This document shows, piece after piece, positions 1 through 64,000 of a stretch of DNA of 64,000 nucleotides (within the stretch, counting starts at the first letter, position 1; the number at the start of each line of letters is the position of its first letter). The notes beneath the pieces are model-generated. The model was given only the letters and a program-made list of their open reading frames with translations, had not been told where the DNA came from and did no database searches. A program made the position numbers and the translations under genes. Source of the DNA: Candidatus Eisenbacteria bacterium (GTDB taxonomy: Bacteria > Desulfobacterota > Binatia > DP-6); NCBI GenBank assembly GCA_035577985.1, contig DATJZY010000188.1:1-64000 (forward strand). Direction: 5' to 3'.

Positions 1-829
1 GATCGCAGCAGCCTGCTCCGGGCGCGGGCCCTGGACCGCGGGATGCGTGGCAGCAGCAGCGGGCGCAGCGGCTGCCTCGCGGGCCGGGGCCCGGCCGGCC
101 GCGGCGGGCGGCGGCGACGCAGGCGCGCGCGCGGGCGCCGCGTGCCTCGGCGTGCTGGCGCGCTTCGACCACGACGATCGCCGCCGCCTCGCCGAGGACG
201 AGGCCCTTGCGGTCCCGATCGAACGGCCGCGCCACCTCGGACGTGGCGCGCAGGCAGTTGAACCCCGCGACCACGAACCGGCACAGGAGATCGGTCCCGC
301 CGGCGAGCACGACGTCGGCGCGACCGGCGCGGACCCACGACGCCGCGAGCGCCACGGCGTGCGTGCCCGACGCGCACGCGAGCTGCGGCGTCGCGACCGG
401 GCCGCGCGCGCCCACGTGCCGGGCGAGCCGCGTCGCCGGCGCGTAGTACGGAATCTGCTCGACGCCCGCGACGGATCCCCCGCCCGCGCGCACGGCGGCA
501 TCCCACGCCTCGAGGATGGTCATGCCCCCGAGCGTCGTCCCGAGCGCGACCCCGAGGCGCTCGGGCGCGGCCACCCCGCGACCCAGGGCCGCGTCGTCGA
601 GGGCTTCGTGCGCGGCGCGCAGGGCGAGCGCGCCGGCCCGGTCGGGATCGCCGTCGTCCCACGAGATCTCCGCGGCGACGTTCGGCGCGAGATCGGCGGC
701 GGGAAAGCGCTCGATGCGGCGGGCGGCGGTGTGGCCCGCGAGCAGACCCTCCCAGAAGCTCGACACACCCAAACCGACGGGGGACTGGACCCCGCAGCCC
801 GTGATCAACGCATCACGCGCACCCCGCAC
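1..829 (-). CDS. Beta-ketoacyl-ACP synthase, 3'-truncated by window edge
   Basis: This is a thiolase-fold condensing enzyme of fatty-acid or polyketide synthesis (KAS II/FabF-like), expected to act in the cytoplasm. It carries ITGCGVQSPVG at the N-terminus, the nucleophile motif ACASGTHAVAL and a GLVLGEAAAIVVVEA block. The GTG at 829 is the first start after an in-frame TAG. The C-terminal half, with the two catalytic His, lies outside the window. After the ARGARARA segment (about position 130) the reading frame becomes Cys/Gly/Arg-rich and no longer resembles a ketosynthase, although no stop appears. An alternative frame there gives an Ala/Pro-rich run ending THPAVQGPRPEQAAAI, which fits the family better. 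A frameshift or a low-complexity insertion is possible. The gene lies 48 nt downstream of the small secreted protein on the same strand. Confidence 0.8.
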   Translation of the reverse strand, partial: MRGARDALITGCGVQSPVGLGVSSFWEGLLAGHTAARRIERFPAADLAPNVAAEISWDDGDPDRAGALALRAAHEALDDAALGRGVAAPERLGVALGTTLGGMTILEAWDAAVRAGGGSVAGVEQIPYYAPATRLARHVGARGPVATPQLACASGTHAVALAASWVRAGRADVVLAGGTDLLCRFVVAGFNCLRATSEVARPFDRDRKGLVLGEAAAIVVVEARQHAEARGARARACVAAARRGRPGPGPRGSRCARCCCHASRGPGPAPGAGCCD

Positions 830-877
830 GCGATCCGGACCCTAGCCGAAGGACCGCGGGCGCGCACCTGGTCGCGA

Positions 878-1300
878 TCAGCTCGAGGGCAGACGCTCGT
901 CTTGCCGGCCGTGCGCGTTCGCCGGCGCTCCCTCGTCCGCAGGCGCCGCGTCGGCCACCGGGTCCGCGGCGGCCTCGGCTGCCGGCGTCATCGGCCCCGC
1001 GAAAGCGATCGACTCCTCGCCACGGATCATCGCCGGCGTCAGCACGTAGGTGCCGCTCATCGCCGGTGACCAGACGTTCGATGCCGTCTCGGTGTCGCCG
1101 CCCGTGCAGACGTACGCGAAGCCGCCGGTGAGCCCGCCGACCACCGAGTACACGATCTTGGCCGGCATGTAGCCGACGTTCGCGAGCACCGTGAGCACGC
1201 CCCAGCCCGCATCCTCGGCGAACTCGGCGCGCACGGGACGCGGAGCGGCCAGACCCGCGACGAGCACGGCAGCGGCCATCAACATCCTCCACCCCATCAT
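878..1300 (-). CDS. Small secreted or membrane-anchored protein of unknown function
   Basis: I do not recognise a named family with certainty. The 140-residue product starts with a signal-like segment (MMGWRMLMAAAVLVAGLAAP, Ala at the cleavage region). A Gly-rich hydrophobic stretch follows (about residues 32-60, with NVGYMPAKIVYSVVGGLTGG), then YVCTGGDTETASNVW and a YVLTP segment. The tail is Ala/Asp/Pro-rich. ATG at 1300 is chosen because AGGAGG lies 4-5 nt upstream; a longer in-frame start at 1342 lacks this. Similar short proteins with a VGGLTGG..TGGD core occur as hypothetical envelope proteins in proteobacteria-like genomes (recollection, not a search). It sits between a CinA-like gene and a ketosynthase. 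Confidence 0.7.
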   Translation of the reverse strand: MMGWRMLMAAAVLVAGLAAPRPVRAEFAEDAGWGVLTVLANVGYMPAKIVYSVVGGLTGGFAYVCTGGDTETASNVWSPAMSGTYVLTPAMIRGEESIAFAGPMTPAAEAAADPVADAAPADEGAPANAHGRQDERLPSS

Positions 1301-1377
1301 GATTCCTCCTTGCGGTCCCGGCCTCGCGGGATCGGGCTGCACGCCAGGTCCCGTCTAGCCCATCGGCCGGTCGGACG

Positions 1378-2112
1378 CTACTCGGTCCGGACGACCGTTT
1401 CCTTGGGCAGCAGCGAGAGGAGGTGGGCCAGGGCCGCCTCGACGTAGGCCTGGTCCTTCGATTCCAGCGTCAGCTTCACGGCGTATTCAGGGTCGCCCAG
1501 CTTCGGATACGAGCCGAGCAGGAGCGCGGGAAACCTCGCCAGCGTGGCATTCAGGTGCTCGGCGATCGAGCCCTCGCCGTCGCGGGTGAAGACCACGCGC
1601 AGATGGTACGGGGAGGCGACGAACCGCTCCTTCAGGGCGAGGAACTTCTGCTCGAGGATCTCGGGGATGCCCGGCAGGACGTAGACGTTCTCGCACTTGA
1701 TGGTGGGAAAGCCGAGGCGCTGATCGAGGACCAGCTCCGTGCCCTCGGGCACGTCGGCCATCCGCATGCGCGCCGGGTTGGCGTTGGCGCCCAGGAACTC
1801 GCGCAGGCGCTTGTCCAGCTCGGGGTGCCGGACGACCTTGCGGCCGAAGGCCCGCGCGACGCCCTCCATCGTCACGTCGTCGTGCGTGGGTCCGACGCCA
1901 CCCGACGTGAAGACGATCTCGTAGCGCTCGGAGAACTCCTTCACGGTCGCGGCGATGAGGTCGATCTCGTCGGGAATGGTGGTGATGCGCTGGAGCGTGA
2001 CGCCGAGCTTGCGCAGCTCGCGCGCGAGGAACGGCGAGTTGGTGTCGGTGACCTTCCCCGACAGGATCTCGTTGCCGATGACGACGATGCCCGCGCTGCG
2101 ATCGACGGCCAT
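1378..2112 (-). CDS. CinA-like molybdopterin-binding domain protein
   Basis: This 244-residue protein matches the N-terminal MoaB/MogA-like domain of CinA (competence/damage-inducible protein A). Family hallmarks are IGNEILSGKVTDTNSPFLA (residues 12-30) and TSGGVGPTHDDV (69-80), which form the molybdopterin- or nucleotide-binding site. The C-terminal nicotinamide-nucleotide amidase domain of full CinA is absent, so it is a stand-alone form. Such proteins are linked to NMN/ADP-ribose salvage or molybdopterin-type ligands; the substrate here is not known. It starts 13 nt after the stop of the upstream ThDP enzyme, so the two are probably co-transcribed. Confidence 0.85.
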   Translation of the reverse strand: MAVDRSAGIVVIGNEILSGKVTDTNSPFLARELRKLGVTLQRITTIPDEIDLIAATVKEFSERYEIVFTSGGVGPTHDDVTMEGVARAFGRKVVRHPELDKRLREFLGANANPARMRMADVPEGTELVLDQRLGFPTIKCENVYVLPGIPEILEQKFLALKERFVASPYHLRVVFTRDGEGSIAEHLNATLARFPALLLGSYPKLGDPEYAVKLTLESKDQAYVEAALAHLLSLLPKETVVRTE

Positions 2113-2125
2113 GCCCCCGCCGCTC

Positions 2126-3769
2126 CTACACCGAGATGGCGTCCTTGCGGAAGTCGCTGGCCCCGATGCGGACGTTCACCACCGCGGGTTTGCCCGCGCC
2201 GAGCGCGCGCTGGATCGCCGGACGGAGCTGGTCGGGCCGCTCCACCCACTCGCCGTGTCCGCCCATCGCCTCGATCATGAGGTCGTAGCGGGTCGGCGCG
2301 AGCTTGCAGGCGGGCGTGCGGTCCGGGCCGTAGATCTGCACCTGGCCGCGCAGGATCTGCGTCCACGCAGCGTCGTTCCCGATGATGCCGACGATGTTGA
2401 TCTTCTGGCGGATGCAGGCTTCGAACTCCATCATGTTGAGGCCGAAGGCCCCGTCGCCGTACATGATGATGACGTCGCTCTTGGGCGAGGCGAGCTTCGC
2501 GGCCATGGCGTAGCCGGGGCCCGCGCCGAGCGTCCCGAGCGGGCCGGCGTCGAGCCAGTGCCCGAACCCGCGCGGCCGCAGCACGTTGGCCGCCGAGCCG
2601 ACGAAGTCGCCGCCGTCGCCGATGACGATCGTGTCCTTGGTGAGGAACGTGTCGACCTCGGCGCACACGCGCAGCGGGTTGAGCGGCGCCTCGTCGGACG
2701 TCAGCTGCGGCGCGAGTCCTTCCCATTTCTTCTTCTCGATCGCGCGCAGCTCCGCCAGCCACGGGCGCGACAGCTCGGGCGTGAACTTCGAGTCCTTGGC
2801 GAGCTGCGTGAGGGCCGCCATGACGAGCCCAGTGTCGCCGATGATGCCGACGTCGCAGGGCCGGTTGCGGCCGAGCTCGCGGCCGTCGAGATCGACCTGG
2901 ATCAGCTTGGCGGCCGGGTTGATGACGCGCTCGCGGCCGTAGCCGATGCGGAAGTCGAGCGGCGTCCCGAAGATGAGGACGACGTCGGCCTTCTTGAGCG
3001 CGTCCTTGCGCGTCTGGAGGAACCAGTGCGGATCGTCCGGGTCGAGGCTGCCGCGCGCCTGGCCGTTCACGTAGACCGGCATGCCGAACGTCTTCACGAA
3101 CTCCGGGTAGGCGTCGCGTCGCTTGGACCAGAAGAGCTGCGAGCCCACCAGGCACGCCGGGCGCTGGGCGCCCCGCAGGTACTCGAACGCCGCCTCGATG
3201 AAGTGCGGGTCGGGGGCGACGCCGGCCTGGGTGCGGGTGTGCTGCCACTCGACGACGTCCTTGTCGTCGACGTTGTCGAACAGGAGGTCGAGCGGCATCT
3301 CGAGGAAGACGGGTCCGGGCACGTTGGTGGTCGCCACGCGGAACGCCGTGGCGACGTACTCGCCCAGCCGGTTCGCGGCGGGGACCGACACCGCCCACTT
3401 CGTGATCGGCCGCATGAGATCGACGTGGGCCATGTCCTGCAGGCCGCCCATGTCCTGGAACGCGCGCGGCGCCTGCCCGCCGATGCAGATGAGGGGGATG
3501 TTGGCCCGCCACGCGGTCGCGACACCCGTGACGGCGTCGGTGAGCCCCGGTCCCGCCGTGACGATCGCGACGCCCGGCTGCCCGGTCACGCGCGCCCAGC
3601 CGTCGGCGGCGTGCGCGGCCGACTGCTCGTGGCGCACGTCGATGATCCCGATGCCCTCGTCGAGACATCCGTCGTAGATCGACATGACGTGTCCACCGCA
3701 CAGCGTGAACACGTACTGCACGCCCTCGCGCTTGAGCGCCCGGGCGACGACTCGACCTCCGTGCATCAT
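2126..3769 (-). CDS. Thiamine diphosphate-dependent enzyme, acetolactate synthase-like
   Basis: This 547-residue protein has the three-domain ThDP fold of acetolactate synthase, 2-hydroxyacyl-CoA lyase and oxalyl-CoA decarboxylase. The catalytic Glu is in RHEQSAAHAADG (Glu48). The C-terminal ThDP/Mg motif begins GDGAFG near residue 438 and ends with ND near 465. The central domain binds a nucleotide-like cofactor in many relatives. Nothing in the neighbourhood indicates branched-chain amino-acid synthesis, so a lyase or decarboxylase role in degradation is equally plausible. ATG at 3769 is chosen because GAGAGGGG lies 8 nt upstream and the domain begins immediately; the open frame continues upstream only as non-conserved sequence. 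Confidence 0.88.
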   Translation of the reverse strand: MMHGGRVVARALKREGVQYVFTLCGGHVMSIYDGCLDEGIGIIDVRHEQSAAHAADGWARVTGQPGVAIVTAGPGLTDAVTGVATAWRANIPLICIGGQAPRAFQDMGGLQDMAHVDLMRPITKWAVSVPAANRLGEYVATAFRVATTNVPGPVFLEMPLDLLFDNVDDKDVVEWQHTRTQAGVAPDPHFIEAAFEYLRGAQRPACLVGSQLFWSKRRDAYPEFVKTFGMPVYVNGQARGSLDPDDPHWFLQTRKDALKKADVVLIFGTPLDFRIGYGRERVINPAAKLIQVDLDGRELGRNRPCDVGIIGDTGLVMAALTQLAKDSKFTPELSRPWLAELRAIEKKKWEGLAPQLTSDEAPLNPLRVCAEVDTFLTKDTIVIGDGGDFVGSAANVLRPRGFGHWLDAGPLGTLGAGPGYAMAAKLASPKSDVIIMYGDGAFGLNMMEFEACIRQKINIVGIIGNDAAWTQILRGQVQIYGPDRTPACKLAPTRYDLMIEAMGGHGEWVERPDQLRPAIQRALGAGKPAVVNVRIGASDFRKDAISV

Positions 3770-4070
3770 GAGTGAGACCCCTCTCGATTGATCTGCCGGC
3801 CGCGAACGCGGCGACGGCACAGGCGTGCCAGACGGGGGAGTCTGCTGGGCGGGGCCCGGAAAATCAAGGCGGAGCGCAGGTCGTTCGCTGCGAGCACCGC
3901 CGCGCCGTCGGCTGGAGCGCTCGCGCCACCGAGCGTTGCATTTCCGCTCGCGAGCGACGCCGGCGCGACGCTCTTGTCCGCTCTTGTCCAGGGAAATCGC
4001 GCCGCTGCAATTGGTCCGGTTCTTGTTCCAGTAGTCCCAGGCTCGTGAGCGAGCCGGGGAGGTTCTCGCC
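3770..4070. other. Divergent intergenic region with a 10-bp direct repeat
   Basis: These 301 bases separate the ThDP enzyme (leftward) from the large repeat protein (rightward) and must hold both promoters. GCTCTTGTCC is repeated exactly and head-to-tail at 3970-3979 and 3980-3989, with a related TTCTTGTTCC about 35 nt further on. I see no convincing -35/-10 pair. The rightward gene has a strong GGGGAGG ribosome-binding site near 4053-4060. Confidence 0.4.
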
Positions 4071-7454
<3,384 letters not shown>

Positions 7455-7463
7455 CGCGCACGC

Positions 7464-8468
7464 TCAGGCCCCGAACTCGACGTCCCTGATGTCCGGGATC
7501 TGCTCGCGCAGATAGGCACCCAACCGCTTCTTCAGACGCGACTCGATCTGCCGAACGCGCTCACGCGTGATGCCGTACTCGTCGCCGATCTCCTGCAGCG
7601 TCGCGGGATCGTCGTCACGCATGAGCGCCTCGAGGCGGCGCTCGTAGATGACGAGGTCCTTGCCCGAGAGCGTCTTCTTGAACTCGGCCGCCTTCTCGCG
7701 GATCAGCTGGTGATACTCCTCGTCGGCGACCGTCTCCGCGGTTTGCTGCGGGCCGGCCAGCAGGTCGAGGAAGGTCGTGTCGCCGTCGTCGTCCCCGATG
7801 GGCGCGTTGACCGAGAGGTCGCGCGCCGACAGGCGCTGCTCCATCTCCACCACCTCGGATTCCTTCACGCCCAGGCGATCGGCGATGAGCTTCGGCTCGG
7901 GTGAGAAGCCCTCGCGCTCGAGGCGCTCGCGCTCCTTCTGGAGGTTGAAGAAGAGCTTGCGCTGAGCCTGCGTGGTGCCCACCTTCACCATCCGCCAATT
8001 GTTCATGATGTAACGGATGATGTACGCCCGGATCCACCAGACCGCGTACGACGGGAAGCGCACGCCGCGGTAGGGATCGAACTGCTTCACGGCCTCGAGC
8101 AGGCCGACGTTCCCCTCCTGGACGAGGTCCAGGAGGTTGTGGACGGCGCGCTGGTAGTCGCGCGCGATCATCACCACCAGGCGGAGGTTCGCCGTGACGA
8201 GCGACCACGCCGCGGTGCGATCGCCCTTCTCCTTCCAGCGCACCGCGAGCTCGTGCTCCTGCTCGCGCGTGAGAACGGGAATGCGGCGGATCTCGCCGAG
8301 GTACTTCTGGAGGTTGTCGAGCGGGACGAGCGCGCCCGCGGGGGCGACGCTCTTCGCTTCGGCGTCGAGCTCGGGCTCCGGCGCGGGGACGGGAACGCCC
8401 GCCTCGCCGTCGGCGATCTCGTCGACGACCTCGGCCTCGATCGGCGTGGTCTCGCGCGTGTCGGCCAT
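7464..8468 (-). CDS. rpoH: RNA polymerase sigma-32-type heat-shock sigma factor
   Basis: This 334-residue sigma-70-family factor has region 2 (NLRLVVMIARDYQ, DLVQEGNVGLLEAVKQFDP, VWWIRAYIIRYIM), the RpoH-box-like QRKLFFNLQKE segment, and region 4 ending with the helix-turn-helix LQEIGDEYGITRERVRQIE. The N-terminal 45 residues are an acidic, Pro-rich extension not seen in enterobacterial RpoH. It should direct core polymerase to heat-shock promoters. It is the last gene of rpoZ-dnaJ-rpoH, 14 nt after dnaJ, so sigma factor and co-chaperone are made together. ATG at 8468 is the first start after dnaJ. Confidence 0.92.
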   Translation of the reverse strand: MADTRETTPIEAEVVDEIADGEAGVPVPAPEPELDAEAKSVAPAGALVPLDNLQKYLGEIRRIPVLTREQEHELAVRWKEKGDRTAAWSLVTANLRLVVMIARDYQRAVHNLLDLVQEGNVGLLEAVKQFDPYRGVRFPSYAVWWIRAYIIRYIMNNWRMVKVGTTQAQRKLFFNLQKERERLEREGFSPEPKLIADRLGVKESEVVEMEQRLSARDLSVNAPIGDDDGDTTFLDLLAGPQQTAETVADEEYHQLIREKAAEFKKTLSGKDLVIYERRLEALMRDDDPATLQEIGDEYGITRERVRQIESRLKKRLGAYLREQIPDIRDVEFGA

Positions 8469-8482
8469 CGGATCCGGCCGTC

Positions 8483-9526
8483 TCAGAGCGCCAGCTCGGC
8501 GCGTGGATCTCCCGCGTACGCCTGATCGAGGGCGCTGAGCGCGTCGCGCAGCTGCTCGGGCTCGCCTTTGGTCGGCACCTGGACCATGAGCCGGACGTAG
8601 AGATCGCCCGGCGATCCGCCCTTCGGGTCGGGCGCGCCGCGGCCCGGGACGCGCAGGCGCTGCCCGCCCTGGCTGCCTGCGGGCACCTTCAGCTTGATCG
8701 CGCCCTGCGGCGTCGGGACGGTGATGGTGGCGCCGAGCATGGCCTCGCTCACGGTGACCGGCACCTCGATCGTGAGGTCCTTGCCGTCGCGCTGGATCAG
8801 CGGGTGCGGGCGCACCTTGACGCGGAAGTAGAGATCGCCCGTCTGGCCGCCCGCGCGTCCGCCGCCGCCCTTGCCCGACACGCGCACGCGCGCCCCGTCG
8901 GCGACCCCCGGGGGGATCTTCACCTGGAGCTGCTCGCGCTTCTCGACGGTGCCCGTGCCGCCGCAGGTCGTGCAGGCCTTGCGCCCGACCCGCCCGCTTC
9001 CGTGGCACGTCGCACAGGTGACCGGACGCCGCACGGTGACCGGCATCTTGACCCCGCGCAGGGCGTCGAGGAGGCCGATCTCGACCGGATGCTCGATGTC
9101 CTCGCCGGCCTGCGGCTGCGAGGCCTCGCGCGCCCCGGAGCCGAAGATCTCGTTCAGGATGTCGGCGAAGCCACCCTCGCCGGCGCGCACGCGCGCGCCG
9201 CCGAAGTCGAACGCCTCGCCGTCGCGGCCGAAGGAGAACCCGTGGCCGCTCTCCGCCCACCGCTTGTACTCGCGGGCGCGCTGCGGATCGAAGCCCGACT
9301 GGAGCCCCTCTTCGCCGAACTCGTCGTAGAGCTTGCGCTTGGCGGCGTCGGAGAGAACGTCGTTCGCGAACGAGATCTCCTTGAAGCGCTCCTCGGCCTT
9401 CTTGTCGCCGGGGTTTACGTCAGGGTGGTGCTTGCGCGCGAGCTTTCGGTACGCTTTCCGGATGTCATCCGCGCTCGCGCTACGTTCGACGCCGAGGATG
9501 CCATAGAGGTCCTTCGATTTTGCCAT
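8483..9526 (-). CDS. dnaJ: DnaJ-type co-chaperone with half-size zinc finger
   Basis: This Hsp40 co-chaperone stimulates the DnaK ATPase. It has a J-domain with HHPDVNPGD (HPD motif) in the first 70 residues, a G/F-rich linker (about 95-145), two CxxCxGxG motifs (CATCHGSG and CTTCGGTG) and the C-terminal beta-sandwich domains ([49 protein letters not shown]). Canonical DnaJ has four CxxCxGxG motifs binding two zinc ions; here only one zinc site remains. ATG at 9526 has GGAGG only 3 nt upstream. An alternative GTG at 9541 overlaps the rpoZ stop as GTGA and would add five residues. Confidence 0.92.
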
Positions 9527-9537
9527 CGGCCTCCGGC

Positions 9538-9729
9538 TCACTCGTCATAGTGGAGCCGGACCTTGTCCTCGGCAACCTCCCGCAGGGCGGTGACGATGTC
9601 CTTGTTGTCGGACTCGACGAGCGGCCGGGCCCCCTTCAGCAGCTGCTTCGCCCGGCGGGCGGCGAGCAGGACGAGCTCGAAGCGATTGGGGACCCTCTCC
9701 AGACAGTCTTCGACGGTGATTCGCGCCAT
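9538..9729 (-). CDS. rpoZ: DNA-directed RNA polymerase omega subunit
   Basis: This 63-residue protein matches omega, which helps beta-prime folding and assembly of polymerase. It shows [24 protein letters not shown] followed by [11 protein letters not shown] and the [16 protein letters not shown] helix typical of the family. It is the first gene of the leftward rpoZ-dnaJ-rpoH set, and its stop overlaps a possible GTG start of dnaJ. In many genomes rpoZ sits with gmk and spoT; neither is here. Confidence 0.93.
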
Positions 9730-9825
9730 GGAACGCCGACCGTAACGGAAATCCCCGGTGAAGGGAACCCCGGCCCCGCGCGCATTTGACTCGAGGGGGG
9801 CCGGCTGTGTACGTGCCTCGCGCCC

Positions 9826-10284
9826 ATGGGTTTCGTGTCGCGGCTGCTGGGATCGGGAACGGCGCGTCGGGAGCTGCTCTCGGAGCTGATCGACGACTAT
9901 CGAGCCGAGGCGACGCAGGCGATCGTGCTGCGCCAGCACGCCGAGCTGGCGCGCTATCCGCAGGTGGCGGCGCAGCTGCGCGCGATCGCCGACGCCGAAG
10001 ACGGGCACGCGGCGCTCCTGCGGGACCACATCCTCGGCATGGGCGGTGGCATTCCGCCCGTCGCGCCGGACCCCCTGCCCGGCCGCAACCAGTGGGAGCG
10101 CGCCGTGGCAGCCCGCAAGGCGGCGCAGGAGAAGCGTCGCCGGCTGATCGAGCACGCGACCCACTGGGATCCCGACGAGCCGCGGTCGGCGATGCTCCTG
10201 GCGCGGATCTACGACGAGGACGGCGATCAGCTGGCCTCGTACGACGACGTCGTCATCCGCTCCGATCCGCACGCGCTCGACTGA
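9826..10284 (+). CDS. Ferritin-like domain protein
   Basis: This 152-residue, largely helical protein has two long N-terminal helices. [22 protein letters not shown] carries Glu residues, and [16 protein letters not shown] carries an ExxH pair of the kind that binds di-iron in rubrerythrin/ferritin-like proteins. Only two such helices are obvious, so it may dimerise to build the metal site or may be degenerate. The C-terminal half (about 75-152) is charged and includes [20 protein letters not shown]. Its 3' end overlaps the stop of tlyA tail-to-tail by 32 bp. Iron storage or peroxide handling is a guess from the fold only. Confidence 0.6.
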
Positions 10285-11005
10285 GCCACAGGAAGACCTC
10301 GCGGTTCCCCTTCGGACCCGCCAGCGCCGACTCCGCCTCGCCCCGGACCACGAAGCCCAGCCCCTCGGCCGCCGTCCGTACGCGCGCCACCGCCTGCGCG
10401 CGCTGGGCGGGATCGCGCACGACGCCGCCCTTGCCCACCTCGCCCTTTCCGACCTCGAACTGCGGCTTCACGAGCGCCACCACCTCGCCGCCCGGCGCGA
10501 GCACGCCCGCAACGGCCGGCAGCACCAGAGCGAGTGAGATGAACGACACGTCGATCACCGCCACGTCCGGCACCTCGGGCAGCATGGCCGGCACGAGGCT
10601 CCGCGCGTTCGTCCGGTCGAGGATCGTGACCTGCTGGTGTGTCTGCAGCGTCCACGCGAGCTGCCCGTAACCGACGTCGACGGCGATCACGCGGCGGGCG
10701 CCGCGCCGCAGGCAGACGTCGGTGAAGCCGCCGGTCGAGGCGCCGACGTCGAGGACGACGCGACCGGCGAGGTCGATCCCGAAGGCGTCGAGCGCAGGCG
10801 CCAGCTTCTCCCCGCCGCGCGACACGTACGGCGACGGCGCGACCCGCAGCCGGACGACCGCGTCGTCGGCGACGAGCGCGCCGGCCTTGGTCACCGGGCG
10901 GTCGTCGACGAGCACGTCGCCGGCCATGATGAGCCGCTGCGCCCGCTCGCGGCTGGGCGCGAGCCCCCGGTCGACGAGCAGGCGGTCGAGGCGCACGCCG
11001 CTCAC
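10253..11005 (-). CDS. tlyA: TlyA-type rRNA 2'-O-methyltransferase
   Basis: This 250-residue protein has an N-terminal S4 RNA-binding domain ([28 protein letters not shown]). A Rossmann methyltransferase domain with the SAM motif [19 protein letters not shown] and the DVSFISL catalytic region follows. The family methylates 16S/23S rRNA cytidines (capreomycin sensitivity) and is often called a hemolysin. The GTG start at 11005 overlaps the ispA stop as GTGA, which argues for translational coupling. Confidence 0.92.
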
Positions 11006-11892
11006 GCACGCGCGGCGCGCTCGGCCGCGACGTCCGCGCGCTCCACGACGTACGCGGCGAGCGCGGCGAGCGGCTCGGCCCGGCGCCCGAAGGGCGCGAG
11101 CGCGGCCGTGGCCGCGTCCCGGGCGCGATGCGCGTGGCGGCGTGCGCCGTCCATGCCGAGCGTCCCGGGGTACGTCGCCTTGCCCAGCTCGCGGTCGGTG
11201 CGCCCGTCGGCGTCCCCGTCCTCGAGCGCATCCAGGATGTCGTCGGCGATCTGGAACGCGAGCCCGAGCTGCTCCCCGTAGCGCGTGAGACGGCGGAGCG
11301 TCGCCGGCGGCGCACCGCCCACGATGCCCCCGACGCGGACCGCGGCCCGGATGAGGGCCCCGGTCTTGCGGGCGTGGATGCCGCGCACGGTGGCGAGCGT
11401 CGGCGAGGTGCCTTCGGCGGCGAGATCGAGGGCCTGACCGCCGACCATGCCGAGCTCGCCCGCCGCCCGCGCCGCCTCGTCGATCGCCGCGAGGGTCCGT
11501 TTCGGCGCCACGCCACGCGCGCGCGCCATGACGCCGAAGGCCTCGGTCAGGAGCGCATCGCCGACCAGGATCGCCGTGCCCTCGCCGTACACGGCATGGC
11601 TGGTCGGGCGCCCGCGGCGCAGATCGTCGTCGTCCATGGCCGGCAGATCGTCGTGCACGAGCGAGTAGGTGTGGATCAGCTCGAGGGCGCACGCGAACGG
11701 CATGGTCGTGCGGGGCGCGGCGCCGACGACCTCGCCCGCCGCGAGGGTGAGGATCGGGCGCACGCGCTTGCCCCCGGCCAGCAGGCTGTAGCGGATCGCC
11801 TGGCGGAGCGTCGCGCGCGTCGCCGGGAAGGCGCGAGCGAGCGCCCGCTCGACGAGTCGGCGGCGCCCGTCGAGGTAGCGGGCGAGGTCCAC
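11002..11892 (-). CDS. ispA: Polyprenyl (farnesyl/geranylgeranyl) diphosphate synthase
   Basis: This 296-residue all-helical trans-prenyltransferase condenses IPP with allylic diphosphates. It has the first Asp-rich motif DDLPAMDDDDLRRGRPT and the second Asp-rich motif DDILD (in FQIADDILDALED), plus KTGALI and GGKRVRP. The product length cannot be fixed by eye. It lies one base after the xseB stop and overlaps tlyA. The GTG start gives MDLARYLDGRR. In the common order xseA-xseB-ispA-dxs-tlyA, dxs is missing here. Confidence 0.93.
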   Translation of the reverse strand: MDLARYLDGRRRLVERALARAFPATRATLRQAIRYSLLAGGKRVRPILTLAAGEVVGAAPRTTMPFACALELIHTYSLVHDDLPAMDDDDLRRGRPTSHAVYGEGTAILVGDALLTEAFGVMARARGVAPKRTLAAIDEAARAAGELGMVGGQALDLAAEGTSPTLATVRGIHARKTGALIRAAVRVGGIVGGAPPATLRRLTRYGEQLGLAFQIADDILDALEDGDADGRTDRELGKATYPGTLGMDGARRHAHRARDAATAALAPFGRRAEPLAALAAYVVERADVAAERAARA

Positions 11893-11893
11893 G

Positions 11894-12136
11894 TCACTCC
11901 TCGTCGTCGAGGGGCCGCAACGTGCGCGTGCCGTCCTCGCGCTCGAGCAGGACCTCGACGCGCTTCTCGATGTCCTCGAGTCGCTTCGAGAGCTCCCTCA
12001 CCAGCCCCATGCCGCGCTCGAACGCCGCCAGCGAGTCCTCGAGCGGCAGCTCCCCCTGCTCGAGGCGCCGCACGACGGCCTCCAGCTCCGCGAGGGAGTC
12101 CTCGAACCGCGGCGTGGCGGATGCGTCCTTGGCCAT
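11894..12136 (-). CDS. xseB: Exodeoxyribonuclease VII small subunit
   Basis: This 80-residue protein matches XseB, which joins XseA to degrade single-stranded DNA. It contains RFEDSLAELEAVVRRLEQG and LPLEDSLAAFERGMGLVREL, the typical two-helix signature, with an acidic C-terminus. It starts 6 nt after xseA on the same strand and ends one base before ispA. Confidence 0.93.
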   Translation of the reverse strand: MAKDASATPRFEDSLAELEAVVRRLEQGELPLEDSLAAFERGMGLVRELSKRLEDIEKRVEVLLEREDGTRTLRPLDDEE

Positions 12137-12142
12137 CTCGTC

Positions 12143-13486
12143 TCAGCTCTCCGTCGAGTCGATGTGCGCCCGCGCGCGGCCCCGTGCAAGCACCAGGCGG
12201 ACGGGCTCGCCCTGGGCGAGGGTCGTGGCATCCCGGACGACCGTCCCCTGCGCGTCCTCGCGCTGCACGATGGCGTAGCCGCGCTCGAGGCAGGCGAGCG
12301 GCGAGAACGCCGCCAGGCGCGCCTGCTCGCGCTCGAACGCGCCGCGCGCCGCCCCTACCTGCCGCTCGACCGTGCGCTGCAGGCGCTCCCGATCGTGCCC
12401 GACGCGCGCCCGGGCCGCCGCCAGCACGGCGCGTGGCTCGTGCTTGCCGAGCGCGGCGACGAGGCGACGGAGCTCGCGGCGATCCCAGGCGACGCGGCGC
12501 ACGAGCGCCTGGCGCGCCCGGGTGGCGAGGTCGTCCACGCGCAGCGTCGCGTCGGCCACCCGCCGCCGCGGATCGCCGAGCCGACGGCCGAGGCCGTCGA
12601 GCCGCGTGCCCGCGAGGTGCAGGCGCCGCTCGAGACCGCCGCGCAGCCGGTCGCGACATTGCGCGACGCGGCGCGCGAGCTCGCGGCGGTCGGGCACGAC
12701 CAGCGACGCGGCGGCGGTCGGCGTCGGTGCGCGCACGTCGGCGACGAAGTCGGCGATCGTGAAGTCGACCTCGTGCCCGACGGCGGAGACGACGGGCACG
12801 CGCGACGCCGCAATCGCGCGCGCCACGACCTCCTCGTTGAACGCCCACAGGTCCTCGAGCGAGCCACCGCCCCGCCCCACCACCAGCACCTCGACGTCCG
12901 GGAGAGCGTGGAGGGCGGCGATGCCGCGGGCGATCTCCTCGGCCGCGCCGGGGCCCTGCACCCGCACGGGCCGGATGACGACGCGCGCCGCCGGCCAGCG
13001 ATCGCCGAGGACGCGCAGCATGTCGTGCACGGCGGCGCCCGCGAGCGCGGTCACGAGCCCGATCGTGCCCGGCGTCGGCGGCAAAGACCGCTTGCGCTCC
13101 TGGTCGAACAGGCCCTCGGCCGCGAGCCTCGCCTTCAGCTGCTCGAACGCGAGGCGCAGCGCCCCCAGGCCGAGCGGCTCCATGTGGTCCGCGTAGATCT
13201 GCAACCGACCACGCCAGACGCCGACCCGGCCGTACACGACCACCTCGGTGCCGTTGGTGGGCTCGAAGACGAGCTGCATGAGCTCGCGCCGGAACATGGC
13301 GGCGTCGAGCTGGGCGGTCTCGTCCTTCAGGCTGAAGTAGAGGTGCCCTGAATCCGCGCGCCGGCAGTTCGACAGCTCGCCCGCGACCCAGACCTTGCCG
13401 ATCTCGGCATCGAGCGCGCCGGCGATGCGCGCAGAGAGCTCCGAGACGCTGAGAACGCGCGGCTGGCGTCGGAGCCCGACGCCCAC
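12143..13486 (-). CDS. xseA: Exodeoxyribonuclease VII large subunit
   Basis: This 447-residue protein has the N-terminal OB-fold (VWVAGELSNCRRADSGHLYFSLKDE), the catalytic-domain landmark VLVVGRGGGSLEDLWAFNEE and AVGHEVDFTIADFVADVRAPTPTAAA. A long Arg-rich coiled-coil follows, and the C-terminal segment is LERGYAIVQ. It forms exonuclease VII with XseB. GTG at 13486 is chosen because the conserved start (PRVLSVSELSARI) follows closely. The frame stays open upstream through the palindromic element, so that element has no stop in this frame. No Shine-Dalgarno is evident. Confidence 0.92.
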   Translation of the reverse strand: MGVGLRRQPRVLSVSELSARIAGALDAEIGKVWVAGELSNCRRADSGHLYFSLKDETAQLDAAMFRRELMQLVFEPTNGTEVVVYGRVGVWRGRLQIYADHMEPLGLGALRLAFEQLKARLAAEGLFDQERKRSLPPTPGTIGLVTALAGAAVHDMLRVLGDRWPAARVVIRPVRVQGPGAAEEIARGIAALHALPDVEVLVVGRGGGSLEDLWAFNEEVVARAIAASRVPVVSAVGHEVDFTIADFVADVRAPTPTAAASLVVPDRRELARRVAQCRDRLRGGLERRLHLAGTRLDGLGRRLGDPRRRVADATLRVDDLATRARQALVRRVAWDRRELRRLVAALGKHEPRAVLAAARARVGHDRERLQRTVERQVGAARGAFEREQARLAAFSPLACLERGYAIVQREDAQGTVVRDATTLAQGEPVRLVLARGRARAHIDSTES

Positions 13487-13495
13487 GCTAGGAGG

Positions 13496-13618
13496 CCGAC
13501 CCAAGACTGCGTCTTGGGTCGGTACCGAGTACCGCGGCCTCGTGGAACGCGCGACCGGCATACCGCGAACGCCCCATGTCTCCCGTCCTCCCCGACCCAA
13601 GACACAGTCTTGGGTCGG
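13496..13618. repeat. Paired-palindrome element, short copy
   Basis: Two perfect 12-bp palindromes with 3-nt loops bound this 123-bp element. The first has CCGACCCAAGAC at 13496-13507, loop TGC and its complement at 13511-13522. The second has CCGACCCAAGAC at 13592-13603, loop ACA and its complement at 13607-13618. Between them is ACGCGCGACCGGCAT at 13547-13561, followed by ACCGCG. The same arms and the same inner motif recur at 33649-33905. It fills almost the whole gap between ctpA and xseA. No transposase or target-site duplication is evident. It could act as a transcript-stabilising, processing or attenuating hairpin pair. Confidence 0.85.
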
Positions 13619-13623
13619 CGTTC

Positions 13624-14988
13624 CTAGTCTTCGCGCTTCGCGACGAAGGTCTTGAAGACCTGCCAGCTCTTCAAGAGCTCGAGCGCGCGATCGAGCTGCG
13701 GATCGGACCCGAGCTCGCCTTCCTTCACGCCGGGCGCCGGTGCGTCGGACGCGTCCGGCTCGGCCTCCTCGCCGTCGGCCGGGACCTTCACGCCCTGCGG
13801 GTGCTCCAGATGACGCGGCAGGTTCGCCTCGCGCAGCGACGTCACCGACGACGAGTTGTTGTCGCCCTTCGCGACCTTCGTGCCCTGGTCCATGGTGATG
13901 TCGGGGACAATGCCGGTCGCCTGGATGGAGCGGCCGTTCGGCGTGTAGTAGCGCGCCGTCGTCAGACGCAGGGCGGAGCTCTCGTCCATCGGCAGGATGG
14001 TCTGCACCGATCCCTTGCCGAACGTCGTCGTGCCGAGCACGAGCGCGCGCTTGTGGTCCTGCAGGGCGCCTGCGACGATCTCGGAGGCGCTCGCGCTGCC
14101 GCCGTTCACCAGCACGACCATCGGGAAGTCCGACCACGTGCTCGGCTTGTGTGCGAAGTACTTCTGCTTCTGGTTCTCGAGGCGGCCGTCGGTGTAGACG
14201 ATGAGCCCCGCGTCGAGGAACATGTCGCTCACCTTCACGGCCTGCGTGAGGAGCCCGCCGGGGTTGTTGCGCAGATCGAGCACCACGCCCTGCAACCCGC
14301 CCGACTCCTTGTCGAGCTGGCGGACGGCGTGCTCGAGGTCGTCGTCGGTCCGCTCCTGGAACTGCGTCAGGCGGAGGTACGCGTAGCCCTTCTCGAGCAT
14401 CTTGTACTTGACGCTCTGGATCTTGATGACCTCGCGCGTGAGCGTGACGTCGAAGACCTGCGTCGGGTTGTCGCGCTTGATCGTCAGGCGGACCTTCGTG
14501 TCCTTGGGGCCGCGCATGTGCTTCACGGCCTCGACCAGCGACATGTCCTTCGTGAACTCGCCGTCGATCTTGAGGATGACGTCGCCCGACTTGATCCCGG
14601 CGCGGTAGGCGGGCGTGTCCTCGATCGGCGCCACGACCGTGAGCATGCCGCTCTTGTTCGTGATCTCGATGCCGAGCCCGCCGAAGCTGCCCTTCGTCTC
14701 GACCTGTAGCTCCTTGTAGAGCTCGGGCGTGAGATACGCGCTGTGCGGATCGAGCGAGGTGAGCATGCCGTTGATGGCCCCCTCGATCAGCTGCTTGGTC
14801 GGCACTTCGTCGACGTAGTTCTTCTGGATGATCGCGAGGATGTTCGTGAACGTCTCGAGGCCTTCGTACGACTCCTTCGAGGCGGCTCCGACCTTGCGGA
14901 CTTCCAGGAATTCCGACGCGGCGACACCGGCGAGGAACGCCAGGACGATCGCCACTCCCACACCGGTTCGTCGCTTGCGCATCAACAT
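13624..14988 (-). CDS. ctpA: C-terminal processing peptidase (S41 family)
   Basis: This 454-residue periplasmic serine protease has an N-terminal membrane anchor (about residues 8-25) and a PDZ domain (about 100-185, GLGIEI...AGIKSGDVILKIDGE). The S41 core follows, with catalytic Ser300 in GGSASASEIVAGA and Lys325 in TFGKGSVQT. The C-terminal tail is acidic and ends in a helical segment. The family trims C-termini of periplasmic and photosystem proteins or degrades tagged proteins. It is downstream of a tlpA-like gene on the same strand, and its stop lies 5 nt from the hairpin of the repeat element. ATG at 14988 is used; an ATG two codons later is possible. Confidence 0.92.
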   Translation of the reverse strand: MLMRKRRTGVGVAIVLAFLAGVAASEFLEVRKVGAASKESYEGLETFTNILAIIQKNYVDEVPTKQLIEGAINGMLTSLDPHSAYLTPELYKELQVETKGSFGGLGIEITNKSGMLTVVAPIEDTPAYRAGIKSGDVILKIDGEFTKDMSLVEAVKHMRGPKDTKVRLTIKRDNPTQVFDVTLTREVIKIQSVKYKMLEKGYAYLRLTQFQERTDDDLEHAVRQLDKESGGLQGVVLDLRNNPGGLLTQAVKVSDMFLDAGLIVYTDGRLENQKQKYFAHKPSTWSDFPMVVLVNGGSASASEIVAGALQDHKRALVLGTTTFGKGSVQTILPMDESSALRLTTARYYTPNGRSIQATGIVPDITMDQGTKVAKGDNNSSSVTSLREANLPRHLEHPQGVKVPADGEEAEPDASDAPAPGVKEGELGSDPQLDRALELLKSWQVFKTFVAKRED

Positions 14989-15050
14989 AATGGGCTCTGG
15001 TGCTCTGTTATACGCGGCCGGCGGCCGAGACGAAACCACCTCGCAGAGGC

Positions 15051-15596
15051 CTAATGCCCGGGCGTTCCGGAGACGCCGGTGTCGGTCGCCAGGAGGGCCT
15101 CGATGGCCGCCACCTGCTTCGGGGTGTCCCAGGTCCTCGGCCCGATGACCCGCTCGACGATCCGTCCCGATCGGTCGAGGAGGAAGCTCTCCGGGTAGCC
15201 CCAGACGCCGTAGTTCCGACCCACATCGCCTTGCGGATCGACGAGGACGGGAAACGTGATCTTCATCTCCTTGGCAAACTTCTTGACACCCTCGACGTCG
15301 CCCTCGTCCTGGCTGACGGCCAGCAGGACGAAGCCGCGGTCCTTCAAGCGCTGGTAGAGACGCTCCATCGACGGCATCTCCTCGCGGCAGGGCGGACACC
15401 AGGTCGCCCACAGGTTCACGAGCACCACCTGCCCGCGGTATGCCGAGAGGCGAATGGCTTGCCCGGCGAGATCGGGCAGTGCAAAGTCGGGCGCCATCGC
15501 CAGCGATCGCCCCCGACCCCAGAGCGCCAGGACGAGGATCCCGACGCCGATCGCCGCCGTGACGGCGGCGATCCTCACGCCGCGGCGGTTTGCCAT
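15051..15596 (-). CDS. TlpA/ResA-like thioredoxin-fold protein
   Basis: This 181-residue protein has an N-terminal membrane anchor (about 8-27) and a periplasmic thioredoxin domain with the redox site WATWCPPCREEMPSM (Cys67, Cys70). The TlpA signature cis-Pro region GYPESFLLDRSGRIV is also present. Such proteins reduce disulfides for cytochrome c maturation or act as periplasmic peroxidase-like reductants. ATG at 15596 overlaps the end of lgt by 22 bp, so it is coupled to lgt. Confidence 0.9.
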   Translation of the reverse strand: MANRRGVRIAAVTAAIGVGILVLALWGRGRSLAMAPDFALPDLAGQAIRLSAYRGQVVLVNLWATWCPPCREEMPSMERLYQRLKDRGFVLLAVSQDEGDVEGVKKFAKEMKITFPVLVDPQGDVGRNYGVWGYPESFLLDRSGRIVERVIGPRTWDTPKQVAAIEALLATDTGVSGTPGH

Positions 15597-16342
15597 GTGC
15601 GCTGTCGCCGCACGAGGGCGACGCCGATCGGCACGAGGACCAGCGCCGTCAGCTGCGCCGAGGTGAGCCCGAAGGCGATCACCGGCTCGATGCGCAGGAA
15701 CTCGACGAAGAACCGGGCGGTCGCCGACAGGATCAGATACCAGCCGAAGATCGTCCCCTCGGGGGGCGATCGCCTTCGCATCCGCCACAGGATCGCGAAG
15801 ATGACGAGGTAGAGAATCGTCTCGTAGACGGGCGTCGGGTGGACGCGGACGCCGGGCGGATAGGGCCAGCCGACGACCGCGTAGGGATACGCCATGCCCC
15901 ACGGGAGCTTCGTCTCGATGCCCCAGTCGCCGTCGCCCGAGAGCTGACAGCCGATGCGGCCGATCGCCTGCCCCATCACGATCGCGGGCGCGACCGCGTC
16001 GGCGCCCGCGAGCCAGCGGATGCCGGTCCGGCGAAAGAGGAACGTGACCGCCGCCGCGCCGCCGGCGAGCCCGCCGTAGAAGACGAATCCCTTGCCCGTG
16101 AGCAGGTACTCGAGTGGATGGGCGAGGAAGTCGCCGAAGCTCTCGAAGATCACCCACAGGCGCGACCCGATGATGCCGCCGACCGCCGCATACACGAGCG
16201 CGCGCGAGGCGGCGTCCGGATCCCAGCCGCGGCGCTCGAACTCGAGCGACGCGACCTTGCCCGCGGCGAGGAACGCCAGCGCGAGGCAGATGCCGAAGAC
16301 GTGGATCGGGATCGGACCGATGTGAAGGTTGTCGGGGATCAA
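15575..16342 (-). CDS. lgt: Prolipoprotein diacylglyceryl transferase
   Basis: Lgt moves diacylglycerol from phosphatidylglycerol onto the lipobox Cys of prolipoproteins in the inner membrane. This 255-residue, seven-helix protein has the Lgt signature GRIGCQLSGDGDWG, HPTPVYE and FFVEFLR. The only start that keeps the conserved N-terminus (IPDNLHIGPIPIHVFGICLALAF) is TTG at 16342, a weak start. It is the first gene of the leftward run and is divergent from dtd across 51 bp. Many lipoproteins in this window would be its substrates. Confidence 0.93.
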   Translation of the reverse strand: MIPDNLHIGPIPIHVFGICLALAFLAAGKVASLEFERRGWDPDAASRALVYAAVGGIIGSRLWVIFESFGDFLAHPLEYLLTGKGFVFYGGLAGGAAAVTFLFRRTGIRWLAGADAVAPAIVMGQAIGRIGCQLSGDGDWGIETKLPWGMAYPYAVVGWPYPPGVRVHPTPVYETILYLVIFAILWRMRRRSPPEGTIFGWYLILSATARFFVEFLRIEPVIAFGLTSAQLTALVLVPIGVALVRRQRTWQTAAA

Positions 16343-16393
16343 CGCGGAGCGCGAGTGTAGCTGAGGGTCGGGGGCGGTGCTACAAGGCCGGTC

Positions 16394-16843
16394 GTGCGAG
16401 CGGTGGTGCAGCGCGTGCGCGAGGCACGCGTGCTGGTCGACGGCGACGTCGTCGGCGAGATCGACCGCGGCCTGTGCGTGCTGCTGGGCGTGTCGGCGGC
16501 CGACTCCGAGGCCGAGGCCGATCGCCTGTGCCAGAAGATCGTCGGGCTGCGCATCTTCGAGGACGAGCGCGGCCAGATGAACAAAGCCGTGGACGAGGTC
16601 GGCGGCGCGCTGCTCGTGGTCTCGCAGTTCACGCTGCACGCCGACTGCCGCAAGGGCCGGCGGCCTTCGTTCCAGAGCGCCGCCCCGGCCGAGCGGGCGA
16701 AGAGCCTCTACGAGCACTTCGTCACGCAGGCCCGGCGCGGCGCGGTCCCGGTCCAGACCGGACGGTTCCAGGCCCACATGGCCCTCGCGCTGGTGAACGA
16801 CGGGCCGGTCACGATCGTGCTCGACACCGCCGAATGGAACTGA
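16394..16843 (+). CDS. dtd: D-aminoacyl-tRNA deacylase
   Basis: This 149-residue protein hydrolyses D-amino acids (and Gly mischarged on tRNA-Ala) from tRNA. It has the two Dtd signature motifs SQFTLHAD (residues about 76-83) and [11 protein letters not shown], whose Gly-Pro loop enters the active site of the dimer partner. The start is GTG at 16394 (MRAVVQRV). It is the first of a rightward set with the DUF1285-like gene, whose start overlaps its stop. Confidence 0.95.
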
Positions 16844-17301
16844 CCGTGGCACGCGCCGGCTTCACCGCCATCCACTCGGGCAGGATCACCTTCGGCAAGG
16901 ACGGGCGCTGGTACTGCGACGACGAGATCATTCCGAACAAGGCCATCTGCCGCCTGTACGCCAGGGCCATGACGATCGACGCCGACGGCATCGCGCGCCT
17001 GCGCCTCGGCGAGGACGAGGCGCACGTCACGATCGAGGACACGCCGTGGGTGGTCGTGCAGGTCGAAGGCGGTCCCGCGCGCGGCTTCCAGATCCTCTTG
17101 AACGACGAGACGCTCGAGCCGCTCGATCCGGCGACGCTGCGCGTGGGTCCGGACAACGTCCTCTACTGCCGCGTGAAGGACGCCAGGCACGAGGCGCGGT
17201 TCCTGCGCCCCGCCTACTACGAGCTCATGCGCCACTGCGTCCCGGGCCCCGAGGGGACGCTCGTCCTTCCCGTCGGCTCCCTGCGAGTGACGCTCGCCTG
17301 A
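16834..17301 (+). CDS. DUF1285-like protein
   Basis: This 155-residue soluble protein resembles the DUF1285 family, which has no assigned enzyme activity. Supporting motifs are [27 protein letters not shown], then [15 protein letters not shown], then [23 protein letters not shown] near the end. ATG at 16834 overlaps the dtd stop by 10 nt. GTG at 16846, directly after dtd, is an alternative. Role unknown; position suggests a housekeeping function alongside tRNA-related genes. Confidence 0.7.
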
Positions 17302-17305
17302 CGCC

Positions 17306-17761
17306 GTGCATGTCGTCCTGGTCGCCCCGGAGATCCCGCAGAACACCGGCTCGATCGGACGGCTGTGCGTGGCGACGGGCACCCGGCTCCACCTGGTCGA
17401 GCCGCTCGGGTTCATCGTCGACGACAAGCACGTCCGCCGCGCCGGCCTCGACTACTGGGAGTACGTGCAGCTCACGCGGCACGCGAGCTGGGAAGCCTTC
17501 CTCGCCGGGCGACCGCGCGGGCGGCTCCTCCTGTTCGCGGCGCGCCCCCCGGGACCGTCGTACACGACGGTCCGCTACGCACCCGACGACATCCTCGTCT
17601 TCGGCTGCGAGAGCCGCGGGCTGCCGCCCGAAATCCGCGACGCGTACCCCGACGCCACCTACACCATTCCCATCCACGGCCCGCACGTGCGAAGCCTGAA
17701 CCTCGCCAACGCGGTCGCCATCGTGCTCTACGAGGCGCTCCGCCAGCAGGGAGCCGTCTGA
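17306..17761 (+). CDS. trmL: tRNA (cytidine/uridine-34 2'-O)-methyltransferase
   Basis: This 151-residue SPOUT-fold (knotted) methyltransferase modifies the wobble base of some leucine tRNAs. It has PEIPQNTGSIGRLCVATG at the N-terminus, GCESRGLPPEI in the knot and IPIHGPHVRSLNLANAVAIVLYEALRQ at the C-terminus. The start is GTG at 17306, 4 nt after the previous stop. Its stop overlaps the next ATG (TGATG). Confidence 0.93.
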   Translation: MHVVLVAPEIPQNTGSIGRLCVATGTRLHLVEPLGFIVDDKHVRRAGLDYWEYVQLTRHASWEAFLAGRPRGRLLLFAARPPGPSYTTVRYAPDDILVFGCESRGLPPEIRDAYPDATYTIPIHGPHVRSLNLANAVAIVLYEALRQQGAV

Positions 17762-18585
17762 TGCGGAACCTGTCGTGGACCTCGCTCCTCCTCCTGGCCG
17801 CGTGCACGGCCCTGCCGCTGCCGAAGAATGCCACCTACCATTCGTCGGACGCCGATCTCGGCGTCACGCGTATCGTGCACGGCTCGCTCGTCATCGAGAT
17901 GGAGCAGACGCGGGTCCTGATCGACCCGTGGTTCAACTCCGGCTTCACGACCCGGCAGACCGAGCCGCTCGGGCTCCTGCCCGGCGGCCTCCCCGAGCTC
18001 TCGGCCGTCGTCATCACGCACAAGCACACGGAGCACTTCGACCCCGAGGTGTTGCGCGAGCTCGCGAAGAAGGTGCCCCGCGCGATCGGGCCGCCGGCCG
18101 TCGCCGACGCGCTCCGCAGCCTCGGCTTCAAGGAGGTCACGCCGCTCGACTGGTGGGATCGGACCGAGGTCGGTCCGATCCACGTGACCGCGGTCCCGTC
18201 CAACCACTCCGCGCCCGAGAACGGGTACGTGCTCGCCACCGATCGCGCGCGCGCGTACTTCGCCGGCGACACGCGCTACTTCGACGGCATGGCGGACATC
18301 GCGACCGCGTTTCCCCACCTCGACGTCGCCTTCCTGCCGATCGGGGGCGAGCGCCTGATGGGTCTCAAGCGCACCATGGGACCGGCCGAGGCCGTCGACG
18401 CGGCACGGCTGCTCGATCCGCGCCGTATCGTGCCGATCGGCTACGGCGCGGGCAGCGGATCGCCGTTCGTGTGGTACGCGAGCGACCCCATCGCGACCTT
18501 CCGCGACGAGGCGAAGGCGGCGGGGATCGCGCCGGACCGGATCGTGGTGCTCGAGCCGGGGGAGAGCTGGCACTACTACCGCTGA
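17761..18585 (+). CDS. Metallo-beta-lactamase-fold lipoprotein
   Basis: This 274-residue predicted lipoprotein (lipobox LAAC, Cys15) has an MBL-fold domain of the UlaG/L-ascorbate lactonase-like group. The zinc motif is THKHTEHFD (His87, His89, His92), so the usual HxHxDH has Glu in place of Asp. Other ligands are likely His in SNHSAPENG and Asp in YFAGDTRYFD. Related enzymes include N-acyl-phosphatidylethanolamine-type phospholipase D. It overlaps trmL by one base. A hairpin spans its stop and that of the convergent gene. Confidence 0.85.
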   Translation: MRNLSWTSLLLLAACTALPLPKNATYHSSDADLGVTRIVHGSLVIEMEQTRVLIDPWFNSGFTTRQTEPLGLLPGGLPELSAVVITHKHTEHFDPEVLRELAKKVPRAIGPPAVADALRSLGFKEVTPLDWWDRTEVGPIHVTAVPSNHSAPENGYVLATDRARAYFAGDTRYFDGMADIATAFPHLDVAFLPIGGERLMGLKRTMGPAEAVDAARLLDPRRIVPIGYGAGSGSPFVWYASDPIATFRDEAKAAGIAPDRIVVLEPGESWHYYR

Positions 18586-18599
18586 GCGGGGCTCAGCGG
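18579..18599. terminator. Hairpin between convergent genes
   Basis: CCGCTGAGC at 18579-18587 pairs with GCTCAGCGG at 18591-18599 around a GGG loop, 9 perfect bp. It covers the stop codons of both convergent genes. No T-run follows, so it may act as a bidirectional 3'-end stabiliser rather than a classical intrinsic terminator. Confidence 0.55.
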
Positions 18600-19750
18600 C
18601 GCGGCGCCTCGATCGCGTAGAGCCGGCTCCAGTTGTCCCACAGGATCTTGCGGCGCGACGCGGCCGACAGGGGCAGCGTCCCGAAGGCCTCGACCGCGTG
18701 CGGAAACTTCGAGTCGGCGTGCGGGTAGTCGGTCGAGAACACGATGTTGTCGTCGCCGAAGCGCTCGACGTACTGCCCGACCGTCTCCTCGTCGGCCTCG
18801 ACCGAGAGCCAGCAGTTGCGGCGGAAGTAGTCCGACGGCTTCATGGTGAGGTCGGGCGCTTCGAGCGCCCCCACCCACTCGTAGTGCTCGTCGAGCCGAT
18901 AGAAGAGCCACGGGGCCCACGAGCAGTTGCCCTCGAGCAGCGCGGCGCGGAGCTTCGGAAAGCGCTCGAAGACGCCGCCGGCGCACAGGCTCACGGCGAC
19001 GGCCATGATGCCGAGCGGCTGGCTGAAGGTGTGCCACATCATCAGACGGTCGAAGATCTCGAGCGAGAAGTCGGGCTTCAGGAAGTTCTGTCCGCCGCCG
19101 TGGAACGAGATCGGCACGCCCAGCTTCTCGCACTCGGCCCACAGCGGGTCGTAGTACGGATCGTGCCACTGCCGGCGCCCGACGGCGCCCGGCGAGAGGA
19201 AGATCGCCTTGAAGCCGTACTCCCGCACCACCCGTCGCGTCTCCTCGACCGCGGACGTGACGTCATGGGGCGCGACCATCCCGGCGCCGTAGAACTTCCC
19301 CGGATACGGCTTGCAGAAATCCGCCAGCCAGTCGTTGTAGGCGCGCGCGATGGCCGCGGCGAGCTCCGGCTCGAGGCCGTCGGTGCCCATCATCTGCTTG
19401 GTATCGAGCCCGAGAACGAACAGGCCCCGTGTGGGGAACATCACCGCCGCGTCGAGCCCTTCCGCGACCATCGCATCGTACTGCGAGGCGGGATCCCAGC
19501 CGCGGCTCTCGGCCTGCGTATACGGGCTCTCGTGCGACGCCTTCCACACGTCGCCCGGACGCGAAGGACGCTGCGTGCCGAGGCGCAGGATCACGTGCGA
19601 CTTCACCTTGACCCGCATGTCGCGGCGCAGCTCGGTGAGGCCGACCGGCGCCGCGTGCTTCCACTCGGGCGCGATGTAGCGCTGCCAGAGGTCCGGCGGC
19701 TCGAAGATGTGCATGTCGCTGTCGGCGACCAGCATCCCGTCCTTGGTCAT
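18593..19750 (-). CDS. Amidohydrolase family 2 protein
   Basis: This 385-residue metal-dependent TIM-barrel protein belongs to the amidohydrolase-2/ACMSD-like family (decarboxylases and hydrolases of aromatic or lactone substrates). Metal ligands are seen in DSDMHIFEPPDLW, ISFHGGG and STDYPHADSKFP. It overlaps the upstream P450 gene by ATGA, so the two are coupled. A second family member lies upstream of the P450. The triplet suggests sequential attack on a xenobiotic, lipid or aromatic substrate, which is inferred from context only. Confidence 0.88.
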   Translation of the reverse strand: MTKDGMLVADSDMHIFEPPDLWQRYIAPEWKHAAPVGLTELRRDMRVKVKSHVILRLGTQRPSRPGDVWKASHESPYTQAESRGWDPASQYDAMVAEGLDAAVMFPTRGLFVLGLDTKQMMGTDGLEPELAAAIARAYNDWLADFCKPYPGKFYGAGMVAPHDVTSAVEETRRVVREYGFKAIFLSPGAVGRRQWHDPYYDPLWAECEKLGVPISFHGGGQNFLKPDFSLEIFDRLMMWHTFSQPLGIMAVAVSLCAGGVFERFPKLRAALLEGNCSWAPWLFYRLDEHYEWVGALEAPDLTMKPSDYFRRNCWLSVEADEETVGQYVERFGDDNIVFSTDYPHADSKFPHAVEAFGTLPLSAASRRKILWDNWSRLYAIEAPRR

Positions 19751-20976
19751 GCGACGCTCCTTCGCGCCGACGGCGTGAAGCGCACCGGCAGGTGCTTGAT
19801 GCCGCCGATGTGATTCGATCGTAGGCGCTCGGGCGGGCCCGCGGGCGCGATGTCGGGAAGGCGCGTCAGCAGCTCCTCGAACAGCAGGCGCGCTTCGAGC
19901 TGCGCCAGCGAGGCGCCGAGGCAGTAGTGCGAGCCGAAGCCGAACGAGAGGTGGTCGTTCGACGTGCGACCGACGTCGAAGCGATCGGGCTCCGGGAAGA
20001 CGTCCTCGTCGCGATTGCCCGACACGTACCAGACGGTCACCTTGTCGCCCGCCTTGATGTCGGCGCCGCGCAGGCGGACGTCGCGCGTCGCGGTGCGCCG
20101 GAAGTGCAGGACCGGCGGCACGTAGCGCAGCATCTCTTCGATCGCCGTCGGCAGGAGCGAGAGATCCTTCTGCAGCCGCGCGCGCTCGGCCGGGTGCTCG
20201 AAGAGCGTCTGCAGGCCGCCCGCGATGAGGTTCCGCGTCGTCTCGTTGCCGGCGACGGACAGCACGAGCACGAACGCGTTGAAGCCGGCCTCGGAGAGTC
20301 GCTCGCCGTCGACCTCGGCCCGCAGGAGGGCGGAGACGATGTCGTCCTTCGGCTCGCGCCGCCGCGTCTCCGCCAGCTCGTGGGCGTACATCGCGAGCTG
20401 CATCGCCGCTACGGGAGCCTGGCTCGGATCGTCGGCGTACTCCGGATCGTCCGCGCCGACGAGCGCATTCGACCAGGCGACGATCCTGCCGCGATCCTCG
20501 TACGGCACGCCCAGCAGCTCGCAGATGGCGACGACGGGCAGCTCGGCCGCGACGTCGGTCACGAAGTCGCAGCCGCCGCGCGCCTCGACGCCGTCGAGCA
20601 CGCGGGTCACGAGGGCGCGCAGCCGCGGCTCGAGGTCGCGGATCACCTTGGGCGCGAAGGTGCCGGAGACGAGCCGGCGGTGCTTCTGATGGCGCCGCGG
20701 CTCCATGGCCGTCAGCGTCTCGCGCTGCGCGGCCATGAGATCGTCGGGGTAGTCACGGATCATGATGCCGCCCTCCCACGACGAGAAGGTCGCCTGGTCG
20801 AGGGACACGGCGCGGATGTCCTCCCACTTGCTGACCACCCAGAAGCCGCGGCCGCTCCGCTCCGGATGGAAGACCACGGGCGCCTCGCGCCGCAGCCGGC
20901 GGAACGTCTCGTGCGGGACGCCGCCGACGAAGCTCTCGGGGTCGGAGAGATCGGCGAGGCCGGCGGGGAGCGTCAC
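19747..20976 (-). CDS. Cytochrome P450
   Basis: This 409-residue soluble bacterial P450 has the I-helix motif VAGNETTRN, the ExxR motif EMLRYVPPVLHFRRTATRDV, and the haem-binding loop FGFGSHYCLGA with Cys352 as thiolate ligand. The soluble form implies a separate ferredoxin/reductase; none is in the window. GTG at 20976 follows GAGG and lies 6 nt after the upstream amidohydrolase. It is similar to the second P450 at 24002-25216 (shared AEVDGERLS and GNETTRN blocks). Confidence 0.93.
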   Translation of the reverse strand: MTLPAGLADLSDPESFVGGVPHETFRRLRREAPVVFHPERSGRGFWVVSKWEDIRAVSLDQATFSSWEGGIMIRDYPDDLMAAQRETLTAMEPRRHQKHRRLVSGTFAPKVIRDLEPRLRALVTRVLDGVEARGGCDFVTDVAAELPVVAICELLGVPYEDRGRIVAWSNALVGADDPEYADDPSQAPVAAMQLAMYAHELAETRRREPKDDIVSALLRAEVDGERLSEAGFNAFVLVLSVAGNETTRNLIAGGLQTLFEHPAERARLQKDLSLLPTAIEEMLRYVPPVLHFRRTATRDVRLRGADIKAGDKVTVWYVSGNRDEDVFPEPDRFDVGRTSNDHLSFGFGSHYCLGASLAQLEARLLFEELLTRLPDIAPAGPPERLRSNHIGGIKHLPVRFTPSARRSVA

Positions 20977-20982
20977 GCCGCC

Positions 20983-22050
20983 TCAGGCGAGCGCATAGAA
21001 AAGCGCCGCGTTGCGTCCGCCGACCTTCTCGCGCGACGTCTCGCTGATGTCGCGGCGCGTGCGCAGGTGCTTCGTCGACTCCGGCCAGCCGCCGTCCCAG
21101 TGCGGGTAGTCGCTCGCATACATGATGAAGTCGTCGCCGAGGACGCTGATCACGCCGGGCAGGATCGGCTCTTCGGGCTCGCACGACACCCAGATGTTGC
21201 CCGCGCGCAGGTAGTCGATGGGCTCGTGCTGCCAACCGTTCGGGATCCAGCTCCCGCGCTTCTCGTAGTGCTCGTGCATGCGGTCGATGAAGTACGGCAC
21301 CCAGCCGACGCCCGCTTCGAGGAAGGCGACGCGGAGCTTCGGATGACGGTCGAAGACGCCGCCCGAGACGAGCGCCGTCATGGCGGTCATCTGGTCGAAC
21401 GGGAAGGAGATGCAGTGCACCTGGATGTAGTTCGTGAAGCGGTCGACGCCGATCTTCGGCAGGTGGATGCCCGGCGCGCCGTGGACGCCGAGCGGCATGT
21501 CGAGATCGACGGCGGCCCGATAGAAGGACTCCAGGTCCGGATGGTCCAGGTTGCGCGTCTTGAGCGCCGGCGGGATCAGTGTCGCGACCAGCCCGAGCTT
21601 CTTCGCCTCGCGCATGATGTCGATCGCGACCGCTCCGTGCTCGATCGGTGTCACCCCGACGCCGTACAGGCGCCCGCCGGCGCGCCGGCAGTAGTCCGCG
21701 ATCCACTCGTTGTAGAGCCGCGCCATGCCGGCGGCGAAGGCGGGATCCTCGAGCGACGGCACGCAGAGGCCGAAGCTCGGATAGAGGACCATGGCGTCGA
21801 TGTGGTCGCGGTCGGCGTCCTTCAGCACGCCTTCGACCGACGTCCAGTTTATGCCCTCGACGACGCTGAGCCCGTGCTCGGGTGGGCAGCCGGCGCCCGG
21901 TCCCTTGTCCTCGGGGTAGTGGCGTCCCTCGATCTTGAGGCTCGGCCGGCCGTCGGTGCGCGTGGTCACCTTGTCCGGCCACCGCTTCATGCACTCGAGC
22001 GTCAGCGCCGTGCCCTCCGCGACGTGTCCGTCCGCGTCGACGATCCGCAT
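20983..22050 (-). CDS. Amidohydrolase family 2 protein
   Basis: This 355-residue homologue of the 18593-19750 amidohydrolase has MRIVDADGHVAEG at the N-terminus (metal-binding DxDxH), LGVHGAPG and YASDYPHWDGGWPEST. It is first in the leftward trio amidohydrolase, P450, amidohydrolase. ATG at 22050 is preceded by GGAG. A terminator-like hairpin at 22113-22141 separates it from the next leftward gene, so its promoter should lie within 22051-22112. Confidence 0.88.
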   Translation of the reverse strand: MRIVDADGHVAEGTALTLECMKRWPDKVTTRTDGRPSLKIEGRHYPEDKGPGAGCPPEHGLSVVEGINWTSVEGVLKDADRDHIDAMVLYPSFGLCVPSLEDPAFAAGMARLYNEWIADYCRRAGGRLYGVGVTPIEHGAVAIDIMREAKKLGLVATLIPPALKTRNLDHPDLESFYRAAVDLDMPLGVHGAPGIHLPKIGVDRFTNYIQVHCISFPFDQMTAMTALVSGGVFDRHPKLRVAFLEAGVGWVPYFIDRMHEHYEKRGSWIPNGWQHEPIDYLRAGNIWVSCEPEEPILPGVISVLGDDFIMYASDYPHWDGGWPESTKHLRTRRDISETSREKVGGRNAALFYALA

Positions 22051-22112
22051 GAGGGCTCCATAATCGAACGGCCGCTCGACCCGCAAGCGGCGTCGCGTCG
22101 CGCACGAACGAA

Positions 22113-22141
22113 AGCGGCCCGGGCACGGGGCCCGGGCCGCT
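22113..22141 (-). terminator. Perfect 12-bp GC hairpin, leftward terminator
   Basis: AGCGGCCCGGGC at 22113-22124 pairs perfectly with GCCCGGGCCGCT at 22130-22141 around a 5-nt loop. Read leftward, the stem is followed by TTCGTTCGTGCG, a T-rich run that fits an intrinsic terminator. It would stop transcripts from the Cys-rich gene at 22440-23747. The lnt remnant begins just to its right. Confidence 0.7.
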
Positions 22142-22144
22142 CGC

Positions 22145-22402
22145 ATCGGTCGAGAGACGCGGCGCTACCTCCTGCGCGCCACCAACTCCGGCGTGACCGC
22201 AGTCGTGGATCCTCGCGGCGCCGTCGTCGCCCAGGCGCCGCGCGACGTCGCCGCCGTCCTACCGGCGACGGTCGTCGCCCTGTCGGGCGAGACCGTCTAC
22301 ACGCGCGCCGGCGACGTCTTCGCGTGGGCCTGTGTGCTCGTCGCGCTTCTCCCGCTCGGCCGTCGCCGCGCAACGCCACCGCCCGCCGCCGGCGCAGAGT
22401 AG
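22145..22402 (+). pseudogene. lnt: Remnant of apolipoprotein N-acyltransferase C-terminus
   Basis: In the frame ending at the TAG at 22400-22402, the translation reads GRETRRYLLRATNSGVTAVV then DPRGAVVAQAP, SGETVYTRAGD and a hydrophobic VFAWACVLVALLPL. This is the pattern of the last ~80-90 residues of Lnt (post-catalytic nitrilase-fold strand plus final transmembrane helix). Nothing of the ~400 preceding residues, including the Glu-Lys-Cys catalytic triad, is present. The first usable start is GTG at 22193, without a ribosome-binding site. It appears to be a decayed fragment. A nitrilase-family origin other than Lnt is less likely because of the terminal membrane helix. Confidence 0.65.
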
Positions 22403-22439
22403 CCGGCGTGCGGGCGTGGCGGATCGGTCGTGGCGCGGC

Positions 22440-23747
22440 TCAGTCGTGTTTGTGGTGACCGTAAGCGTGACCTTTGCCGTGATCACCCTTGCCGGGACCA
22501 CCCTTGCCGGGATGGTGATCTTCGTCGCCCTGGTCGTTGTCGTCCTCGTCGTCGTCGCCCTGGCAGGGATTCGGCTGACACGACGTCGCCGACGTGACCG
22601 TCCCGTGGTGGAGGGTGCACTGCGCCGCGGTCGCCGGCACGCACTTCGATTCGACTTCGCCGTCCTCGTCCAGCTTCTGGACGCAGCAGGCGATGATCTT
22701 CGGCGGCGCGGGCTTGCATGGATCGGGCTCGCAGGACGTCGCCGTCTTGACCGTGCCGTGCTTGGCCGAGCACAGCTCCTCCGAGATGACGGCGCACTGT
22801 GACCCCACCTCCTTGGGCACGCAGCAGACGACCGGTGGCGGAGGCGGAGCCTCGTTGCACGGATCGGGCTCACAGGACGTCGCGTCGGTGACCGTCCCGT
22901 CATGGTCGATGCACTGCTGCTCGGTAGCGAGCACGCACTTCGTCTCCGGCTCGCTGTCGTGGTGCCGCATGGACGTGGAGACGCAGCAGGCGACGAGCGG
23001 GGGCGGGACCGGCGTGCAGGGGTTCGGGTCGCACGTGGGAGCATCCACGACCATTCCGCCCGCAGCAGCGCACTCGGCGGGAATCAGCTCCTCGCACGGC
23101 ACCTCCGGCTGGTGATCGCAGAACGCGGCATCGGCGCTGCTCGGGAGACAGCAGGGGACCTTCTCCGTGGGTGGAGGGCCGCACGGGTCCGGAATGCAGG
23201 AGTCGGCGTCGACCTCCGTCCCACCGGCCTTCTCGCACTGCGCCCTGGTCACCTCCTCGCACGTGTCGCTCGGCTGATCGGGGAAGGAACCGGTGACGCT
23301 GCTGGGAACGCAGCACCTCACCTTTTCCTTGGGGTGCCCGGGGAAATGGCAGCCGAGGACGTCCTGGCCCTGGTGGTTGCGGATCGCCAGGGTGAGACCG
23401 CGCGGATCGAATCCGAGCAGCCGCTCGTTACCGCGCGGGGCGGTGCTGAGCCGCACCTTCCCGTTGCCCGCGCCGTTCGTGCGCAGGGTTGCGACCTTCA
23501 CGCCGTTGACGACCACGTCGAACGTGGTCTTGCGGGGCAGCCGCTGGGTGAAGATTCCGAGCCGAGCGCTGGCCGCGGACTTCATGGCGAGCCTGGCGCG
23601 CCCGTGCGCCTTCGGCGGCGCGCTCGTCGTGGCCGTGAGCGGCTGGCGCTGGATATCGACGGCGGCCGCGGCGGCACCCGCCAGCACGACGACCAACCCC
23701 AGGCCCAGCAGCGTAGTGGAACGTCCCCTGGCTATCTGCGTCCACAT
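22440..23747 (-). CDS. Secreted Cys-rich repeat protein with His/Gly/Lys tail
   Basis: I do not recognise the family. The 435-residue product has a signal peptide (about 8-34, ending AGAAAAA) and a beta-rich N-terminal domain (VRLSTAPRGNERLLGFDPRGLTLAIRNHQG). Five Cys-rich units of about 50 residues follow: CCVPSS...C...QC...GT.VDADSCIPDPC, each opening with a Cys-Cys pair and ending xPxPC. The C-terminus switches to an acidic run (GDDDEDDNDQGDED) and then a His/Gly/Lys tail that could bind metal. ATG at 23747 is chosen because GGAGGG lies 8 nt upstream. It is divergent from the second P450. Confidence 0.8.
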   Translation of the reverse strand: MWTQIARGRSTTLLGLGLVVVLAGAAAAAVDIQRQPLTATTSAPPKAHGRARLAMKSAASARLGIFTQRLPRKTTFDVVVNGVKVATLRTNGAGNGKVRLSTAPRGNERLLGFDPRGLTLAIRNHQGQDVLGCHFPGHPKEKVRCCVPSSVTGSFPDQPSDTCEEVTRAQCEKAGGTEVDADSCIPDPCGPPPTEKVPCCLPSSADAAFCDHQPEVPCEELIPAECAAAGGMVVDAPTCDPNPCTPVPPPLVACCVSTSMRHHDSEPETKCVLATEQQCIDHDGTVTDATSCEPDPCNEAPPPPPVVCCVPKEVGSQCAVISEELCSAKHGTVKTATSCEPDPCKPAPPKIIACCVQKLDEDGEVESKCVPATAAQCTLHHGTVTSATSCQPNPCQGDDDEDDNDQGDEDHHPGKGGPGKGDHGKGHAYGHHKHD

Positions 23748-23972
23748 GATGAAACCCTCCTTCGTCTTCCCCACCGATGTGTGGATACAGGTACGTCGTC
23801 AATACCTAATCTTCGGGAAAACGGCCCGCACGGACCGTGAAGGCGCGCCAGATGCGCTCGACGACTGGGGTTTTCGGCGGGCGCTTCGCGACCTCGCACG
23901 ATCGCCGGGCAGGCGCTCGTCGCCGTCCGCCTCCCTCCCCCTTTCACATGGCCCGCGAATACTGTAATGCCT

Positions 23973-23990
23973 CCCAAACGTTCGTTTGGG
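23973..23990. promoter_or_regulatory. Palindromic operator upstream of P450
   Basis: CCCAAACG at 23973-23980 and CGTTTGGG at 23983-23990 form an 8-bp inverted repeat with a 2-nt centre, ending 11 nt before the P450 ATG. The core CAAAC-N4-GTTTG matches the kind of site bound by TetR-family regulators such as PsrA. A TGTAAT box at 23963-23968, with TTCACA at 23943-23948, could be a promoter whose start falls inside the palindrome, giving repression by steric block. The spacer is short (14 nt), so the promoter assignment is weak. No tetR gene is in the window. Confidence 0.55.
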
Positions 23991-24001
23991 ACGGAGACCG
24001 A

Positions 24002-25216
24002 ATGGCCAACTTCGACATCGGCGCCAACCTCGCAGACCCCGACACCTACGAGCGGGGCTTTCCCCACGACGTGTTCCGCCGCCTGCGCCGCGAGGCGCCG
24101 GTCTACTGGCATGCGCGGGGGCACGAGAAAGGCGGCAAGGGCTTCTTCGCCGTCTCGAAGTACGAGGACGTCCGCTACGTCGGCCGCACGCCGGCCATCT
24201 TCTCGTCGGAGCCCGGCATCACGATCGTGGACCAGGGCCCGCAGGACTTCGAGGCCGGCCAGTCGAGCATGCTGCAGATGGATCCACCGCGCCACGCGCG
24301 CTACCGCAAGCTCGTCTCCGGCGGCTTCACACCACGACGGATCAACGCGCTCGAGCCCATGATCCGCGAGCTGGTGAACGAGATCATCGACGAGGTGGCG
24401 CCACGCGGCGGCTGCGACTTCGTGACCGATGTCGCGGCCGAGCTGCCGCTGCGCGTGATCGCCCGCTTTCTCGGCGTCCCGACCGAGGAGCGCACGACCC
24501 TCTTCTCCGCCAGCAACCGGCTGATCGGGTTCGAGGATCCCGAGTACGGCACGACCGAGGAGGACGGGCGCGCGGGGGCGATCGATCTCGCCATGCTCGC
24601 GCACCGCATCGCCGAGGAGCGCAAGGCCGAGCCCCGCGACGACATCATCACGATCCTGCAGAACGCCGAGGTCGACGGCGAACGCCTGTCCGACCTCGAC
24701 TTCATCGCCTTCTTCGTGCTGCTGACGGTCGCCGGCAACGAGACGACCCGCAACCAGACGTCGCACACGATGCGCCTCCTCTTCGAGCACCCTGGCGAGC
24801 TGGCGAAGCTCCGGGACGATCCGTCGCTCGTCCCCTCGGCCATCGAGGAAGCGCTGCGCTACAGCCCACCCGTCATGTACTTCCGCCGCACGACCAAGTC
24901 CGACGCCGAGATCCGCGGCGTCAAGATCCCCAAGGGCAGCTTCGTCACCGTCTACTACCCGTCCGCCAACCGCGACGAGGACATCTTCCCGGACCCGGAC
25001 CGCTTCGACGTGACGCGTTCGCCGAACGAGCACCTGGCCTTCGGCGAGGGCGAGCACTTCTGCCTCGGCGCCAGCCTGGCCCGCCTTCAGCTCCGCGCCA
25101 TGGTGGGCGGCATGCTCGAGCGCTTCCCGAACCTCCGCCTGGCCGGCGAGATCAAGCTCCTGCGCTCCCACTTCATCGACGGCGTGAAGCACATGCCGGT
25201 CCGGTGGTCCCAGTGA
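24002..25216 (+). CDS. Cytochrome P450
   Basis: This 404-residue soluble P450 has the I-helix VAGNETTRNQ, ExxR in EALRYSPPVMYFRRTTKSD, and the haem loop FGEGEHFCLGASLARL with Cys354. It is a paralogue of the leftward P450 across the divergent region. ATG at 24002 follows GGAG and gives the conserved MANFDIG...YERGFPHDVFRRLRREAP start; a longer open frame upstream is not conserved. It appears monocistronic and is probably controlled by the palindrome at 23973. Confidence 0.93.
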   Translation: MANFDIGANLADPDTYERGFPHDVFRRLRREAPVYWHARGHEKGGKGFFAVSKYEDVRYVGRTPAIFSSEPGITIVDQGPQDFEAGQSSMLQMDPPRHARYRKLVSGGFTPRRINALEPMIRELVNEIIDEVAPRGGCDFVTDVAAELPLRVIARFLGVPTEERTTLFSASNRLIGFEDPEYGTTEEDGRAGAIDLAMLAHRIAEERKAEPRDDIITILQNAEVDGERLSDLDFIAFFVLLTVAGNETTRNQTSHTMRLLFEHPGELAKLRDDPSLVPSAIEEALRYSPPVMYFRRTTKSDAEIRGVKIPKGSFVTVYYPSANRDEDIFPDPDRFDVTRSPNEHLAFGEGEHFCLGASLARLQLRAMVGGMLERFPNLRLAGEIKLLRSHFIDGVKHMPVRWSQ

Positions 25217-25322
25217 CCGGGGGTGTCGGCCGTCTTCGTGGCCTCCCGCCCCACCCTTCCTCGCACCGGGTCGAATAGGATCGTTGCGCTCTACGTCGAC
25301 CGCCGGTAGGGAGTGCGGTCCG

Positions 25323-26312
25323 ATGGAAGCGTCCGTCTCAGCCGTCAACGACCAGGTGCGCGAGGCCTCGGCGTTCGCCTATCGACTCCGCGAAGAGATC
25401 GGCAACGTCATCGTCGGGCAGCGCTACCTGATCGACCGGCTGCTGATCGGCCTCCTCGCTAACGGGCACGTCCTCCTGGAGGGCGTCCCGGGGCTCGCCA
25501 AGACGACCGCCGTGAAGACGCTCGCGCAGGCCGTCGACGCGACGTTCCGGCGCATCCAGTTCACGCCGGACCTCCTGCCGGCCGACCTCATCGGCACCCT
25601 CATCTACAACCCGCGCGACGGCGCCTTCACGACCAAGAAGGGTCCCATCTTCGCGCAGATCATCCTCGCCGACGAGATCAACCGGGCCCCCGCCAAGGTG
25701 CAGAGCGCGCTCCTCGAAGCCATGCAGGAGCACCAGGTGACGATCGGCGACGAGACGCTCGCGCTGCCCGAACCGTTCCTCGTCCTCGCCACCCAGAACC
25801 CGATCGAGCAGGAGGGCACGTACCCGCTCCCCGAGGCGCAGGTCGACCGCTTCATGCTGAAGCTGCGCGTGACGTACCCGTCGCGCGAGGAGGAGCGCCA
25901 GATCCTCGAGCGCATGGCCTTCACGAAGAGCGATCCCGTCGTGCGGCCGGTCGTGACGCCGGGCGACGTCCTCGCGGCGCGCGGTCTGGTCGACCAGATC
26001 TACGTCGACGACAAGATCAAGGAGTACATCGTGACGCTGGTGCTCGCGACGCGCGAGCCGGGCGCGCACGGGCTCGATCTGGGCCCGCTCATCCAGTACG
26101 GCGCGTCGCCGCGCGCGACCCTCGCGCTGACGCTCGCGTCGAAGGCCAACGCGTTCCTGTCCGGTCGCGGCTACGTGACGCCGCAGGACGTGAAGACGAT
26201 CGGACCCGACGTGCTCCGCCACCGCATCATCGTCACCTACGAGGCCGAGGCGGAGGAGGTCGACGCCGACGAGATCGTGCGCCGGGTGTTCGACGGGGTC
26301 CCGGTTCCCTGA
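25323..26312 (+). CDS. MoxR-family AAA+ ATPase
   Basis: This 329-residue chaperone-like ATPase has Walker A GVPGLAKTT (residues 54-62), a Walker B/sensor region (ILADEINRAPAKVQSALLEAMQEHQVT), sensor 1 ATQNPIEQEGTYPLPEAQ.DRF and the C-terminal lid domain. MoxR proteins act with von Willebrand A proteins to activate or insert cofactors into periplasmic complexes. It opens the Bat operon; the DUF58 gene follows 17 nt downstream. ATG at 25323 follows GGGAG. Confidence 0.93.
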   Translation: MEASVSAVNDQVREASAFAYRLREEIGNVIVGQRYLIDRLLIGLLANGHVLLEGVPGLAKTTAVKTLAQAVDATFRRIQFTPDLLPADLIGTLIYNPRDGAFTTKKGPIFAQIILADEINRAPAKVQSALLEAMQEHQVTIGDETLALPEPFLVLATQNPIEQEGTYPLPEAQVDRFMLKLRVTYPSREEERQILERMAFTKSDPVVRPVVTPGDVLAARGLVDQIYVDDKIKEYIVTLVLATREPGAHGLDLGPLIQYGASPRATLALTLASKANAFLSGRGYVTPQDVKTIGPDVLRHRIIVTYEAEAEEVDADEIVRRVFDGVPVP

Positions 26313-26329
26313 GCGGCCGCAGCCCGGTC

Positions 26330-27205
26330 ATGCTGTCGCGCGAGCAGCTGCGAGCCGTTCGCAAGATCCAGATCCGGACGAGCCACCTCGTCTCGGACCT
26401 GTTCGCCGGGCAGTACCAGAGCGTGTTCAAGGGTCGCGGCATGGAGTTCGCCGAGGTGCGTCTCTACCAGCCCGGCGACGACGTGCGCACGATCGACTGG
26501 AACGTCACCGCCCGCACGGGCACGCCGCACGTGAAGCGCTTCGCCGAGGAGCGCGAGCTGACGGTCATGCTGGTCGTCGACGCGAGCGCCTCGACGGTGT
26601 TCGGCAGCCGGCGCCAGACCAAGCAGGCGCTCGCGGCCGAGCTGGGCGCGCTCCTCGCCTTCTCGGCGATCACGAACAACGACAAGGTCGGTCTGGTCAT
26701 GTTCAGCGATCGGATCGAGCTGGCGCTGCCGCCGCGCAAGGGAAACCGCCACGTCCTGCGCGTCATCCGCGAGATCCTCTCGCTGCGCCCGACCGGTCGG
26801 GGAACGGACGTGCCGGCGGCGCTCGAGCACCTGGGGCGCGTGACCAAGCGCCGCTGCGTCCTCTTCCTGGTGTCGGACTTCCTCACGCCGGGATGGAAGC
26901 AGGCGCTGCGGCTCGCGTCGCGCCGTCACGACGTCATCGCCGTCGTGCTCGAGGACCCGCGCGAGTCTGAGCTGCCCTCGGTCGGGCTCGTCGAGCTGGA
27001 GGAGGCCGAGACCGGCGAGCGCTACGTCGTCGACACGCGCGACTGGCGCGTCCGCGACGCCTTCGCCCGCCAGGCTGCGCTCGCGCGCGCGCAGCGCGAC
27101 CGCGATCTGCGCGCGGCCGACGTCGACGCGATCGTCGTCGGGACCGATCGTCCGTACATCGAGGCGATCATGCGCTTCTTCCGCATGCGGGAGCGTCGCG
27201 CGTGA
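26330..27205 (+). CDS. DUF58 domain protein
   Basis: This 291-residue protein has the DUF58 signature KGRGMEFAEVRLYQPGDDVRTIDW followed by NVTARTGTPHVKRF. A von Willebrand A-like domain follows, whose metal site begins LVVDASAST. It partners MoxR in the conserved MoxR-DUF58-Bat operon. It is cytoplasmic, lacking membrane helices. Its TGA overlaps the next GTG (GTGA). Confidence 0.92.
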   Translation: MLSREQLRAVRKIQIRTSHLVSDLFAGQYQSVFKGRGMEFAEVRLYQPGDDVRTIDWNVTARTGTPHVKRFAEERELTVMLVVDASASTVFGSRRQTKQALAAELGALLAFSAITNNDKVGLVMFSDRIELALPPRKGNRHVLRVIREILSLRPTGRGTDVPAALEHLGRVTKRRCVLFLVSDFLTPGWKQALRLASRRHDVIAVVLEDPRESELPSVGLVELEEAETGERYVVDTRDWRVRDAFARQAALARAQRDRDLRAADVDAIVVGTDRPYIEAIMRFFRMRERRA

Positions 27206-28131
27206 TCAGGGGTCTTCTTCTCGCGCTGGCGCTCGGGGCGGCCACCTTCGCCGACGATGCACCATCCGTGGTCTCCGTGAAGGCCCATGCGACGCCCGAC
27301 ACGACCACCATCGGCACCCGCGTCCGCTACGAGGTCGAGGTGAGCGCGCCGCCGGGCATGGAGATCATGGTCGCCCAGCCGGCCGAGCGGATCGGCGACA
27401 TGGAGATCGTCGACTTCGGCACGGAGGCCCCGTCGCCCACGAAGGACGGCCGCGTGGTCTTCCGGCGCTGGTGGCAGCTCGTCGCGTGGAGCCCCGGCCA
27501 TCATCTCCTCGTGTCGCCGAAGGTCCAGTATCGCGCGCCCGGCGGCGAGCTCGCCGACGCGCCCACCGACGACGTCGGCGTGACCGTGACGAGCCTGCTC
27601 GAGCGCGCCCCGCAGGCGGCCGACATCCGCGACATAAAGCCTCCCGAGCCGATCCCGGTCGACTGGCGTCCGTACGAGTGGCTCGCCGGCGGCGCGATCG
27701 CCCTCGCGCTCCTCGCGTATGCCGTCTACTTCGCGCTCGCCCGGCGCCGCCGCGTCGTCGCCGCCCCGCCCCCACCGCCCCCGCACGTGGTCGCCGTCGC
27801 CGCGCTCGACGCCCTTCGCGCCCGCGCACTGGTCGAGAAGGGTGCGCTCAAAGAGTTCTACTCGGCGCTTTCCGACATCGTGCGCCGCTACCTCGAGGAC
27901 CGCTTCGGCGTCCGCGCGCCCGAGATGACGACCGAGGAGTTCCTGCTGGCGACCTCGCGCGACGGCCGCCTGGCCGCCGCGCACCGCCGCCTCCTCGGCG
28001 ACTTCCTCGTCGAGTCCGACCTGGTGAAGTTCGCGCGCCACGTCCCCACCATCGCCGACAGCGAGCGCGCCTTCACCGCCGCCCGCCGCTTCATCGACGA
28101 AACGACCCCCGTTACACGGGAGGCCGCGTGA
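27202..28131 (+). CDS. Bat-operon membrane protein with cytoplasmic helical domain
   Basis: This 309-residue protein has a signal peptide (about 1-17), a periplasmic beta-rich domain (about 18-145), one transmembrane helix (about 158-178) and a cytoplasmic helical domain (ALVEKGALKEFYSALSDIVRRYLEDRFGV..PEMTTEEFLLA). This is the layout of DUF4381/BatD-like accessory proteins encoded between the DUF58 and BatA genes. GTG at 27202 and the next GTG at 28128 both form GTGA overlaps. Confidence 0.8.
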   Translation: MIRGLLLALALGAATFADDAPSVVSVKAHATPDTTTIGTRVRYEVEVSAPPGMEIMVAQPAERIGDMEIVDFGTEAPSPTKDGRVVFRRWWQLVAWSPGHHLLVSPKVQYRAPGGELADAPTDDVGVTVTSLLERAPQAADIRDIKPPEPIPVDWRPYEWLAGGAIALALLAYAVYFALARRRRVVAAPPPPPPHVVAVAALDALRARALVEKGALKEFYSALSDIVRRYLEDRFGVRAPEMTTEEFLLATSRDGRLAAAHRRLLGDFLVESDLVKFARHVPTIADSERAFTAARRFIDETTPVTREAA

Positions 28132-29129
28132 GCGGCCGGCTTGCCAACCCCTGGTGGCTGCTTCTGCTCGCGCTCCTGCCCCTCCTGTGGACGGCGGGGC
28201 GGCGGCGAGATCGTCGCGCGGCGGTGCGCTATCCGTCGCTCGCGGTGCTGCGGGCGGTCGCGCCGGCGGGTTCCGGGCGGCGCCGGCTCGTGCTCGGGCT
28301 CCTGCGCTCAGCGGTCGTCGTCCTGATCGCGCTCGCGATGGCGCGCCCGCAGGTGGGCAACGCCGCCGCCAAGGTCCACCACGAGGGCGTCGACGTCGTG
28401 CTCGCGGTCGACGTCTCCGGCAGCATGCTCGCCGAGGACTTCACGCTCGGGAACGAGCGCGCGAGCCGGCTCGGGGTCGTGAAGTCGGTCGTCAAGGACT
28501 TCGTCGCGGCGCGGCCGCAGGATCGGATCGGGCTCGTCCTGTTCGGGGCGCGGGCGTATACGCAGTGTCCGCTGACGCTCGATCACGGGTGGCTCCGCCA
28601 GAACCTCGAGCGCGCCGAGGTCGGCATGATCGAGGACGGGACGGCGATCGGGGCCGGGCTCGCGACCGCCGTCAATCGGCTGCGCGCGTCGACGGCCAGG
28701 AGCAAGTTCGTCGTGCTGCTCACCGACGGCCAGCAGAACGCCGGCCGCATCACGCCCGAGACGGCGGCCGAAGCCGCCGCGGCGCTCGGCATCAAGGTCT
28801 ACACGGTCGGCGCCGGCACGCGCGGCATGGCCCCCTTTCCCGCGCGCGACCTCTTCGGCAACAAGGTGTACCGGCCGATGCAGGTCGACATCGACGAGGA
28901 GACGTTGAAGCGGGTCGCCTCTGCGACCCACGGCCGCTACTTCCGCGCCACCGATACCGACAGCCTGCGCGACATCTACACGGAGATCGACAAGGCCGAG
29001 AAGACGACGTTCGAAGCGCCCGAGTACGCGGACTACCGGGAGCTCTATCCCTGGCTCGTCTGGCCGGCCTTGCTCGTCATGTGTCTCGAGGTGGGTCTCG
29101 CCGAGACGCTCCTGCGGAAGATCCCATGA
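28128..29129 (+). CDS. batA: BatA: membrane von Willebrand factor A protein
   Basis: This 333-residue protein has two N-terminal transmembrane helices (about 7-22 and 55-71), a vWA domain with the MIDAS motif DVSGSM (residues 95-100), Thr in DGTAIG and Asp in LTDGQQNAG, and a final helix (WLVWPALLVMCLEVGLAETLL). The MIDAS metal supports protein-protein contact in the periplasm. It follows a GTGA overlap with GGGAGG upstream and overlaps batB by ATGA. Confidence 0.92.
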   Translation: MSGRLANPWWLLLLALLPLLWTAGRRRDRRAAVRYPSLAVLRAVAPAGSGRRRLVLGLLRSAVVVLIALAMARPQVGNAAAKVHHEGVDVVLAVDVSGSMLAEDFTLGNERASRLGVVKSVVKDFVAARPQDRIGLVLFGARAYTQCPLTLDHGWLRQNLERAEVGMIEDGTAIGAGLATAVNRLRASTARSKFVVLLTDGQQNAGRITPETAAEAAAALGIKVYTVGAGTRGMAPFPARDLFGNKVYRPMQVDIDEETLKRVASATHGRYFRATDTDSLRDIYTEIDKAEKTTFEAPEYADYRELYPWLVWPALLVMCLEVGLAETLLRKIP

Positions 29130-30163
29130 TCCAGTGGCGCGACCCCGTGGCGCTCGCCGCCCTCCTCGCCGTGCCCGCGCTCGCGCTCTTCTTCCTGTGG
29201 GCGCTCCGCCAGCGCGAGCGCGCGCTCATGGCGTTCGTCGAGGCGGCGCTGCTCCCGGTCGTCGTCCCCGATCTCGACCGGCGGCGCCGCCGGGTCCGCA
29301 TGGTGCTCCTGGTCGCCGCCGCCGCCGCGCTCGCCGTCGCGCTCGCGGGCCCGATGTGGGGCTTCCACTGGGAGGAGATGCGGCGGGAAGGCATCGACCT
29401 CGTGGTCGCGCTCGACACCTCGAAGAGCATGCTCGCGACCGACGTCGCGCCCAACCGCCTCGCGCGCGCGAAGCTCGCGGTGCAGGACCTCCTCGCGCAG
29501 CTCAAGGGCGATCGCATCGGTCTCGTCGCGTTCGCCGGCACCGCCTTCGTGCAGTGCCCGCTGACGCTCGACCGGAGCGCCTTCATGGAGAGCCTCGATG
29601 CGATCGAGGTCGGGATCATCCCGCGCGGCGGAACCAATCTCACGACGGCGATCGACACGGCGCTCGAGGCGTTCGAGGGCCGCCAGGGAAGCCATCAGGC
29701 CCTCGTCCTCATCACCGACGGCGAGGACCACGAGGGCAAGGTCGAGGAGGCCACCAAACGTGCCGCCGAGCGCGGCGTCAAGATCTACACGGTCGGCATC
29801 GGCACCAGCGAAGGCGAGCTCATCCCTGTCGAGAAGGGCTACCTGAAGGACCGCAAGGGCCAGGTCGTGAAGTCGCATCTGGACGAGGAGACCCTCAAGA
29901 AGGTCGCGATCGACACGGGTGGCGTCTATCTGCACGCCGCCGGCGCCGACCTCGGCCTCGCGGACCTCTATCGCGATCACATCGCGACGATGGAGAAGCG
30001 CGAGCTCGCGAGCACGCTCGAGCGGCGCTACGAGCATCGCTTCCAGCTGCCGCTCGCGCTCGCGCTGCTCCTGCTGGTGGCCGAGCCGTTCGTCGGCGAG
30101 CGGCGGCGCGCGGCGTGGCGCGAGCGTTCGTGGTGGCGACGTCGCAGCGAGGTGGCGTCGTGA
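29126..30163 (+). CDS. batB: BatB: membrane von Willebrand factor A protein
   Basis: This 345-residue paralogue of BatA has two N-terminal helices (about 6-27 and 58-75), MIDAS DTSKSM (residues 97-102), GGTNLTTAI and LITDGEDHEG, then a C-terminal helix (LPLALALLLLVAEPF). BatA and BatB are expected to form a complex in the inner membrane. Its start overlaps batA (ATGA) and its end overlaps the TPR gene (GTGA). Confidence 0.92.
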   Translation: MIQWRDPVALAALLAVPALALFFLWALRQRERALMAFVEAALLPVVVPDLDRRRRRVRMVLLVAAAAALAVALAGPMWGFHWEEMRREGIDLVVALDTSKSMLATDVAPNRLARAKLAVQDLLAQLKGDRIGLVAFAGTAFVQCPLTLDRSAFMESLDAIEVGIIPRGGTNLTTAIDTALEAFEGRQGSHQALVLITDGEDHEGKVEEATKRAAERGVKIYTVGIGTSEGELIPVEKGYLKDRKGQVVKSHLDEETLKKVAIDTGGVYLHAAGADLGLADLYRDHIATMEKRELASTLERRYEHRFQLPLALALLLLVAEPFVGERRRAAWRERSWWRRRSEVAS

Positions 30164-31149
30164 GAGCCGCCCTCCTGCTCGTCCTCGCGCTCGGCACGAC
30201 CGGCGCCGGGTGGCTCGATCCGCACGCGACGGCGCGCCAGGCGTCCAAGCTCTATGCCGACGGGAAGTTCGACGACGCGGTCGCCAAGTACAACGAGGCG
30301 CTGGTCGACGACCCGGACTCGGCGCTGCTTCATTTGAACTTGGGCGCCGCCGCCTATCGGCAGGGCAAGTTCGACGACGCGATCAACGCGCTCGGCCAGG
30401 TGCCGTCGTCGGACACCGAGCCGGCGCGGACGGCGCGCGCCGCCTACGACACGGGCAATGCGAAGTACCGGCTCGGCGCCGCGGCGGAGACGTCGGACCC
30501 GAAGACGGCGCTCGAGCGCTGGGCCGAGGCGCTGGTCGCGTACCGGCGCGCCATGGGGGCCGATCCCGCCGACGAGGACGCGAAGTTCAACCACGAGTTC
30601 GTCGAAAAGAAGATCGCCGACCTCAAGAAGAAGCTCGAGGAGCAGCAGAAGAACAAGGACCAGCAGCAGCAACAGGATCAGAAGGACCAGAAGCAGCAGC
30701 AGGGTGAGGATCAGCAACAGCAGCAGCAACAGGCTCAGGATCAGCAGCAACAGCAGCAACGACAACACGACCAGCAGCAAGAGGAGCAGGCCGACAAAGG
30801 GCAGGACCAACAGCAGCAGCAGGATCAGCAGGACCAACGGCAGCCGGGCGAGCAGAAGGAGAAGGAACAGAAGCAGAAGGAGCAGGAGCAGGCGCAGGGC
30901 GGCGACGACCAGGAGAAGCCGGGCGACCAGAAGCCGCAGCAGGCCCAAGGCGAACCCGGCGAGCCGCAGGGCGACCAGCGCCAGGCGCAGGGCGGTGGCG
31001 CCACGGCCGGGGGCGAGCCGACGAAGGAGATGTCGCCGCACGAGGCCGAGGCGCTGCTCGACGCGCAGCGCGACCAGGAGGTCCGCCCCGACGAGATCGT
31101 GCAGCAGCTCCAGGGGGCCGGCGTCGCCGAGCCACGGGAGGATTGGTGA
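30160..31149 (+). CDS. BatC-like TPR protein with long Gln-rich tail
   Basis: This 329-residue protein has a short signal segment and about three TPR-like units (residues about 22-145: ASKLYADGKFDDAVAKYNEAL, AAYRQGKFDDAI, ALVAYRRAMGADPADEDAKFNHEF). A roughly 160-residue Gln/Lys/Glu/Asp run follows, coded largely by CAG/CAA repeats (about 30640-30990), with a short folded C-terminus (SPHEAEALLDAQRDQEVRPDEI). This matches BatC, whose linker is often Gln-rich. The repetitive DNA could vary in length between strains. Confidence 0.85.
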   Translation: MRAALLLVLALGTTGAGWLDPHATARQASKLYADGKFDDAVAKYNEALVDDPDSALLHLNLGAAAYRQGKFDDAINALGQVPSSDTEPARTARAAYDTGNAKYRLGAAAETSDPKTALERWAEALVAYRRAMGADPADEDAKFNHEFVEKKIADLKKKLEEQQKNKDQQQQQDQKDQKQQQGEDQQQQQQQAQDQQQQQQRQHDQQQEEQADKGQDQQQQQDQQDQRQPGEQKEKEQKQKEQEQAQGGDDQEKPGDQKPQQAQGEPGEPQGDQRQAQGGGATAGGEPTKEMSPHEAEALLDAQRDQEVRPDEIVQQLQGAGVAEPREDW

Positions 31150-33647
31150 GAGCCGTTCTCGTCGTCGTGACGCTGCTCACGCTGCGCGGGCTGGCGCCCG
31201 CCGAGATCCGCGTGACCGCCACCATCGACCCGGCGAAGCTCGCGGTCGGAGAGTCGGCCGACCTCGCCGTCGTGATCGACGGCACGCAGAGCGCGCCCGC
31301 CCCGCAGATCGCGAGCACCGAGGGCCTGCAGATCCGGGCGGTCGGCCCGTCCTCGAACGTCACGATCGTGAACGGCCGCGTGACGGCGTCGGTCACACAT
31401 CACTTCACGGTGGTGGCCTCGAAGCCGGGCCGCTATACGATCGGTCCGATCGGCGTCGACGTCGACGGCAAGCACTACGATGCCCCGGCGGTGACGCTCG
31501 AGGCGCTCGCCGCCGGCGCGCGATCGGCCGACGGCAGCCCGAGCCGCAACGACCAGCTCGAGCTGTCGTTGTCGCTGCCGCGCACCGAGGTCTACCTCCA
31601 CGAGCGCATCCCGCTCGGCTTGAAGCTCCTGGTGGGCGCCGTGCGCATCGGCGATCTCCAGTACCCGGCGGTTCCCGGCGACGGCTTCGCGCTCGAGAAG
31701 TTTCCCGAGCCGACGCAGCGCCGGGAGGACACGCCGAACGGGCCGCGGCAGGTCGTCGACTTCAAGACGACGCTGACGCCGCTCAAGACCGGATCGCTGA
31801 CCGTCGGGCCGGCGACCATGAACATGAGCGTCGTCGTCCAGGGACGGCGGCGCGGGCCGTTCTTCGGCGGCTTTTTCGGCGACGAGAGCCGCCCGACGCA
31901 GCTCCAGTCGCAGCCGATCACGCTCATGGTCCTGCCCCTTCCGAGCGAGGGAAGGCCGCCCGATTTCGGCGGCGCGGTCGGCCACTTCACGTTCGAGGTG
32001 ACGGCGGCGCCGGCCGAGGTCACGGCAGGCGATCCGGTGACCGTCCACAGCGTCGTGCGCGGCGACGGCGCGCTCGACGGAATCGCCCCGCCGACGATCG
32101 CCGCCGGCGACGGCTTCCGCGTCTATCCCGTGCAGACGAGCCAGCCCTCCGACCGCAACGACGAGCGGACGTTCGAGCAGGTCGTGATCCCGCTGCGCGA
32201 GGGTCCCTTCCGCCTGCCGACGCTCCGCTTCAGCTACTTCGATCCGACGAGCCGCACGTACCGGACGATCGCGCCGAGCCCGATCACCCTCACGATCCGC
32301 CCGTCGGCGCAGGCGAAGGCGACGCCCCAGATCGTCGGCGCCGTGCCGGCGCCGGCGCCCGCTCCGCAGCGCACCGAAACGCTCGGGCGCGACATCGTCT
32401 TCATCAAGGATGCGCCGGGGACGTTGCGGCCGGTCGGAGCGCGTCTGTATCGAAGCCCCGTCTTCTGGCTGCTGCAGCTCGTGCCCGTGCTCGTGTGGGC
32501 CGTCGCCACCGCCTACGACCGTCGTCGCCGGCGGCTCGCGACCGACTCGCAGTACGCGCGCTACACGCGCGCAGGACGCGAGGCGCGCGCGGCGCTCGCC
32601 CGCGCGCGCCTCGTCCTCGGGCGCGGTGACACCGCCCGCTGCCACGATCAGGTCGCCGCGGCCGTGCGCGACTACCTCGCCGCCAAGCTGGCGCTCCCAC
32701 CGGGGAGCGTGCTCGAAGCCGCGCCCGACCGTCTGCGCGCGAACGGCGCCGGCGACGCGGTGGCAACGCAGGTGACGGCCTTCTTCACCGCCTGCGAAGC
32801 CGCGCGCTTCGCGCCACGCGCGACCTCGGCCAGCGAGCTCGAGACGACGCTCGCGCAGGCGGACGCGATCGTGCGCGCGCTCGAGCGCTCGCGCCGCCTC
32901 GGCCGGGCCGCCGCCCTCGCGCTCGTCGCCCTCGCCGCTGGATCGGTCGCCGCGGCCCCCGAGAGCCCGAGCGCCCTCTTCTATCGGGCGAGCGCGCTCT
33001 ACGGCGAGGAGAAGTACGCCGAGGCCGCGGCGACCTATGAGAAGGTCCTCGCGGCGGGTGTGGAGAGCGCGCCCGTGTACTTCGATCTCGGCAACGCCTG
33101 GTTCAAGACCGGCGACGTCGGACGCGCGGTCCTCGCCTACGAGCGCGCGCTCCGCCTCGCGCCCGGCGACCCCGATCTGGCGGCGAACGTCGCTTACGCA
33201 CGCGAGCTCGCGAGCGACGTCGCCGACGAGCCCATCGCCGCCCGATTGCTCGTCCCGCTCGCGTCGCGCGCGAGCACGGACACGCTGCTCCTCGCAGCCG
33301 CCGCGGCGTGGTCGGTCCTGTGGCTCCTGCTCGCGGTCGGACCGCTGCTCCCCGGCTTCGCGCGCGCGCCGCGATTCCTCGTGGCCGCGGCGACGATCGT
33401 GCTGGGCGTGAGCGCGACGTCGGCGGGCTATCGGTGGTGGACCATCGACCACCCGACGTATGCCGTGGTGGTCGCAGTCGCCGACGCCACCGTGCGCTAC
33501 GAGCCGAACGCGAACGCCAAGCCGCACTTCGCCGCCAAGCCCGGCACGGTGCTGCGCGTCGACGGCGAGCAGAAGGGATGGTCGCAGGTCGTCGGCCGCG
33601 ACCGCCGCCGCGGCTGGATCGAGTCGGCCGCGCTGGGAGTCATTTAG
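31146..33647 (+). CDS. BatD-BatE fusion protein
   Basis: This 833-residue protein joins two normally separate Bat proteins. Residues 1-20 are a signal peptide. About 20-430 are the BatD-type repeated beta-sandwich domains (AEIRVTATIDPAKLAVGESADL; PAEVTAGDPVTVHSVVRGDG). A transmembrane helix (about 440-458) and a cytoplasmic helical segment follow. From about residue 605 a second hydrophobic, signal-like helix begins. Then come BatE-type TPR units (ALYGEEKYAEAAATYEKVLAAG...YFDLGNAWFKTGDVGRAVLAYERAL), two helices (about 715-770) and an SH3-like end (VLRVDGEQKGWSQVVGRDRRRGWI). GTG at 31146 overlaps the preceding stop (GTGA). It closes the operon. Confidence 0.87.
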   Translation: MRAVLVVVTLLTLRGLAPAEIRVTATIDPAKLAVGESADLAVVIDGTQSAPAPQIASTEGLQIRAVGPSSNVTIVNGRVTASVTHHFTVVASKPGRYTIGPIGVDVDGKHYDAPAVTLEALAAGARSADGSPSRNDQLELSLSLPRTEVYLHERIPLGLKLLVGAVRIGDLQYPAVPGDGFALEKFPEPTQRREDTPNGPRQVVDFKTTLTPLKTGSLTVGPATMNMSVVVQGRRRGPFFGGFFGDESRPTQLQSQPITLMVLPLPSEGRPPDFGGAVGHFTFEVTAAPAEVTAGDPVTVHSVVRGDGALDGIAPPTIAAGDGFRVYPVQTSQPSDRNDERTFEQVVIPLREGPFRLPTLRFSYFDPTSRTYRTIAPSPITLTIRPSAQAKATPQIVGAVPAPAPAPQRTETLGRDIVFIKDAPGTLRPVGARLYRSPVFWLLQLVPVLVWAVATAYDRRRRRLATDSQYARYTRAGREARAALARARLVLGRGDTARCHDQVAAAVRDYLAAKLALPPGSVLEAAPDRLRANGAGDAVATQVTAFFTACEAARFAPRATSASELETTLAQADAIVRALERSRRLGRAAALALVALAAGSVAAAPESPSALFYRASALYGEEKYAEAAATYEKVLAAGVESAPVYFDLGNAWFKTGDVGRAVLAYERALRLAPGDPDLAANVAYARELASDVADEPIAARLLVPLASRASTDTLLLAAAAAWSVLWLLLAVGPLLPGFARAPRFLVAAATIVLGVSATSAGYRWWTIDHPTYAVVVAVADATVRYEPNANAKPHFAAKPGTVLRVDGEQKGWSQVVGRDRRRGWIESAALGVI

Positions 33648-33648
33648 C

Positions 33649-33905
33649 TCCGAGCCAAGACTACGTCTTGGCTCGGACTAGATCCGAGTTTGTCGCGGTA
33701 GTGGCACGCGCGACCGGCATGCCGCGGCCAGCAAAGCTGGCGCGGCATAGCTGGTACGCACGATGCTCTTCACCCGACCACGGGCATTCGCCGAGCCGCT
33801 GTGCATGAACCGAATCTCCCCGATCGAGTCTGGCGCGCGTGCCCGCGCGTGTACGACCGCCACACGCTCGCGTTCCCCCCGACCCAAGACGAAGTCTTGG
33901 GTCGG
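33649..33905. repeat. Paired-palindrome element, long copy
   Basis: This 257-bp element is bounded by two perfect palindromes with 3-nt loops. The first has TCCGAGCCAAGAC at 33649-33661, loop TAC and its complement at 33665-33677. The second has CCGACCCAAGAC at 33879-33890, loop GAA and its complement at 33894-33905. Inside, ACGCGCGACCGGCAT at 33706-33720 is shared with the copy at 13496-13618. A third hairpin (33719-33748, loop AAA, one bulged G) lies next to it. In the first palindrome both arms carry G/C swaps (CGAGCC and GGCTCG against CGACCC and GGGTCG), so pairing is preserved. It fills the space between two convergent genes and begins one base after the BatD-BatE stop. Confidence 0.85.
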
Positions 33906-33915
33906 ACTATTCGGA

Positions 33916-35079
33916 CTATAGGGAGCGGAGGAACGCGAGCAGCCGCGATCGCTGGAAGCTCGAGAGCCGGGCGTACTGGTCGCGAGCGCGGCGCCCCTGA
34001 CCGTCGTGCGCGAGGATCGCGTCAGGGATCGTGGTCGCGGTACCGTCGTGCAGGTACGTCGTGAGGAGGCGCAGACCCCAGAGTGGCGCGGTGCGCATCT
34101 CGCGTCCGCTCGCCAGGCCTTGCTCGATGCCGTCGCCCAGGCTGCCCATGTCGTGGAGCAGGAAGTCCGAGAACGGCTGGAAGGTGCGGCGGCTCAAGGC
34201 CGCGATGTCGCTCGTCCCGGTCGTGAGCGTCCGGACGTGACAGCTCGCGCAGCCGATGCGATCGAAGAGCACGCTGCCGGCGAGCACCTGGCGCGTGATG
34301 GGCCCGCGCGGTGGCGCGCCGAGCATCGTCATGAAGTCGTGGAAGAGCTGCACGTCCTCACCGTCATCCTCGGGGTCTGGAACGGGATCGCAGGCCAGCA
34401 GCGTGCAGTCGCCCTGCGGACAGTTCTCGGTCGGGAAGAGCGGGCTCGTGATCCCCATCTCGTTCAGATACGCGTCGCCCGAGAAGTGCATCAGGTTCGG
34501 CACCTGGCTCTTCCAGCCGAACTTGCCGACCCTCGTCTCGCCCGTGACCGCGTCGGTCACCATGTTCGCCCGACCGGCGGTCGAGGGCGATCGCCGGGCC
34601 TGCGAGCGCGCCATGGCGCGGAACGTCGAGTCGGGCACCGCGTCGACGAGGCCCAGGCCGAAGAGCGGCGTCGTGCGCCGGCCGGCGCTCACCGTGGCCG
34701 TGCCCGGCACGACCTCGCCCACGAAGTTGCACGCCCCCTGTTCGCCGATGCCCTGGTTCTGGATGAGCGACCCGCCGAGGTTGGCGAGCGGGTCGAAGAC
34801 GCCGCCCACCACCGCGCCGAAGCGCGTCTCGACGAGCGTGCTGCCACCGCCGGTCGCGCCGACGTTGTGGCAGGTCGCGCACCCGTCACCGTTGAAGACG
34901 GGACCGAGCCCGTCGCCCACGTCCTCGATCTCCTCGAAGACTTCGCGACCGGCCTCGAAAGTCTGGACCTGCTCGGGTGTGAGGCCGCGCACCGGATCGC
35001 CGATCTCACCCGACGCCGTCGTTGCCGTCACCACCACCAACCCCAAAGCCCCCAGCAGACAAGAACGTCGTGTGCGCAT
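33916..35079 (-). CDS. Di-haem oxidoreductase (peroxidase-like, DHOR family)
   Basis: This 387-residue periplasmic protein has a signal peptide (about 1-24) and two haem c sites, CATCH (in FNGDGCATCHNVGATGGGS) and CASCH (in FDRIGCASCHVRTL). The DHOR-type motif RTTPLFGLGLVDAVPD and its second-half echo RTAPLWGLRLLTTYLHDG are also present. The family is related to di-haem cytochrome c peroxidases, with few members characterised. ATG at 35079 has an excellent GGAGGTGA site 6 nt upstream. No electron-transfer partner is adjacent. Confidence 0.88.
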   Translation of the reverse strand: MRTRRSCLLGALGLVVVTATTASGEIGDPVRGLTPEQVQTFEAGREVFEEIEDVGDGLGPVFNGDGCATCHNVGATGGGSTLVETRFGAVVGGVFDPLANLGGSLIQNQGIGEQGACNFVGEVVPGTATVSAGRRTTPLFGLGLVDAVPDSTFRAMARSQARRSPSTAGRANMVTDAVTGETRVGKFGWKSQVPNLMHFSGDAYLNEMGITSPLFPTENCPQGDCTLLACDPVPDPEDDGEDVQLFHDFMTMLGAPPRGPITRQVLAGSVLFDRIGCASCHVRTLTTGTSDIAALSRRTFQPFSDFLLHDMGSLGDGIEQGLASGREMRTAPLWGLRLLTTYLHDGTATTIPDAILAHDGQGRRARDQYARLSSFQRSRLLAFLRSL

Positions 35080-35403
35080 GGCTCTCACCTCCCCCGCGGC
35101 GAAACAGTGCAACGCACGTGCCCCGGCCTGCGGCGCTGTGCGCCGGAGCACGGCTCCGCAACGCCGCGCGAGCACCGGCGGGCGTTCGACGCGCCGCCTT
35201 GGCGCCCGCCGTGCGCGCCGCGCCTGAGCATCGCCGACCGGGTGCAGCGGCGCCCGCAGAAGGGCGCCGCACGTCGCGCACGGGAATGCACGCGCGTTCG
35301 GTCCGCACGGCGACGAACCGACGCGGCGGGCGAAGCGCGCGCGGTGCGGATGCTGCGGACCCCGCGTTGCCGGCCGCGCCCGCGGCGGAGTACAGGCGCC
35401 CGT
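35080..35403. other. Divergent intergenic region, no clear signal
   Basis: These 324 bases are very G+C-rich and separate the di-haem protein from the beta-helix protein. Apart from the ribosome-binding site of the leftward gene and a weak GGAGC-ACG-GCTCC hairpin near 35147-35159, I see no promoter, operator or small gene I can support. Confidence 0.4.
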
Positions 35404-36801
35404 ATGGAGGGCTCGGTTGCGCGCCTGGTTGCGCACCTCGTCCGCGGGGCGGGGGGCGCAGCCACGCGCGCAATCCTTGCGGCGCTACTCTGCGTCGGCG
35501 GGGTCGCGCACGCCACGACCTTCTACGTGCGCCAGAGCATGGGCGACGACGCCGCCGACGGTCGCTCGCCGTCGACGGCCTGGCGCCACGTCTCGAAGCT
35601 GTCGAACGCCATGCAGGCGGGGGACACGGCGTACGTCGGCCCGGGACTCTATCGCGAGCAGATCACGGTCGAGCACGACGGACGTCCCGATGCCGCGATC
35701 ACCTTCGTCGCCGACACGAGCGGCCGCCACACGGGCGATCCACCCGGCCCGGTCGTGCTCGCCGGCTCCGAGCCGGTCGACGAGACGATCTTTGCGCCGC
35801 TCGGGCCGCCCGGCGTCTTTCGCGCCGCGTTCCCCGACTTCGTCGTGTGGGGCGCCGTCGAGATGGACGGCCCACAGCAGCGCTACGTGCACGCCACGAT
35901 CACCCACGAGTATCTGGTCGAGAAGAAGTCGGCCGTCGACGTGGTGGCGCTGCGCCCGTCGAGCTGGTTCTACGACGAGGCGACGCGCGTGCTCTACCTC
36001 CACACGAGCGACGGCCGGCCGCCGGCGGCGCACGAGCTGGAGCTGATCCGGCGCGGCGACGGCATCTTCGTGCAGGACAAGCACTACGTCACCGTGATCG
36101 GCTTCACGTTCCGGCACATGCAGGACGCCGGCGTCAGCTTCTTCAAGGGGTCGAGCAACGGTCTCGTCTCGCATGTGATCTCGTACGGCAACCGGCAGGG
36201 CGTGCGGATCTACGGCGCCCGCGACGTGACGGTCCACGCCAGCACGCTCTTCCGCAACGAGAACTGCGGCGCGTACTTCGCGGCCGAGTCCACGGGCGGC
36301 GCCGCCATCGACAACGTCGCCTACGAGAACGTGAAGGGCCTGCGCTGGAGCAGCGGCTCCCACCGCGGCCGGGCGGTTCGGAACGTCCTGTTCGACAACC
36401 TCGAGCGCGGCCTGTCGCTCGAGGAGGTCGAGGACGCCGTCGTGATCGGCAATCGGCTCGTGGGCAACCGCGTCTCGCAGCTCTACGTGCTGCAGAGCCA
36501 CTACGTCGGTGACGACAACTGCTTCGCGAACGGTGACGCGACGCAGCTCGTCGCCGACTTCACGCCGTTCGGCGCGAACGATCGGTTCGTCACCCTGTCC
36601 GAGTATCAACGCGCAAAGGGCCAGGATCGCGCGTCGCGCGAGACGGGATGCGGGTCGCTTCCGGCGAAGGTGGACGTCCATGCCCAATCCACGTCAGGCC
36701 CGGTCGCCCTGCCCTTCGTTGACGCTCCGCGTTCAGCAATCGCGGGCGGGCCGACGTCGTCGCGGCTCCGTTCCTCTCGGACGCACGTGCGGCACCAATA
36801 A
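35404..36801 (+). CDS. Secreted right-handed parallel beta-helix protein
   Basis: This 465-residue protein has a signal peptide (about 15-38, ending VAHA). A DUF1565-like start (TFYVRQSMGDDAADGRSPSTAWRH then AMQAGDTAYVGPGLYREQI) leads into beta-helix coils (about 215-400) with repeated short strands such as YVTVIGFTFRHM, GLVSHVISYGNRQGVRIYGA and VRNVLFDNLERGLSLEEVEDAVVIGNRLVGN. Folds of this type bind or cleave polysaccharides; no catalytic set is evident. The Cys count is low, unlike the neighbouring repeat proteins. The open frame extends far upstream, but only ATG at 35404 gives a signal peptide. Confidence 0.82.
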   Translation: MEGSVARLVAHLVRGAGGAATRAILAALLCVGGVAHATTFYVRQSMGDDAADGRSPSTAWRHVSKLSNAMQAGDTAYVGPGLYREQITVEHDGRPDAAITFVADTSGRHTGDPPGPVVLAGSEPVDETIFAPLGPPGVFRAAFPDFVVWGAVEMDGPQQRYVHATITHEYLVEKKSAVDVVALRPSSWFYDEATRVLYLHTSDGRPPAAHELELIRRGDGIFVQDKHYVTVIGFTFRHMQDAGVSFFKGSSNGLVSHVISYGNRQGVRIYGARDVTVHASTLFRNENCGAYFAAESTGGAAIDNVAYENVKGLRWSSGSHRGRAVRNVLFDNLERGLSLEEVEDAVVIGNRLVGNRVSQLYVLQSHYVGDDNCFANGDATQLVADFTPFGANDRFVTLSEYQRAKGQDRASRETGCGSLPAKVDVHAQSTSGPVALPFVDAPRSAIAGGPTSSRLRSSRTHVRHQ

Positions 36802-37101
36802 TTCCCGTAGTTGCGCGGCGACGATGCGGGCCGCATCGCGGAGCGTGGGCGCGATGGGAGAGTACCATCGACGATCGTACCCCTCGCAGTGTGCCGTACA
36901 GTGGGGGGGCGACGCGACGACGCGCGCCACTATCTGGTTCGGCGAGCAGACTATCCCGAAACCTTCAGTTCGCGGGTGGTCTCGTGCGGTTTTTTCTTGA
37001 CAGCGTGGTGCCTTCTGCGGAACTGTCCTAGTCGTCACCAGATCGACCGGGAGAGCAGCGCTTCTTCTTCATCCGAGTTCTCATACCGAGGGGAGGACAA
37101 G
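36802..37101. other. Intergenic region upstream of tandem-repeat protein
   Basis: This 300-base gap is noticeably less G+C-rich toward its right end. A consensus TTGACA at 36997-37002 is preceded by a six-T run, but no good -10 box lies 16-18 nt downstream (GAACTG at 37020). A strong GGGGAGG ribosome-binding site is at 37090-37096. No small gene is supported. Confidence 0.4.
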
Positions 37102-39294
37102 ATGGACCGACCGAGGAAGTTCGGACTCGCCGGAATTGCCCTGGTTGCGATCGCACTCGGCGCCTTGGTCGGGCCGCCCGCAGTCGAGGCCCAATGTCAG
37201 CACGGCGCCAGCATCTTCAAGACCTGCCAGAGCCCCAAGCGGAAGTGCAACGCGGACTCGCAGTGCAACGATCAGATCGAGTGCACCGACGACGTCTGCG
37301 ACCTCTCGCAGAGCAACATCACCAACTGCACCATCAGCCTCGCGAACGCGGACACCTGCGGCGACACCACGAAGATCACCGGGGGCTTCGACATCGAGGA
37401 CCTCGGCGGGGACAACGTGCGAGTTCCGGCGGTCGGCAACCTCCCCGTTTCAGGGGTTTTCGGAAACGCCGTCTGCTGTGCGGGCCCGTCGCTCCCGTGC
37501 TTCGTCGGTCCCGCCGGCTCGCTGTTCGTCGTCCCCAACTCCGCGACCGGTTGCGGGAACCTCCCGCTGCCCGGCGCGGCAACCGCCGGGCAGGTGAACT
37601 TCCTGCAGAACACCTACGTCGTGCAGCCGAACGATCCCGACCCGCTCCCCGATCAGGGGAACGTGACCGGCAACGACCTGTGCAACGCGGGGCTCATGGG
37701 GTGCTCCACAGGACCCATCACCGTGCAGTTCGGCGCGGGTACCGACCTCGTGAGCGGCTGCGTGAATCAGAACAAGCCCGACAGCACGCCGTGCGGTGAC
37801 ACCGATCAGAACGCGTGCACGACGGCGGGGTGCGAGCAGGGATCGTGCGTGCAGACCCACCAGCAGACGATCTGCACGCCCGACACCAACGAGTGCACGA
37901 GCGATCCCGCGTGCAACCCCGCGACCGGCCTGTGCACGCATCCGCCCGTTCCGGACAGCACGCCGTGCGGCGACACCGACACGAACCTGTGCACCACGGC
38001 CGGCTGCGAGCAGGGCCAGTGCGTGCAGACCCACCAGCAGACCGTCTGCACGCCGGACACGAACGAGTGCACGAGCGATCCGGCGTGCAACCCCGCGACC
38101 GGCCTGTGCACGCACCCGCCCGTTCCCGACAGCACGCCCTGCGGCGACACCGATCAGAACGCGTGCACCACGGCCGGCTGCGAGCAGGGCCAGTGCGTGC
38201 AGATCCACCAGCAGACCGTCTGCACGCCCGACACCAACGAGTGCACCCTCGATCCGCCGTGCAACCCGGCGACCGGCCTGTGCACGCACCCGCCCTCGCC
38301 CGACAGCACGCCGTGCACGGACACCGACGCCAACGCGTGCACGGTGGCGGGCTGCGAGATGGGACAGTGCGTGCAATCCCACATCACCGACATCTGCAAT
38401 GTGCCCGATCACTTCAGCTGCTACGAGGTGAAGCCGTTCCTCTTCCACCGCATCCCCGGCGTCACGCTGGTCGACCAGTTCGGCTCGTCGACCGTCAACG
38501 TCGACCGGCCGAACAAGCTCTGTGCGCCGGCCGACAAGAACGACGAGCAGCCCGAAGCGCCGAACGATCCAGACCATCTGACCGCGTTCCGCATCCGCAA
38601 TCCAGCCATCAAACGGCTGAACCAGGTGGTCGTGAACCAGTTCGGCACGATCACGCTCGACGTCATCAAGACCGACCTGCTCTTCGTTCCGACGGCCAAG
38701 ACCCTCGCGGCACCTGCCCCCGCCCCGCCGCTCGATCCGGCCGTCGATCACTTCCAGTGCTACAAGGTGCGGCGATCGAAGGGCACGCCGTCATTCCAGA
38801 AGATCCTCGGCGTGAAGGTCGACGACCAGTTCGGGACCGGCACCGTCGATCTGCTGAAGCCGGCGCAGCTCTGCGCACCGGTCAACAAGAACAACGAGGA
38901 TCCGACCGCTCCGCAGCACCCGGACCACCTGCTCTGCTACAAGGTGAAGGCGCGCGCGCCGTTCACCACCAAGCACGTCTGGCTCGGCAACCAATTCGGC
39001 CCCTTCAACGACCTGGTCCTCACCCGGCGCCAGGAGTTCTGCGTGCCGTCGCTCAAGAACCCGAGCTCGACGACCACGACCTCCACGCCGCCGACCACGA
39101 CGACCTCGACCACCGTCGTGCAGACCACGACGACCAGCACGAGCACCAGCACGTCCACCAGCACGTCCACCACGACGTCGACGGCAGCGAGCACGTCGAC
39201 CACGACCACCAGCTCGTCGACCACGACCTCGACGACCCAGTTCGGGTCGCCGAGCGCAGCCTTCCTCGACCGCGATCCGTTCGCGACCGATTGA
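37102..39294 (+). CDS. Secreted Cys-rich tandem-repeat protein with Ser/Thr tail
   Basis: The 730-residue product has a signal peptide (about 1-31, ending AVEA) and a Cys-rich N-terminal domain (about 32-220). Residues about 227-430 are three complete and one partial copies of a 58-residue unit (DSTPCGDTDQNACTTAGC...CTPDTNECTSDPACNPATGLC). Three copies of a DQFGxxTVDVxxP...LCAPxDKN domain follow (about 434-655). A Ser/Thr-rich low-complexity run (TTTTSTSTSTS, about 660-715) precedes a short end. It has no membrane anchor. Surface or matrix function is inferred from composition. ATG at 37102 follows GGGGAGG. Confidence 0.85.
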   Translation: MDRPRKFGLAGIALVAIALGALVGPPAVEAQCQHGASIFKTCQSPKRKCNADSQCNDQIECTDDVCDLSQSNITNCTISLANADTCGDTTKITGGFDIEDLGGDNVRVPAVGNLPVSGVFGNAVCCAGPSLPCFVGPAGSLFVVPNSATGCGNLPLPGAATAGQVNFLQNTYVVQPNDPDPLPDQGNVTGNDLCNAGLMGCSTGPITVQFGAGTDLVSGCVNQNKPDSTPCGDTDQNACTTAGCEQGSCVQTHQQTICTPDTNECTSDPACNPATGLCTHPPVPDSTPCGDTDTNLCTTAGCEQGQCVQTHQQTVCTPDTNECTSDPACNPATGLCTHPPVPDSTPCGDTDQNACTTAGCEQGQCVQIHQQTVCTPDTNECTLDPPCNPATGLCTHPPSPDSTPCTDTDANACTVAGCEMGQCVQSHITDICNVPDHFSCYEVKPFLFHRIPGVTLVDQFGSSTVNVDRPNKLCAPADKNDEQPEAPNDPDHLTAFRIRNPAIKRLNQVVVNQFGTITLDVIKTDLLFVPTAKTLAAPAPAPPLDPAVDHFQCYKVRRSKGTPSFQKILGVKVDDQFGTGTVDLLKPAQLCAPVNKNNEDPTAPQHPDHLLCYKVKARAPFTTKHVWLGNQFGPFNDLVLTRRQEFCVPSLKNPSSTTTTSTPPTTTTSTTVVQTTTTSTSTSTSTSTSTTTSTAASTSTTTTSSSTTTSTTQFGSPSAAFLDRDPFATD
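37780..38391 (+). repeat. 174-bp in-frame tandem repeat
   Basis: Units begin with GACAGCACGCC at 37780, 37954, 38128 and 38302, an exact 174-bp (58-codon) period. Units 1-3 are nearly identical at the DNA level; the fourth is partial and more diverged. Such conservation suggests recent duplication or gene conversion and predicts copy-number variation. Confidence 0.9.
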
Positions 39295-39301
39295 TCCCGG
39301 C

Positions 39302-39337
39302 GCCGGCGCGTCGTGCGAAACCGCACGACGTGCCGGC
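39302..39337. terminator. 16-bp hairpin between convergent genes
   Basis: GCCGGCGCGTCGTGCG at 39302-39317 pairs with CGCACGACGTGCCGGC at 39322-39337 around an AAAC loop; the one imperfect pair is G-T, which pairs as G-U in RNA. It lies between the stops of two convergent genes, touching the leftward stop. No T-run follows on either side. Confidence 0.65.
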
Positions 39338-41265
39338 TATCTCGTCGTCGCGTTCTCCGGCCGCACTTCGATCGTCGCGCGGACCTGCATCGGCGTGCCG
39401 TCGCGCGCGAGGTCGAGCTGAACCTCCTTGCCGATCCCGAGCACGTAGAGCCACGTCTGGAAGTCGGCGACCGAGAGCAGCTTGTGGCCGCCGAGCGCGA
39501 CCAGGAAGTCCCCTGGCCGGACGCCCACGCGCGACGCCGGGCTCGGATCGAACACGTCGTCGATGTAGACGCCCGTCATGGGGATCGTCGCCTTCGTCTT
39601 CGCGGGCTGCCCTTCGAGGCGCTTGCGCAGGAGCGGTAGTTCCAGGACCGACACCCCGATCCACGGCGAGCGACGGCTCTGCGCCACCTTCAACGCCTCG
39701 TAGAGGTTCCAGACGAGGTTCACGGGCAGGACGTGCGCGGTCGGCGAGCCGTCCGGCGCGCCGCCGACGACCATGCCCACGACCTGGCCGTGGATGTCGA
39801 CGACGGGCCCGCCCTGCCCACCCGGCGGCACGGCGAGCGAGCTCTGCAGGCGCGTCGCGGAGATCTGCGCCTGATAGCACTGTCGCTCGGGCGGTGCCGA
39901 CACGACGCCGACCGAGAACGTCTTCTCCGCTCCCGGCGGGTCGCCGAGGGCGATCAGCCAGTGCCCCACCTGCACGCGATCGCTGTCAGCGATCTCGAGC
40001 GGCGCAGCGTCGATCGCCTTCGGCAGGTCGCCGATGCGGAGCACCGCGAGATCGAGCGTGGGCTCGGTTCCGACGATGCGCGTCGGATAGTGGGGCTGGT
40101 CGGGCAGCTCGACGTCGACGAGCTCCACGGTTTCGCCGGGCTGGTCGCGCACGATGTGATCGCAGGACAGCACGTATCCCTCGTCGTCGACGAGAAACCC
40201 GCTGCCCGACCGCACCGGCCGGAAGCCCGGATACCGGAGCATGTCGGGGTTGCTCACCATCCAGGCGTCGCCGCGTTCGGCCTGCAGCTTCTCGGGCGAC
40301 CAGGCGGGATCGCGCACGTAGCTCGTCACGCCGACGACGCGCGGAAAGATCCGGTCGGCCACGCTCGAGAAGACGTCCTGCAGCTGCACGGCGACGGCGA
40401 GCCCCGAGCTCGGGCCGCCGGCCGGTCCGGCGGCCGCACCTCCGCCTTCCGCGGACGCGAAGTTCACGCGGTAGTAGTCGACCTCGCGCGGCGACGCGTC
40501 GGGACGCGTCTCCCGCAAGAGGTCGAGCAGCTCCAGGTTCGACGACGCGGCGATCTCGTCGAGCGTCGGCGGCGACCCGCCGGCCGGCCGCCTCGGGTCG
40601 AACTCCACGCGCAACGTCATCACGAAGAACGCCACGTCCCAGCGCTGCTGCTCGCTGTAGGCCTGGAACGACGGCATCGCCGTACCGTCGACGCCGAACG
40701 AGACGGCGCTGTAGACCTGCCGCGGCGCCAGACGATCCAGGTACTCGCCGCGAAACGCGGTGGGCGGCGGCTCCATGTCGGGCGAGGCGGGTCCGTCGCC
40801 GGCGCCCGCCGGCCCATGGCACGGGGCGCAGTCGGCGGCCCACAGACGGCGCCCGTTGGCGAGGTTCGGCGGCGCGCTCGGACGCGCGGCGCCGCCCAGC
40901 GTGCGCGCGAACTCCGGCAGCAGGCGTCGTGTCGCGGACCACACCTCGGCCGCGGGCGCCCGCCGCTCGATCGACTGCTCCAGCTCGCGCAGACCCGCGA
41001 GCACCCCCTCGGAGCGACCCGGGCTGGCACCGTACTCGCGGATCAGCTGCTTGGTGAACCGCAGCACCTCGCCGTACTCGAGCTGGTTCAGGACGGCGCC
41101 GTCGTGCACCGCGCCGTCGTAGTCGGTGCCGACGTATTCCAAGAGGAAGACGAGGCGTTGGGCGTCGAGCGGGCGCGCGGGCGACTCGGCGACGGCGCGG
41201 ACGGACGCGCCCAGCAGGACAGCCAGCACGACGGCGCCGAGGGAGGTCGCTGCGGGCCGGCGCAT
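39337..41265 (-). CDS. Cytochrome c / HtrA-like fusion with inactive protease site
   Basis: This 642-residue exported protein (signal about 1-27) has a cytochrome c domain with CAPCH at 146-150 and a likely Met ligand in GTAMPSF (Met197). Upstream of the haem is a helical region like those paired with FTR1-type iron permeases. A trypsin-like HtrA domain (about 290-520) keeps His370 (SCDHIVRD) and Asp405 (TLDLAVLRI). The serine motif GNSGGP reads GGQGGPVVD, with Gln484 replacing the nucleophile (codon CAG at 39814-39816). A C-terminal PDZ domain follows (GVYIDDVFDPSPASRVGVRPGDFLVALGG). It is predicted to sense or bind rather than cleave. It overlaps dapF by one base (TGATG). Confidence 0.87.
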   Translation of the reverse strand: MRRPAATSLGAVVLAVLLGASVRAVAESPARPLDAQRLVFLLEYVGTDYDGAVHDGAVLNQLEYGEVLRFTKQLIREYGASPGRSEGVLAGLRELEQSIERRAPAAEVWSATRRLLPEFARTLGGAARPSAPPNLANGRRLWAADCAPCHGPAGAGDGPASPDMEPPPTAFRGEYLDRLAPRQVYSAVSFGVDGTAMPSFQAYSEQQRWDVAFFVMTLRVEFDPRRPAGGSPPTLDEIAASSNLELLDLLRETRPDASPREVDYYRVNFASAEGGGAAAGPAGGPSSGLAVAVQLQDVFSSVADRIFPRVVGVTSYVRDPAWSPEKLQAERGDAWMVSNPDMLRYPGFRPVRSGSGFLVDDEGYVLSCDHIVRDQPGETVELVDVELPDQPHYPTRIVGTEPTLDLAVLRIGDLPKAIDAAPLEIADSDRVQVGHWLIALGDPPGAEKTFSVGVVSAPPERQCYQAQISATRLQSSLAVPPGGQGGPVVDIHGQVVGMVVGGAPDGSPTAHVLPVNLVWNLYEALKVAQSRRSPWIGVSVLELPLLRKRLEGQPAKTKATIPMTGVYIDDVFDPSPASRVGVRPGDFLVALGGHKLLSVADFQTWLYVLGIGKEVQLDLARDGTPMQVRATIEVRPENATTR

Positions 41266-42116
41266 CAGGTCGGCGGTAGCGCGATCCGGCCGGTGAACAC
41301 CTCGACGACCGGTCCTTCCAGCCGCAGCGACCAGTCGGCGCGCACGTGCACGACCAGCTCGCCGCCCGGCATCTCCACGCGGATGCGTCCCGCCTCGCAG
41401 CGGCCCGTGCGCACCGCCGCCGCGGCCGCGCCGCACGACGACGATCCCGACGCGAGCGTGTAGCCGGCGCCGCGCTCCCAGATGCGGATCTCGATCGCGT
41501 CCGGTCCGAGCGTGTGCGCGAGCTGCACGTTGGTGCGCTTGGGGAATGCCGCGTGGCGCTCGAGCACGGGGCCGAGGGCGCGGCACGCGGCCTCGTCGAC
41601 GGCGTCGCGGAAGACCACGCAGTGCGGGTTGCCGATCGACACCGCCGTCACGACGACGCGCTCGCCGCCCGGGACGTCGAGCGGCACCTCGACCGCGTCG
41701 CCGGCGACGCCCAGCATCGGGATCTCGGCTGGGACGAACGTGGCCCGTCCCATCTCGACGGTGACGGCGCCCACCCGCCCGGCGACCAGGTGGCACTCGC
41801 ACGCGACCACGCCGCCCGTGGTCTCGACCGTGAAGCGCGGCGCCCTCGCGTGCCCGTGGTCGAACAGGTACTTCGCGAAGATCCGCAGCCCGTTGCCGGA
41901 CTTCTCGGCCTCGCTCCCGTCGGGGTTGAAGATGCGGACGCCGACGTCGGCGGTCCGGCTCGGGACCCGAACCAGGATGCCGTCGGCGCCGACGCCGCGG
42001 TGCCGATCGCACCACAGACGGACGGTCTCGGGCGCGAGCGCGTGGCCACCCAGGTCGGCCGCATCGACCACGAGGTAGTCGTTTCCGAGGCCGTGGCCCT
42101 TCACGAACGGGATCAC
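41265..42116 (-). CDS. dapF: Diaminopimelate epimerase homologue with both Cys replaced by Ser
   Basis: This 283-residue protein has the two-lobed DapF fold with NDYLVVDA, NPDGSEAEKSGNGLRIFAKY, SIGNPHCVVF and ERGAGYTLASGSSSCGAA. Classical DapF uses two cysteines (CGNG and ACGTG) as acid/base pair for L,L- to meso-DAP conversion. Here both are Ser (Ser73 and Ser223, codons at 41898-41900 and 41448-41450). It may be inactive, slow, or an isomerase/racemase of another substrate. GTG at 42116 gives the conserved N-terminus. It is coupled to the cytochrome/HtrA gene and divergent from doxX. Whether a canonical dapF exists elsewhere cannot be seen. Confidence 0.85.
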   Translation of the reverse strand: MIPFVKGHGLGNDYLVVDAADLGGHALAPETVRLWCDRHRGVGADGILVRVPSRTADVGVRIFNPDGSEAEKSGNGLRIFAKYLFDHGHARAPRFTVETTGGVVACECHLVAGRVGAVTVEMGRATFVPAEIPMLGVAGDAVEVPLDVPGGERVVVTAVSIGNPHCVVFRDAVDEAACRALGPVLERHAAFPKRTNVQLAHTLGPDAIEIRIWERGAGYTLASGSSSCGAAAAAVRTGRCEAGRIRVEMPGGELVVHVRADWSLRLEGPVVEVFTGRIALPPT

Positions 42117-42173
42117 GGGCCGACTGTAACGGATTTGGCCGGCCGGCATCCATTCGCGAGGAGGATCCGCTCT

Positions 42174-42692
42174 ATGGAGAGGCTTCGAACCCAGTGGCGA
42201 ACGATGCTGGCCGTGCTGCGACGGATCGACTGGGCGCCGCCTCTGCTCGCCCGGCTCATCATCGGGGCGATCTTCATCCCGACCGGATGGGGCAAGCTCC
42301 ACAACCTGCCCGACATCGTCAACTTCTTCCGCGAGCTCGGCATCCCGTATCCGGAGCTGCAAGCGCCCTTCGCCTCGGCGGTCGAGCTGGTGGGCGGCAC
42401 CCTCGTCCTCGTCGGGCTCGGAACTCGCCTCCTCTCGATCCCGCTCATCGTCACCATGATCGTCGCGATCAAGACGGCCGTGTGGCCGCAGCTCGACACG
42501 GCGCGCGACCTCTTCGGCAAGGAGGAGCTGCACTACATCGCGCTACTCCTCTACCTCGTCGTGTCGGGGCCCGGGGCAGTGTCACTGGACGCGCTCGTGA
42601 AGCGGCTGCTCGAGTCGCGTTCGGCGGGCGTGCGCGCGGGGGCGCGGGGTGACCTCCGGGAGCCGGCAACGCGCGCGGCCCTCTCCGCCTAG
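42174..42692 (+). CDS. DoxX-family membrane protein
   Basis: This 172-residue protein has four transmembrane helices (about 20-40, 62-82, 85-103, 119-135) and the DoxX signature ARLIIGAIFIPTGWGKLHN. Family members are linked to quinol/sulfur metabolism or redox homeostasis; the function of most is unknown. GAGGAGG precedes ATG at 42174. The last 20 or so residues (RAGARGDLREPATRAALSA) are encoded by the left arm of a long inverted repeat and look unlike a family C-terminus. Confidence 0.85.
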   Translation: MERLRTQWRTMLAVLRRIDWAPPLLARLIIGAIFIPTGWGKLHNLPDIVNFFRELGIPYPELQAPFASAVELVGGTLVLVGLGTRLLSIPLIVTMIVAIKTAVWPQLDTARDLFGKEELHYIALLLYLVVSGPGAVSLDALVKRLLESRSAGVRAGARGDLREPATRAALSA

Positions 42693-42754
42693 GGCCCGTC
42701 GGAACGAGCGTATTGGCCGCGCTCCCGGCTCCGGGAGGTCACCCCGCGCCCCCG
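42637..42754. repeat. Long inverted repeat spanning end of doxX
   Basis: A 30-bp arm at 42637-42666 (beginning CGGGGGCGCGGGGTGACC) is the reverse complement of 42725-42754 with one mismatch. The 58-bp spacer adds a further pairing of GCGCGGCC (42673-42680) with GGCCGCGC (42715-42722). The stop codon of doxX lies in the spacer. It could form a very stable transcript hairpin or a cruciform. No T-run follows. Confidence 0.8.
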
Positions 42755-42830
42755 CTGCCACGATCGCACGACCGGGGCGCGGCGCTTCGCTTGCGGCCTC
42801 GCCTGGGCACCGGTACGGACGCTGCCCGAG

Positions 42831-44858
42831 ATGTGGCGGCGCCTTCTCGTTGGTGCGCTCCTCGCGGCGTCCGCGTGTCGGGAGGCGTCTGGGCCGCCGG
42901 GTCCGGTCGGGCCGCTCGTGCGCTTCGCGGACGTGGCGAAGGAGGCGCCGCCTTCGGTGTCGCTGGCGGACGAATGGCGGCCCGTGCTGGGGCGGAGCGT
43001 GATGGCGACGTTGCTCCTGCGACGGGACGAGCGGGTGCCGGCGGAGGGGCGGAAGGAGTACGTGGTCGATCTCGGGCCGGGGCTCGCGTCGGCGGCATGG
43101 CTCGTCGCCCACACCTGGGTGCATCCGCACGCGGGCGCTGCGGATCGCTCGGCGACGGCGCTCGTCCGCGTCGAGAACGGTCGCGCCGCGCTGGTCGTCG
43201 ATCTGAAGGACCTTCCGGTCGACGGCGCATTCGACGTCGCGATCGGGGCGCTGCCGGCGCCGGCGCTGCCGGAACGCGACGTCGTGACGGCGCCGATCGC
43301 GATCCCGGCGGGCGGGCAGCTCGAGCTGGCCGTCGGCGTGCAACCCGAGGCGTGGGAGGTCTCGCCGCGGCTGCGCTTCGCCGTCGTCGTCGACGAGGGA
43401 GCGCAGGCGGCGAAGGAGATCTGGTCGACGGTGGTCGATCCCGCGAGCCGCGACGACCGCCGCTGGGTGCCGGCGACGATTCCGGTCGCGGCGACCGCGG
43501 GTCGCGAGGTGCGGCTGCGCTTCGAGGTGCGCACGGTCGATCCGGCGGACACCCGGAGCTCGCTGCCGGTGTGGGGCGATCCCACGCTGGTCGGGCCGGT
43601 CGCGCCGCCGCATGCTCCCAACGTGCTCCTCATCTCGCTCGACACGTTGCGGGCGGACGCGGTGGGCGCCTACGGCCAGCGCTGGCCGACGACGCCACAC
43701 GTCGATCGCGAGCTCGCCGGGCGCGGCACGCTGTTCGAGCGGACGGTCGCGCCCTTCCCGCTGACGCTCCCGTCGCACGTGAGCATGCTGACCGGCCTCT
43801 ACTACCGCTCGCACGGCGTGCGGCGCCTGGGCGAAGTCCTCGCGCCGGGGATCGCGACGCTGGCGCAGGCGCTCCGCGCGCAGGGCTACGCGACGACCGC
43901 CTTCACCGAGGACGGGTTCCTGCTCGCCGAGTCCGGCATCGATCGAGGCTTCGGCCTCTACGACGAGAACAAGGCGCAGCAGGGCACCGGCCACGCCATG
44001 GAGACGTTCGGGCGTGGCGCGACCTGGCTCCGCGCGCACGCCGGTCGCCGGTTCTTCCTCTTCCTGCACACGTATCAGGTGCACGCGCCCTACTTCCCGC
44101 CCGAGGCGTACCGCACCCTGTTCGAGGACATCGCGACGATTCCGCCGGGCATCGAGCGCGACCACCTGCGCTACCTGCAGGAGGCGCGCGTCGCCGACGA
44201 CGCCGTCGGCACGGTGCTGAAGGCGCTCGCGGACCTCGGGCTCGAGGACGACACGCTCGTGGTCCTCACCTCGGACCACGGCGAGGAGTTCCTCGAGCAT
44301 GGCCAGCGCTTCCACGGCTACCAGCTCTACGACGAGACGCTGCGGGTGCCCCTCGTCCTGCGCTGGCCGGGTCACGTGCCGGCCGGGCGCCGCGTCGCGA
44401 CGCCGGTGTCGCTGGTGGACCTCGCGCCGACGATCCTCCACCTCGCCGGCGCGCCGGCGGTTCCCGGCGTCGACGGCACGAGCCTCGCGCCGCTGCTGGC
44501 CCCGGGCGGCGTCGTGCGCGATCGAACGGCCGCCTTCAGCGAGGCCATGTCCGCCGAATCGGTCCGCACGACCGACCTCGTAGCGGCCGAGACGGCCAAC
44601 TACTCCTGCACCCGCCACGTCACGAGCGGCGAGCTCGAGTGCTACGATCTCGTGCGCGACCCCGGTCAGCACGCCCGCCTCGCCGCGGACGCCGTCCCGC
44701 CCTCGCTCGTGACGACGCTGGATGCGTTCGCGGCGCGACCGCAGGGCGTCGCCGTCACCCCGGGCGGCGGCCCCGACGCGGCCACGCGGCGCAACCTCGA
44801 GGCGCTCGGCTACGTCGTCGGCGACGACGGCGCGGTGGGCCCCGCGCCGGGCAACTGA
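42831..44858 (+). CDS. Sulfatase-family lipoprotein
   Basis: This 675-residue predicted lipoprotein (LLAASAC) has an N-terminal beta-rich extension (about 30-260) and an alkaline-phosphatase-superfamily hydrolase domain (about 260-650). That domain shows NVLLISLDTLRADAVGAYG (metal Asp), the nucleophile loop PLTLPSHVSMLTG, HTYQVHAPYFPP and LTSDHGEEF. The formylglycine position of Cys-type sulfatases is Thr here (Thr312), a common variant in this subgroup that points to phosphohydrolase- or phosphotransferase-like chemistry. It likely acts on surface glycans or lipids. Its 3' end overlaps the convergent gene by 49 bp. Confidence 0.87.
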   Translation: MWRRLLVGALLAASACREASGPPGPVGPLVRFADVAKEAPPSVSLADEWRPVLGRSVMATLLLRRDERVPAEGRKEYVVDLGPGLASAAWLVAHTWVHPHAGAADRSATALVRVENGRAALVVDLKDLPVDGAFDVAIGALPAPALPERDVVTAPIAIPAGGQLELAVGVQPEAWEVSPRLRFAVVVDEGAQAAKEIWSTVVDPASRDDRRWVPATIPVAATAGREVRLRFEVRTVDPADTRSSLPVWGDPTLVGPVAPPHAPNVLLISLDTLRADAVGAYGQRWPTTPHVDRELAGRGTLFERTVAPFPLTLPSHVSMLTGLYYRSHGVRRLGEVLAPGIATLAQALRAQGYATTAFTEDGFLLAESGIDRGFGLYDENKAQQGTGHAMETFGRGATWLRAHAGRRFFLFLHTYQVHAPYFPPEAYRTLFEDIATIPPGIERDHLRYLQEARVADDAVGTVLKALADLGLEDDTLVVLTSDHGEEFLEHGQRFHGYQLYDETLRVPLVLRWPGHVPAGRRVATPVSLVDLAPTILHLAGAPAVPGVDGTSLAPLLAPGGVVRDRTAAFSEAMSAESVRTTDLVAAETANYSCTRHVTSGELECYDLVRDPGQHARLAADAVPPSLVTTLDAFAARPQGVAVTPGGGPDAATRRNLEALGYVVGDDGAVGPAPGN

Positions 44859-46540
44859 GGCGGGAACTCGACCGCGAAGAGCAGCGTCGCGTCGTCCTCG
44901 GCGACGAGCCGCAGGCCGGACCCGGGCGCCGCCGCGGCGCGCATCCAGATCGGACGTGCCAGGGGCGAGCCGGCGTTCACGATGAGGTGCGTGAGACCCG
45001 TCTCGCGTTGCAGCGTCCGCAGCGCCTCGGGGTCGGGCGCCCGGAGGGCGAGCTCCATCCGCTCGGCGAAACCCGAGGGGTAGTAGCTGCCGTAGCCGTT
45101 CAGAAGGGGCCGCCAGTGAAAGATCGAGCGGAACATCGCCGTGGCATGCGGACGGCCGGCGACCGCACGCGGCAGGAGCGGCAGCTCGAGCACCACGGCG
45201 TCGCTCGTCCGAAGGAGCTGGGTGATCGGCGAGGGCTCGAGCGTCGCCTCGAGCGGATACACGGCGGGAACGGGCTTGCGCTCGACGATCCAGCGAAACC
45301 AGTTCTCCCGGCACTCGGCGTAGGTGAGCGCCATCACGCCGAGCGCGAGGAGCGTGGCGACGCCGGCGCGCGCGCGGGCGGTCAGCTCCGCGAACGCGAG
45401 CCCGGCGAGCAGCGAGACGCCGATCAGCGCCGCCACCGCGAAGCGCGTCGAGACGCGGAGCGCAGCACCGATGCCGGCGGCGTCGAACAGAAGGAAGTGC
45501 GGCATGCGAAACCTTCCCACCCCGGGCAGCGACGTGCCGTCGAGCGCCAGCACGGTCCCGAGCCCGAGCCAGAGCGCGGCATGTCCCCAGGCCCGGGAGG
45601 GCGCACGGCCGTGCCCGCGCCGCAGCGCGAGCAGACTCACGCCCGCGAGCACGAGCGGCCACACGAGGTGCGGGACGCTCACGGGGACGTGCTCGTCGAG
45701 AACCCCCACCGGCAGGGGAACGAACTCGTGCCACGACTTCCACACCGACTGCTGGGTGATGTTCGGCTCGCGCCGCCTGACGTCGACGTAGCCGAGGTAG
45801 AGCGGCGACAGGACGACCACGGTGAGCCCGAGTGCCGCCAGCAGCCGGAGCCCGGCCTGCCGCGTCGAGGGGCGCGCGAGGCGCCCGAGGGCGATTGCGG
45901 CGGCTGGGGCCATGACCGCGCCACCGACGAAGATGAGATCGGTCAGGCTCTGCAGGACGAGGAGCGGGACGGTCCGCAGCGCCGCGCGCCAGGTCCGGGC
46001 CGGCGTCGCGACCGCCGCGACGATGAACGGAAAGTACCAGAGGACGCCGTACGGCGGGACCGTCGGAACGAACCAGGTGATCGTCCACCGCGAGAGCAGG
46101 AAGGTCCATCCCGCGATGACGCCCGCCGCATGCGACGCCGTCCATCGCCAGACGACCCAGTGCAGCGCCGCGCTCGTGAGCGCGAGGCCCGCGAGGAACA
46201 CGAAGTTGATCGCGAGGGTCGGATTTCCCGTCGCGGCCCACACCGGTGCGTAGATCGGCAGCGCGGCGAGGTAGGTCGGGCCGTAGAAGAGCGTGCGGGG
46301 TGCCGGATGGTAGATGTTCGCGTCGAGGATCGACGCCGGGCGCGTGGCGAGCGTGTGCGTCTCGTACGCGAGGACCCATGCGCAGTACGGCAGGTCGGTC
46401 GAGGCGATCTCGCGCGTGTGCGGCACGTGGGTCGCGAGGTTCGCGCCCAGCGGCCACGTGAGCCACACGACCAGCGCCACGTGCAGCGTGACGACGCCGA
46501 GCGCCCGTCCGACCGTGCTCCCGCGCGACGGCTCGTCCAC
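44810..46540 (-). CDS. Polytopic membrane protein, glycosyltransferase C-like
   Basis: This 576-residue integral membrane protein has about ten to twelve hydrophobic helices (for example ALGVVTLHVALVVWLTWPLG, AINFVFLAGLALTSAALHWVV, LVWPLVLAGVSLLAL, FAVAALIGVSLLAGLAF) and a C-terminal soluble domain (about 450-576). The first loop contains HTREIASTDLPYCAWVLAYE, similar to lipid-linked sugar transferases of the GT-C class, but no clear DxD was identified. GTG at 46540 lies 8 nt after glpX. Function is not assigned beyond this. Confidence 0.65.
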   Translation of the reverse strand: MDEPSRGSTVGRALGVVTLHVALVVWLTWPLGANLATHVPHTREIASTDLPYCAWVLAYETHTLATRPASILDANIYHPAPRTLFYGPTYLAALPIYAPVWAATGNPTLAINFVFLAGLALTSAALHWVVWRWTASHAAGVIAGWTFLLSRWTITWFVPTVPPYGVLWYFPFIVAAVATPARTWRAALRTVPLLVLQSLTDLIFVGGAVMAPAAAIALGRLARPSTRQAGLRLLAALGLTVVVLSPLYLGYVDVRRREPNITQQSVWKSWHEFVPLPVGVLDEHVPVSVPHLVWPLVLAGVSLLALRRGHGRAPSRAWGHAALWLGLGTVLALDGTSLPGVGRFRMPHFLLFDAAGIGAALRVSTRFAVAALIGVSLLAGLAFAELTARARAGVATLLALGVMALTYAECRENWFRWIVERKPVPAVYPLEATLEPSPITQLLRTSDAVVLELPLLPRAVAGRPHATAMFRSIFHWRPLLNGYGSYYPSGFAERMELALRAPDPEALRTLQRETGLTHLIVNAGSPLARPIWMRAAAAPGSGLRLVAEDDATLLFAVEFPPQLPGAGPTAPSSPTT

Positions 46541-46548
46541 GGCCCGCG

Positions 46549-47538
46549 TCAGAACTCGACGACGACCTCGCTGCCCTCGTCGACGTGGACGGTGTCGACG
46601 AACCGGATGTGCCGCTCGCCCAGCGACATGATGATGGAGCTCGTGCGCACGCCACCGCCGAAGAAGCGCACGCCGCGCATGAAGGCGCCGTCGGTGACGC
46701 CGGTCGCGACGAAGAGGAGATCGTCGGCCGGGGCGAGATCCCTCTCGGTGTAGACCTTGTCGAGGTCGGTGACGCCCATCTTCTTCAGGCGCTCGAGCTG
46801 TCCTTCCTTCGCGACCACGAGCCGCCCGCGCATGCCGCCGCCGAGGCAGCGCATGGCGGCGGCGGCGAGCACGCCCTCGGGCGCGCCCCCGATCCCCATG
46901 ACCGCGTGCACGTTCGTGCCGCGCACGGCCGCCGCGATGGCGGGCGACAGGTCGCCGTCACTGATGAGCTTGATGCGCGCGCCGGCCGCGCGGATGTCGT
47001 CGATGAGCTTCACGTGCCGCTCGCGATCGAGGACGATCACGACGAGGTCTTCGACGTCCCGGTTGAGCGCCTTCGCGATGGCCTTCAGGTTGTCGGCCGC
47101 GGGCGCGTCGAGATCGACGTGGTCGCGCGCGGCGGGTCCGACCACGAGCTTGTCCATGTACATGTCGGGCGCGTGCAAGAGGCCGCCCTTGGTCGCCGCG
47201 GCGAGGACGGCGATCGCACCGGGCGACCCGGTCGCGCACAGGTTCGTCCCTTCGAGCGGATCGACCGCGATGTCGATCTCGAGGTCGCTCGGACCGCCGA
47301 GCCCGACCTTCTCGCCCACGTAGAGCATCGGGGCCTCGTCGCGCTCGCCCTCGCCGATGACGATGGTGCCGCGCATCGCGAGCTGGTCCATCGCGGTCCG
47401 CATGGCCTCGACGGCGACGTGGTCGGAGTACTTGCGCTTGCCCTGCCCCATCGTCCGCGCGGCGGCGATGGCGGCTTCCTCCGCGACCTTGAGGAACGAT
47501 CGCGACAGGATCTCGAAGTTCACCCCCCCGACCGGCAC
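46549..47538 (-). CDS. glpX: Class II fructose-1,6-bisphosphatase
   Basis: This 329-residue GlpX-type phosphatase of gluconeogenesis has [18 protein letters not shown], the metal motif [40 protein letters not shown] and a [15 protein letters not shown] segment. It starts one base after the class I aldolase stop (GTG 47538), so the two consecutive steps are encoded as a pair. Confidence 0.94.
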
Positions 47539-47539
47539 G

Positions 47540-48463
47540 TCACTTCACCTTGCCGGCGTAGATGTCCATGACGGTACCGAGGAAGGCGATGGCGTCCTTC
47601 TTCGGGCGCTGGAACGAGTTGCGGCCGATGATCGAGCCGAACCCGCCGCCGTCGCGGATGGCGCGGATCTCGTCGAACATGGCGTCGTTCCCCTTCGCCT
47701 CGCCGCCCGAGAAGATGACGATGCGGCGGCCGCCGAACGCGCTCTGCACGACGTGCCGCACGCGATCGGCGAGGGTGTCGATCTTGATCTTCTCGCTCTC
47801 GTAGACCTTCTTCGCGGCGGCCTGCTCGATGTGCTGCGTCGGCGGCTTCACCTTGATCACGTGCGCGCCGAGCTGGGCCGCGATCTGCGCGGCATAGGCA
47901 CACACGTCGATGGCGGTCTCGCCCTCCTTCGAGATGCCCGAGCCGCGCGGGTAGGACCACACGACGACGGCGAGGCCCTTGCGCTTGGCTTCCTCGGTGA
48001 GGTCGCGGATCTGCCGGTACATCTCGTTGCGAAACGCCGACGCCGGGTAGATCGTGAAGCCGATCGCGACGCAGCCGAGCCGCAGCGCCTCGTCGACGCT
48101 GCCGGTGAGGGCCGGGCACGGATCGGTGCCGGTATAGAGCGAGTCCGAGTCGTTGAGCTTCAGGATGAGAGGGATCTCGCCCGCGAACTCGGCCGCACCC
48201 GCCTCGATGAAACCGAGCGGCGCCGCGTAGGCGTTGCAGCCGGCGTCGAGGGCCAGGCGGAAGTGGTAGCGGGGGTCGTAGCCGTCGGGGTTCTTCGCGA
48301 ACGACCGGGCCGGTCCGTGCTCGAAGCCCTGGTCGACCGGGAGGATCACCAGCTTGCCGGTGCCCCCCAGGCGGCCCGTGTTGAGGAGCCGCGCCAGGTT
48401 CGTCAGCGTCCCCGGGTTGTCGCTGGAGTAGCAACTGAGGATCTCGCGAACTCGCTCGTTCAT
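47540..48463 (-). CDS. Class I fructose-bisphosphate aldolase, DhnA/DeoC type
   Basis: This 307-residue Schiff-base aldolase of the archaeal/DhnA type has [43 protein letters not shown], the lysine strand [10 protein letters not shown] (Lys204/206) and the phosphate-binding end [12 protein letters not shown]...[20 protein letters not shown] precedes ATG at 48463. With glpX it carries out triose phosphate to fructose-6-phosphate, which suggests gluconeogenic flux. Confidence 0.93.
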
Positions 48464-48546
48464 GGTGCGTCGTCCCTCCTGGGGGGTGATTCGGCAGGGC
48501 CTACCACGGCGAAAATCGGACTACCAGCGCACCCCGCACAGCGATG

Positions 48547-48804
48547 CTACGCGCGGCCGCAGCGCCCGCCCCCGCAGTCCGGCCGCCCGCAATGCTCGCG
48601 CTCGGCCAGCAGCCCGTAGCCGATTGCGTCGAGCTCCTCCTCGGCGACCCAGCGCAGCTCGGCGGGATCGAGCAGCGCGTCGCAATGGATGCACCCGTAC
48701 TGCTCGTCGCCGCCGGCACCGACCCACACGTGCGCCAGCACCTCGCGGTCGCACGGCGCACAGCGCGCGACCGGGAACGTCGGCGGCGCCCCGTCGGCCG
48801 TCAT
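48547..48804 (-). CDS. Small zinc-ribbon protein
   Basis: I do not recognise this 85-residue protein. It has CAPCDREVLAHVWVGAGGDEQYGCIHC, a four-Cys zinc ribbon, then ELRWVAEEELDAIGYG and a Cys-rich end HCGRPDCGGGRCGRA. ATG at 48804 overlaps the stop of the Mut7-C gene (ATGA), so the two are coupled. A nucleic-acid or protein-binding role is plausible. Confidence 0.7.
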   Translation of the reverse strand: MTADGAPPTFPVARCAPCDREVLAHVWVGAGGDEQYGCIHCDALLDPAELRWVAEEELDAIGYGLLAEREHCGRPDCGGGRCGRA

Positions 48805-49271
48805 GCGGACGCTCCGAGCCCGAGCGCGTCGAGCTCGGCCCGCATGCGCGCGTGGTGCGTCGCCGGCCAGAAGACGCGGTGGCACGCCGCGCAGGTCCAG
48901 AAGCGCGCCTGCGTCTGGAAGACGTACGGCGGGACGCGTTCGCGCACCGCGTCCCGCGCCGTTTCCTGTAGGAGGCGATTGCACTCGACGCAGCGGGTGA
49001 AGGTCGCGCCCGCGGCGAGCGGCACCGCGCCGGCGACCTGCCGGAGCTGGTGCCGGAAGTGATCGCTCGTGATGAAGACGTGGGGCGGCAGGTTCGGGTC
49101 GCGCACGAGCTGGGTGTCGCGCGTGAGGATCATCCGGCCCTCGTCGCGGGCGCGGCGCACGAGCCCCGCGCCGTGCAGGTGGGGACCGTACGCGACGTCA
49201 TGCCCGAGAATGCGGAGCCAGCGCGCGAGGCGACCCAGCATGACGTCCACGGCGAATGCGACGGGCGCCAT
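48801..49271 (-). CDS. Mut7-C PIN-like ribonuclease domain protein
   Basis: This 156-residue protein matches the Mut7-C/DUF82 family: a PIN-like nuclease core (FAVDVMLGRLARWLRILGHDV, MILTRDTQLV) followed by a zinc ribbon (CVECNRLL...WTCAACHRVFWPATHHARM). Conserved acidic residues Asp9 and Asp52 fit a metal-dependent RNase site. ATG at 49271 lies inside the 3' end of the upstream peptidase gene, a 142-bp out-of-phase overlap on the same strand. No ribosome-binding site is visible. Confidence 0.85.
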   Translation of the reverse strand: MAPVAFAVDVMLGRLARWLRILGHDVAYGPHLHGAGLVRRARDEGRMILTRDTQLVRDPNLPPHVFITSDHFRHQLRQVAGAVPLAAGATFTRCVECNRLLQETARDAVRERVPPYVFQTQARFWTCAACHRVFWPATHHARMRAELDALGLGASA

Positions 49272-50335
49272 GGCGAAGGAGAGTCTAGTCCCGCCGCGTC
49301 CGTTTGCAACGTGCGCGGATCGATCGCGCGCACGGCGGCGAACGGATCGTCCGCGCCGCGCGCCCGGGCCACGATCGCCGCGATCGCCGGCCGCAGCGGC
49401 CGTCCGGGCGCCACGAGACCGTCGAACAGGTCGAGGTCGGTCTCGTAGGTGACCACGGCCAGCAGCCGGGCGTTGTTCGGCGGCGAGAGCTCGCGGGGAT
49501 CCCCGAGATGCCGGCGCTCGACCGTGGCCGCGGCGTGCGCGGCGAGCATGCGTCGCTGCCGCTGGATCGCCGGCGGCGGGTCGCCGCTCGCATAGAGCGC
49601 ACGCAGCCGGCGGACGAGACGCGCCACCACCCGCCCGTGCGCGCGCTCGGCGTTCCAGCGCCGGATCGCCGTCCCGCAGCGCTCCACGTTCTCGCCCGGC
49701 CCGCCGCAGAAGAACGCGATCGCGCCGCGATGACCGACGAAGGTCGCGGCGCTCTCGTTGAAGGTCGCCTCGCCGGGCAGATAGAGCGTCGCGTGGAACA
49801 GCTCGTGGATCACCGTCTCGGCGAGCCGCACCGGATCGGCGCGCGCGGTCGTCGAGAGCAGCGGGTCGGCGAACCAGCCGAGCGTGCTGAACGCCGACGC
49901 CGAGCGGACGTCCACGTCGAGCTGGTCCGCCTCGAGCGTCGCCGCGAGCGCGGTTGCCTCGCCGCGATCGAAGAACCCCTTGTACGGGACCCGTCCGACC
50001 ACCGGGAACCACCACGTGTACGCCTCCAGCCGGTCGCGGTACGCCGCCGACACGACCCACACCGTCGCGTCGCCGTCGACGTCGGCGAAGGTGGCGAAGC
50101 TCTCCCCGACGCGGAGGCCGAGGTCGTCGCGGGCGAAGGCCCGCACCGCGAGGACCAGCTCGAGCCGCTCGCGCAGCCCAGGGGCGAGGTCGGGCCGCGC
50201 GAGCACGGTCGTGATCGGCTCGCGCCGCCACAGGATGCGCGCCTCCGAATAGCCGGCGCGCACGACGTACCCGACCCCGCACCCGCTCGCCGCGACGGCG
50301 AGCGCCACGAGCGCGGCCCGCCCGGCGCGCCTCAC
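49130..50335 (-). CDS. Putative zinc aminopeptidase lipoprotein (PF10023-like)
   Basis: This 401-residue predicted lipoprotein (lipobox ASGC, Cys19) has the zinc site HELFH (His177-Glu178, His181) in LAETVIHELFHATLYLPGEATFNESAATF, with a third ligand likely Glu in NESAA. This fits the putative aminopeptidase family PF10023. It starts by GTGA overlap with the ABC exporter. The last ~47 residues are encoded inside the Mut7-C gene in another frame and are Ser/Thr/Arg-rich, unlike a conserved domain. A lost stop is possible. Confidence 0.85.
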   Translation of the reverse strand: MRRAGRAALVALAVAASGCGVGYVVRAGYSEARILWRREPITTVLARPDLAPGLRERLELVLAVRAFARDDLGLRVGESFATFADVDGDATVWVVSAAYRDRLEAYTWWFPVVGRVPYKGFFDRGEATALAATLEADQLDVDVRSASAFSTLGWFADPLLSTTARADPVRLAETVIHELFHATLYLPGEATFNESAATFVGHRGAIAFFCGGPGENVERCGTAIRRWNAERAHGRVVARLVRRLRALYASGDPPPAIQRQRRMLAAHAAATVERRHLGDPRELSPPNNARLLAVVTYETDLDLFDGLVAPGRPLRPAIAAIVARARGADDPFAAVRAIDPRTLQTDAAGLDSPSPWRPSHSPWTSCWVASRAGSAFSGMTSRTVPTCTARGSCAAPATRAG

Positions 50336-52137
50336 GAGCGCGCCGCGGCCGACGCCTCGACGGGGATCGCCCCGCTCGCGTACTGCACGCGATAGAGCCG
50401 GGCGTAGATGCCGTCGCGCGCCAGCAGCTCGGCGTGCGTCCCCTCCTCGCGCAGCCGCCCCTTGTGCAGGACGATGATGCGGTCGGCGTGCTCGATGGTC
50501 GACAGGCGGTGCGCGATGATGAGCGCCGTCCGGCCCGCGAGGAGCTTCTCGAGGGCGTCCTGCACGAGCCATTCGGTTTCGGGGTCGACGCTCGAGGTCG
50601 CCTCGTCCATGACGAGGATCGCCGGATCGTGTGCCAGGGCGCGCGCGAAGGCGAGGAGCTGGCGCTGGCCGGTCGAGAGGTTCGAGCCCCGCTCGCGCAG
50701 CACCGCCGACCAGCCGCCCAGGCGGCCGATGAACCCATGCGCGTGGACGTGCTTCGCGGCCGCATCGACCCGCGCGCGATCGATGTCGGACCGCCCGAGC
50801 GTGACGTTCTCCTCGAGGCTGCCGCTGAACAGGAACACGTCCTGCAGGACGACGGCGATGCGCCGCCGCAGCGCCGCGCCGTCCCACTCGCGCACGTCCA
50901 GGCCGTCGACGAGGAGGCGCCCGCGCTGCGCGGTGTAGAGGCGATCGAGGAGCTTGATGAGTGTCGTCTTGCCGGAACCGGTGGCGCCCACGATCGCCAC
51001 CCGCTCGCCCGGCGCGATGCGGAAGGAGACGTCCTGCAGCACCCAGTCGGGCTCGCCATGGTCCGTGTCCCTGTACGAGAACCACACGTGATCGAACTCG
51101 ATCGCGCCACGGATCTCGTCGGGAACGCGCCCCGCGGCCGGCACCGGCTCCCCCGGCTCGTCGAAGAGCGCGAAGATGCGCTCGGCCGCGGTCATGGACG
51201 ACTGCATCACGGCATACTTCGCGCTGAAGTCACGGATCGGGACGAAGAACTGCTGGATGTACTGGATGAACGCGATGACGGTTCCGAGCTCGACGGCGTC
51301 GCGGGCGTGGAGCACGCCGCCCCGCCACAGCATGGCTGCGATCGACACCGTCGCGACCGCCTCCACGAGCGAGAACAGGGCCGCCTCGTAGCGGTTCGAC
51401 CAGCGGTTGGCGTCGCGGTGATCGGCGTTCAAGCGCTCGAACTCGCCGTAGGTCCGCTGCTCGCGCGCCGAGAGCTGGACCACGGCGATGCCCGTGATCG
51501 CCTCCTGGAGGAAGCCGTTGATGCGCGCGATGCGCTCGCGGATCTGCCGGTAGGTGACGCGCGCCCGGCGGCGGAAGAAGTCGATCGCGAGCGTCATCGG
51601 CGGCAGGAGAAGCAGGCTCACGATCGCCATCTGCCAGTTGATCCACAGCATGAAGCCCGTGATGCCGACGAGCTTCAGGAGGTCGAGCACGATCGTCATC
51701 GCGCCGGCCGCGAACATCTCGTTCAGGACGTCCACGTCGGTCGTGACGCGCGAGACGACCTTGCCGACCGGCGTGCGGTCGTAGAACGACATCGGCAGGC
51801 GCTGCAGGTGCGCGAAGAGGGCCACGCGCAGGTCGGCGAGGCTGCGCTGCGCCACCAGCATGGTGAGGTACGACTGTCCGTAGTAGGTGACGAACTCGCC
51901 GGCGACCGCGACCACGAAGAAGCCGGCGAGCCGCCCGAGGCCGGCGGTGTCCTTCGCGGCCACGTAGCGATCGATGCCGAGCATGAGGAGGTAGGGCTGG
52001 ATCAGGCTGAAGCCCTGGTTCATCGGCGAGAGCAGGAAGGCGCTCCAGAAGATGCCGCGGTACGGGCGCACGAACGTCCACAGCCGGCCGATCAGGCGCG
52101 CGTCGTACGCTTTGCCGATGTCCTCGGTGTCGTCCAT
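50332..52137 (-). CDS. ABC exporter half-transporter, catalytic-site subunit
   Basis: This 601-residue protein is an ABC exporter with six transmembrane helices (about 20-320) fused to a nucleotide-binding domain. Walker A is GATGSGKTT, the signature is degenerate (NLSTGQRQL), Walker B is complete (ILVMDEATSSVD) and the H-loop is IIAHRLS. Its start overlaps the partner gene (TGATG). With the partner it resembles BmrC/BmrD-type heterodimers. This subunit provides the intact Glu, and its altered signature faces the partner's degenerate site. Confidence 0.92.
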   Translation of the reverse strand: MDDTEDIGKAYDARLIGRLWTFVRPYRGIFWSAFLLSPMNQGFSLIQPYLLMLGIDRYVAAKDTAGLGRLAGFFVVAVAGEFVTYYGQSYLTMLVAQRSLADLRVALFAHLQRLPMSFYDRTPVGKVVSRVTTDVDVLNEMFAAGAMTIVLDLLKLVGITGFMLWINWQMAIVSLLLLPPMTLAIDFFRRRARVTYRQIRERIARINGFLQEAITGIAVVQLSAREQRTYGEFERLNADHRDANRWSNRYEAALFSLVEAVATVSIAAMLWRGGVLHARDAVELGTVIAFIQYIQQFFVPIRDFSAKYAVMQSSMTAAERIFALFDEPGEPVPAAGRVPDEIRGAIEFDHVWFSYRDTDHGEPDWVLQDVSFRIAPGERVAIVGATGSGKTTLIKLLDRLYTAQRGRLLVDGLDVREWDGAALRRRIAVVLQDVFLFSGSLEENVTLGRSDIDRARVDAAAKHVHAHGFIGRLGGWSAVLRERGSNLSTGQRQLLAFARALAHDPAILVMDEATSSVDPETEWLVQDALEKLLAGRTALIIAHRLSTIEHADRIIVLHKGRLREEGTHAELLARDGIYARLYRVQYASGAIPVEASAAARS

Positions 52138-53876
52138 CAGATCGCTTCCAGCTCGCCCTCGAGCGCCTGCTGGCGGAAGAGGTCGGCGTACACCGCGCCG
52201 CGCGCGAGGAGGGTGTCGTGGTCGCCCTGCTCGACCACGCGGCCGTCCTCGAGCACGACGATGACGTCGGCCTCCTTCACGGTCGTGATGCGATGGGCGA
52301 CGAGCACCGTCGTGCGGGCCCGGAAGAAGCTCCGCAGCCGGTCCAGGATCTCACGCTCGGTCGAGGCGTCGACGCTCGAGAGCGCGTCGTCGAGCAGGAG
52401 GACGCGCGGCTGGGAGGCGAGCACGCGCGCCAGGGTCACGCGCTGCTTCTGCCCGCCCGAGAGCGTGATGCCGCGCTCGCCGACGATCGTGTCGAGCCCC
52501 GCCGGCATGTCGTCGAGGTCGCGCCGCAGCCCGGCCATGTCGACCGCCCACTGCACCCGATGGTGGCCGTCCTCGGGAATCGCGAAGGCCACGTTGTCTG
52601 CGATCGTGCGCGAGAACAGGAACGGATCCTGCGGCACGAGGCCGACGTTCGCGCGCAGCCACCCCAGCGGCAGCGTGCGCACGTCGCAGCCGTCGACGAG
52701 CACCTGCCCGCCCTCGACGTCGAACAGGCGCGGCAGCAGGCCGACGAGCGCCGACTTGCCCGCGCCGGTCCGCCCGACGATCGCGACCGTCTTGCCGGCC
52801 GGAATCGTGAGGCTCACGTGGTCCAGCACCGGCGCGGCGCTCGGATGCCCGGGGTAGCGGAAGGTCACGTCGCGCAGCGTGATCTCGCCCCGGAACCCGT
52901 CGATCGCCTGCGCGCCGGGCGGGCTCGCGATCGCGGGCGTCACGGCGAAGAGCTCGTTCAGACGCTGCATGGCGGCGCGGCCGCGCTGGAAGACCGACAG
53001 CATCCAGCCGAGCGCCATGGTCGGCCAGGCGAGCAGATGGAGGTAGCCGATGAACGCCACCAGGTCGCCCACCGAGAGGCGTCCCGACATGACGCGCCGG
53101 CCGCCCACCCACAGCACGACGAGCGCGCCGACGCCGCCGACGATGTTCATGAGCGGCCCGATGAAGCTGCGCATGCGCGCGAGGCGCATGCTCGCCTCCT
53201 GGAACCGATCGTTGAGCGCCAGGAACGTGCGCGTCTCGTGCTCCTCGGACACGTACGCCTTGACGACGTGCATGCCGGAGAGGTTCTCCTGCACGCGGCT
53301 CGACAGATCCGCGAGACCTTCCTGGACGCGCAGGGTCCGCTCGAGGAGCAGCGCGCTCGTCCGCTTCACGCAGTAGAGGACGACCGGATAGACCGCCAGC
53401 GTCGAGACCGTGAGCAGCGGATCGATCGAGCACATGATGGCGAGGCCGTAGGCGTAGTAGACGGGGGTGTTGATGAAGTTGAGGATCCCGGGCCCCAGGA
53501 GCATCCGCACCGCCGTCACGTCGTTCACGAGACGCGACATCAGGTCGCCGGTCTTGCGGCTCTGGTAGAAGGAGAGCGGCAGGCGCTCCAGGTGCGCGAA
53601 CAGCTCGTTGCGCAGGTCGTACTCGATGTCGCGTCCGACGTTGAAGATGAGCGTGCGGGACAGGGTCCGCGTGACGGCCTGGGCCGCGGCGATACCTGCG
53701 ATGAGGGCCACGGTGCGCACGAGCGCCCCGGAGCCGGCACCTGCGCCGATGTCGTTCACGGCCCGGCGCCAGAGCCACGGCACGGCCATGGCGAGGCTCG
53801 TCGCCCCCACCAGGCAGACGACGCCCGCCGCCAGCCGTAGCCGATAGCGGGCGACGTAGACCCACAGACGGGACAT
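52137..53876 (-). CDS. ABC exporter half-transporter, degenerate-site subunit
   Basis: This 579-residue partner has six helices and an ABC domain with Walker A GRTGAGKSA, signature LSGGQKQ and Walker B VLLLDDALSSVD. The catalytic Glu is Asp. In heterodimeric exporters an Asp here together with a non-canonical signature in the other subunit marks the low-activity site; this pairing is exactly what is seen. Substrate is unknown (drug or lipid). ATG at 53876 is divergent from rfbD. Confidence 0.92.
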   Translation of the reverse strand: MSRLWVYVARYRLRLAAGVVCLVGATSLAMAVPWLWRRAVNDIGAGAGSGALVRTVALIAGIAAAQAVTRTLSRTLIFNVGRDIEYDLRNELFAHLERLPLSFYQSRKTGDLMSRLVNDVTAVRMLLGPGILNFINTPVYYAYGLAIMCSIDPLLTVSTLAVYPVVLYCVKRTSALLLERTLRVQEGLADLSSRVQENLSGMHVVKAYVSEEHETRTFLALNDRFQEASMRLARMRSFIGPLMNIVGGVGALVVLWVGGRRVMSGRLSVGDLVAFIGYLHLLAWPTMALGWMLSVFQRGRAAMQRLNELFAVTPAIASPPGAQAIDGFRGEITLRDVTFRYPGHPSAAPVLDHVSLTIPAGKTVAIVGRTGAGKSALVGLLPRLFDVEGGQVLVDGCDVRTLPLGWLRANVGLVPQDPFLFSRTIADNVAFAIPEDGHHRVQWAVDMAGLRRDLDDMPAGLDTIVGERGITLSGGQKQRVTLARVLASQPRVLLLDDALSSVDASTEREILDRLRSFFRARTTVLVAHRITTVKEADVIVVLEDGRVVEQGDHDTLLARGAVYADLFRQQALEGELEAI

Positions 53877-53982
53877 CGAACCGTTGTAACGGCGCCCGAC
53901 GACCCAACGCAACGGGAGCGCGGGTTGAGTTTCGGATCTTCGCGTGTTCGCGGCGGTGGACGGCGCCCCATATAGTGCGGGC

Positions 53983-54855
53983 GTGCGCGTGGTGATCATC
54001 GGGGCGACGGGGCAGCTCGGGCGGGAGCTGGGAGCGCGGTTGCCGCCGGGCGACACGATCGCGCTCGACCGCGCGGCCCTCGATCTGCAGGACGCGGGCT
54101 CGATCGCGACCCGGCTCGCCGACCTGCGAGCCGACCTCGTCGTCAACACGGCGGCCGACAACCGGGTGGATGCGGCCGAGCAGGACCCGAGCAGCGCGAA
54201 CGCGATCAACGCCGACGCGGTCGGCGCGCTCGCGCGGGCGGCGCACCGCGTCGGCGCCTTCCTGGTCCACACCAGCACCGACTACGTCTTCGACGGGCGA
54301 CAGCGGACGCCCTACCGCGAGGACGCGACGCCCAACCCGCTCGGGGCCTACGCGCGCTCGAAGCTCGCCGGCGAGCGCCTGTGCGCCGAGCACGCGCCGC
54401 GGCACGCCATCGTGCGGACGGCCGGGGTGTACGCGGCCGGCGGCTCGCGCGGCAAGGGCGGCAGCTTCATCGACCGCGTCCTCGCCCAGGCACGGCGCGG
54501 CCAGGCGCTACGCGTGGTCGACGACCAGGTGACCGCGCCGACGTGGGCCGGCGATCTCGCGACGGCGCTCGTGCGCCTGTTTCCCCGCTGGGTCGCGGGC
54601 GACGCGCCGCCGGGCGTCTACCACGTGACCAACGCCGGCGAGTGCACGTGGTTCGAGTTCGCGCGGGCCGCACTCGACCTCGGGGGCATCGCGGCGAGCA
54701 TCACGCCCATCACGACCGCATCGTACGCCGCGCCGGCGCCGCGGCCCGCCTACTCGGTGCTCGCCAACACGCGCCTGGCGGAGACGGGCGAGCCGCCGCT
54801 CCGGCACTGGCGCGACGCGCTCACGGCGTACCTCGGCTCGCTGCGGGCGCGCTGA
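53983..54855 (+). CDS. rfbD: dTDP-4-dehydrorhamnose reductase-like short-chain dehydrogenase
   Basis: This 290-residue protein has the NAD(P) fold GATGQLG at the N-terminus, DLVVNTAADNRVDAAEQDP, HTSTDYVFDG and the catalytic Tyr123-xxx-Lys127 (YARSK). It is the RmlD fold of the dTDP-rhamnose pathway; the other rml genes are not in the window. GTG at 53983 gives the dinucleotide motif directly; GTG at 53944 is an alternative. It likely supplies sugar for the surface-glycan genes to its right. Its end overlaps the convergent gene by 35 bp. Confidence 0.88.
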   Translation: MRVVIIGATGQLGRELGARLPPGDTIALDRAALDLQDAGSIATRLADLRADLVVNTAADNRVDAAEQDPSSANAINADAVGALARAAHRVGAFLVHTSTDYVFDGRQRTPYREDATPNPLGAYARSKLAGERLCAEHAPRHAIVRTAGVYAAGGSRGKGGSFIDRVLAQARRGQALRVVDDQVTAPTWAGDLATALVRLFPRWVAGDAPPGVYHVTNAGECTWFEFARAALDLGGIAASITPITTASYAAPAPRPAYSVLANTRLAETGEPPLRHWRDALTAYLGSLRAR

Positions 54856-55849
54856 GGCCGGCGCTCCGCAGCAGCAGCGGCTGCAGCGCCGGCCACACCA
54901 GCGCGGCCATCTTGTCCGCCCCCTGCGCGCTGAAGTGGCCGCCCAGATCGCGGAACTCCGGCTTCGTGAGCGCATCGTGCAGGTCGAGCAGGGTCCCGCC
55001 GTTCGCCTCCACCACGCGACGGAGCACCTCGACGTGCGCTGCCACCGCAGCCGGATCGTACGTGCCGCGGGCCGTCAGCCACTCCCACGGGATCGGCGTC
55101 ACCACGACCAGCGCCGGGACGCCGCGCGCGGTCGCCATCCGCACCGTTTCGCCCGCAAAGCGCACGAGCGGATGGCCCGGCGTGAGCGCGGCGGCATACC
55201 GCCCCGCGATGCCGGCCATGGCCGGGCCGAGGCGCGGCCGCTTGCTCGTCCCGAGCGCGCTCCAGAAGCCCGCCTCCTGGAAGTCGTTGCGGAGCCCCTC
55301 GGCGACCAGGAACGTCCACACGCCCCAGTCGGTGTCGATGAGCCGCGCGAGCAGCAGGCGCGGCGCCGTGAGGCCGCGGGCGGCAATGGGCAGGGTCACC
55401 GCGCGCGGCAGCTCGTCGCCGGGAATCAGCCCGGCGAGATCGGTGAAGCCGCGGTTCGTGCCGCCGGGATCGAACAGGCGCAGGTGCGCGACCAGCACCA
55501 CGACCCTCGGCCGGAGGTCCAGCACCGGCCCGATGAGGGTGTAGTAGCCGAAGAAGTCGAATCCGGGCGTGCACAGGTTGGCGCTCCGCATCCGCAGGGG
55601 GTTCAGATCCTTGCGCTGGATCACCGACGGATAGCTCGGCATCGTCAGCTCCATCAGCGTCGAGTCGCCGAGCCAGACGACGTCCAGGTGCTCGCCCTCC
55701 CACTTGGCGAGCCAGCCGGCGAGCACGCGGTGCGGATAGAGGTCCTGCCCCTTCGCGTACGCCGTGTCGCCCCACGTCGCGGTGATCCACCACGTCGCAA
55801 CGCCGAGCCCGACCAGATACGAGACCACGATGCCGACGACGCGCCGCAC
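54821..55849 (-). CDS. Membrane-anchored SGNH-like protein
   Basis: This 342-residue protein has an N-terminal membrane helix (about 5-25) and a periplasmic SGNH-like domain. Block I is VVWLGDSTLMELTMPSY (Ser63), block V is likely DLGGHFSAQG (Asp-x-x-His) and VVVTPIPWEW is a conserved strand. Its layout matches AlgJ/AlgX/PatB-type O-acetyl donors that work with an MBOAT. The start is GTG at 55849. A paralogue lies immediately upstream (12 nt). Confidence 0.82.
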   Translation of the reverse strand: MRRVVGIVVSYLVGLGVATWWITATWGDTAYAKGQDLYPHRVLAGWLAKWEGEHLDVVWLGDSTLMELTMPSYPSVIQRKDLNPLRMRSANLCTPGFDFFGYYTLIGPVLDLRPRVVVLVAHLRLFDPGGTNRGFTDLAGLIPGDELPRAVTLPIAARGLTAPRLLLARLIDTDWGVWTFLVAEGLRNDFQEAGFWSALGTSKRPRLGPAMAGIAGRYAAALTPGHPLVRFAGETVRMATARGVPALVVVTPIPWEWLTARGTYDPAAVAAHVEVLRRVVEANGGTLLDLHDALTKPEFRDLGGHFSAQGADKMAALVWPALQPLLLRSAGLSAPAASRGTP

Positions 55850-55861
55850 GCGGCGGGCGTC

Positions 55862-56884
55862 CTACTCCGTTCGCTCGACCTCCAGCAACCGGGCGATCGG
55901 CGGCCACACGAGCTCGGCCATGCGCGCGTTGCCCTGGGGCGTGAAGTGTCCGCCGGCGTCGCGCAGGAGCGACTCGGGCAGCGCATCGTGCAGATCCAGC
56001 ACGTGCCCGCCCTCGGACTCGACCACCTCGCGGACGACGGCCGCCCGCTCCGCGTACTCGCGCTCGTCGTACCAGCCCATGCCCCGCAGCCGATCGACCG
56101 GCACGGGCGTCACGACCACCAGGACGCGGGCGCCGCGCGCCACCGCACGCGCGACGGCGTCGCGCGCGAAGCGCATGAGCGGCTGGCGGGGACGGATGGG
56201 ACGCCGGTAGGCGCCGAGCACGCCGCTGCGTCCGGCCACGAAGACCTCCCACTGCGTCAGCTCGCGCGGTGCGTCCGGTCCGAGGACGCGCCAGAAGCGC
56301 TGCTCCTGGAACAGCCGGCGGGACCCTTCGGCGATGAGGAACGCGTCCTCGCCGGGGGTCGTTCGCAGCGCGCGCGCGAGCACGAGCCGCGGCGCGGTCA
56401 TGCCGCGAAAGCTGTACGGCAGCGCGAGCACGTCCGGCAGGCGCGAAAGCGGCTGCTCGGCCACGAGGTCGTTGAAGCCCCGCACGCCGCCCTCGGGGAT
56501 CGAGACGCGGAAGTTGGCGATCATCACGATCACGCGCGGACCCAGGTCGAGCGTCGCGTCGATCAGCGAGTCGTAGGCGTAGAAGTCGAACCCCATCGCC
56601 GCGAGCGCGACGCCGTGGAGTCCGCGCGGCTCGAGGTCGTCGCGGTCGACGAGCGCCGGATAGCCGACGATCTTCGGCGCGTCCATGATGCTCGAGTCGC
56701 CGAGCCACGCGACGTCCGGCCGCGGTCCGCGTGCCGCGAGCTCGATCTGGTCGAGGACCACGCGGTGCACGTAGAGCGCCTCGCCGGCGACGCGCGACGG
56801 CGCGCCGGCGACGCGCACGAGCACGGCGGCGGCGACGCCGAGCACGCCGAAGAAGGTGAGCAGGATCGCGACGACACGCGGCAT
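55862..56884 (-). CDS. Membrane-anchored SGNH-like protein, paralogue
   Basis: This 340-residue paralogue has an N-terminal helix (about 4-25), block I VAWLGDSSIMDAP (Ser64), DFYAYDSLIDATLDLGPRVIVMIANFR, VVVTPVPVDRL and DAGGHFTPQGN with the Asp-His pair. It and the 54821-55849 gene align along their length and are in tandem, probably from duplication. They sit opposite the MBOAT gene and could form two acetyl-transfer partners. Confidence 0.82.
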   Translation of the reverse strand: MPRVVAILLTFFGVLGVAAAVLVRVAGAPSRVAGEALYVHRVVLDQIELAARGPRPDVAWLGDSSIMDAPKIVGYPALVDRDDLEPRGLHGVALAAMGFDFYAYDSLIDATLDLGPRVIVMIANFRVSIPEGGVRGFNDLVAEQPLSRLPDVLALPYSFRGMTAPRLVLARALRTTPGEDAFLIAEGSRRLFQEQRFWRVLGPDAPRELTQWEVFVAGRSGVLGAYRRPIRPRQPLMRFARDAVARAVARGARVLVVVTPVPVDRLRGMGWYDEREYAERAAVVREVVESEGGHVLDLHDALPESLLRDAGGHFTPQGNARMAELVWPPIARLLEVERTE

Positions 56885-56943
56885 CAGGAATCGGCGCGCG
56901 GTTTGACGATCACCGCGCCCGCCGCCTAGAACACGCCGGCCAC

Positions 56944-58335
56944 ATGCTGTTCAACAGCCTCGAGTTCCTGATCTTCCTGCCCCTCACCCTCGTCATCCAT
57001 TACCTGTGCATCCCGCGTCGTTTCTGGCGCGGCCGCAAGATCTTCCTGGTCGTCGCCAGTTACCTCTTCTACATGTCGTGGAACCCGTTCTTCGGGCTCC
57101 TGCTGCTGGGCTCCACGCTCATCGACTACTCGCTCGGCATCGTGCTCGAGCGTACGACCGAGCCCGTACGACGGCGCCTCCTCCTGTGCGTGAGCCTCGC
57201 CTTCAACCTCGGCATGCTCGGCTACTTCAAGTACGGGAACTTCGTCGCCGACAACCTCTACCATCTGTTCGGTCTGGCGGAGCCGCCGCACTGGGACATC
57301 CTGCTGCCGATCGGCATCTCGTTCTACACCTTCGAGTCGCTCGCCTACACGATCAACGTCTACCGCGGTGAGCGCGCCTGCCGGAGCCTGCTCGACTTCG
57401 CGCTGTTCCTCTCGTTCTTCCCGCACCTGGTCGCCGGACCAATCGTGCGCCCGCGCGCCTTCATCCCGCAGCTCGCGTCCGCGCCGGTCGTGACCGGCCC
57501 CGACGTCGAGGAGGCGCTCGCCCGCATCGCCCAGGGGTTCCTGAAGAAGGTGCTGCTCGCGGACGTGCTCGGCCAGTACGTGGACCAGGTCTGGGGCGAC
57601 CTCGGCGCCTACCCCGCCGGCAACGTGCTGCTCGCATACTACGCCTACGCCTTCCAGATCTACTTCGACTTCTCGGGCTACACCGACATCGCGCTCGGCG
57701 TGAGCCGGCTCTTCGGCCTGTGGCTCCCCGAGAACTTCGAACGCCCGTATCTCGCCCAGAGCCCGCGCGAGTTCTGGCAGCGCTGGCACATCTCCCTCTC
57801 GACGTGGCTGCGCGACTACCTCTACATCTCCCTCGGCGGCAATCGCGGCTCGCGCCTGCGCACCTACGTGAACCTCCTCGTCACGATGCTGCTGGGCGGC
57901 CTATGGCACGGCGCCGCGTGGAACTTCGTCGTGTGGGGCGGCTATCACGGCACGCTGCTCGCGGGGCACCGGCTGTTCACGGACCGGCGGCCGCCCGCCG
58001 ACCGCGGGCCCGTCGCGACCGCGCTCTGCCGCATCGGCATGTTCCACCTGGTCGTGCTCGGCTGGGTGTTCTTCCGGGCGCCGTCGCTCGCCGAGAGCAT
58101 CGTGTCGCTCGGACGGCTCGCAACCCCGGGCTACATCGTGGTCCGCGCGGGCTCGGAGGCCGCGATCCTGGTCGCCGTCGGGCTCCTGCTGCACGTGGCC
58201 CCGCCGGCGGCGAAGCTGCGCGAGCGGTTCGTCGCCCTGTCGCCCGTGGCGCAGGGGCTCGCCTACAGCGCCGCGACGGTCGCCGCCTTCTTCCTGGCGC
58301 CGGCGAGCGAGCGCTTCATCTACTTCCAGTTCTGA
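56944..58335 (+). CDS. MBOAT-family O-acyltransferase
   Basis: This 463-residue multi-helix protein is of the AlgI/PatA type. It carries LPIGISFYTFESLAYTINVYRGE, FFPHLVAGPIVRPRAFIPQL, SPREFWQRWHISLSTWLRDYLYISLGG and the catalytic His in LLGGLWHGAAWNF (His322). It transfers acyl groups across the inner membrane to polysaccharide, usually with an SGNH partner, and both candidates are adjacent. Its stop lies 4 nt before the next gene. Confidence 0.92.
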   Translation: MLFNSLEFLIFLPLTLVIHYLCIPRRFWRGRKIFLVVASYLFYMSWNPFFGLLLLGSTLIDYSLGIVLERTTEPVRRRLLLCVSLAFNLGMLGYFKYGNFVADNLYHLFGLAEPPHWDILLPIGISFYTFESLAYTINVYRGERACRSLLDFALFLSFFPHLVAGPIVRPRAFIPQLASAPVVTGPDVEEALARIAQGFLKKVLLADVLGQYVDQVWGDLGAYPAGNVLLAYYAYAFQIYFDFSGYTDIALGVSRLFGLWLPENFERPYLAQSPREFWQRWHISLSTWLRDYLYISLGGNRGSRLRTYVNLLVTMLLGGLWHGAAWNFVVWGGYHGTLLAGHRLFTDRRPPADRGPVATALCRIGMFHLVVLGWVFFRAPSLAESIVSLGRLATPGYIVVRAGSEAAILVAVGLLLHVAPPAAKLRERFVALSPVAQGLAYSAATVAAFFLAPASERFIYFQF

Positions 58336-58339
58336 TCCC

Positions 58340-60178
58340 ATGTTACGCGGCCGCGGCGCGACGCTGCTCTGCCTCATCGCCATCGGGTGCGCGACCCTGT
58401 CGGTCGGCTGCCGGCGGCCGGGCGCGCCGGCCGAGGTCGTCGTCACCGACCTCGCCTATGGGGCGGTCGACGGCGTCGCGGGGCCGCTGCCGGTCGCGGA
58501 CCTCGACGGCGTGCGCGCGCTGCTCCAGCAGCGCGCCGGCACGATCGACGTGTGGCTGCGGCTGCCCGCCGATCCCGTGCTGCGCTTCCGCATCGAGCCA
58601 CCGGCTCCGGCGCCGGCGATCCGCATCACGACCACGGTGGACGGCGCGGAGCGCGAGGCCACACCGGTCCGATCCGAGAGCGGCGAATGGACGGCGCACC
58701 TCGCCGGCGGCGAAGGCGATCTCGCCCGCCTGCGCCTCGAGTCGCGGCAGCCGATGCCGATCGCGTGGCGCGACGTGCGTGTCGCCGGGACGGCCACGGC
58801 CGCGCCGCCACCGCTCGCCGCACGGCTCCGCCCGCCCGAGGGCCAGCGCATCAACGTGATCGTCGTGCTGGTGGACGCGCTGCGCGCCGACCACCTCTCG
58901 GTCTACGGCTATCCGCGCGACACCTCGCCCAACCTCGCCGCGCTCGCCGCGCACGGCGTCGTGTTCACGCAGGCCTATGCGGCCGGGCCGAGCACGCTCA
59001 ACTCGATCCCTTCGCTCTTCACGTCGCGCTACCCGTCGGAGGTCGGCGCCAAGTTCCAGCAGCTCGCGATCGTGCCGAAGACGCTCGCCGAGACGTTCCA
59101 CGACGCGGGCTACCAGACGGCGGCGTTCGTGGTGAACCGCGCCGTCCTCGGCAACCTGGGATTCGGACGCGGCTTCGACACCTACGACCATCCGATCACG
59201 TCGCCCAGCACGCAGCCGGGCCAACCGGCCCCGACCGACCGCGTCCTCGTCCGCACGGCGCTCGGATGGATCACACGTCACGCGTCGGCGCCGTTCTTCG
59301 CGTACGTGCACACGCTCGACGTGCACGATCGGCTCTATCCCCTCCAGTACCGAGGGCGCTTCGACGCCGACGGGCGCAAGCCGCCGGCCACGCCACCTCG
59401 CGCGCGCGACCGCGTCGCGCTCGGCGACTTCCACGGCGCGGCGCGCGAGATGGAGCTCGAAGCGCGCGGCAGCAATCTCACGAACGTGTACGACGAGACG
59501 ATCGCGTGGACGGACCAGCAGCTCGGCGATCTGGTGGAGGGCCTCGGCGTCCTCGGCATCCGCGATCGCACCGCGATCGTGGTCGTCGCCGACCATGGCG
59601 ACGCGCTCGGCCCCGAGGACGACGGGACGCACGGGCACGCGCACTCGCTCTACCAGGAGCTGGTGCGTGTGCCGTTCGTGATGGGGCTGCCGTGGACCGG
59701 CTCGCGCCGCGACGTGGACCAGATCGTGAGCCTGCTCGACGTCGCGCCGACGGTTGCGAGCCTCGCCGGCGTCGCGCCGTCCAGCGCGTGGGTCGGACGC
59801 GACCTCTTCGCGCCGGGCCGGCCGCTCGACGCGCCGAGCGCGCTCATGGAGCGCCTCGAGCCGCCGTGGGGTCCCAAGGCCATGATCCGCCCGGGCCTCT
59901 ACGGCGTAGCGGAATGGGGCGTGCGACGCGGCAACTGGAAGCTCCTCATCGATGGGACCCACACGCGGCTCTTCGATCTGACGTCCGACCCGAAAGAGAC
60001 GCGCGACGTCGCCGCCGAGCATCCGGACGCGGTCGCCGAGCTGCAAGCCCATGCATGGCGGCGCTCGCCGGCGCTGGCCGAAGGACGCATCCAGTCCGGC
60101 AGGCTGCCGCTCGACCTCGACGAGGAGAAGCGACGCGAGCTGCTCGACGCGCTGCGAGCGCTCGGCTACGTCGAGTGA
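58340..60178 (+). CDS. Sulfatase-family lipoprotein
   Basis: This 612-residue lipoprotein (lipobox VGC) has an N-terminal beta-domain and a sulfatase domain with NVIVVLVDALRADHLSVYGYPRDTSP, nucleophile loop STLNSIPSLFTSRYPSEVG, HTLDVHD and VVVADHGDALGPE. The modification position is Ser222 in SIPSL, so the S-x-P-S-R signature lacks its Arg. It may use Ser directly or be inactive. It is paralogous to the 42831-44858 protein. It lies in the MBOAT operon and its stop overlaps the next GTG. Confidence 0.87.
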   Translation: MLRGRGATLLCLIAIGCATLSVGCRRPGAPAEVVVTDLAYGAVDGVAGPLPVADLDGVRALLQQRAGTIDVWLRLPADPVLRFRIEPPAPAPAIRITTTVDGAEREATPVRSESGEWTAHLAGGEGDLARLRLESRQPMPIAWRDVRVAGTATAAPPPLAARLRPPEGQRINVIVVLVDALRADHLSVYGYPRDTSPNLAALAAHGVVFTQAYAAGPSTLNSIPSLFTSRYPSEVGAKFQQLAIVPKTLAETFHDAGYQTAAFVVNRAVLGNLGFGRGFDTYDHPITSPSTQPGQPAPTDRVLVRTALGWITRHASAPFFAYVHTLDVHDRLYPLQYRGRFDADGRKPPATPPRARDRVALGDFHGAAREMELEARGSNLTNVYDETIAWTDQQLGDLVEGLGVLGIRDRTAIVVVADHGDALGPEDDGTHGHAHSLYQELVRVPFVMGLPWTGSRRDVDQIVSLLDVAPTVASLAGVAPSSAWVGRDLFAPGRPLDAPSALMERLEPPWGPKAMIRPGLYGVAEWGVRRGNWKLLIDGTHTRLFDLTSDPKETRDVAAEHPDAVAELQAHAWRRSPALAEGRIQSGRLPLDLDEEKRRELLDALRALGYVE

Positions 60179-61125
60179 TCGTGGCGCGCGCGCGACTCCA
60201 TCCGTCCGCCCTCGCCTGCGTGGCGCTCGCGATCGGGATCGGCGGGTGCAGCCTCTGCCGCCGGCCCGATCCGCCCCCCGGTCCGCCCGCGGAGCGAACG
60301 GGCCCTCCGTCGCGCGTCCACCAGGTCTTCGTGCAGGGCCGCTTCGTCGAGATCACGATCGAGGTGCCGCTCGAGCCGCCCGGCCCGAAGCCGGCGGTGA
60401 TCTCGTACATCGCGGACGCGCGCGTGCCGCTGCTCGAGGCCGGCATCGTGGTGGTCAGCTACCGGCAGCACTGGGAGCTGCTGCGCGGCCTGCCGCGCGC
60501 GTCGCCGCCGCCCGACCCGAAGCCCGAGCCCCCGGCCAAGACGTACGGCACGTGGCTGCTCGCCTCGCCGACGCCGAAGACGGTGGGACAGTCGTACTTC
60601 CGCCTGATCGACGCCAACGCGACCGGCACGCTGCCCCAGGTCCTCGACGCGATGGCGGGCGAGCCCGAGATCGACCCCACGCGCATCGGCATCCTCGGCC
60701 ATTCGACCAACGCCTTCGTCGCGCTCCAGGGCGTGGCCGGACAGCCGCGCATCCGGGTGGCCGCCATCGTGGCCGGATGCGGCGACTACCACACCTTCCT
60801 GCACGAGTCGTCGCTCGCGATGAAGGGCGAGCCGCTCGACCTCGATCCCGCCTACAGCGCGTGGCTGCGCGAGCGCGAGGTCCGCTGGCATCCCCGGCGC
60901 GTCCTGCACGCGGCGGTCTTCATGGTGAACGGCCGCGACGACGACACCGTCCCGGCCGACTGCGCGCGGACCACGGCGCGCGCGCTCCGGCGCGCCTATC
61001 GCCGCCTCGGCGCGCCCGAGCGGTTCCGCTTCGTGCTGGTCGACTCCGGGCACACGTTCAACGACGCTGCGCGCGCGGAGGTCTATGCCTGGCTGCGCCG
61101 CTGGCTCGTCGACGCGCCCCGATGA
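60175..61125 (+). CDS. Alpha/beta hydrolase lipoprotein
   Basis: This 316-residue predicted lipoprotein (IGGC lipobox) has an alpha/beta hydrolase core. The nucleophile is Ser177 (ILGHSTNAF, a GxSxN variant of GxSxG). The likely acid is Asp255 (NGRDDDTVP) and the His is His293 (DSGHTF). It may be an acetyl esterase or dienelactone-hydrolase-like enzyme removing acyl groups from the glycan made by the cluster. GTG at 60175 overlaps the sulfatase stop (GTGA), and its stop overlaps the next ATG (ATGA). Confidence 0.8.
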   Translation: MIVARARLHPSALACVALAIGIGGCSLCRRPDPPPGPPAERTGPPSRVHQVFVQGRFVEITIEVPLEPPGPKPAVISYIADARVPLLEAGIVVVSYRQHWELLRGLPRASPPPDPKPEPPAKTYGTWLLASPTPKTVGQSYFRLIDANATGTLPQVLDAMAGEPEIDPTRIGILGHSTNAFVALQGVAGQPRIRVAAIVAGCGDYHTFLHESSLAMKGEPLDLDPAYSAWLREREVRWHPRRVLHAAVFMVNGRDDDTVPADCARTTARALRRAYRRLGAPERFRFVLVDSGHTFNDAARAEVYAWLRRWLVDAPR

Positions 61126-64000
61126 CCCGCGCCGTCGTCCCCATCCTGGGCGTGCTCCTCGCCCTGGCGACCGGCGAGCTGCTCGCGCGGCTGCACGGCG
61201 ATCGCCTGTGCGTGGGCGAGCCCGGCGTGTTCATGGAAGCCGACGCCCGCTTCGGATGGCGGCATCGTCCCGGCCTCAGGGGATGGGCGACCTATTGCGA
61301 CGATCGACCGATCCCGCCGAGTCCGATCGAGACCGACGACCTCGGGATGCTCGAATCGCCGCTCGACGCGACCCCATCCGGCGCCGCGCGCATGCTGGTC
61401 CTGGGCGGCGTGCTGCCCGAAGGGCTCGGCGTGCGTCCGGAGCGCCGCCTCTCCCGCGCGCTCCAGGAGCGCGCCGACGTCCGCCGCGGGCGACCGTTGC
61501 GTGTGTTCAACGCCGGGACGGGAGGCTTCGCGCTCGACAACGCGCTCCTGTGGTTTCGCGCCGAAGGGGCGCGCCTGCACCCCGACGTCGTCCTCTTGGT
61601 CGCCGACCCCGTGACCGACATGACCGCCGTCTCGCCGGCGCTCATCACCGCCGCGGCGTCGCGGCTGCCGTGGAAGCCGTATCTCCTGCTCGACGGGGAC
61701 GGGCTGCGCGTCTTCACCCCGGCGCCGTTGCAGAGCGATGCGCCGCCGCCGGTACGATCGTCGCTGCTCGACCGGCTCCAGCTCGTACGGCTCGCGCGCG
61801 GCACGGCGCCACCGCCCGGGGCGCCGACGGGGTGGCTGGTCGCCGATCCCACCGGCAGCACGACCGGCGACATGGAGGCGGACCGCGCGCGCGGGCGCGA
61901 CCTCGTGCGCGCGATCCTGCGCGTGCTCCGCGACGAGGTGCGCGCTGCGGGCGGGACACTCGTGGTGGCGATGGCGCCCCTCCCGCGCCTGCCGAACCTC
62001 GGCGAGGCGACGCCCGAGAAGCCGCTGCGATCGATCCTCATCGAGCTCGGCATCCCCACTGTCGACCTGGGCCCTCCGCTGTGGGGCATGCGCAAGCAGC
62101 TCGGTCAGCCCGCGACGATTCCGGGCACGACGCGTCTCGACGCCGGCGGCCATTTCATCGCGAGCCAGGTGATCTGGGACTTCCTCGCCCGGCGGCGCCT
62201 GCTGCCCGACGGGGTCGTACCGGTCGAGGCGCCGGGCGGCGGCAGAGTGGGCGCGTGGCGCCCGTTCCCGCGCGCGTTCGCCGCCGCGCTGTGGGCGGAT
62301 CGCGACGGGCTCGCGATCCGTCTCGCGCTCTACGGCCTGCTCGGCGTGTCGGTCACCTGGATCGCAGCGGTCCTGCCGCTCGTCGTCCGCGTCTGGCTCC
62401 TCGCCGCGACCGGCGTCGCCATGCTCGCGGCACTCGTCGACCCGCAGCTCGCCGCCGCGGCGCTCGTCTTCGCGGTCGCCTTCTACGCTGCGGTCGAATG
62501 GCTCCGCGGCCGCCTGGGCGCGATCGCGATCGCGCTCCTGATCGCGCTCGCCATCGCCGCCGCCGCGCGCTGGCTCGTCGCCGCGCGCCCGATCGAGCCG
62601 GGCGTTCGGCTCTTCGGCGCCTTCGCGACGAGCATGATCGTGCTCCGCTTGGTCGCGTACGCCGTCGATCGGCGGCGCGGCGTTCCGCATCCGACGCCGG
62701 GGCGATTCCTGGCCGCCTTCTTCTTCTTCCCGACCTTCGGCTTCGGGCCGATCGAATCGCCGGCGGCGTTGGCACCGCGGCTCGTTCCCGCCGCGGACGG
62801 TGTCGGACGATTCATCGCTCGCAGCGCCGCCGCGCTCGTCCGCGTCGCGGGCGGTGCGCTGCTGGTCGGCGCGTCGATCCACCTCTTCGGGCTCGTGACG
62901 CCGGACGTGGCCGCGTCGCGCGGCGCGGTGTTCGGCCGCTCCCGCCTGTGGCTCTGGGTGGTCGAGGCGCTGCTCCAGCTCTCGCTCTTCCAGGCCGGCT
63001 GGACGACGATCGCGCGCGGGCTCGCCGCCATGATCGGCGTCGACGTGCCGCCGAACTTCCGTGCGCCCTGGGCCGCGCGCGACCCGCGCGACTTCTGGCG
63101 GCGCTGGTACGCGACGCTGGGCGCCTGGCTCGAGGCCTACGTCGCGCAGCCGCTGCGTGCGCGCGGTCGCTCCCCCCGCCTCGCGCTCGGCGCGTCGGTC
63201 GCCATCGGGGCGGCGTGGTATGGGTGGGTGATCGTGAAGCTCTACGGGCTCGGCGGAAGTCCCCAGAAGCTCGTAGGGGGGCTCGCCGCCTTCGCGGCCG
63301 CGCAGGTCGTCCTGCTCGCCGCGCCGATCCGTGGACTCCCCGGGCGGCTCGCGGCCCTGGTCGGCGTGCCGCTCGGCTTCATCCCGCTCGTCCTGCTGCC
63401 GTGGGGCGGCGTCCGCGCCTGCCTCGGCATCGTGCGCCGCCTCGTGCTGCCGCTCGCCGTCGTCGCGTGCATCGCGCGCGGCGCCTGGGCCGAGGAGGCG
63501 ACGCGCACGGTCGACCTGGCGCGCCAGGTCGACTGCACCGGCGCCACCGACGCGACGGCGGTCGTCGCCCGCGCGCTCGAGGGCCCGAGCGGCAGGACGC
63601 TGGTCGTACCGGCCGGCTGTCGCGTCCTCGTCAGCGGTCCCGCGCCGGGCGGCGCCACGTTCACACTGCCGAGCGGGACCACGATCCGCTGCGACGATCA
63701 CGACGCGGGCTTCGTGCTCGCCCAGCGCCGGTGCGTGGGTGGCCCGACGCCCGGCGCCGCCTGCGACCGGGACGCCGGGTGCGCCGACGGCGGCCGCTGC
63801 GTCACCGCCGGCAAGGCGCCGTTCGCGCCCGACGCGAGCGCGACCTACACGCTCCTGCGCGCGGCCGAGCACGCCACCGACGCCGCCGTCGTCGGCTGCG
63901 GCGTGTTCGTGAACCAGATCGAGCCCTTCGCGCGTTGCGTCGGTGGCGCGCACGACGGACGGCCGTGCGAGGCGGCGCACGGATGCGGCGACGGCGGCAC
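61122..64000 (+). CDS. Giant SGNH-like/MBOAT-like/beta-helix fusion, open at window end
   Basis: A single frame stays open for 959 codons to the window edge. Residues about 85-370 are SGNH-like, but block I LGDSxTEG reads LGGVLPEG (Val97 for Ser); DAGGHF keeps the Asp-His pair. Residues about 395-760 are multi-helix and MBOAT-like: DPRDFWRRWYATLGAWLEAYV matches the EFWRRWHISLSxWLRDYLY signature, but the catalytic GLWHG reads AAWYGW (Tyr700 for His). From about residue 771 a signal-like helix (VRRLVLPLAVVACIARGAWA) leads into a beta-helix/pectate-lyase-like domain with Cys-rich inserts (CVGGPTPGAACDRDAGCADGG). A separate gene could start at GTG 63432 in the same frame. It overlaps the hydrolase (ATGA). 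Confidence 0.75.
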   Translation, partial: MTRAVVPILGVLLALATGELLARLHGDRLCVGEPGVFMEADARFGWRHRPGLRGWATYCDDRPIPPSPIETDDLGMLESPLDATPSGAARMLVLGGVLPEGLGVRPERRLSRALQERADVRRGRPLRVFNAGTGGFALDNALLWFRAEGARLHPDVVLLVADPVTDMTAVSPALITAAASRLPWKPYLLLDGDGLRVFTPAPLQSDAPPPVRSSLLDRLQLVRLARGTAPPPGAPTGWLVADPTGSTTGDMEADRARGRDLVRAILRVLRDEVRAAGGTLVVAMAPLPRLPNLGEATPEKPLRSILIELGIPTVDLGPPLWGMRKQLGQPATIPGTTRLDAGGHFIASQVIWDFLARRRLLPDGVVPVEAPGGGRVGAWRPFPRAFAAALWADRDGLAIRLALYGLLGVSVTWIAAVLPLVVRVWLLAATGVAMLAALVDPQLAAAALVFAVAFYAAVEWLRGRLGAIAIALLIALAIAAAARWLVAARPIEPGVRLFGAFATSMIVLRLVAYAVDRRRGVPHPTPGRFLAAFFFFPTFGFGPIESPAALAPRLVPAADGVGRFIARSAAALVRVAGGALLVGASIHLFGLVTPDVAASRGAVFGRSRLWLWVVEALLQLSLFQAGWTTIARGLAAMIGVDVPPNFRAPWAARDPRDFWRRWYATLGAWLEAYVAQPLRARGRSPRLALGASVAIGAAWYGWVIVKLYGLGGSPQKLVGGLAAFAAAQVVLLAAPIRGLPGRLAALVGVPLGFIPLVLLPWGGVRACLGIVRRLVLPLAVVACIARGAWAEEATRTVDLARQVDCTGATDATAVVARALEGPSGRTLVVPAGCRVLVSGPAPGGATFTLPSGTTIRCDDHDAGFVLAQRRCVGGPTPGAACDRDAGCADGGRCVTAGKAPFAPDASATYTLLRAAEHATDAAVVGCGVFVNQIEPFARCVGGAHDGRPCEAAHGCGDGG

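Follow-up and report, generated by a model that had tools for sequence, protein, structure and literature searches.

The window analysed here, a 64-kb stretch of DNA, carries a pair of perfect 12-bp stems with 3-nt loops (TGC and ACA) in the gap between two minus-strand genes that we take, from recognition of their sequences, to be ctpA and xseA. The question is what kind of repeat this is and why it lies exactly where it does. A sequence-only reading had placed the two hairpins in this gap and had pointed to the same pattern about 20 kb away, and both observations proved exact (Table 1); perfect hairpins with 12-bp stems are expected 0.00 times in shuffled sequence. The left palindrome folds as DNA at -13.4 kcal/mol (z, -7.5). 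The main feature of the locus, which is missing from that reading, is that the hairpins directly adjoin stop codons and the tetranucleotide CTAG: the ctpA-xseA copy has CTAG at both flanks, though only ctpA terminates there.

Comparison of the sequences showed that the conserved inner motif reported previously (GCGCGACCGGCAT) is common to both window copies and that the ctpA-xseA copy, already described as short, is a shortened version without the bulged inner hairpins of full-length copies, the second copy being the longer of the two. The arms are identical, as claimed, in the first copy but not in all copies, since the left stem of the second copy is a compensated variant. Elsewhere in the window, positions 37777 to 38379 hold an internal repeat, with matches of ~430 bp that are offset by ~174 bp and 88% identical.

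Table 1. Positions of the two repeat copies, their parts and the adjoining sites in the window
Feature	Position	Strand	Remark
ctpA-xseA copy, left flanking CTAG	13488-13491		No gene stop here; xseA start at ~13486, minus strand
ctpA-xseA copy, from hairpin to hairpin	13496-13618		Full unit bounded by the two CTAGs
Left terminal palindrome, CCGACCCAAGAC-TGC-GTCTTGGGTCGG	13496-13522	+	
Interior of the ctpA-xseA copy with inner motif GGAACGCGCGACCGGCATACCGCG	13523-13591	+	From sequence comparison
Right terminal palindrome (loop ACA)	13592-13618	-	5 nt past the ctpA stop codon
Right-hand CTAG	13624-13627		Positions 13624-13626 (CTA) form the ctpA stop codon (TAG, minus strand)
TAG stop of the gene that runs into the second copy from the left	33645-33647	+	2 nt from the hairpin
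Second copy, whole	33650-33905		
Second copy, left terminal palindrome	33650-33676	+	Compensated stem CCGAGCC/GGCTCGG
Second copy, left half: inner motif and bulged inner hairpin (GGCACGCGCGACCGGCATGCCGCGGCCAGCAAAGCTGGCGCGGCA...)	33701-33762	+	
Second copy, right terminal palindrome	33879-33905	-	TAG stop of the convergent gene 10 nt off

A dispersed family of paired palindromes

Allowing up to three mismatches, we found 113 copies of the terminal palindrome in the window's own genome (G000; 5.70 Mb in 191 contigs, 99.5% complete, and fragmented, with some contigs ending inside elements), whereas the reversed pattern used as a control gave 0. The repeat is neither confined to the two window copies nor a catalogued one, as the sequence-only reading had supposed: an Rfam search gave no match above the gathering score and two subthreshold matches, neither of them at the repeat; plasmid and phage records held no match; and viral contigs held no exact match. 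A viral, plasmid or phage source was dropped on these grounds. Among the 118 genomes searched (G000 and its relatives), five others of the same family carry the palindrome, in 18, 17, 6, 2 and 1 copies, with stems that are often genome specific and compensated (e.g., CCGACCCGAGAC/GTCTCGGGTCGG); a single imperfect match in G077 looks like chance, and nothing further was found in this set. The palindrome is also present in 44 copies in G118 (uncultured delta proteobacterium isolate FCS_M_Myxococcota_02) and in 2 to 4 copies each in four genomes of the same phylum as G118 (G143, G201, G203 and G207). The distribution across genomes is patchy.

A full copy in G000 is mostly ~240 to 410 bp long and nearly symmetric. 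Each full-length half, read from the outside inward, opens with CTAG and a few nucleotides (about 4; consensus, GAAG), continues through a 27-bp palindrome whose triloop is TNC/GNA, then a linker, GGCACGCGCGACCGGCATG, a second, inner hairpin carrying a bulged G, and GGTACGCGC, and closes with a variable center, after which the mirror image follows; the distance from CTAG to the stem differs between copies. Some copies have a single palindrome (CTAGGAAG-hairpin-CTTCCTAG), and others are half elements. With 113 copies of a 27-bp palindrome, the family falls among the palindromic extragenic repeats of 20 to 40 bp that occur in high copy, and its inverted pairs follow the layout of BIMEs and REPINs. 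G118 has a second element of 67 bp, with the same hairpin, that sits between two CTAGs in the arrangement CTAG CAGG-hairpin-CTTGCGCCGCAA-ACGGAGCCC TTC GGGCTCCGT-CAG CTAG, and G201 and G207 have the palindrome with the tag CTAGGAG, partnered with a different second hairpin that adjoins the other CTAG.

A second family of long hairpins, with stems of at least 24 bp, lies close after stop codons at three loci in G118 (L168, L169 and L179), two of which share TTAAGAAGTT...AACTTCTTAA bordered by GGGGACGT.

Gene ends and CTAG sites

In our own codon-based gene predictions (open reading frames filtered by codon position), the hairpins start 0 to 8 nt (once 14 nt) past a stop codon, most commonly 4 nt, and palindromes taken together mostly start within 0 to 9 nt. 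The stop codons before hairpins are TAG in 42 cases, TAA in 8 and TGA in 2, against a background of 203 TGA, 98 TAG and 12 TAA, TGA thus being the most frequent stop of the genome. In 791 kb of G000, elements are present in 9 of the 90 gaps between convergent genes, in 6 of the 488 between codirectional genes and in 0 of the 87 between divergent genes, an about ninefold convergent enrichment (P = 8e-5 for convergent versus codirectional gaps) in a set that, like the 400-kb set from G118, comprises long stretches picked mainly for length from contigs known to hold copies. The other loci were mostly picked by the hairpin and serve for distances and flanks, and a further list of stop distances, from junctions of our own choosing, does not enter as a rate.

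CTAG is scarce, with 173 occurrences in the 791 kb of G000 and 156 in the 400 kb of G118, and in G118 89 of the 156 are TAG stops. Nine of 61 convergent gene pairs in G118 overlap by exactly 4 bp at one shared CTAG and carry no element, and a four-base convergent overlap of this kind is a natural empty site. At occupied convergent sites in the same genome, the stops are typically 67 bp apart with a CTAG at each end, and CTAG stands at both ends of 18 of 19 element copies, including two codirectional ones (L005 and L009). The tag is CTAG and not GTAG or CGTC, with the stop-codon variants TTAG, ATAG, GTAG and CTAA. CTAG also flanks ends at which no gene stops, as at L005, L009 and window position 13488. 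At three other loci (L039, L041 and L058), ends without an incoming gene are without CTAG, which counts against CTAG as the general insertion site. The presence of CTAG on both sides could reflect either a duplicated 4-bp target, as in IS5, or a tag borne by the element, as with GTAG in REPs.

The ctpA-xseA pair is present without the element in three relatives (G001, G003 and G005), in which ctpA ends in TGA, so that these junctions do not show the precise site before insertion. A FabH search for a convergent empty site returned paralogues only and no orthologue. Upstream of xseA, G002 (L192) has a different long inverted repeat (CTCGTAAAAGTCGCGTCCCCCCGAAGCTGC plus its mirror), and in G001 (contig C5, 52067 to 53460; L194 and L195) the match to xseA is split in two, which suggests a frame break or local divergence.

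It could be argued from their location that these are modules of gene-end RNA, each half being a selected 3' structure (a terminator or an exonuclease block), one per convergent gene, with mobility secondary or ancient. The hairpins directly follow stop codons in a uniform orientation relative to the gene, and inverted repeats in E. coli are likewise enriched just after stop codons (PMC6060812). Most half-copies retain the stop-adjacent palindrome, retention being 72 to 17 at ends with an incoming gene versus 10 to 9 (P = 0.016), a comparison that is weakened in that it was partly ascertained by the hairpin itself. We nevertheless think this explanation unlikely. In contrast to post-stop inverted repeats and intrinsic terminators, the elements form a dispersed family with conserved sequence, and none of 57 aligned half-elements has a T-tract after the stem, the downstream sequence being mostly G rich. 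Hairpins so near a stop codon are rare at ordinary gene ends in both G000 and G118, and the CTAG flanks at ends without a gene stop also count against it. A terminating ribosome would cover a stem lying 4 nt from the stop codon. As a mobile element, the repeat could still serve secondarily as a bidirectional structure at gene ends.

Pairing within the hairpins

In the alignment of 57 half-elements, 99.5% of cells pair, a figure that is partly circular because the structure was drawn from one member, although the alignment itself was made by sequence; this applies much less to the counts of two-sided changes. Nine of 24 pairs have changed on both sides, with 66 two-sided against 3 one-sided cells, although many stem changes are common to the copies of one subfamily, so that cell counts overstate the number of independent events. 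This level of covariation was reached by 0 of 500 shuffles. Pair changes in a wider set of 89 hairpins were compensated in 39 cases and uncompensated in 26.

G-U pairs occupy just 3 of 1,368 cells, which again speaks against a structure selected as RNA. Read from the outside inward, the loops are TNC in 72 of 79 cases, that is, C(GNA)G on the opposite strand, a loop that is unusually stable in DNA. Relative to the gene, the polarity of the loop is TNC in G000 and reversed (GAA) in G118. The near absence of G-U pairs and this difference in polarity argue for DNA over RNA, and the structure is apparently conserved as DNA.

Within one element, the stems at the two ends often differ, each being self-complementary and perfect, implying that it is the local hairpin that is kept; end-to-end pairing as the conserved structure was discarded for this reason. 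Correction of near-palindromes against a template could play a part, but almost everywhere the inner hairpin keeps its bulged G, which correction alone would have removed.

Inverted pairs of DNA uptake signals act as terminators in Neisseria and Haemophilus, and the 12-mer of the present repeat also occurs in inverted pairs at gene ends. That the repeat is such a pair is scarcely credible, however: 15 of 18 near-matches to the 12-mer in 393 kb fall inside hairpins, with no excess outside, and on this count we rejected the idea.

Candidate movers and related systems

The comparison with REP and BIME sequences made in the sequence-only reading stands as far as layout is concerned, in that the family consists of inverted palindrome pairs in intergenic space. 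With REPs, BIMEs and REPINs and their RAYTs (PMC3733652, PMC8266576, PMC3116915), it shares extragenic palindromes in inverted pairs, a 5' tetranucleotide tag, more than 100 copies and a preference for convergent and unidirectional gaps. The termini of GTAG REPs often furnish neighboring genes with their TAG stop (PMC3733652), a remark that is the nearest parallel to the association with stop codons seen here. Group 3 REPs form perfect palindromes around a loop of 3 nt, and a CTAG substrate was still cleaved at a reduced level (PMC8266576). These likenesses, together with distant RAYT-like genes in G002, G005, G006, G118 and G201, would suit a conventional REP/BIME (REPIN) family that a RAYT mobilizes and in which CTAG is a variant of the GTAG tag.

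We regard that explanation as decidedly improbable. The RAYT/Y1 profiles PF01797 and NF047646 gave 0 matches in G000, the genome richest in copies, so the REP-associated tyrosine transposase that the sequence-only reading had proposed to look for was not found there; they gave none in G143, G203 or G207 either. No family hairpin lies within about 1.5 kb of the Y1 genes at 20 loci scanned in relatives, and copy number does not track the number of RAYTs, G001 having Y1 matches and zero copies. A RAYT/Y1 partner was therefore dropped. The element also differs from REPs, BIMEs and REPINs in that its tag is CTAG, placed ~4 nt before the stem, in its extra bulged inner hairpin and in the precision with which both ends abut convergent stop codons, and a REP survey in the open-licence literature describes GTAG- and CGTC-tagged palindromes and never mentions a CTAG tag (PMC3733652). 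Because the family has neither a GTAG or CGTC tag nor a RAYT in G000, we do not class it as a RAYT-linked REP.

An IS630 partner was likewise dropped, since a search of G000 for the IS630 DDE_3 domain found none. An IS5/IS701-type enzyme is a candidate for the mover because IS5 uses and duplicates CTAG, giving a 4-bp duplication (PMC11894529). The element resembles IS5-type insertions and MITEs in having CTAG on both sides and in being a small noncoding inverted-repeat unit, but its ends are complete palindromes and not simple terminal inverted repeats, its CTAG-to-stem spacing varies, and no matching transposase or autonomous copy was found in searches that covered RAYT/Y1 and IS630 enzymes and the sampled loci. 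The sampled loci contain no hairpin pair around a gene-sized insert, and the sampled part of G000 contains no long repeat with matching ends. At one locus (L057, positions 3099 to 4400 of the locus; G000 contig C161), a copy is split in the inner hairpin by an insertion with a 383-aa DDE transposase that by eye looks IS481-like; we rejected this locus as an autonomous copy, as it is an element interrupted by that transposase.

The copy number, anatomy, covariation, stop-codon and convergent bias, CTAG flanks and element-free junction in relatives are the observations from which we consider it probable that the repeat is a nonautonomous palindromic miniature mobile element, tagged with CTAG and targeting CTAG stop codons. 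Its workings are best read as those of a REPIN or a MITE, a small noncoding unit with inverted palindromic ends that spreads by copying. It presumably moves as DNA, with CTAG as its target and an undetected or lost enzyme as its mover. Insertion at a CTAG would leave the element with CTAG on either side. CTAG is depleted in these genomes, and many of the remaining sites are TAG stops, some of them common to convergent genes overlapping by exactly four bases. Insertion at such a site would spare both proteins, with the consequence that copies would accumulate at gene ends.

More tentatively, and with some doubt, these repeats may form a class of their own among palindromic miniature elements, with a patchy spread through several bacterial lineages and a non-RAYT enzyme as mover, for which CTAG amber stops, especially CTAGs shared by convergent genes, serve as a safe harbor. 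If right, this would give a simple reason for finding repeats exactly at gene ends, namely, that a rare target survives mainly as a stop codon, where insertion is nearly free. The family, with its strong covariation at the DNA level, would then be a place to seek a non-RAYT enzyme that recognizes hairpins, and a test case for how perfect palindromes stay perfect while their sequence changes.

Follow-up and report, generated by a model that had tools for sequence, protein, structure and literature searches.

A CTAG-bounded, palindromic mobile element of REPIN- or MITE-like architecture in a Binatia genome and its relatives

In this study, we analysed a palindromic repeat lying between two genes in a window of 64,000 nucleotides (the whole stretch of DNA under analysis) from a genome assigned to the Binatia, and we conclude that it is very probably what remains, after partial deletion, of an old copy of a non-autonomous mobile element built like a REPIN or MITE. 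The family to which it belongs is mobile: it inserts at CTAG, leaves CTAG at both ends, and has dispersed in a related genome. As matters stand, the element is best described as non-autonomous and mobile, REPIN- or MITE-like in build, with a tag and an arm structure of its own.

Anatomy of the element and of the window copies

The terminal hairpin, CCRAGAC-TNC-GTCTYGG, has 91 matches across the window's genome, and the reversed pattern, which served as a control, has 0. When 71 stretches around hairpins of this genome were compared with the window copies, the full element emerged as a unit of ~240-400 bp in which two arms of ~120 bp are inverted around a centre that is mostly unalignable between copies. 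Every arm comprises a terminal palindrome and a second hairpin along with a conserved linker (GTGGCACGCGCGACCGGCA), so a complete copy has four hairpins. On the plus strand the loop is TNC in the left palindrome and GNA in the right, and the ends are therefore mirror images. Copies occur as full or short pairs and as solo arms or palindromes; a solo example from a relative forms a perfect palindrome of 40 bp that runs from CTAG to CTAG. The element shows the hallmarks of a MITE, being short, non-coding, multicopy and furnished with terminal inverted repeats, together with a trait of REPINs, namely two inverted palindromes around a less conserved spacer. Copies in the window's own genome are old; their ends are mostly CTAG, and many have drifted. 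One arm in this genome (L097:1798-3085, on G000:C161) has an IS481-family transposase gene inside it (NCBIfam NF033577, 235 bits).

Table 1. Features of the two element copies in the window and of the adjoining genes
Feature	Positions	Strand	Detail
Short copy	13488..13627	.	CTAG (13488-13491), two terminal palindromes, interior mostly deleted, CTAG (13624-13627)
Whole 'long' copy	33643..33911	.	Left arm, non-conserved centre and truncated right arm; arm-profile matches 33643-33772 (+) and 33844-33911 (-)
Left arm, complete	33643..33772	+	Arm profile 113.6 bits, profile positions 4-132
Left terminal palindrome, TAC triloop (TNC class)	33649..33677	+	Perfect inverted repeat, 13-bp arms
Second hairpin of left arm ('third hairpin' of the first-pass annotation), bulged G	33720..33747	+	TGCCGCG-G-CCAGC-AAA-GCTGG-CGCGGCA
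Non-conserved centre, fused directly to truncated right arm	33773..33843	.	No profile match; centres mostly unrelated between copies
Truncated right arm, outer half only, lacking second hairpin	33844..33911	-	Profile positions 5-72, 53.3 bits
Right terminal palindrome, GAA triloop (GNA class)	33879..33905	+	Perfect inverted repeat, 12-bp arms
TAG stop of left gene (BatD/TPR/SH3 protein, 31143-33647 +)	33645..33647	+	Abuts element directly
TAG stop of right, convergent gene (di-haem oxidoreductase, 33916-35436 -)	33916..33918	-	

The outer ends of the 'long' copy have drifted from CTAG, to TTAG on the left and CTAT on the right, and its left palindrome belongs to the TNC class that is represented by 107 palindromes in the window's genome. 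Folded as a single strand, the copy forms two terminal hairpins and a long stem between the arms from which the second hairpin branches, with z scores against dinucleotide shuffles of -7.9 as DNA and -9.2 as RNA. The first-pass annotation had noticed an additional hairpin, which lies at 33720-33747, as absent or truncated in the short copy (13488-13627) and had suggested that the latter is a deletion derivative, and both points hold: the short copy lacks this hairpin and is an internal-deletion form, in which most of both interiors is lost and both terminal palindromes (13496-13522 and 13592-13618) are present, and it probably arose through loss of the interior. The long copy is itself truncated: with 33844-33911 all that is left of its right arm, it has three hairpins rather than the four of a complete element. 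Both window copies are deletion forms.

Mobility at CTAG and position at stop codons

The element family was found in G002-G006, genomes of the same bacterial family, and is absent from G001; of 112 other genomes of the class, three yielded a weak match, no more than one each. G005 carries more than 25 copies, comprising subtype A (n = 6, 97-100% identical) and subtype B (~20 copies, 84-100%), and these are bounded sharply by CTAG on both sides, with unrelated flanks immediately beyond. A syntenic empty site exists in G006, where contig C312 has a single CTAG at the position at which G005:C127 reads CTAG-element-CTAG; this is the one clean case (n = 1), a second G006 candidate falling on Ns and another having a diverged right flank. 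A target-site duplication is present, with one CTAG when the site is empty and CTAG at each end when it is filled. At G005:C92 (L269:1437-1890) a copy interrupts the 3' end of a RAYT-like (transposase-like) reading frame, of which only the last ~37 residues are recognisable upstream of the copy, and when the flanks are joined through one CTAG the frame is restored, with GWRKDGLVGLDERPRS matching the conserved C-terminus of the RAYT-like protein family. Only 3 and 2 of 20 copies carry matching bases next to CTAG at their two ends, which makes CTAG itself the repeated word. Since this word is self-reverse-complementary, insertion of a single strand beside it leaves the same product as a staggered duplication of 4 bp. 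Elsewhere in the same genome (G005:C90, L256:1558-2132), two elements of different subtypes stand head to tail with one common CTAG, as if one element took the other's end as its target.

Many matches to the 17-bp palindrome in other species were considered as possible relatives and rejected, given that outside this genome family only the palindrome, and not the arm, fits the arm profile. The deltaproteobacterial MAGs OFTM107 and CAMYLJ (L173, L178; JAJDAN010000089, JAJDAN010000034) hold many copies of this palindrome without the arm, some of them in tandem at 61-bp spacing, and these are an unrelated or very distant repeat family.

The positions of the copies are closely tied to the ends of genes. 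In the window's genome, 90 of 104 arm ends have the stop of a reading frame of 100 codons or more no further than 24 nt outside the hairpin, mostly at 5-11 nt, compared with 2% of random positions having such a stop at -12 to -5. Seventy of the stops adjoining arm ends are TAG, a codon that the likely genes in the window use in 4 of 22 cases; in the short copy, the CTA at 13624-13626 serves a 674-codon frame on the minus strand as its TAG stop. A simple home-made gene caller placed 42 of 66 elements between convergent genes, an arrangement found for 6 of the window's 47 gene pairs; it was wrong about the gene to the right of the window's long copy (scored ++), so that the count errs low there. 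That copy in fact lies between convergent genes, the BatD-type gene ending at 33647 and the di-haem oxidoreductase gene at 33916. The arms point away from the adjoining gene, and where an arm stands alone it is mostly the one next to a gene's stop. In G005, a gene-like stop is found at one or more ends of 19 of 23 elements, compared with 14 of 57 CTAGs elsewhere in the stretches retrieved (p = 2.5e-6); for stops at both ends the counts are 7 elements versus 2 other CTAGs. The word itself is scarce: the window contains CTAG 9 times where base composition predicts 167, making it ~18-fold rarer than expected. Target choice and the survival of harmless insertions are both compatible with the stop-codon pattern and cannot be separated by it, and some of the pattern could instead stem from selection by the host for a function at 3' ends, as the side kept by solo arms hints. 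As a separate observation on the coding content of the window, positions 36811-39294 (+) hold a frame encoding a long protein whose repeats are rich in cysteine and whose C-terminus is rich in serine/threonine.

Conserved pairing and rival explanations

The exchange of C and G between palindrome arms that was reported at first pass (CGAGCC/GGCTCG versus CGACCC/GGGTCG) does leave pairing intact, and the covariation that it implied across genomic copies was borne out. Among 39 arms from four genomes, 98.9% of cells are paired, compared with 28-41% when partners are slid, a control that somewhat favours the structure given that the arm alignment was built from sequence and the structure was taken from the window copy. 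Two-sided changes affect 9 of 24 pairs and 56 cells, against a shuffled mean of 11.3. Within these arms, both stems of the second hairpin keep their pairing in 98.5-99.6% of cells, with two-sided changes at four pairs. Divergence in subtype B is 3.6% and 6.7% in the arms and 22% in the centre. The covariation pattern shows that the palindrome is maintained, and it is compatible with either DNA or RNA as the molecule that matters. In the 107 palindromes of the window's genome there are 63 two-sided Watson-Crick changes, 11 G-T wobble states and 15 mismatch cells, and the ratio of two-sided to wobble changes gives no special sign of selection at the RNA level. In these tallies each cell stands for a copy and not for an event. 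The earlier proposal of selection on structure therefore stands in part: pairing is conserved across many copies, but since the element is mobile and inserts at CTAG, this can be explained by the needs or by-products of DNA movement or replication.

The alternative that the host selects the repeat as an RNA element at the 3' ends of genes, a bidirectional terminator or mRNA stabiliser whose pairing is kept through transcripts, is one that we consider quite improbable. It would accommodate element ends that abut stops with arms directed away from the gene, very stable folding, arms that are better conserved than centres, and solo arms that mostly keep their stop-codon side, yet the dispersed copies with exact CTAG bounds, the empty site and the copy inside a transposase-like gene are not what it predicts. 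Nor does the locus itself resemble such an element, as positions 33500-34050 contain no intrinsic-terminator pattern (a G+C-rich stem followed by a T run), a promoter scan of the same stretch also gave nothing, and no Rfam family reached its gathering threshold (best match 24.2 bits versus 60). The few wobble states likewise speak against it. An RNA role can be secondary in a mobile element, where it is possible but not needed; on its own it leaves the copies unexplained.

Two further alternatives accept that the element is mobile and name the kind of enzyme that would move it. We found no transposase linked to the element and, among the matches listed, no autonomous copy in which an arm pair surrounds a gene-sized interior; an IS-sized insertion within one arm, considered as a candidate autonomous parent, proved to be an IS481 copy whose junction ends are unlike those of the element. 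A divergent RAYT-like family (Y1_Tnp, HxH motif, ~230 aa) has many copies in the relatives (L335-L354, from G002, G004, G005 and G006). That the element could be a MITE derived from a CTAG-targeting DDE transposon, such as one of IS481 or IS630 type, and thus a deletion derivative of a lost parent, is quite possible if still short of probable. Terminal inverted repeats and a 4-bp direct CTAG suit staggered DDE insertion, the window's genome contains an IS481 transposase, and the IS481-family transposon TnRErm46 targets CTAG, the TAG of its repeat being the stop of the target genes, which are left intact (PMC6794481). TnRErm46, however, duplicates NCTAGN, and the bases adjacent to CTAG seldom match here; the ends of the IS481 copy in the window's genome do not resemble element ends, the IS630-type DDE_3 domain is missing from that genome, and terminal palindromes with nested hairpins are unusual for such MITEs. 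A strict REPIN, moved by RAYT-like tyrosine transposases of the same bacterial family and with CTAG replacing the GTAG of known REPs, seems rather unlikely. The combination of tag and palindrome, the inverted doublet and the free spacer are as in REPINs (PMC3116915, PMC3733652), and the absence of an autonomous copy is what movement in trans predicts. The distribution of RAYT-like proteins is divided on this point: the relatives with the RAYT-like family that are rich in elements are G002, G005 and G006, with 24, 13 and 13 protein matches, respectively, and few matches were found in G001, G003 and G004, but G001 has RAYT-like genes and no element, and the window's genome, which has the most hairpins found, has no RAYT-like or Y1_Tnp gene by profile or protein search. 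Moreover, no element arm lies within ~3 kb on either side of 20 RAYT-like loci of the relatives, so that no cognate RAYT flanked by repeats was seen, the RAYT-like protein scores 35.9 against NCBIfam REP_Tyr_transpos, for which the cut-off is 80, and young copies in G005 bear CTAG as their tag in place of GTAG or CGTC.

Comparison with known systems and a proposed mode of spread

The element shares features with several known systems and coincides with none of those compared. Like REPINs and REP doublets (BIMEs), which are mobilised by RAYTs, it is a high-copy extragenic palindrome with a short tag at one end, forms inverted doublets around a variable spacer, shows compensatory changes and has no coding capacity (PMC3116915, PMC3733652). 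It differs in its tag (CTAG rather than GTAG or CGTC), in arms that reach ~120 bp and include another conserved hairpin where REPs measure 20-40 bp, in ending at stop codons, and in having no linked RAYT in the genomes searched and none at all in the window's genome. The bacterial MITEs NEMIS/Correia, RUP and ERIC (PMC2229807) are likewise small and non-coding, with terminal inverted repeats, target-site duplication and intergenic dispersal, whereas the present element has a 4-bp CTAG in place of TA, terminal palindromes, a G+C-rich sequence and no parental IS that we could find. TnRErm46 differs in being autonomous and 6.9 kb long, with an NCTAGN duplication, other inverted repeats and no palindromic arms (PMC6794481). 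YPAL, or RU-2, of Yersinia is also a small palindromic mobile element with filled and empty sites, and it may affect upstream transcripts, but its duplications span 3-26 bp, its sequence and host are different, and it has no tie to CTAG (PMC2229807).

We tentatively suggest, as a reading that is possible but on balance doubtful in its full form, that the family is a CTAG-tagged, REPIN-like class with long two-hairpin arms, specialised on overlapping convergent stops and moved in trans by an HUH (single-strand) transposase or one still unknown. Apart from this full form, the likely course of spread is simpler. Insertion requires CTAG, a word that is rare in the genome and often carries a TAG stop; where convergent genes overlap at it, a single CTAG would carry the stops of both. 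An insertion that leaves CTAG on both sides would give each gene its own stop and would thus be harmless. Copies at such stop-bearing CTAGs would survive because both genes are left with a stop, and others would be lost. A trans-acting transposase probably recognises the palindromes as cruciforms or as single strands that have folded.

Altogether, this family cautions that compensatory changes resembling selection on RNA can arise at the DNA level in a mobile palindrome. With its young and old copies and its filled and empty sites, it offers material for testing the roles of the hairpins and of the 3'-end position. It also points to a means by which a mobile element may spread at low cost in a dense bacterial genome, through a rare target word that is often a stop codon and is preserved on both sides of the insertion.

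What the first reader, a model, noticed from the sequence alone, without database searches (positions are those of the whole stretch)
39337..41265. Cytochrome c fused to a pseudo-HtrA protease
The trypsin-like domain keeps His370 and Asp405 but has Gln484 where the nucleophilic Ser belongs, and it is fused to a CAPCH haem domain and a PDZ domain. A redox-linked peptide-binding sensor or scaffold is a new type of arrangement to me.
Basis: partly seen in the sequence, partly recalled or inferred. Interest (0 to 1): 0.8.

Follow-up and report, generated by a model that had tools for sequence, protein, structure and literature searches.

The report
Haem-linked dead HtrA scaffold protein
An exported bacterial protein joins an electron-carrying haem domain to a protease that has lost its cutting residue but kept its peptide-binding domain; it belongs to a previously unremarked family of dead proteases, found in four bacterial phyla, that in three of them is fused or encoded next to haem-c or iron-uptake proteins.

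Summary
In detail: one intact 642-aa ORF carries CAPCH (146-150), a trypsin-like domain with His370, Asp405 and Gln484 at the serine position, and a PDZ domain. It is not a local mutation. Five other Candidatus Binatia genomes carry the fusion (one as a contig-end fragment); the serine position is Q, L, L, F, F where readable. The Gln itself is not conserved; loss of Ser is. The C-terminal half belongs to a separate clade of pseudo-HtrAs (support 100/100) in Binatia, Verrucomicrobiota, Acidobacteriota and Planctomycetota: 0/23 have the serine, 23/23 carry an invariant 'CYQ' that 0/40 sampled active HtrAs have. Haem recurs by different routes: fused here to the N-terminal cytochrome module of FTR1-type iron permeases; overlapping a small cytochrome c'-like gene in Verrucomicrobiota (18 of 19 informative loci); beside di-haem oxidoreductase and imelysin genes in Planctomycetota (3/3). 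Most likely a non-catalytic docking scaffold for c-type haem redox proteins, perhaps in periplasmic iron handling. Haem plus HtrA plus PDZ (MamE) and dead HtrA (MamO) were already known in magnetosomes, so it is a new variant, not a new kind. Function is inferred only.

The parts
39337..41265 (-). Whole gene, 642 aa: signal peptide, FTR1-type helical + cytochrome c module, pseudo-HtrA, PDZ
   Evidence: Intact ORF; full-length relatives
41188..41265 (-). Putative Sec signal peptide (aa 1-26, ...ASVRAVA/ES)
   Evidence: Read by eye from the sequence; low pLDDT 1-27; no signal-peptide predictor was run
40900..41169 (-). N-terminal helical module (aa 33-122) shared with cytochrome c/FTR1 iron permeases
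   Evidence: Matches to proteins carrying PF03239 FTR1; helices in model
40612..40866 (-). Mono-haem class I cytochrome c domain (aa 134-218)
   Evidence: Pfam PF13442/PF00034 above cut-off; invariant C146, C149, H150 and M197
40816..40830 (-). Haem c attachment motif CAPCH (aa 146-150)
40675..40677 (-). Met197 (GTAM), probable distal haem ligand
   Evidence: Invariant in the five full-length proteins; ligand role inferred
40405..40455 (-). Disordered Gly/Ala linker (aa 271-287) between haem half and HtrA half
   Evidence: pLDDT < 50
39682..40401 (-). Pseudo-HtrA (trypsin-like) domain, aa 289-528
   Evidence: Pfam Trypsin_2 93 bits; HtrA fold
40156..40158 (-). His370, position of catalytic His
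   Evidence: Kept here and in G006 but not across the family
40051..40053 (-). Asp405, position of catalytic Asp
   Evidence: Asn, Gly or Gln in many relatives
39814..39816 (-). Gln484 (codon CAG) at the position of the nucleophilic Ser
   Evidence: GGQGGP against GNSGGP in canonical HtrA; no Ser in any of 23 family members
39871..39879 (-). Cys463-Tyr464-Gln465, invariant family signature in the loop before the former nucleophile
   Evidence: 23/23 pseudo-HtrAs, 0/40 canonical HtrAs
39370..39669 (-). PDZ domain, aa 533-632, with conserved SPWxG and SVADFQxWLY..GIG
   Evidence: Pfam PDZ_2; invariant columns

Best explanation
The gene encodes an exported c-type cytochrome whose C-terminal half is a repurposed, non-catalytic HtrA with one PDZ domain. 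The HtrA part no longer cuts; it acts as an assembly and docking platform (peptide tails bind the PDZ domain; HtrA-style oligomers may form) that brings the fused haem c to a client protein. The haem half comes from the periplasmic module of FTR1-type iron permeases, where it sits next to the iron channel, so the most likely job is electron transfer to or from periplasmic iron (or an iron-handling client), with the membrane permease replaced by a docking module. Shown: domains, loss of the catalytic Ser throughout the clade, kept PDZ and fold, homology of the haem half to FTR1-permease N-termini, recurrent haem-c or iron-uptake partners in three phyla. Inferred: export, haem loading, absence of proteolysis, oligomerisation, peptide binding, the iron role.
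For: Ser absent in 23/23 members and present in every canonical HtrA used for comparison; no member keeps the full triad. The clade is separate from canonical HtrAs with 100/100 support, so one old loss followed by long retention is the simplest reading; profile scores show a gap (members 221-540 bits, active HtrAs at most 166). Strong constraint persists on the haem ligands, the CYQ motif and the PDZ domain. Haem association by three routes: fusion in all Binatia copies found; cytochrome c'-like gene overlapping the start in 18 of 19 informative Verrucomicrobiota loci, with a four-helix model and CNACH in the last helix; DHOR (PF06537) and imelysin (PF09375) genes directly convergent in 3/3 Planctomycetota loci. 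FTR1 homology of the N-terminal half. DHOR (DUF1111) and imelysins belong to EfeUOB-type iron uptake operons (PMC3143127).
Against: No biochemical evidence. The Acidobacteriota copy has no haem neighbour. No gene neighbour is shared among Binatia; in the window the partner by overlap is dapF, which is not kept. The Planctomycetota genes are convergent, not an operon. The window protein keeps His and Asp. The iron link rests on homology and neighbours only.
Confidence: 0.5

Rival explanations
1. A haem-protein chaperone or maturation factor: the dead HtrA/PDZ part holds unfolded or apo c-type cytochromes or iron-redox proteins (as Ser-to-Ala DegP keeps chaperone activity, from general knowledge), and the fused or neighbouring cytochrome is its client rather than its tool.
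For: The haem partner changes from phylum to phylum (class I cytochrome, c'-like bundle, di-haem oxidoreductase) while the pseudo-HtrA stays the same, which fits a client relation as well as a scaffold relation.
Against: A permanent fusion is odd for a chaperone and client; the family is rare (6 of 148 Binatia, 4 of 337 sampled Verrucomicrobiota genomes), unlike maturation factors.
Confidence: 0.2
2. A redox or haem-ligand sensor: the haem state (or the invariant Cys463) is read out through the HtrA loops and PDZ domain to a signalling partner, as DegS reads peptide tails.
For: The invariant CYQ lies in the loop that, from memory, corresponds to the HtrA sensor loop L3, between the strand at 450-457 and the former nucleophile; cytochromes c' are often gas binders (general knowledge). 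A DsbA-like gene lies upstream in one Binatia genome.
Against: The Met197 ligand suggests a six-coordinate electron-transfer haem in Binatia, not a gas sensor; no regulator is conserved nearby.
Confidence: 0.15
3. A metal-binding scaffold of the MamO type: the dead protease domain itself binds transition metal and the haem sets its redox state.
For: MamO binds transition metal through its degenerate protease domain (PMC4794232); iron-uptake homologies here.
Against: No conserved surface His/Asp pair appears among the family's invariant columns of the protease domain; the only invariant strongly metal-capable side chain there is Cys463.
Confidence: 0.1
4. An unusual but active protease using another nucleophile.
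For: One Verrucomicrobium has Cys at the Ser position (L101), and the window protein keeps His370 and Asp405.
Against: Gln, Leu, Phe, Tyr, Ile, Val, Ala and Gly fill the site elsewhere and His/Asp are lost in most members.
Confidence: 0.03

Closest known systems
MamE (magnetosome HtrA protease with magnetochrome domains)
   Same: HtrA trypsin-like domain, covalently bound c-type haem and PDZ in one protein; tied to iron redox chemistry (PMC3971196)
   Different: MamE order is trypsin - tandem magnetochrome - PDZ, needs its protease activity, and its haem domain is the magnetotactic-specific magnetochrome; here a class I cytochrome c of FTR1-permease type lies N-terminal and the triad is dead; MamE model 85 bits against a cut-off of 800
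MamO (HtrA pseudoprotease of magnetosomes)
   Same: HtrA-derived, degenerate catalytic triad, kept for a non-catalytic role in iron biology (PMC4794232)
   Different: No haem domain reported, has a TauE domain, different family; MamO model 41 bits against 800
Cytochrome c/FTR1 family iron permeases
   Same: N-terminal helical module and cytochrome c domain, 35-44% identity over about aa 34-230, including CXXCH and the GTAM methionine
   Different: Those continue into the FTR1 permease (PF03239); here the permease is absent and pseudo-HtrA + PDZ follows
DegP/DegQ/DegS (canonical HtrA)
   Same: Trypsin-like + PDZ fold, Z 25-27 to DegQ/DegS structures
   Different: No catalytic Ser, single PDZ, CYQ signature, separate clade
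EfeUOB / imelysin-DHOR iron uptake loci
   Same: Planctomycetota pseudo-HtrAs sit beside DHOR and imelysin genes
   Different: The passages I read on the known operons mention no pseudo-HtrA (PMC3143127)

Membership tests
HtrA/DegP serine proteases (active) | Trypsin-like domain followed by PDZ | tested here: met
   Pfam Trypsin_2 and PDZ_2; HtrA fold Z 25-27
HtrA/DegP serine proteases (active) | His-Asp-Ser catalytic triad | tested here: not met
   Gln484 here; no Ser in 23/23 relatives
HtrA/DegP serine proteases (active) | Proteolytic activity | not testable with these tools
   Needs purified protein
MamE | NCBIfam MamE model above cut-off (800 bits) | tested here: not met
   84.8 bits, below the generic DegP model (150.8)
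MamE | Magnetochrome CXXCH domain(s) between trypsin and PDZ | tested here: not met
   One CXXCH, N-terminal to the trypsin domain, in a class I cytochrome c
MamO | NCBIfam MamO model; TauE domain | tested here: not met
   41 bits against 800; no TauE match
Cytochrome c/FTR1 iron permease | FTR1 permease domain PF03239 | tested here: not met
   No PF03239 match in P0001, present in relative L015
Cytochrome c/FTR1 iron permease | N-terminal helical + cytochrome c module | tested here: met
   37.7% identity over 268 aa to L015
Class I c-type cytochromes | CXXCH plus distal ligand in a ~85-aa domain | tested here: met
   PF13442 and PF00034 above cut-off, M197 invariant; haem loading not testable here
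CYQ pseudo-HtrA clade (named here) | No Ser, CYQ motif, conserved PDZ motif, profile A2 score above 220 bits | tested here: met
   379.5 bits (window sequence is itself in the profile); CYQ 23/23; clade support 100/100

The most novel reading that the evidence does not exclude
A phylum-spanning family of pseudo-HtrA proteins has become a general periplasmic docking module for c-type haem redox partners in iron handling, with the partner supplied by fusion (Binatia), by a translationally coupled cytochrome c'-like gene (Verrucomicrobiota) or by a neighbouring di-haem oxidoreductase/imelysin pair (Planctomycetota); its invariant Cys-Tyr-Gln may be the coupling point between haem and PDZ.
Probability: 0.33. 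Interest if true: 0.75.

Novelty: new variant of a known kind. Interest (0 to 1): 0.6.

Why it matters
Outside magnetosomes, no link between dead HtrA scaffolds and c-type haem turned up in the paper library. A conserved, non-catalytic HtrA clade in four phyla, paired three different ways with haem-c or iron-uptake proteins, suggests that HtrA folds were recruited to organise periplasmic redox and iron chemistry more widely than the magnetosome proteins MamE and MamO, and would give a non-magnetotactic system in which to test why protease folds and haem keep being joined. It also corrects annotations that would call these proteins serine proteases.

Tried and rejected
Sequencing error or local mutation at Ser484: rejected, since relatives carry other non-Ser residues. 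Conserved role for Gln: rejected. MamE/MamO membership: rejected on NCBIfam cut-offs and architecture. Operon function through dapF: the genes overlap (TGATG), but dapF does not lie near the gene in the other loci. Conserved neighbour in Binatia: none found; DsbA-like gene only in G025, SDR gene only in G030. Myxococcota and the wider own phylum: beyond the window's own hit only weaker matches of the canonical-HtrA score range, which carry GNSGGP where examined. Unfused copies in Binatia: none at E <= 1e-50 in 145 genomes. Plasmids: only trypsin-like proteins at about 32% identity in the rows shown. Foldseek for the cytochrome c'-like model gave no significant match; cytochromes c' are among weak hits (E 0.2 and worse), so the c' label is tentative (Pfam 17.8 bits against 26.5). 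Literature: no paper on a pseudo-HtrA with a cytochrome beyond the magnetosome ones. A first tree had two misframed rows and was replaced (then 75). The apparent exclusivity of cytochrome c/FTR1 and cytochrome-HtrA genes (no Binatia genome had two matches) is not significant at these numbers.

Full report
Observation. The minus-strand ORF 39337-41265 is intact and encodes 642 aa. Pfam places a class I cytochrome c at 134-218, Trypsin_2 at 354-498 and PDZ_2 at 552-630, all above curated cut-offs. AlphaFold2 on a 30-row alignment gives pLDDT 84.8 with a helical module (33-122), a cytochrome region (135-218), further helices (235-267), a disordered linker (271-287), then HtrA (287-528) and PDZ (about 535-632). 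Foldseek and VIA-align match the C-terminal half to DegP, DegQ and DegS (E 2.9e-26; Z 25-27). pTM is only 0.57, so the relative placement of the two halves is not to be trusted.

Residues ~33-268 are not a free-standing cytochrome: they match the N-terminal part of cytochrome c/FTR1 iron permeases (37.7% over 268 aa to L015, which carries PF03239 FTR1 at 369-516). In the window protein the FTR1 permease is replaced by pseudo-HtrA and PDZ. A 438-aa protein in G008 shows the same haem half ending without a permease, so the haem half is a mobile module.

Is it a local accident? No. Full-length relatives occur in G006 (65%), G080 (56%), G030 (43%) and G025 (39%), and a contig-end fragment in G050. 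The serine position is Q, L, L, F, F. The His position is His in the window and G006, Arg in G080, lost or shifted in G025 and G030; the Asp position is Asp in four and Asn in one. C146, C149, H150 and M197 of the haem domain are invariant. Six of 148 Binatia genomes carry it, and no unfused copy was found in 145 Binatia genomes.

The wider clade. A scan of one genome per species found the pseudo-HtrA + PDZ half, without the haem half, in Verrucomicrobiota; a profile of both (A2) then found further members in Verrucomicrobiota (4 of 337 sampled genomes), Acidobacteriota (1 of 247) and Planctomycetota (3 of 246), none in 195 genomes around a Myxococcota centre and none but the window's in 198 of its own phylum. 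Phylum names of the centres come from the record titles. Members score 221-540 bits; the best other hits (at most 166 bits) are ordinary HtrAs with GNSGGP wherever examined. In a tree of 23 members and 40 canonical HtrAs the members form one side of a branch with 100/100 support. None of the 23 has the Ser; fillers are Q, L, F, Y, I, V, T, A, G and one C. 'CYQ' (Cys463-Tyr464-Gln465 here) is in 23/23 members and 0/40 canonical HtrAs. The kept PDZ motifs (SPWxG, SVADFQxWLY, IExRP) argue for continued binding function.

Haem partners. Binatia: fused. Verrucomicrobiota: a small, probably exported protein with CNACH/CNQCH/CNECH overlaps the start of the pseudo-HtrA gene (for example L072:7453-7893, then 7890-8870). 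It is intact in 18 of 19 loci with sequence upstream; in L069 only its 3' end survives, and L068 is cut by the contig end. Some of these loci are near-identical, so 18 is a count of loci, not of independent events. The protein models as a four-helix bundle; Pfam's cytochrome c' model matches below threshold (17.8 bits) and Foldseek gives only weak hits, cytochromes c' among them. Planctomycetota: in all three loci the pseudo-HtrA is convergent, within about 15 bp, with a two-CXXCH di-haem oxidoreductase (PF06537, 283 and 311 bits in the two scanned) followed by an imelysin (PF09375, 199 bits in L142). Acidobacteriota: no haem neighbour. DHOR (DUF1111) and imelysins are components of EfeUOB-type iron-uptake loci (PMC3143127). 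The window itself has a DHOR gene 4.2 kb away (33919-35100), which may be coincidence.

Mechanism. Shown here: a domain fusion, an ancient loss of the nucleophile, a kept fold and PDZ domain, recurrent haem-c partners, homology of the haem half to FTR1-permease N-termini. Inferred: the protein is exported and haem-loaded, does not cut, and uses HtrA/PDZ surfaces to bring a haem c next to a client, most likely in periplasmic iron redox chemistry. That a scaffold is more likely than a chaperone, sensor or metal binder is a judgement; the data do not separate these well.

Against what is known. MamE joins trypsin, magnetochrome haem domains and PDZ (PMC3971196), and MamO is a crystallographically studied HtrA pseudoprotease with a role in iron biomineralisation; dead MamE copies arose several times (PMC4794232). 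So the general idea is known. The present family fails the MamE and MamO models (85 and 41 bits against 800), has a different haem domain and order, and no link to magnetosomes was seen. I found no paper describing it, with the caveat that only open-licence papers are held. Verdict: a new variant of a known kind.

Noticed in passing
L070:9179-15250, L076:8992-15072, L100:8950-14982, L082:826-6996, L144:1721-7153: A roughly 2,000-aa protein (Ig-like, PhoX-phosphatase, exo/endonuclease/phosphatase and endonuclease I domains in the L070 copy) lies near the pseudo-HtrA in several Verrucomicrobiota loci; possibly an extracellular nucleic-acid-scavenging protein.
   Followed up: partly
L069:5060-5510: A Verrucomicrobiota copy in which the cytochrome c'-like gene has been reduced to its 3' end beside what looks by eye like a tRNA gene, while the pseudo-HtrA is kept.
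   Followed up: partly
L025:1363-2676 (G008): A 438-aa Binatia protein with the FTR1-type helical + cytochrome c module and an apparent C-terminal membrane anchor but no permease or HtrA: the haem module also occurs detached.
   Followed up: no
L063:1366 onward (G096): An FTR1-like permease (by eye) with two successive cytochrome c domains before the permease.
   Followed up: no
36940-39291 (+): 784-aa protein with near-identical Cys-rich repeats (DSTPCGDTDQNACTTAGCEQGQCVQTHQQT) and DUF7450 repeats, ending in a Thr/Ser-rich tail.
   Followed up: no
41263-41267 (-): The dapF stop and the start of the haem-HtrA gene overlap (TGATG), suggesting translational coupling with an unrelated housekeeping gene; not conserved in relatives.
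   Followed up: yes
25284-33647 (+): MoxR/DUF58/BatD-like aerotolerance-type cluster (by eye), followed by an orphan DHOR gene at 33919-35100 (-).
   Followed up: no
L101:7232-8332: One Verrucomicrobiota pseudo-HtrA has Cys at the former Ser position (PESCGSP), without the His.
   Followed up: no

Follow-up and report, generated by a model that had tools for sequence, protein, structure and literature searches.

Results

Open frame joining SGNH, MBOAT and beta-helix domains

The locus at the right-hand end of the window raises the question of whether one gene really joins an SGNH domain, an MBOAT domain and a beta-helix, and what a product without the expected catalytic residues might do. The window is the stretch of 64,000 nt analysed here (contig C188:1-64000 of genome G000), and the contig itself has 65725 bases. 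Extended rightwards, the frame begins at ATG 61122 and reaches its first in-frame stop at TAG 65595, 1.6 kb past the window end, which bears out the first-pass annotation's description of a single uninterrupted frame and gives a protein of 1491 aa. The domains run in the order SGNH, MBOAT, signal-like helix, Cys-rich beta-helix and Phage_cement_2-like end:

61122..62231, + strand: N-terminal transmembrane helix and pseudo-SGNH domain, residues 1-370 (alignment A2, structure match)
62232..63455, + strand: MBOAT domain, residues 371-778, ending where the family MBOATs end (PF03062, DltB structure match, alignment A1)
63432..63491, + strand: signal-peptide-like hydrophobic helix, residues 771-790, with an AWA/EE site (sequence, hydropathy)
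63492..63998, continuing to TAG 65595, + strand: start of the Cys-rich beta-helix, residues 791-1491 in all (PF13229, PF09956 in L059, alignment A3)

The open frame by itself is weak evidence: at 75% G+C, stops are scarce here whichever frame is read (counts over 1490 codons in the other five: 0, 0, 13, 18 and 30). Codon-position G+C is gene-like over the whole of 61122-65595, with 0.87-0.97 at third positions. A missed stop near 63420, which the first-pass annotation had flagged for checking, is disfavoured: the MBOAT C-termini of the family align through and beyond that position (fusion LPWGGVRACLGIVRRLVL, compared with PPWVGFDACWRILQRMLYLA and then a stop in a relative), which argues against a stop there. 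The only nearby codons one substitution from a stop are TGG 63402 and TGC 63420, and there is none at 63423-63465, where the family stops align. An indel artefact is likewise disfavoured, since the other two frames are free of stops over 63274-63910 and 60926-65687, so that a one-base deletion or insertion would leave the MBOAT without a stop near its usual end.

Pseudo-SGNH and MBOAT domains

Both catalytic replacements reported in the first-pass annotation were found. The SGNH block I Ser is V97 (codon 61410-61412, within LVLGGVLPEG); block V His344 is retained and block III GxND is not recognisable by eye in A2, leaving the residue set of an active SGNH enzyme incomplete. The block I position reads V, N, H, Q, H, H, E, Q, E and E down the ten rows of A2 (the SGNH of G080 is truncated at a contig end and the G086 pair, on a short contig, was left unaligned), so that Ser occurs in 0/10, while the GDS Ser is present in 17/17 outer SGNH relatives. 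Since Ser is missing across the whole family, the SGNH pseudoenzyme is ancient, and the alignment traces the loss to an ancestor that f1 and f6 share. A Pfam search with residues 1-370 gave no match, and the SGNH profile, searched against PDB sequences, gave none better than E 0.05. In structure searches the SGNH of family member L064 matches GDSL esterases (best E 1.3e-5; model pTM 0.62) and the fusion protein itself gives weaker SGNH matches (E 0.02 and up); these predicted models place the fusion protein in the SGNH fold.

In the MBOAT domain the catalytic His, universally conserved in the family of enzymes, is Y700 (codon 63219-63221, within GAAWYGW), and the other signature His is Y663 (codon 63108-63110, within FWRRWY), a change absent from the first-pass annotation. 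Both His residues are retained in 9/9 family-f6 rows of the 11-row alignment A1, from which the G086 pair was also left out, and RRWH with the second His occurs in 32/32 other MBOAT rows of alignment A4. The nearest relative (L040 in G001) has RRWL with LWH, and so one His, where the fusion has RRWY with AWY and none. PF03062 falls below its 27-bit cut-off (E 3e-5, 23.9 bits); DltB is the best structural match (TMt 0.62, E 6.7e-9) and also the best PDB sequence-profile match, and the modelled fold assigns the domain to the MBOAT family. The claim that both folds look otherwise intact thus stands in that structure search recovers both, but in A1 the MBOAT is missing the PLGGNRR stretch, along with blocks of residues from the part that separates the Y700 site from the C-terminus. 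Identity to the f6 MBOATs is 32-36% for the fusion and 31-34% for the G001 copy, and by this comparison the fusion MBOAT appears free of general decay.

Gene neighbourhood and acyl-shuttle motif

The genes upstream are as follows:

60175..61125, + strand: lipoprotein-like alpha/beta hydrolase, whose last 4 bases overlap the fusion gene (Pfam Peptidase_S9 match)
58340..60178, + strand: sulfatase-family lipoprotein-like gene (PF00884, 3.9e-54)
56944..58335, + strand: canonical MBOAT carrying RWH, LWHG and, at the C-terminus, the shuttle motif FIYFQF (PF03062, 110 bits)
54821..56884, - strand: two SGNH genes (54821-55849 and 55862-56884) with intact GDS Ser and GGHF His (translations)

An intact MBOAT-SGNH set (54821-58335) is therefore encoded close by the fusion gene; the Lipase_GDSL_2 matches to its SGNH genes are below that model's cut-off. 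Sulfatases also adjoin the pair in relatives L040 and L044.

The shuttle motif FxYxxF occurs in 0/10 relatives and is absent from the fusion before its beta-helix, hence in 0/11 family MBOATs. Of the other MBOATs, 76 are complete at the 3' end; 59 of them carry the strict motif, 13 a loose xxYxxF and 4 neither. All 11 family MBOATs lack the shuttle Tyr, with the SGNH Ser lost, and both relay residues are thus missing together. Loss of the last MBOAT helix is not peculiar to this family, given the 4/76, although the tails of two of these four, L086 and L122, appear frameshifted on visual inspection; two more MBOATs of the source genome (contigs C42 and C77) terminate at the same place as the family MBOATs. 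No DltX-like microprotein was found near the pair among ORFs of at least 25 aa at 11 loci, where the sole FxYxxF-ending match was the canonical MBOAT at 56944.

Signal-like helix and beta-helix

The helix, VRRLVLPLAVVACIARGAWA followed by EE, starts at GTG 63432 and overlaps the MBOAT C-terminus in frame. Residues 771-790 resemble a complete signal peptide, with an Arg pair, a hydrophobic core and an A-x-A site, and residues 771-1491 contain 29 Cys, in keeping with the signal-like helix and Cys-bearing beta-helix first proposed. PF13229 matches the beta-helix just under its cut-off (E 1.1e-5; 25.6 against 25.9 bits), and the full domain extends outside the window. The homologues L059-L061 are 31-34% identical and share an N-terminal DCTGATD-like block and the Phage_cement_2-like C-terminus (A3); PF09956 is above its cut-off only in L059, and weaker in L060, L061 and the fusion. 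In the predicted model of residues 1-959 (pTM 0.50), residues 739-801 form one long low-confidence helix.

Distribution among relatives

In each of the nine family-f6 loci examined, SGNH and MBOAT are encoded by separate genes; the G001 relative has the two fused with a stop after the MBOAT, and the beta-helix homologues are standalone genes with their own signal peptides. With residues 1-959 at E 1e-20, only the source genome and G001, whose protein ends at the MBOAT, matched among 395 phylum genomes. The SGNH-MBOAT pair is found in 12/148 class genomes at E 1e-25 or better. The beta-helix search matched 6/148, with clear homologues besides the source in G080, G050 and G062; weak G096 and G133 matches and a second, short G050 match (L062) were left out of that count. 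A conserved triple-domain architecture was rejected, as none of the other pair or beta-helix genomes has the join: among the genomes searched the triple fusion occurs in the source genome only, its relatives having two or three separate genes. Of the outcomes that the first-pass annotation named as refuting, relatives do split the gene, and f6 members do keep both MBOAT His, but none keeps the SGNH Ser. The MBOAT His loss and the beta-helix fusion are, as far as these comparisons indicate, recent and specific to the source lineage.

Discussion

We tentatively favour a triple fusion that is specific to this lineage and was built on an old MBOAT-SGNH pair already lacking the relay, its product being a polytopic anchor that is no acyltransferase. 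Four steps can be read in the sequences: the acyl-carrying Ser of the SGNH partner was already gone in the ancestor shared by f1 and f6; the family MBOATs stop short of the last helix, which bears the acyl-shuttle Tyr in PatA; the two genes are fused in family f1; and in the source genome the MBOAT has lost both signature His as well, while its C-terminus runs on, via the signal-like helix, into a beta-helix gene whose homologues encode stand-alone secreted proteins. With the first transmembrane helix, the SGNH domain would come to lie in the periplasm; the MBOAT would have its end at the cytoplasmic face, from where the extra helix would lead back out, so that the beta-helix would hang in the periplasm at the normal place of the shuttle helix. 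Such an anchor would probably serve to bind or organise a glycan of the envelope or the intact acylation set next door. A membrane-tethered, non-catalytic envelope protein, as originally suggested, is most likely the best reading of this copy, but not of a conserved architecture. Set against this account are the single draft assembly on which the fusion rests, and the modest 959-aa model with its low-confidence helix, which leaves the topology a proposal.

The AWA/EE site bears on it as well: signal peptidase, cutting after residue 790 of a fully translated polyprotein, could free a soluble periplasmic or exported beta-helix, with SGNH-MBOAT as a very long leader or acting separately. The complete look of the putative signal peptide and the signal peptides of the standalone homologues favour this reading, which we nevertheless consider unlikely; it would require cleavage of a polytopic membrane protein at a putative site after its last helix. 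That those homologues are independent genes also speaks for nested genes, the beta-helix being made also or mainly from GTG 63432 (or 63444) and the readthrough form being incidental. The first-pass annotation had raised GTG 63432 as a separate start, and it falls exactly at the Arg pair; it lacks a Shine-Dalgarno-like site, yet only 16/47 well-scoring predicted genes of the window have one, and ribosomes translating the MBOAT would read through anyway. We regard this as decidedly unlikely.

Separate genes in relatives, a single draft assembly of 191 contigs and a gene within 4.6 kb of a contig end would also fit an artefact, in which a real stop was lost between two genes or two loci were misjoined. 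The codon and frame checks above speak against the former, and a random misjoin would rarely meet exactly at an MBOAT C-terminus and a signal peptide, which makes an artefact improbable. We attach an equally small probability to a pseudogene in early decay, with SGNH and MBOAT relics and an accidental beta-helix join. The lineage-specific loss of both His, which also fits decay, the missing PLGGNRR stretch and MBOAT residue blocks, and a neighbouring intact set that could make the gene dispensable all suit it; 1491 codons with gene-like third-position G+C, and a G001 copy at least as divergent from f6, do not.

In PMC12148441, the model of bacterial MBOAT-SGNH acylation requires three residues, the MBOAT His, the shuttle Tyr and the SGNH Ser, and the PatA/AlgI-type features corresponding to these (MBOAT His, FxYxxF, block I Ser) are all lacking in the fusion. 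In excerpts of that paper and of PMC9558356, the SGNH that accompanies an MBOAT is separate, and fusion to an SGNH is described for AT3 alone. A literature search, which was not exhaustive, yielded no description of an SGNH-MBOAT-beta-helix fusion, and the DltB paper PMC11035591, searched for His labels and other terms, gave no useful support. As described in PMC12148441, the peptidoglycan O-acetyltransferase PatA-PatB is alike in encoding MBOAT and SGNH together, in the N-terminal transmembrane helix of its SGNH and in a similar MBOAT core; it differs from the single chain here, which is without SGNH Ser, both MBOAT His and FxYxxF and has a beta-helix at the place of the shuttle helix. DltB-DltX-DltD (teichoic acid D-alanylation) supplies the best structure and sequence-profile match, DltB, but here no small ORF ending in FxYxxF was found near the pair, and there is no active SGNH and no MBOAT His. 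The AT3-SGNH fusions OatA and OafB also carry a membrane acyltransferase and an SGNH in one polypeptide, whereas here the membrane part is an MBOAT rather than AT3, the SGNH is N-terminal rather than C-terminal and catalytic residues are missing. Alginate modification by AlgI-AlgX-AlgG uses MBOAT, SGNH-fold and beta-helix proteins that are separate and have active sites; the likeness to the fusion that is meant here is one of domain set.

We also put forward, as speculative and somewhat unlikely, that f1/f6 form an MBOAT-pseudo-SGNH system without a relay, shuttle Tyr and SGNH Ser having been discarded as a unit: the active f6 MBOAT would transfer its acyl group directly to an acceptor that the non-catalytic SGNH holds, and in the source genome a purely structural tether would have arisen, its shuttle helix replaced by one displaying the beta-helix. 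The effect of the fusion is limited because it is known from one genome. The family, which keeps the gene pair with Tyr and Ser lost together, provides a natural setting in which to ask whether acylation of an external acceptor by an MBOAT can proceed with no relay, and what role a catalytically empty SGNH partner has; the fusion gene is the extreme case, with all three residues lost, one chain and a secreted domain at the shuttle position.

A single frame for SGNH, MBOAT and beta-helix domains

From the ATG at 61122 an uninterrupted frame of 1491 residues runs to a TAG at 65595, past the end of the window (C188 1-64000) and within the contig, which continues to 65725. The first-pass annotation had this frame entering a signal-like helix and a Cys-bearing beta-helix without a stop, as the rightward extension bears out; translation also places V97 and Y700 exactly as it gave them, and adds a second altered MBOAT position, Y663, the His of FWRRWH in the canonical form. 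The encoded protein comprises:

Residues 1-370: SGNH-like domain
Residues 371 to about 778: MBOAT domain
Residues about 771-790: signal-like helix
Remainder after the helix: Cys-rich beta-helix (29 Cys in residues 771-1491)

Third-position G+C is 0.87-0.97 throughout; the open frame alone is little proof, because stops are rare in every frame of this 75% G+C DNA. A Pfam search of the SGNH domain gave no match; a family SGNH member (L064) was modelled at pTM 0.62, with structure matches to GDSL esterases (to E 1.3e-5). The 959-residue window protein gave a poor overall model (pTM 0.50), although its MBOAT part was predicted with confidence and has DltB as a structure match (E 6.7e-9, TMt 0.62). 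Residues 739-801 emerge as one long, low-confidence helix, the extra helix not being resolved separately, so that the membrane topology of the fusion is one that we infer. A Phage_cement_2 (PF09956)-like C-terminal domain is common to residues about 1390-1480 and the secreted beta-helices L059, L060 and L061; L059 scores 25.4 bits, above the cut-off of 24 bits.

Distribution in relatives and the MBOAT/beta-helix join

Matches to the SGNH-MBOAT protein (E 1e-25) occur in 12 of 148 class genomes, all of them from families f1 and f6. SGNH and MBOAT are adjacent genes in different frames at the nine f6 loci examined, most overlapping by four bases; in G001, which shares a family with the window genome, the two form one 790-aa protein with a stop, followed by a GT2-methyltransferase gene. 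The three clear beta-helix homologues (L059-L061) are separate genes, each with its own signal peptide, and no SGNH or MBOAT match was found at their loci. Residues 1-959 match two of 395 phylum genomes (E 1e-20), the window genome and G001, and a 63-base junction pattern (up to three mismatches) occurs in 1 of 58 genomes, its own. Since relatives split the parts, G001 stops and the junction pattern is confined to one genome, the triple fusion is, as judged by these searches, known from a single genome; the domain order that the annotation proposed seeking in relatives is found there alone.

MBOATs of the family terminate in, for example, PPWVGFDACWRILQRMLYLA-stop, and the window reads LPWGGVRACLGIVRRLVLPLAVVACIARGAWAEE at the corresponding place. 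Because the window aligns with family C-termini here, MBOAT similarity extends beyond 63420 and GTG 63432, directly into the signal-like helix, which speaks against the missed stop suspected near 63420. Every codon in 63423-63465 would need more than one substitution to become a stop, and neither other frame has a stop near enough for a single indel to part the two genes. We read the join as a probable natural fusion, which might most simply have arisen by deletion between two adjacent genes, and consider an artefact improbable.

Loss of the relay residues

At the block I Ser position the ten aligned family SGNHs have V, N, H, Q, H, H, E, Q, E and E, with no Ser, as against GDS in 17/17 outer relatives; the pseudo-SGNH is therefore ancestral to the f1/f6 family. 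Both MBOAT His are retained in 9/9 f6 members, the first is lost in G001, and both are lost in the window copy, an outlier beside 32 other MBOAT rows, 32/32 with both. Of the dead sites first described, that of Ser is shared by the aligned family members, and f6 members keep His. Identity to f6 MBOATs is 32-36% for the window copy and 31-34% for that of G001; being as similar to f6 as the G001 copy is, the window MBOAT gives no sign of general decay.

PMC12148441 describes PatA acetylating Tyr of a C-terminal FxYxxF with assistance from a conserved His, and PatB Ser accepting the acetyl group; its model sets FxYxxF on the last helix, returning to the periplasm. Outside the family, 78 MBOAT loci were compared; with the two that are cut off at the 3' end set aside, FxYxxF occurs in 59/76, xxYxxF in 13/76 and neither in 4/76. 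The motif was found in none of ten family relatives (0/10), all ending before the last helix, nor is the shuttle motif present in the fusion upstream of its beta-helix, and 11 loci yielded no small ORF near the pair ending in it. The family thus lacks both acyl carriers, Tyr and Ser, with His kept in f6.

Genomic context

Genes immediately upstream of the fusion in the window are:

Within 54821-58335, minus strand: two SGNH genes, intact GDS Ser and GGHF His
Within 54821-58335: canonical MBOAT, WHG, ending FIYFQF
Upstream: sulfatase gene
Upstream: alpha/beta hydrolase gene

The 54821-58335 genes are apparently an intact MBOAT-SGNH acylation set. In L040 (G001) and L044 (f6), too, the pair has sulfatases nearby, together with GT2 and methyltransferase genes. 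In several of the f6 loci L041-L049 the MBOAT is followed by methyltransferase and GT2 genes, an arrangement that suggests a conserved cluster for envelope glycan whose SGNH has no Ser. Because sulfatase, GT2, methyltransferase and MBOAT/SGNH genes surround the pair, its neighbours suggest a role in envelope glycan modification.

Discussion

The sequences show which domains the protein has, the loss of the residues and of the motif, the fused frame and the split genes in relatives; the best reading is a membrane-tethered, non-catalytic protein. Its beta-helix would stand in for the acyl-shuttle helix, positioned in the periplasm, and the protein may bind or organise glycan or the adjoining acylation enzymes; we infer this periplasmic display and binding role. 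Rival explanations are chiefly cleavage between AWA and EE, internal initiation at GTG 63432, an artefact, and an early pseudogene. Among the papers listed in the literature searches there was none on an SGNH-MBOAT-beta-helix fusion; in both PMC12148441 and PMC9558356 the SGNH partner of the MBOAT is a protein of its own, and the fusion is a variant of that kind of system.

Loss of the last helix is not special alone, because other MBOATs, including those on C42 and C77 of the window genome, also lack it; the notable point is that here it goes together with an SGNH partner that has no Ser. The C42 MBOAT (L158 4905-6245) has RRWN and YHLAGG, ends in RRLLFLD, and has a ketoacyl-ACP synthase III gene downstream of it and no SGNH match nearby. 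Shuttle-less MBOATs also exist outside f1/f6, since a Gemmataceae MBOAT with canonical WHG (L141 5773-6966) ends at the same place as theirs.
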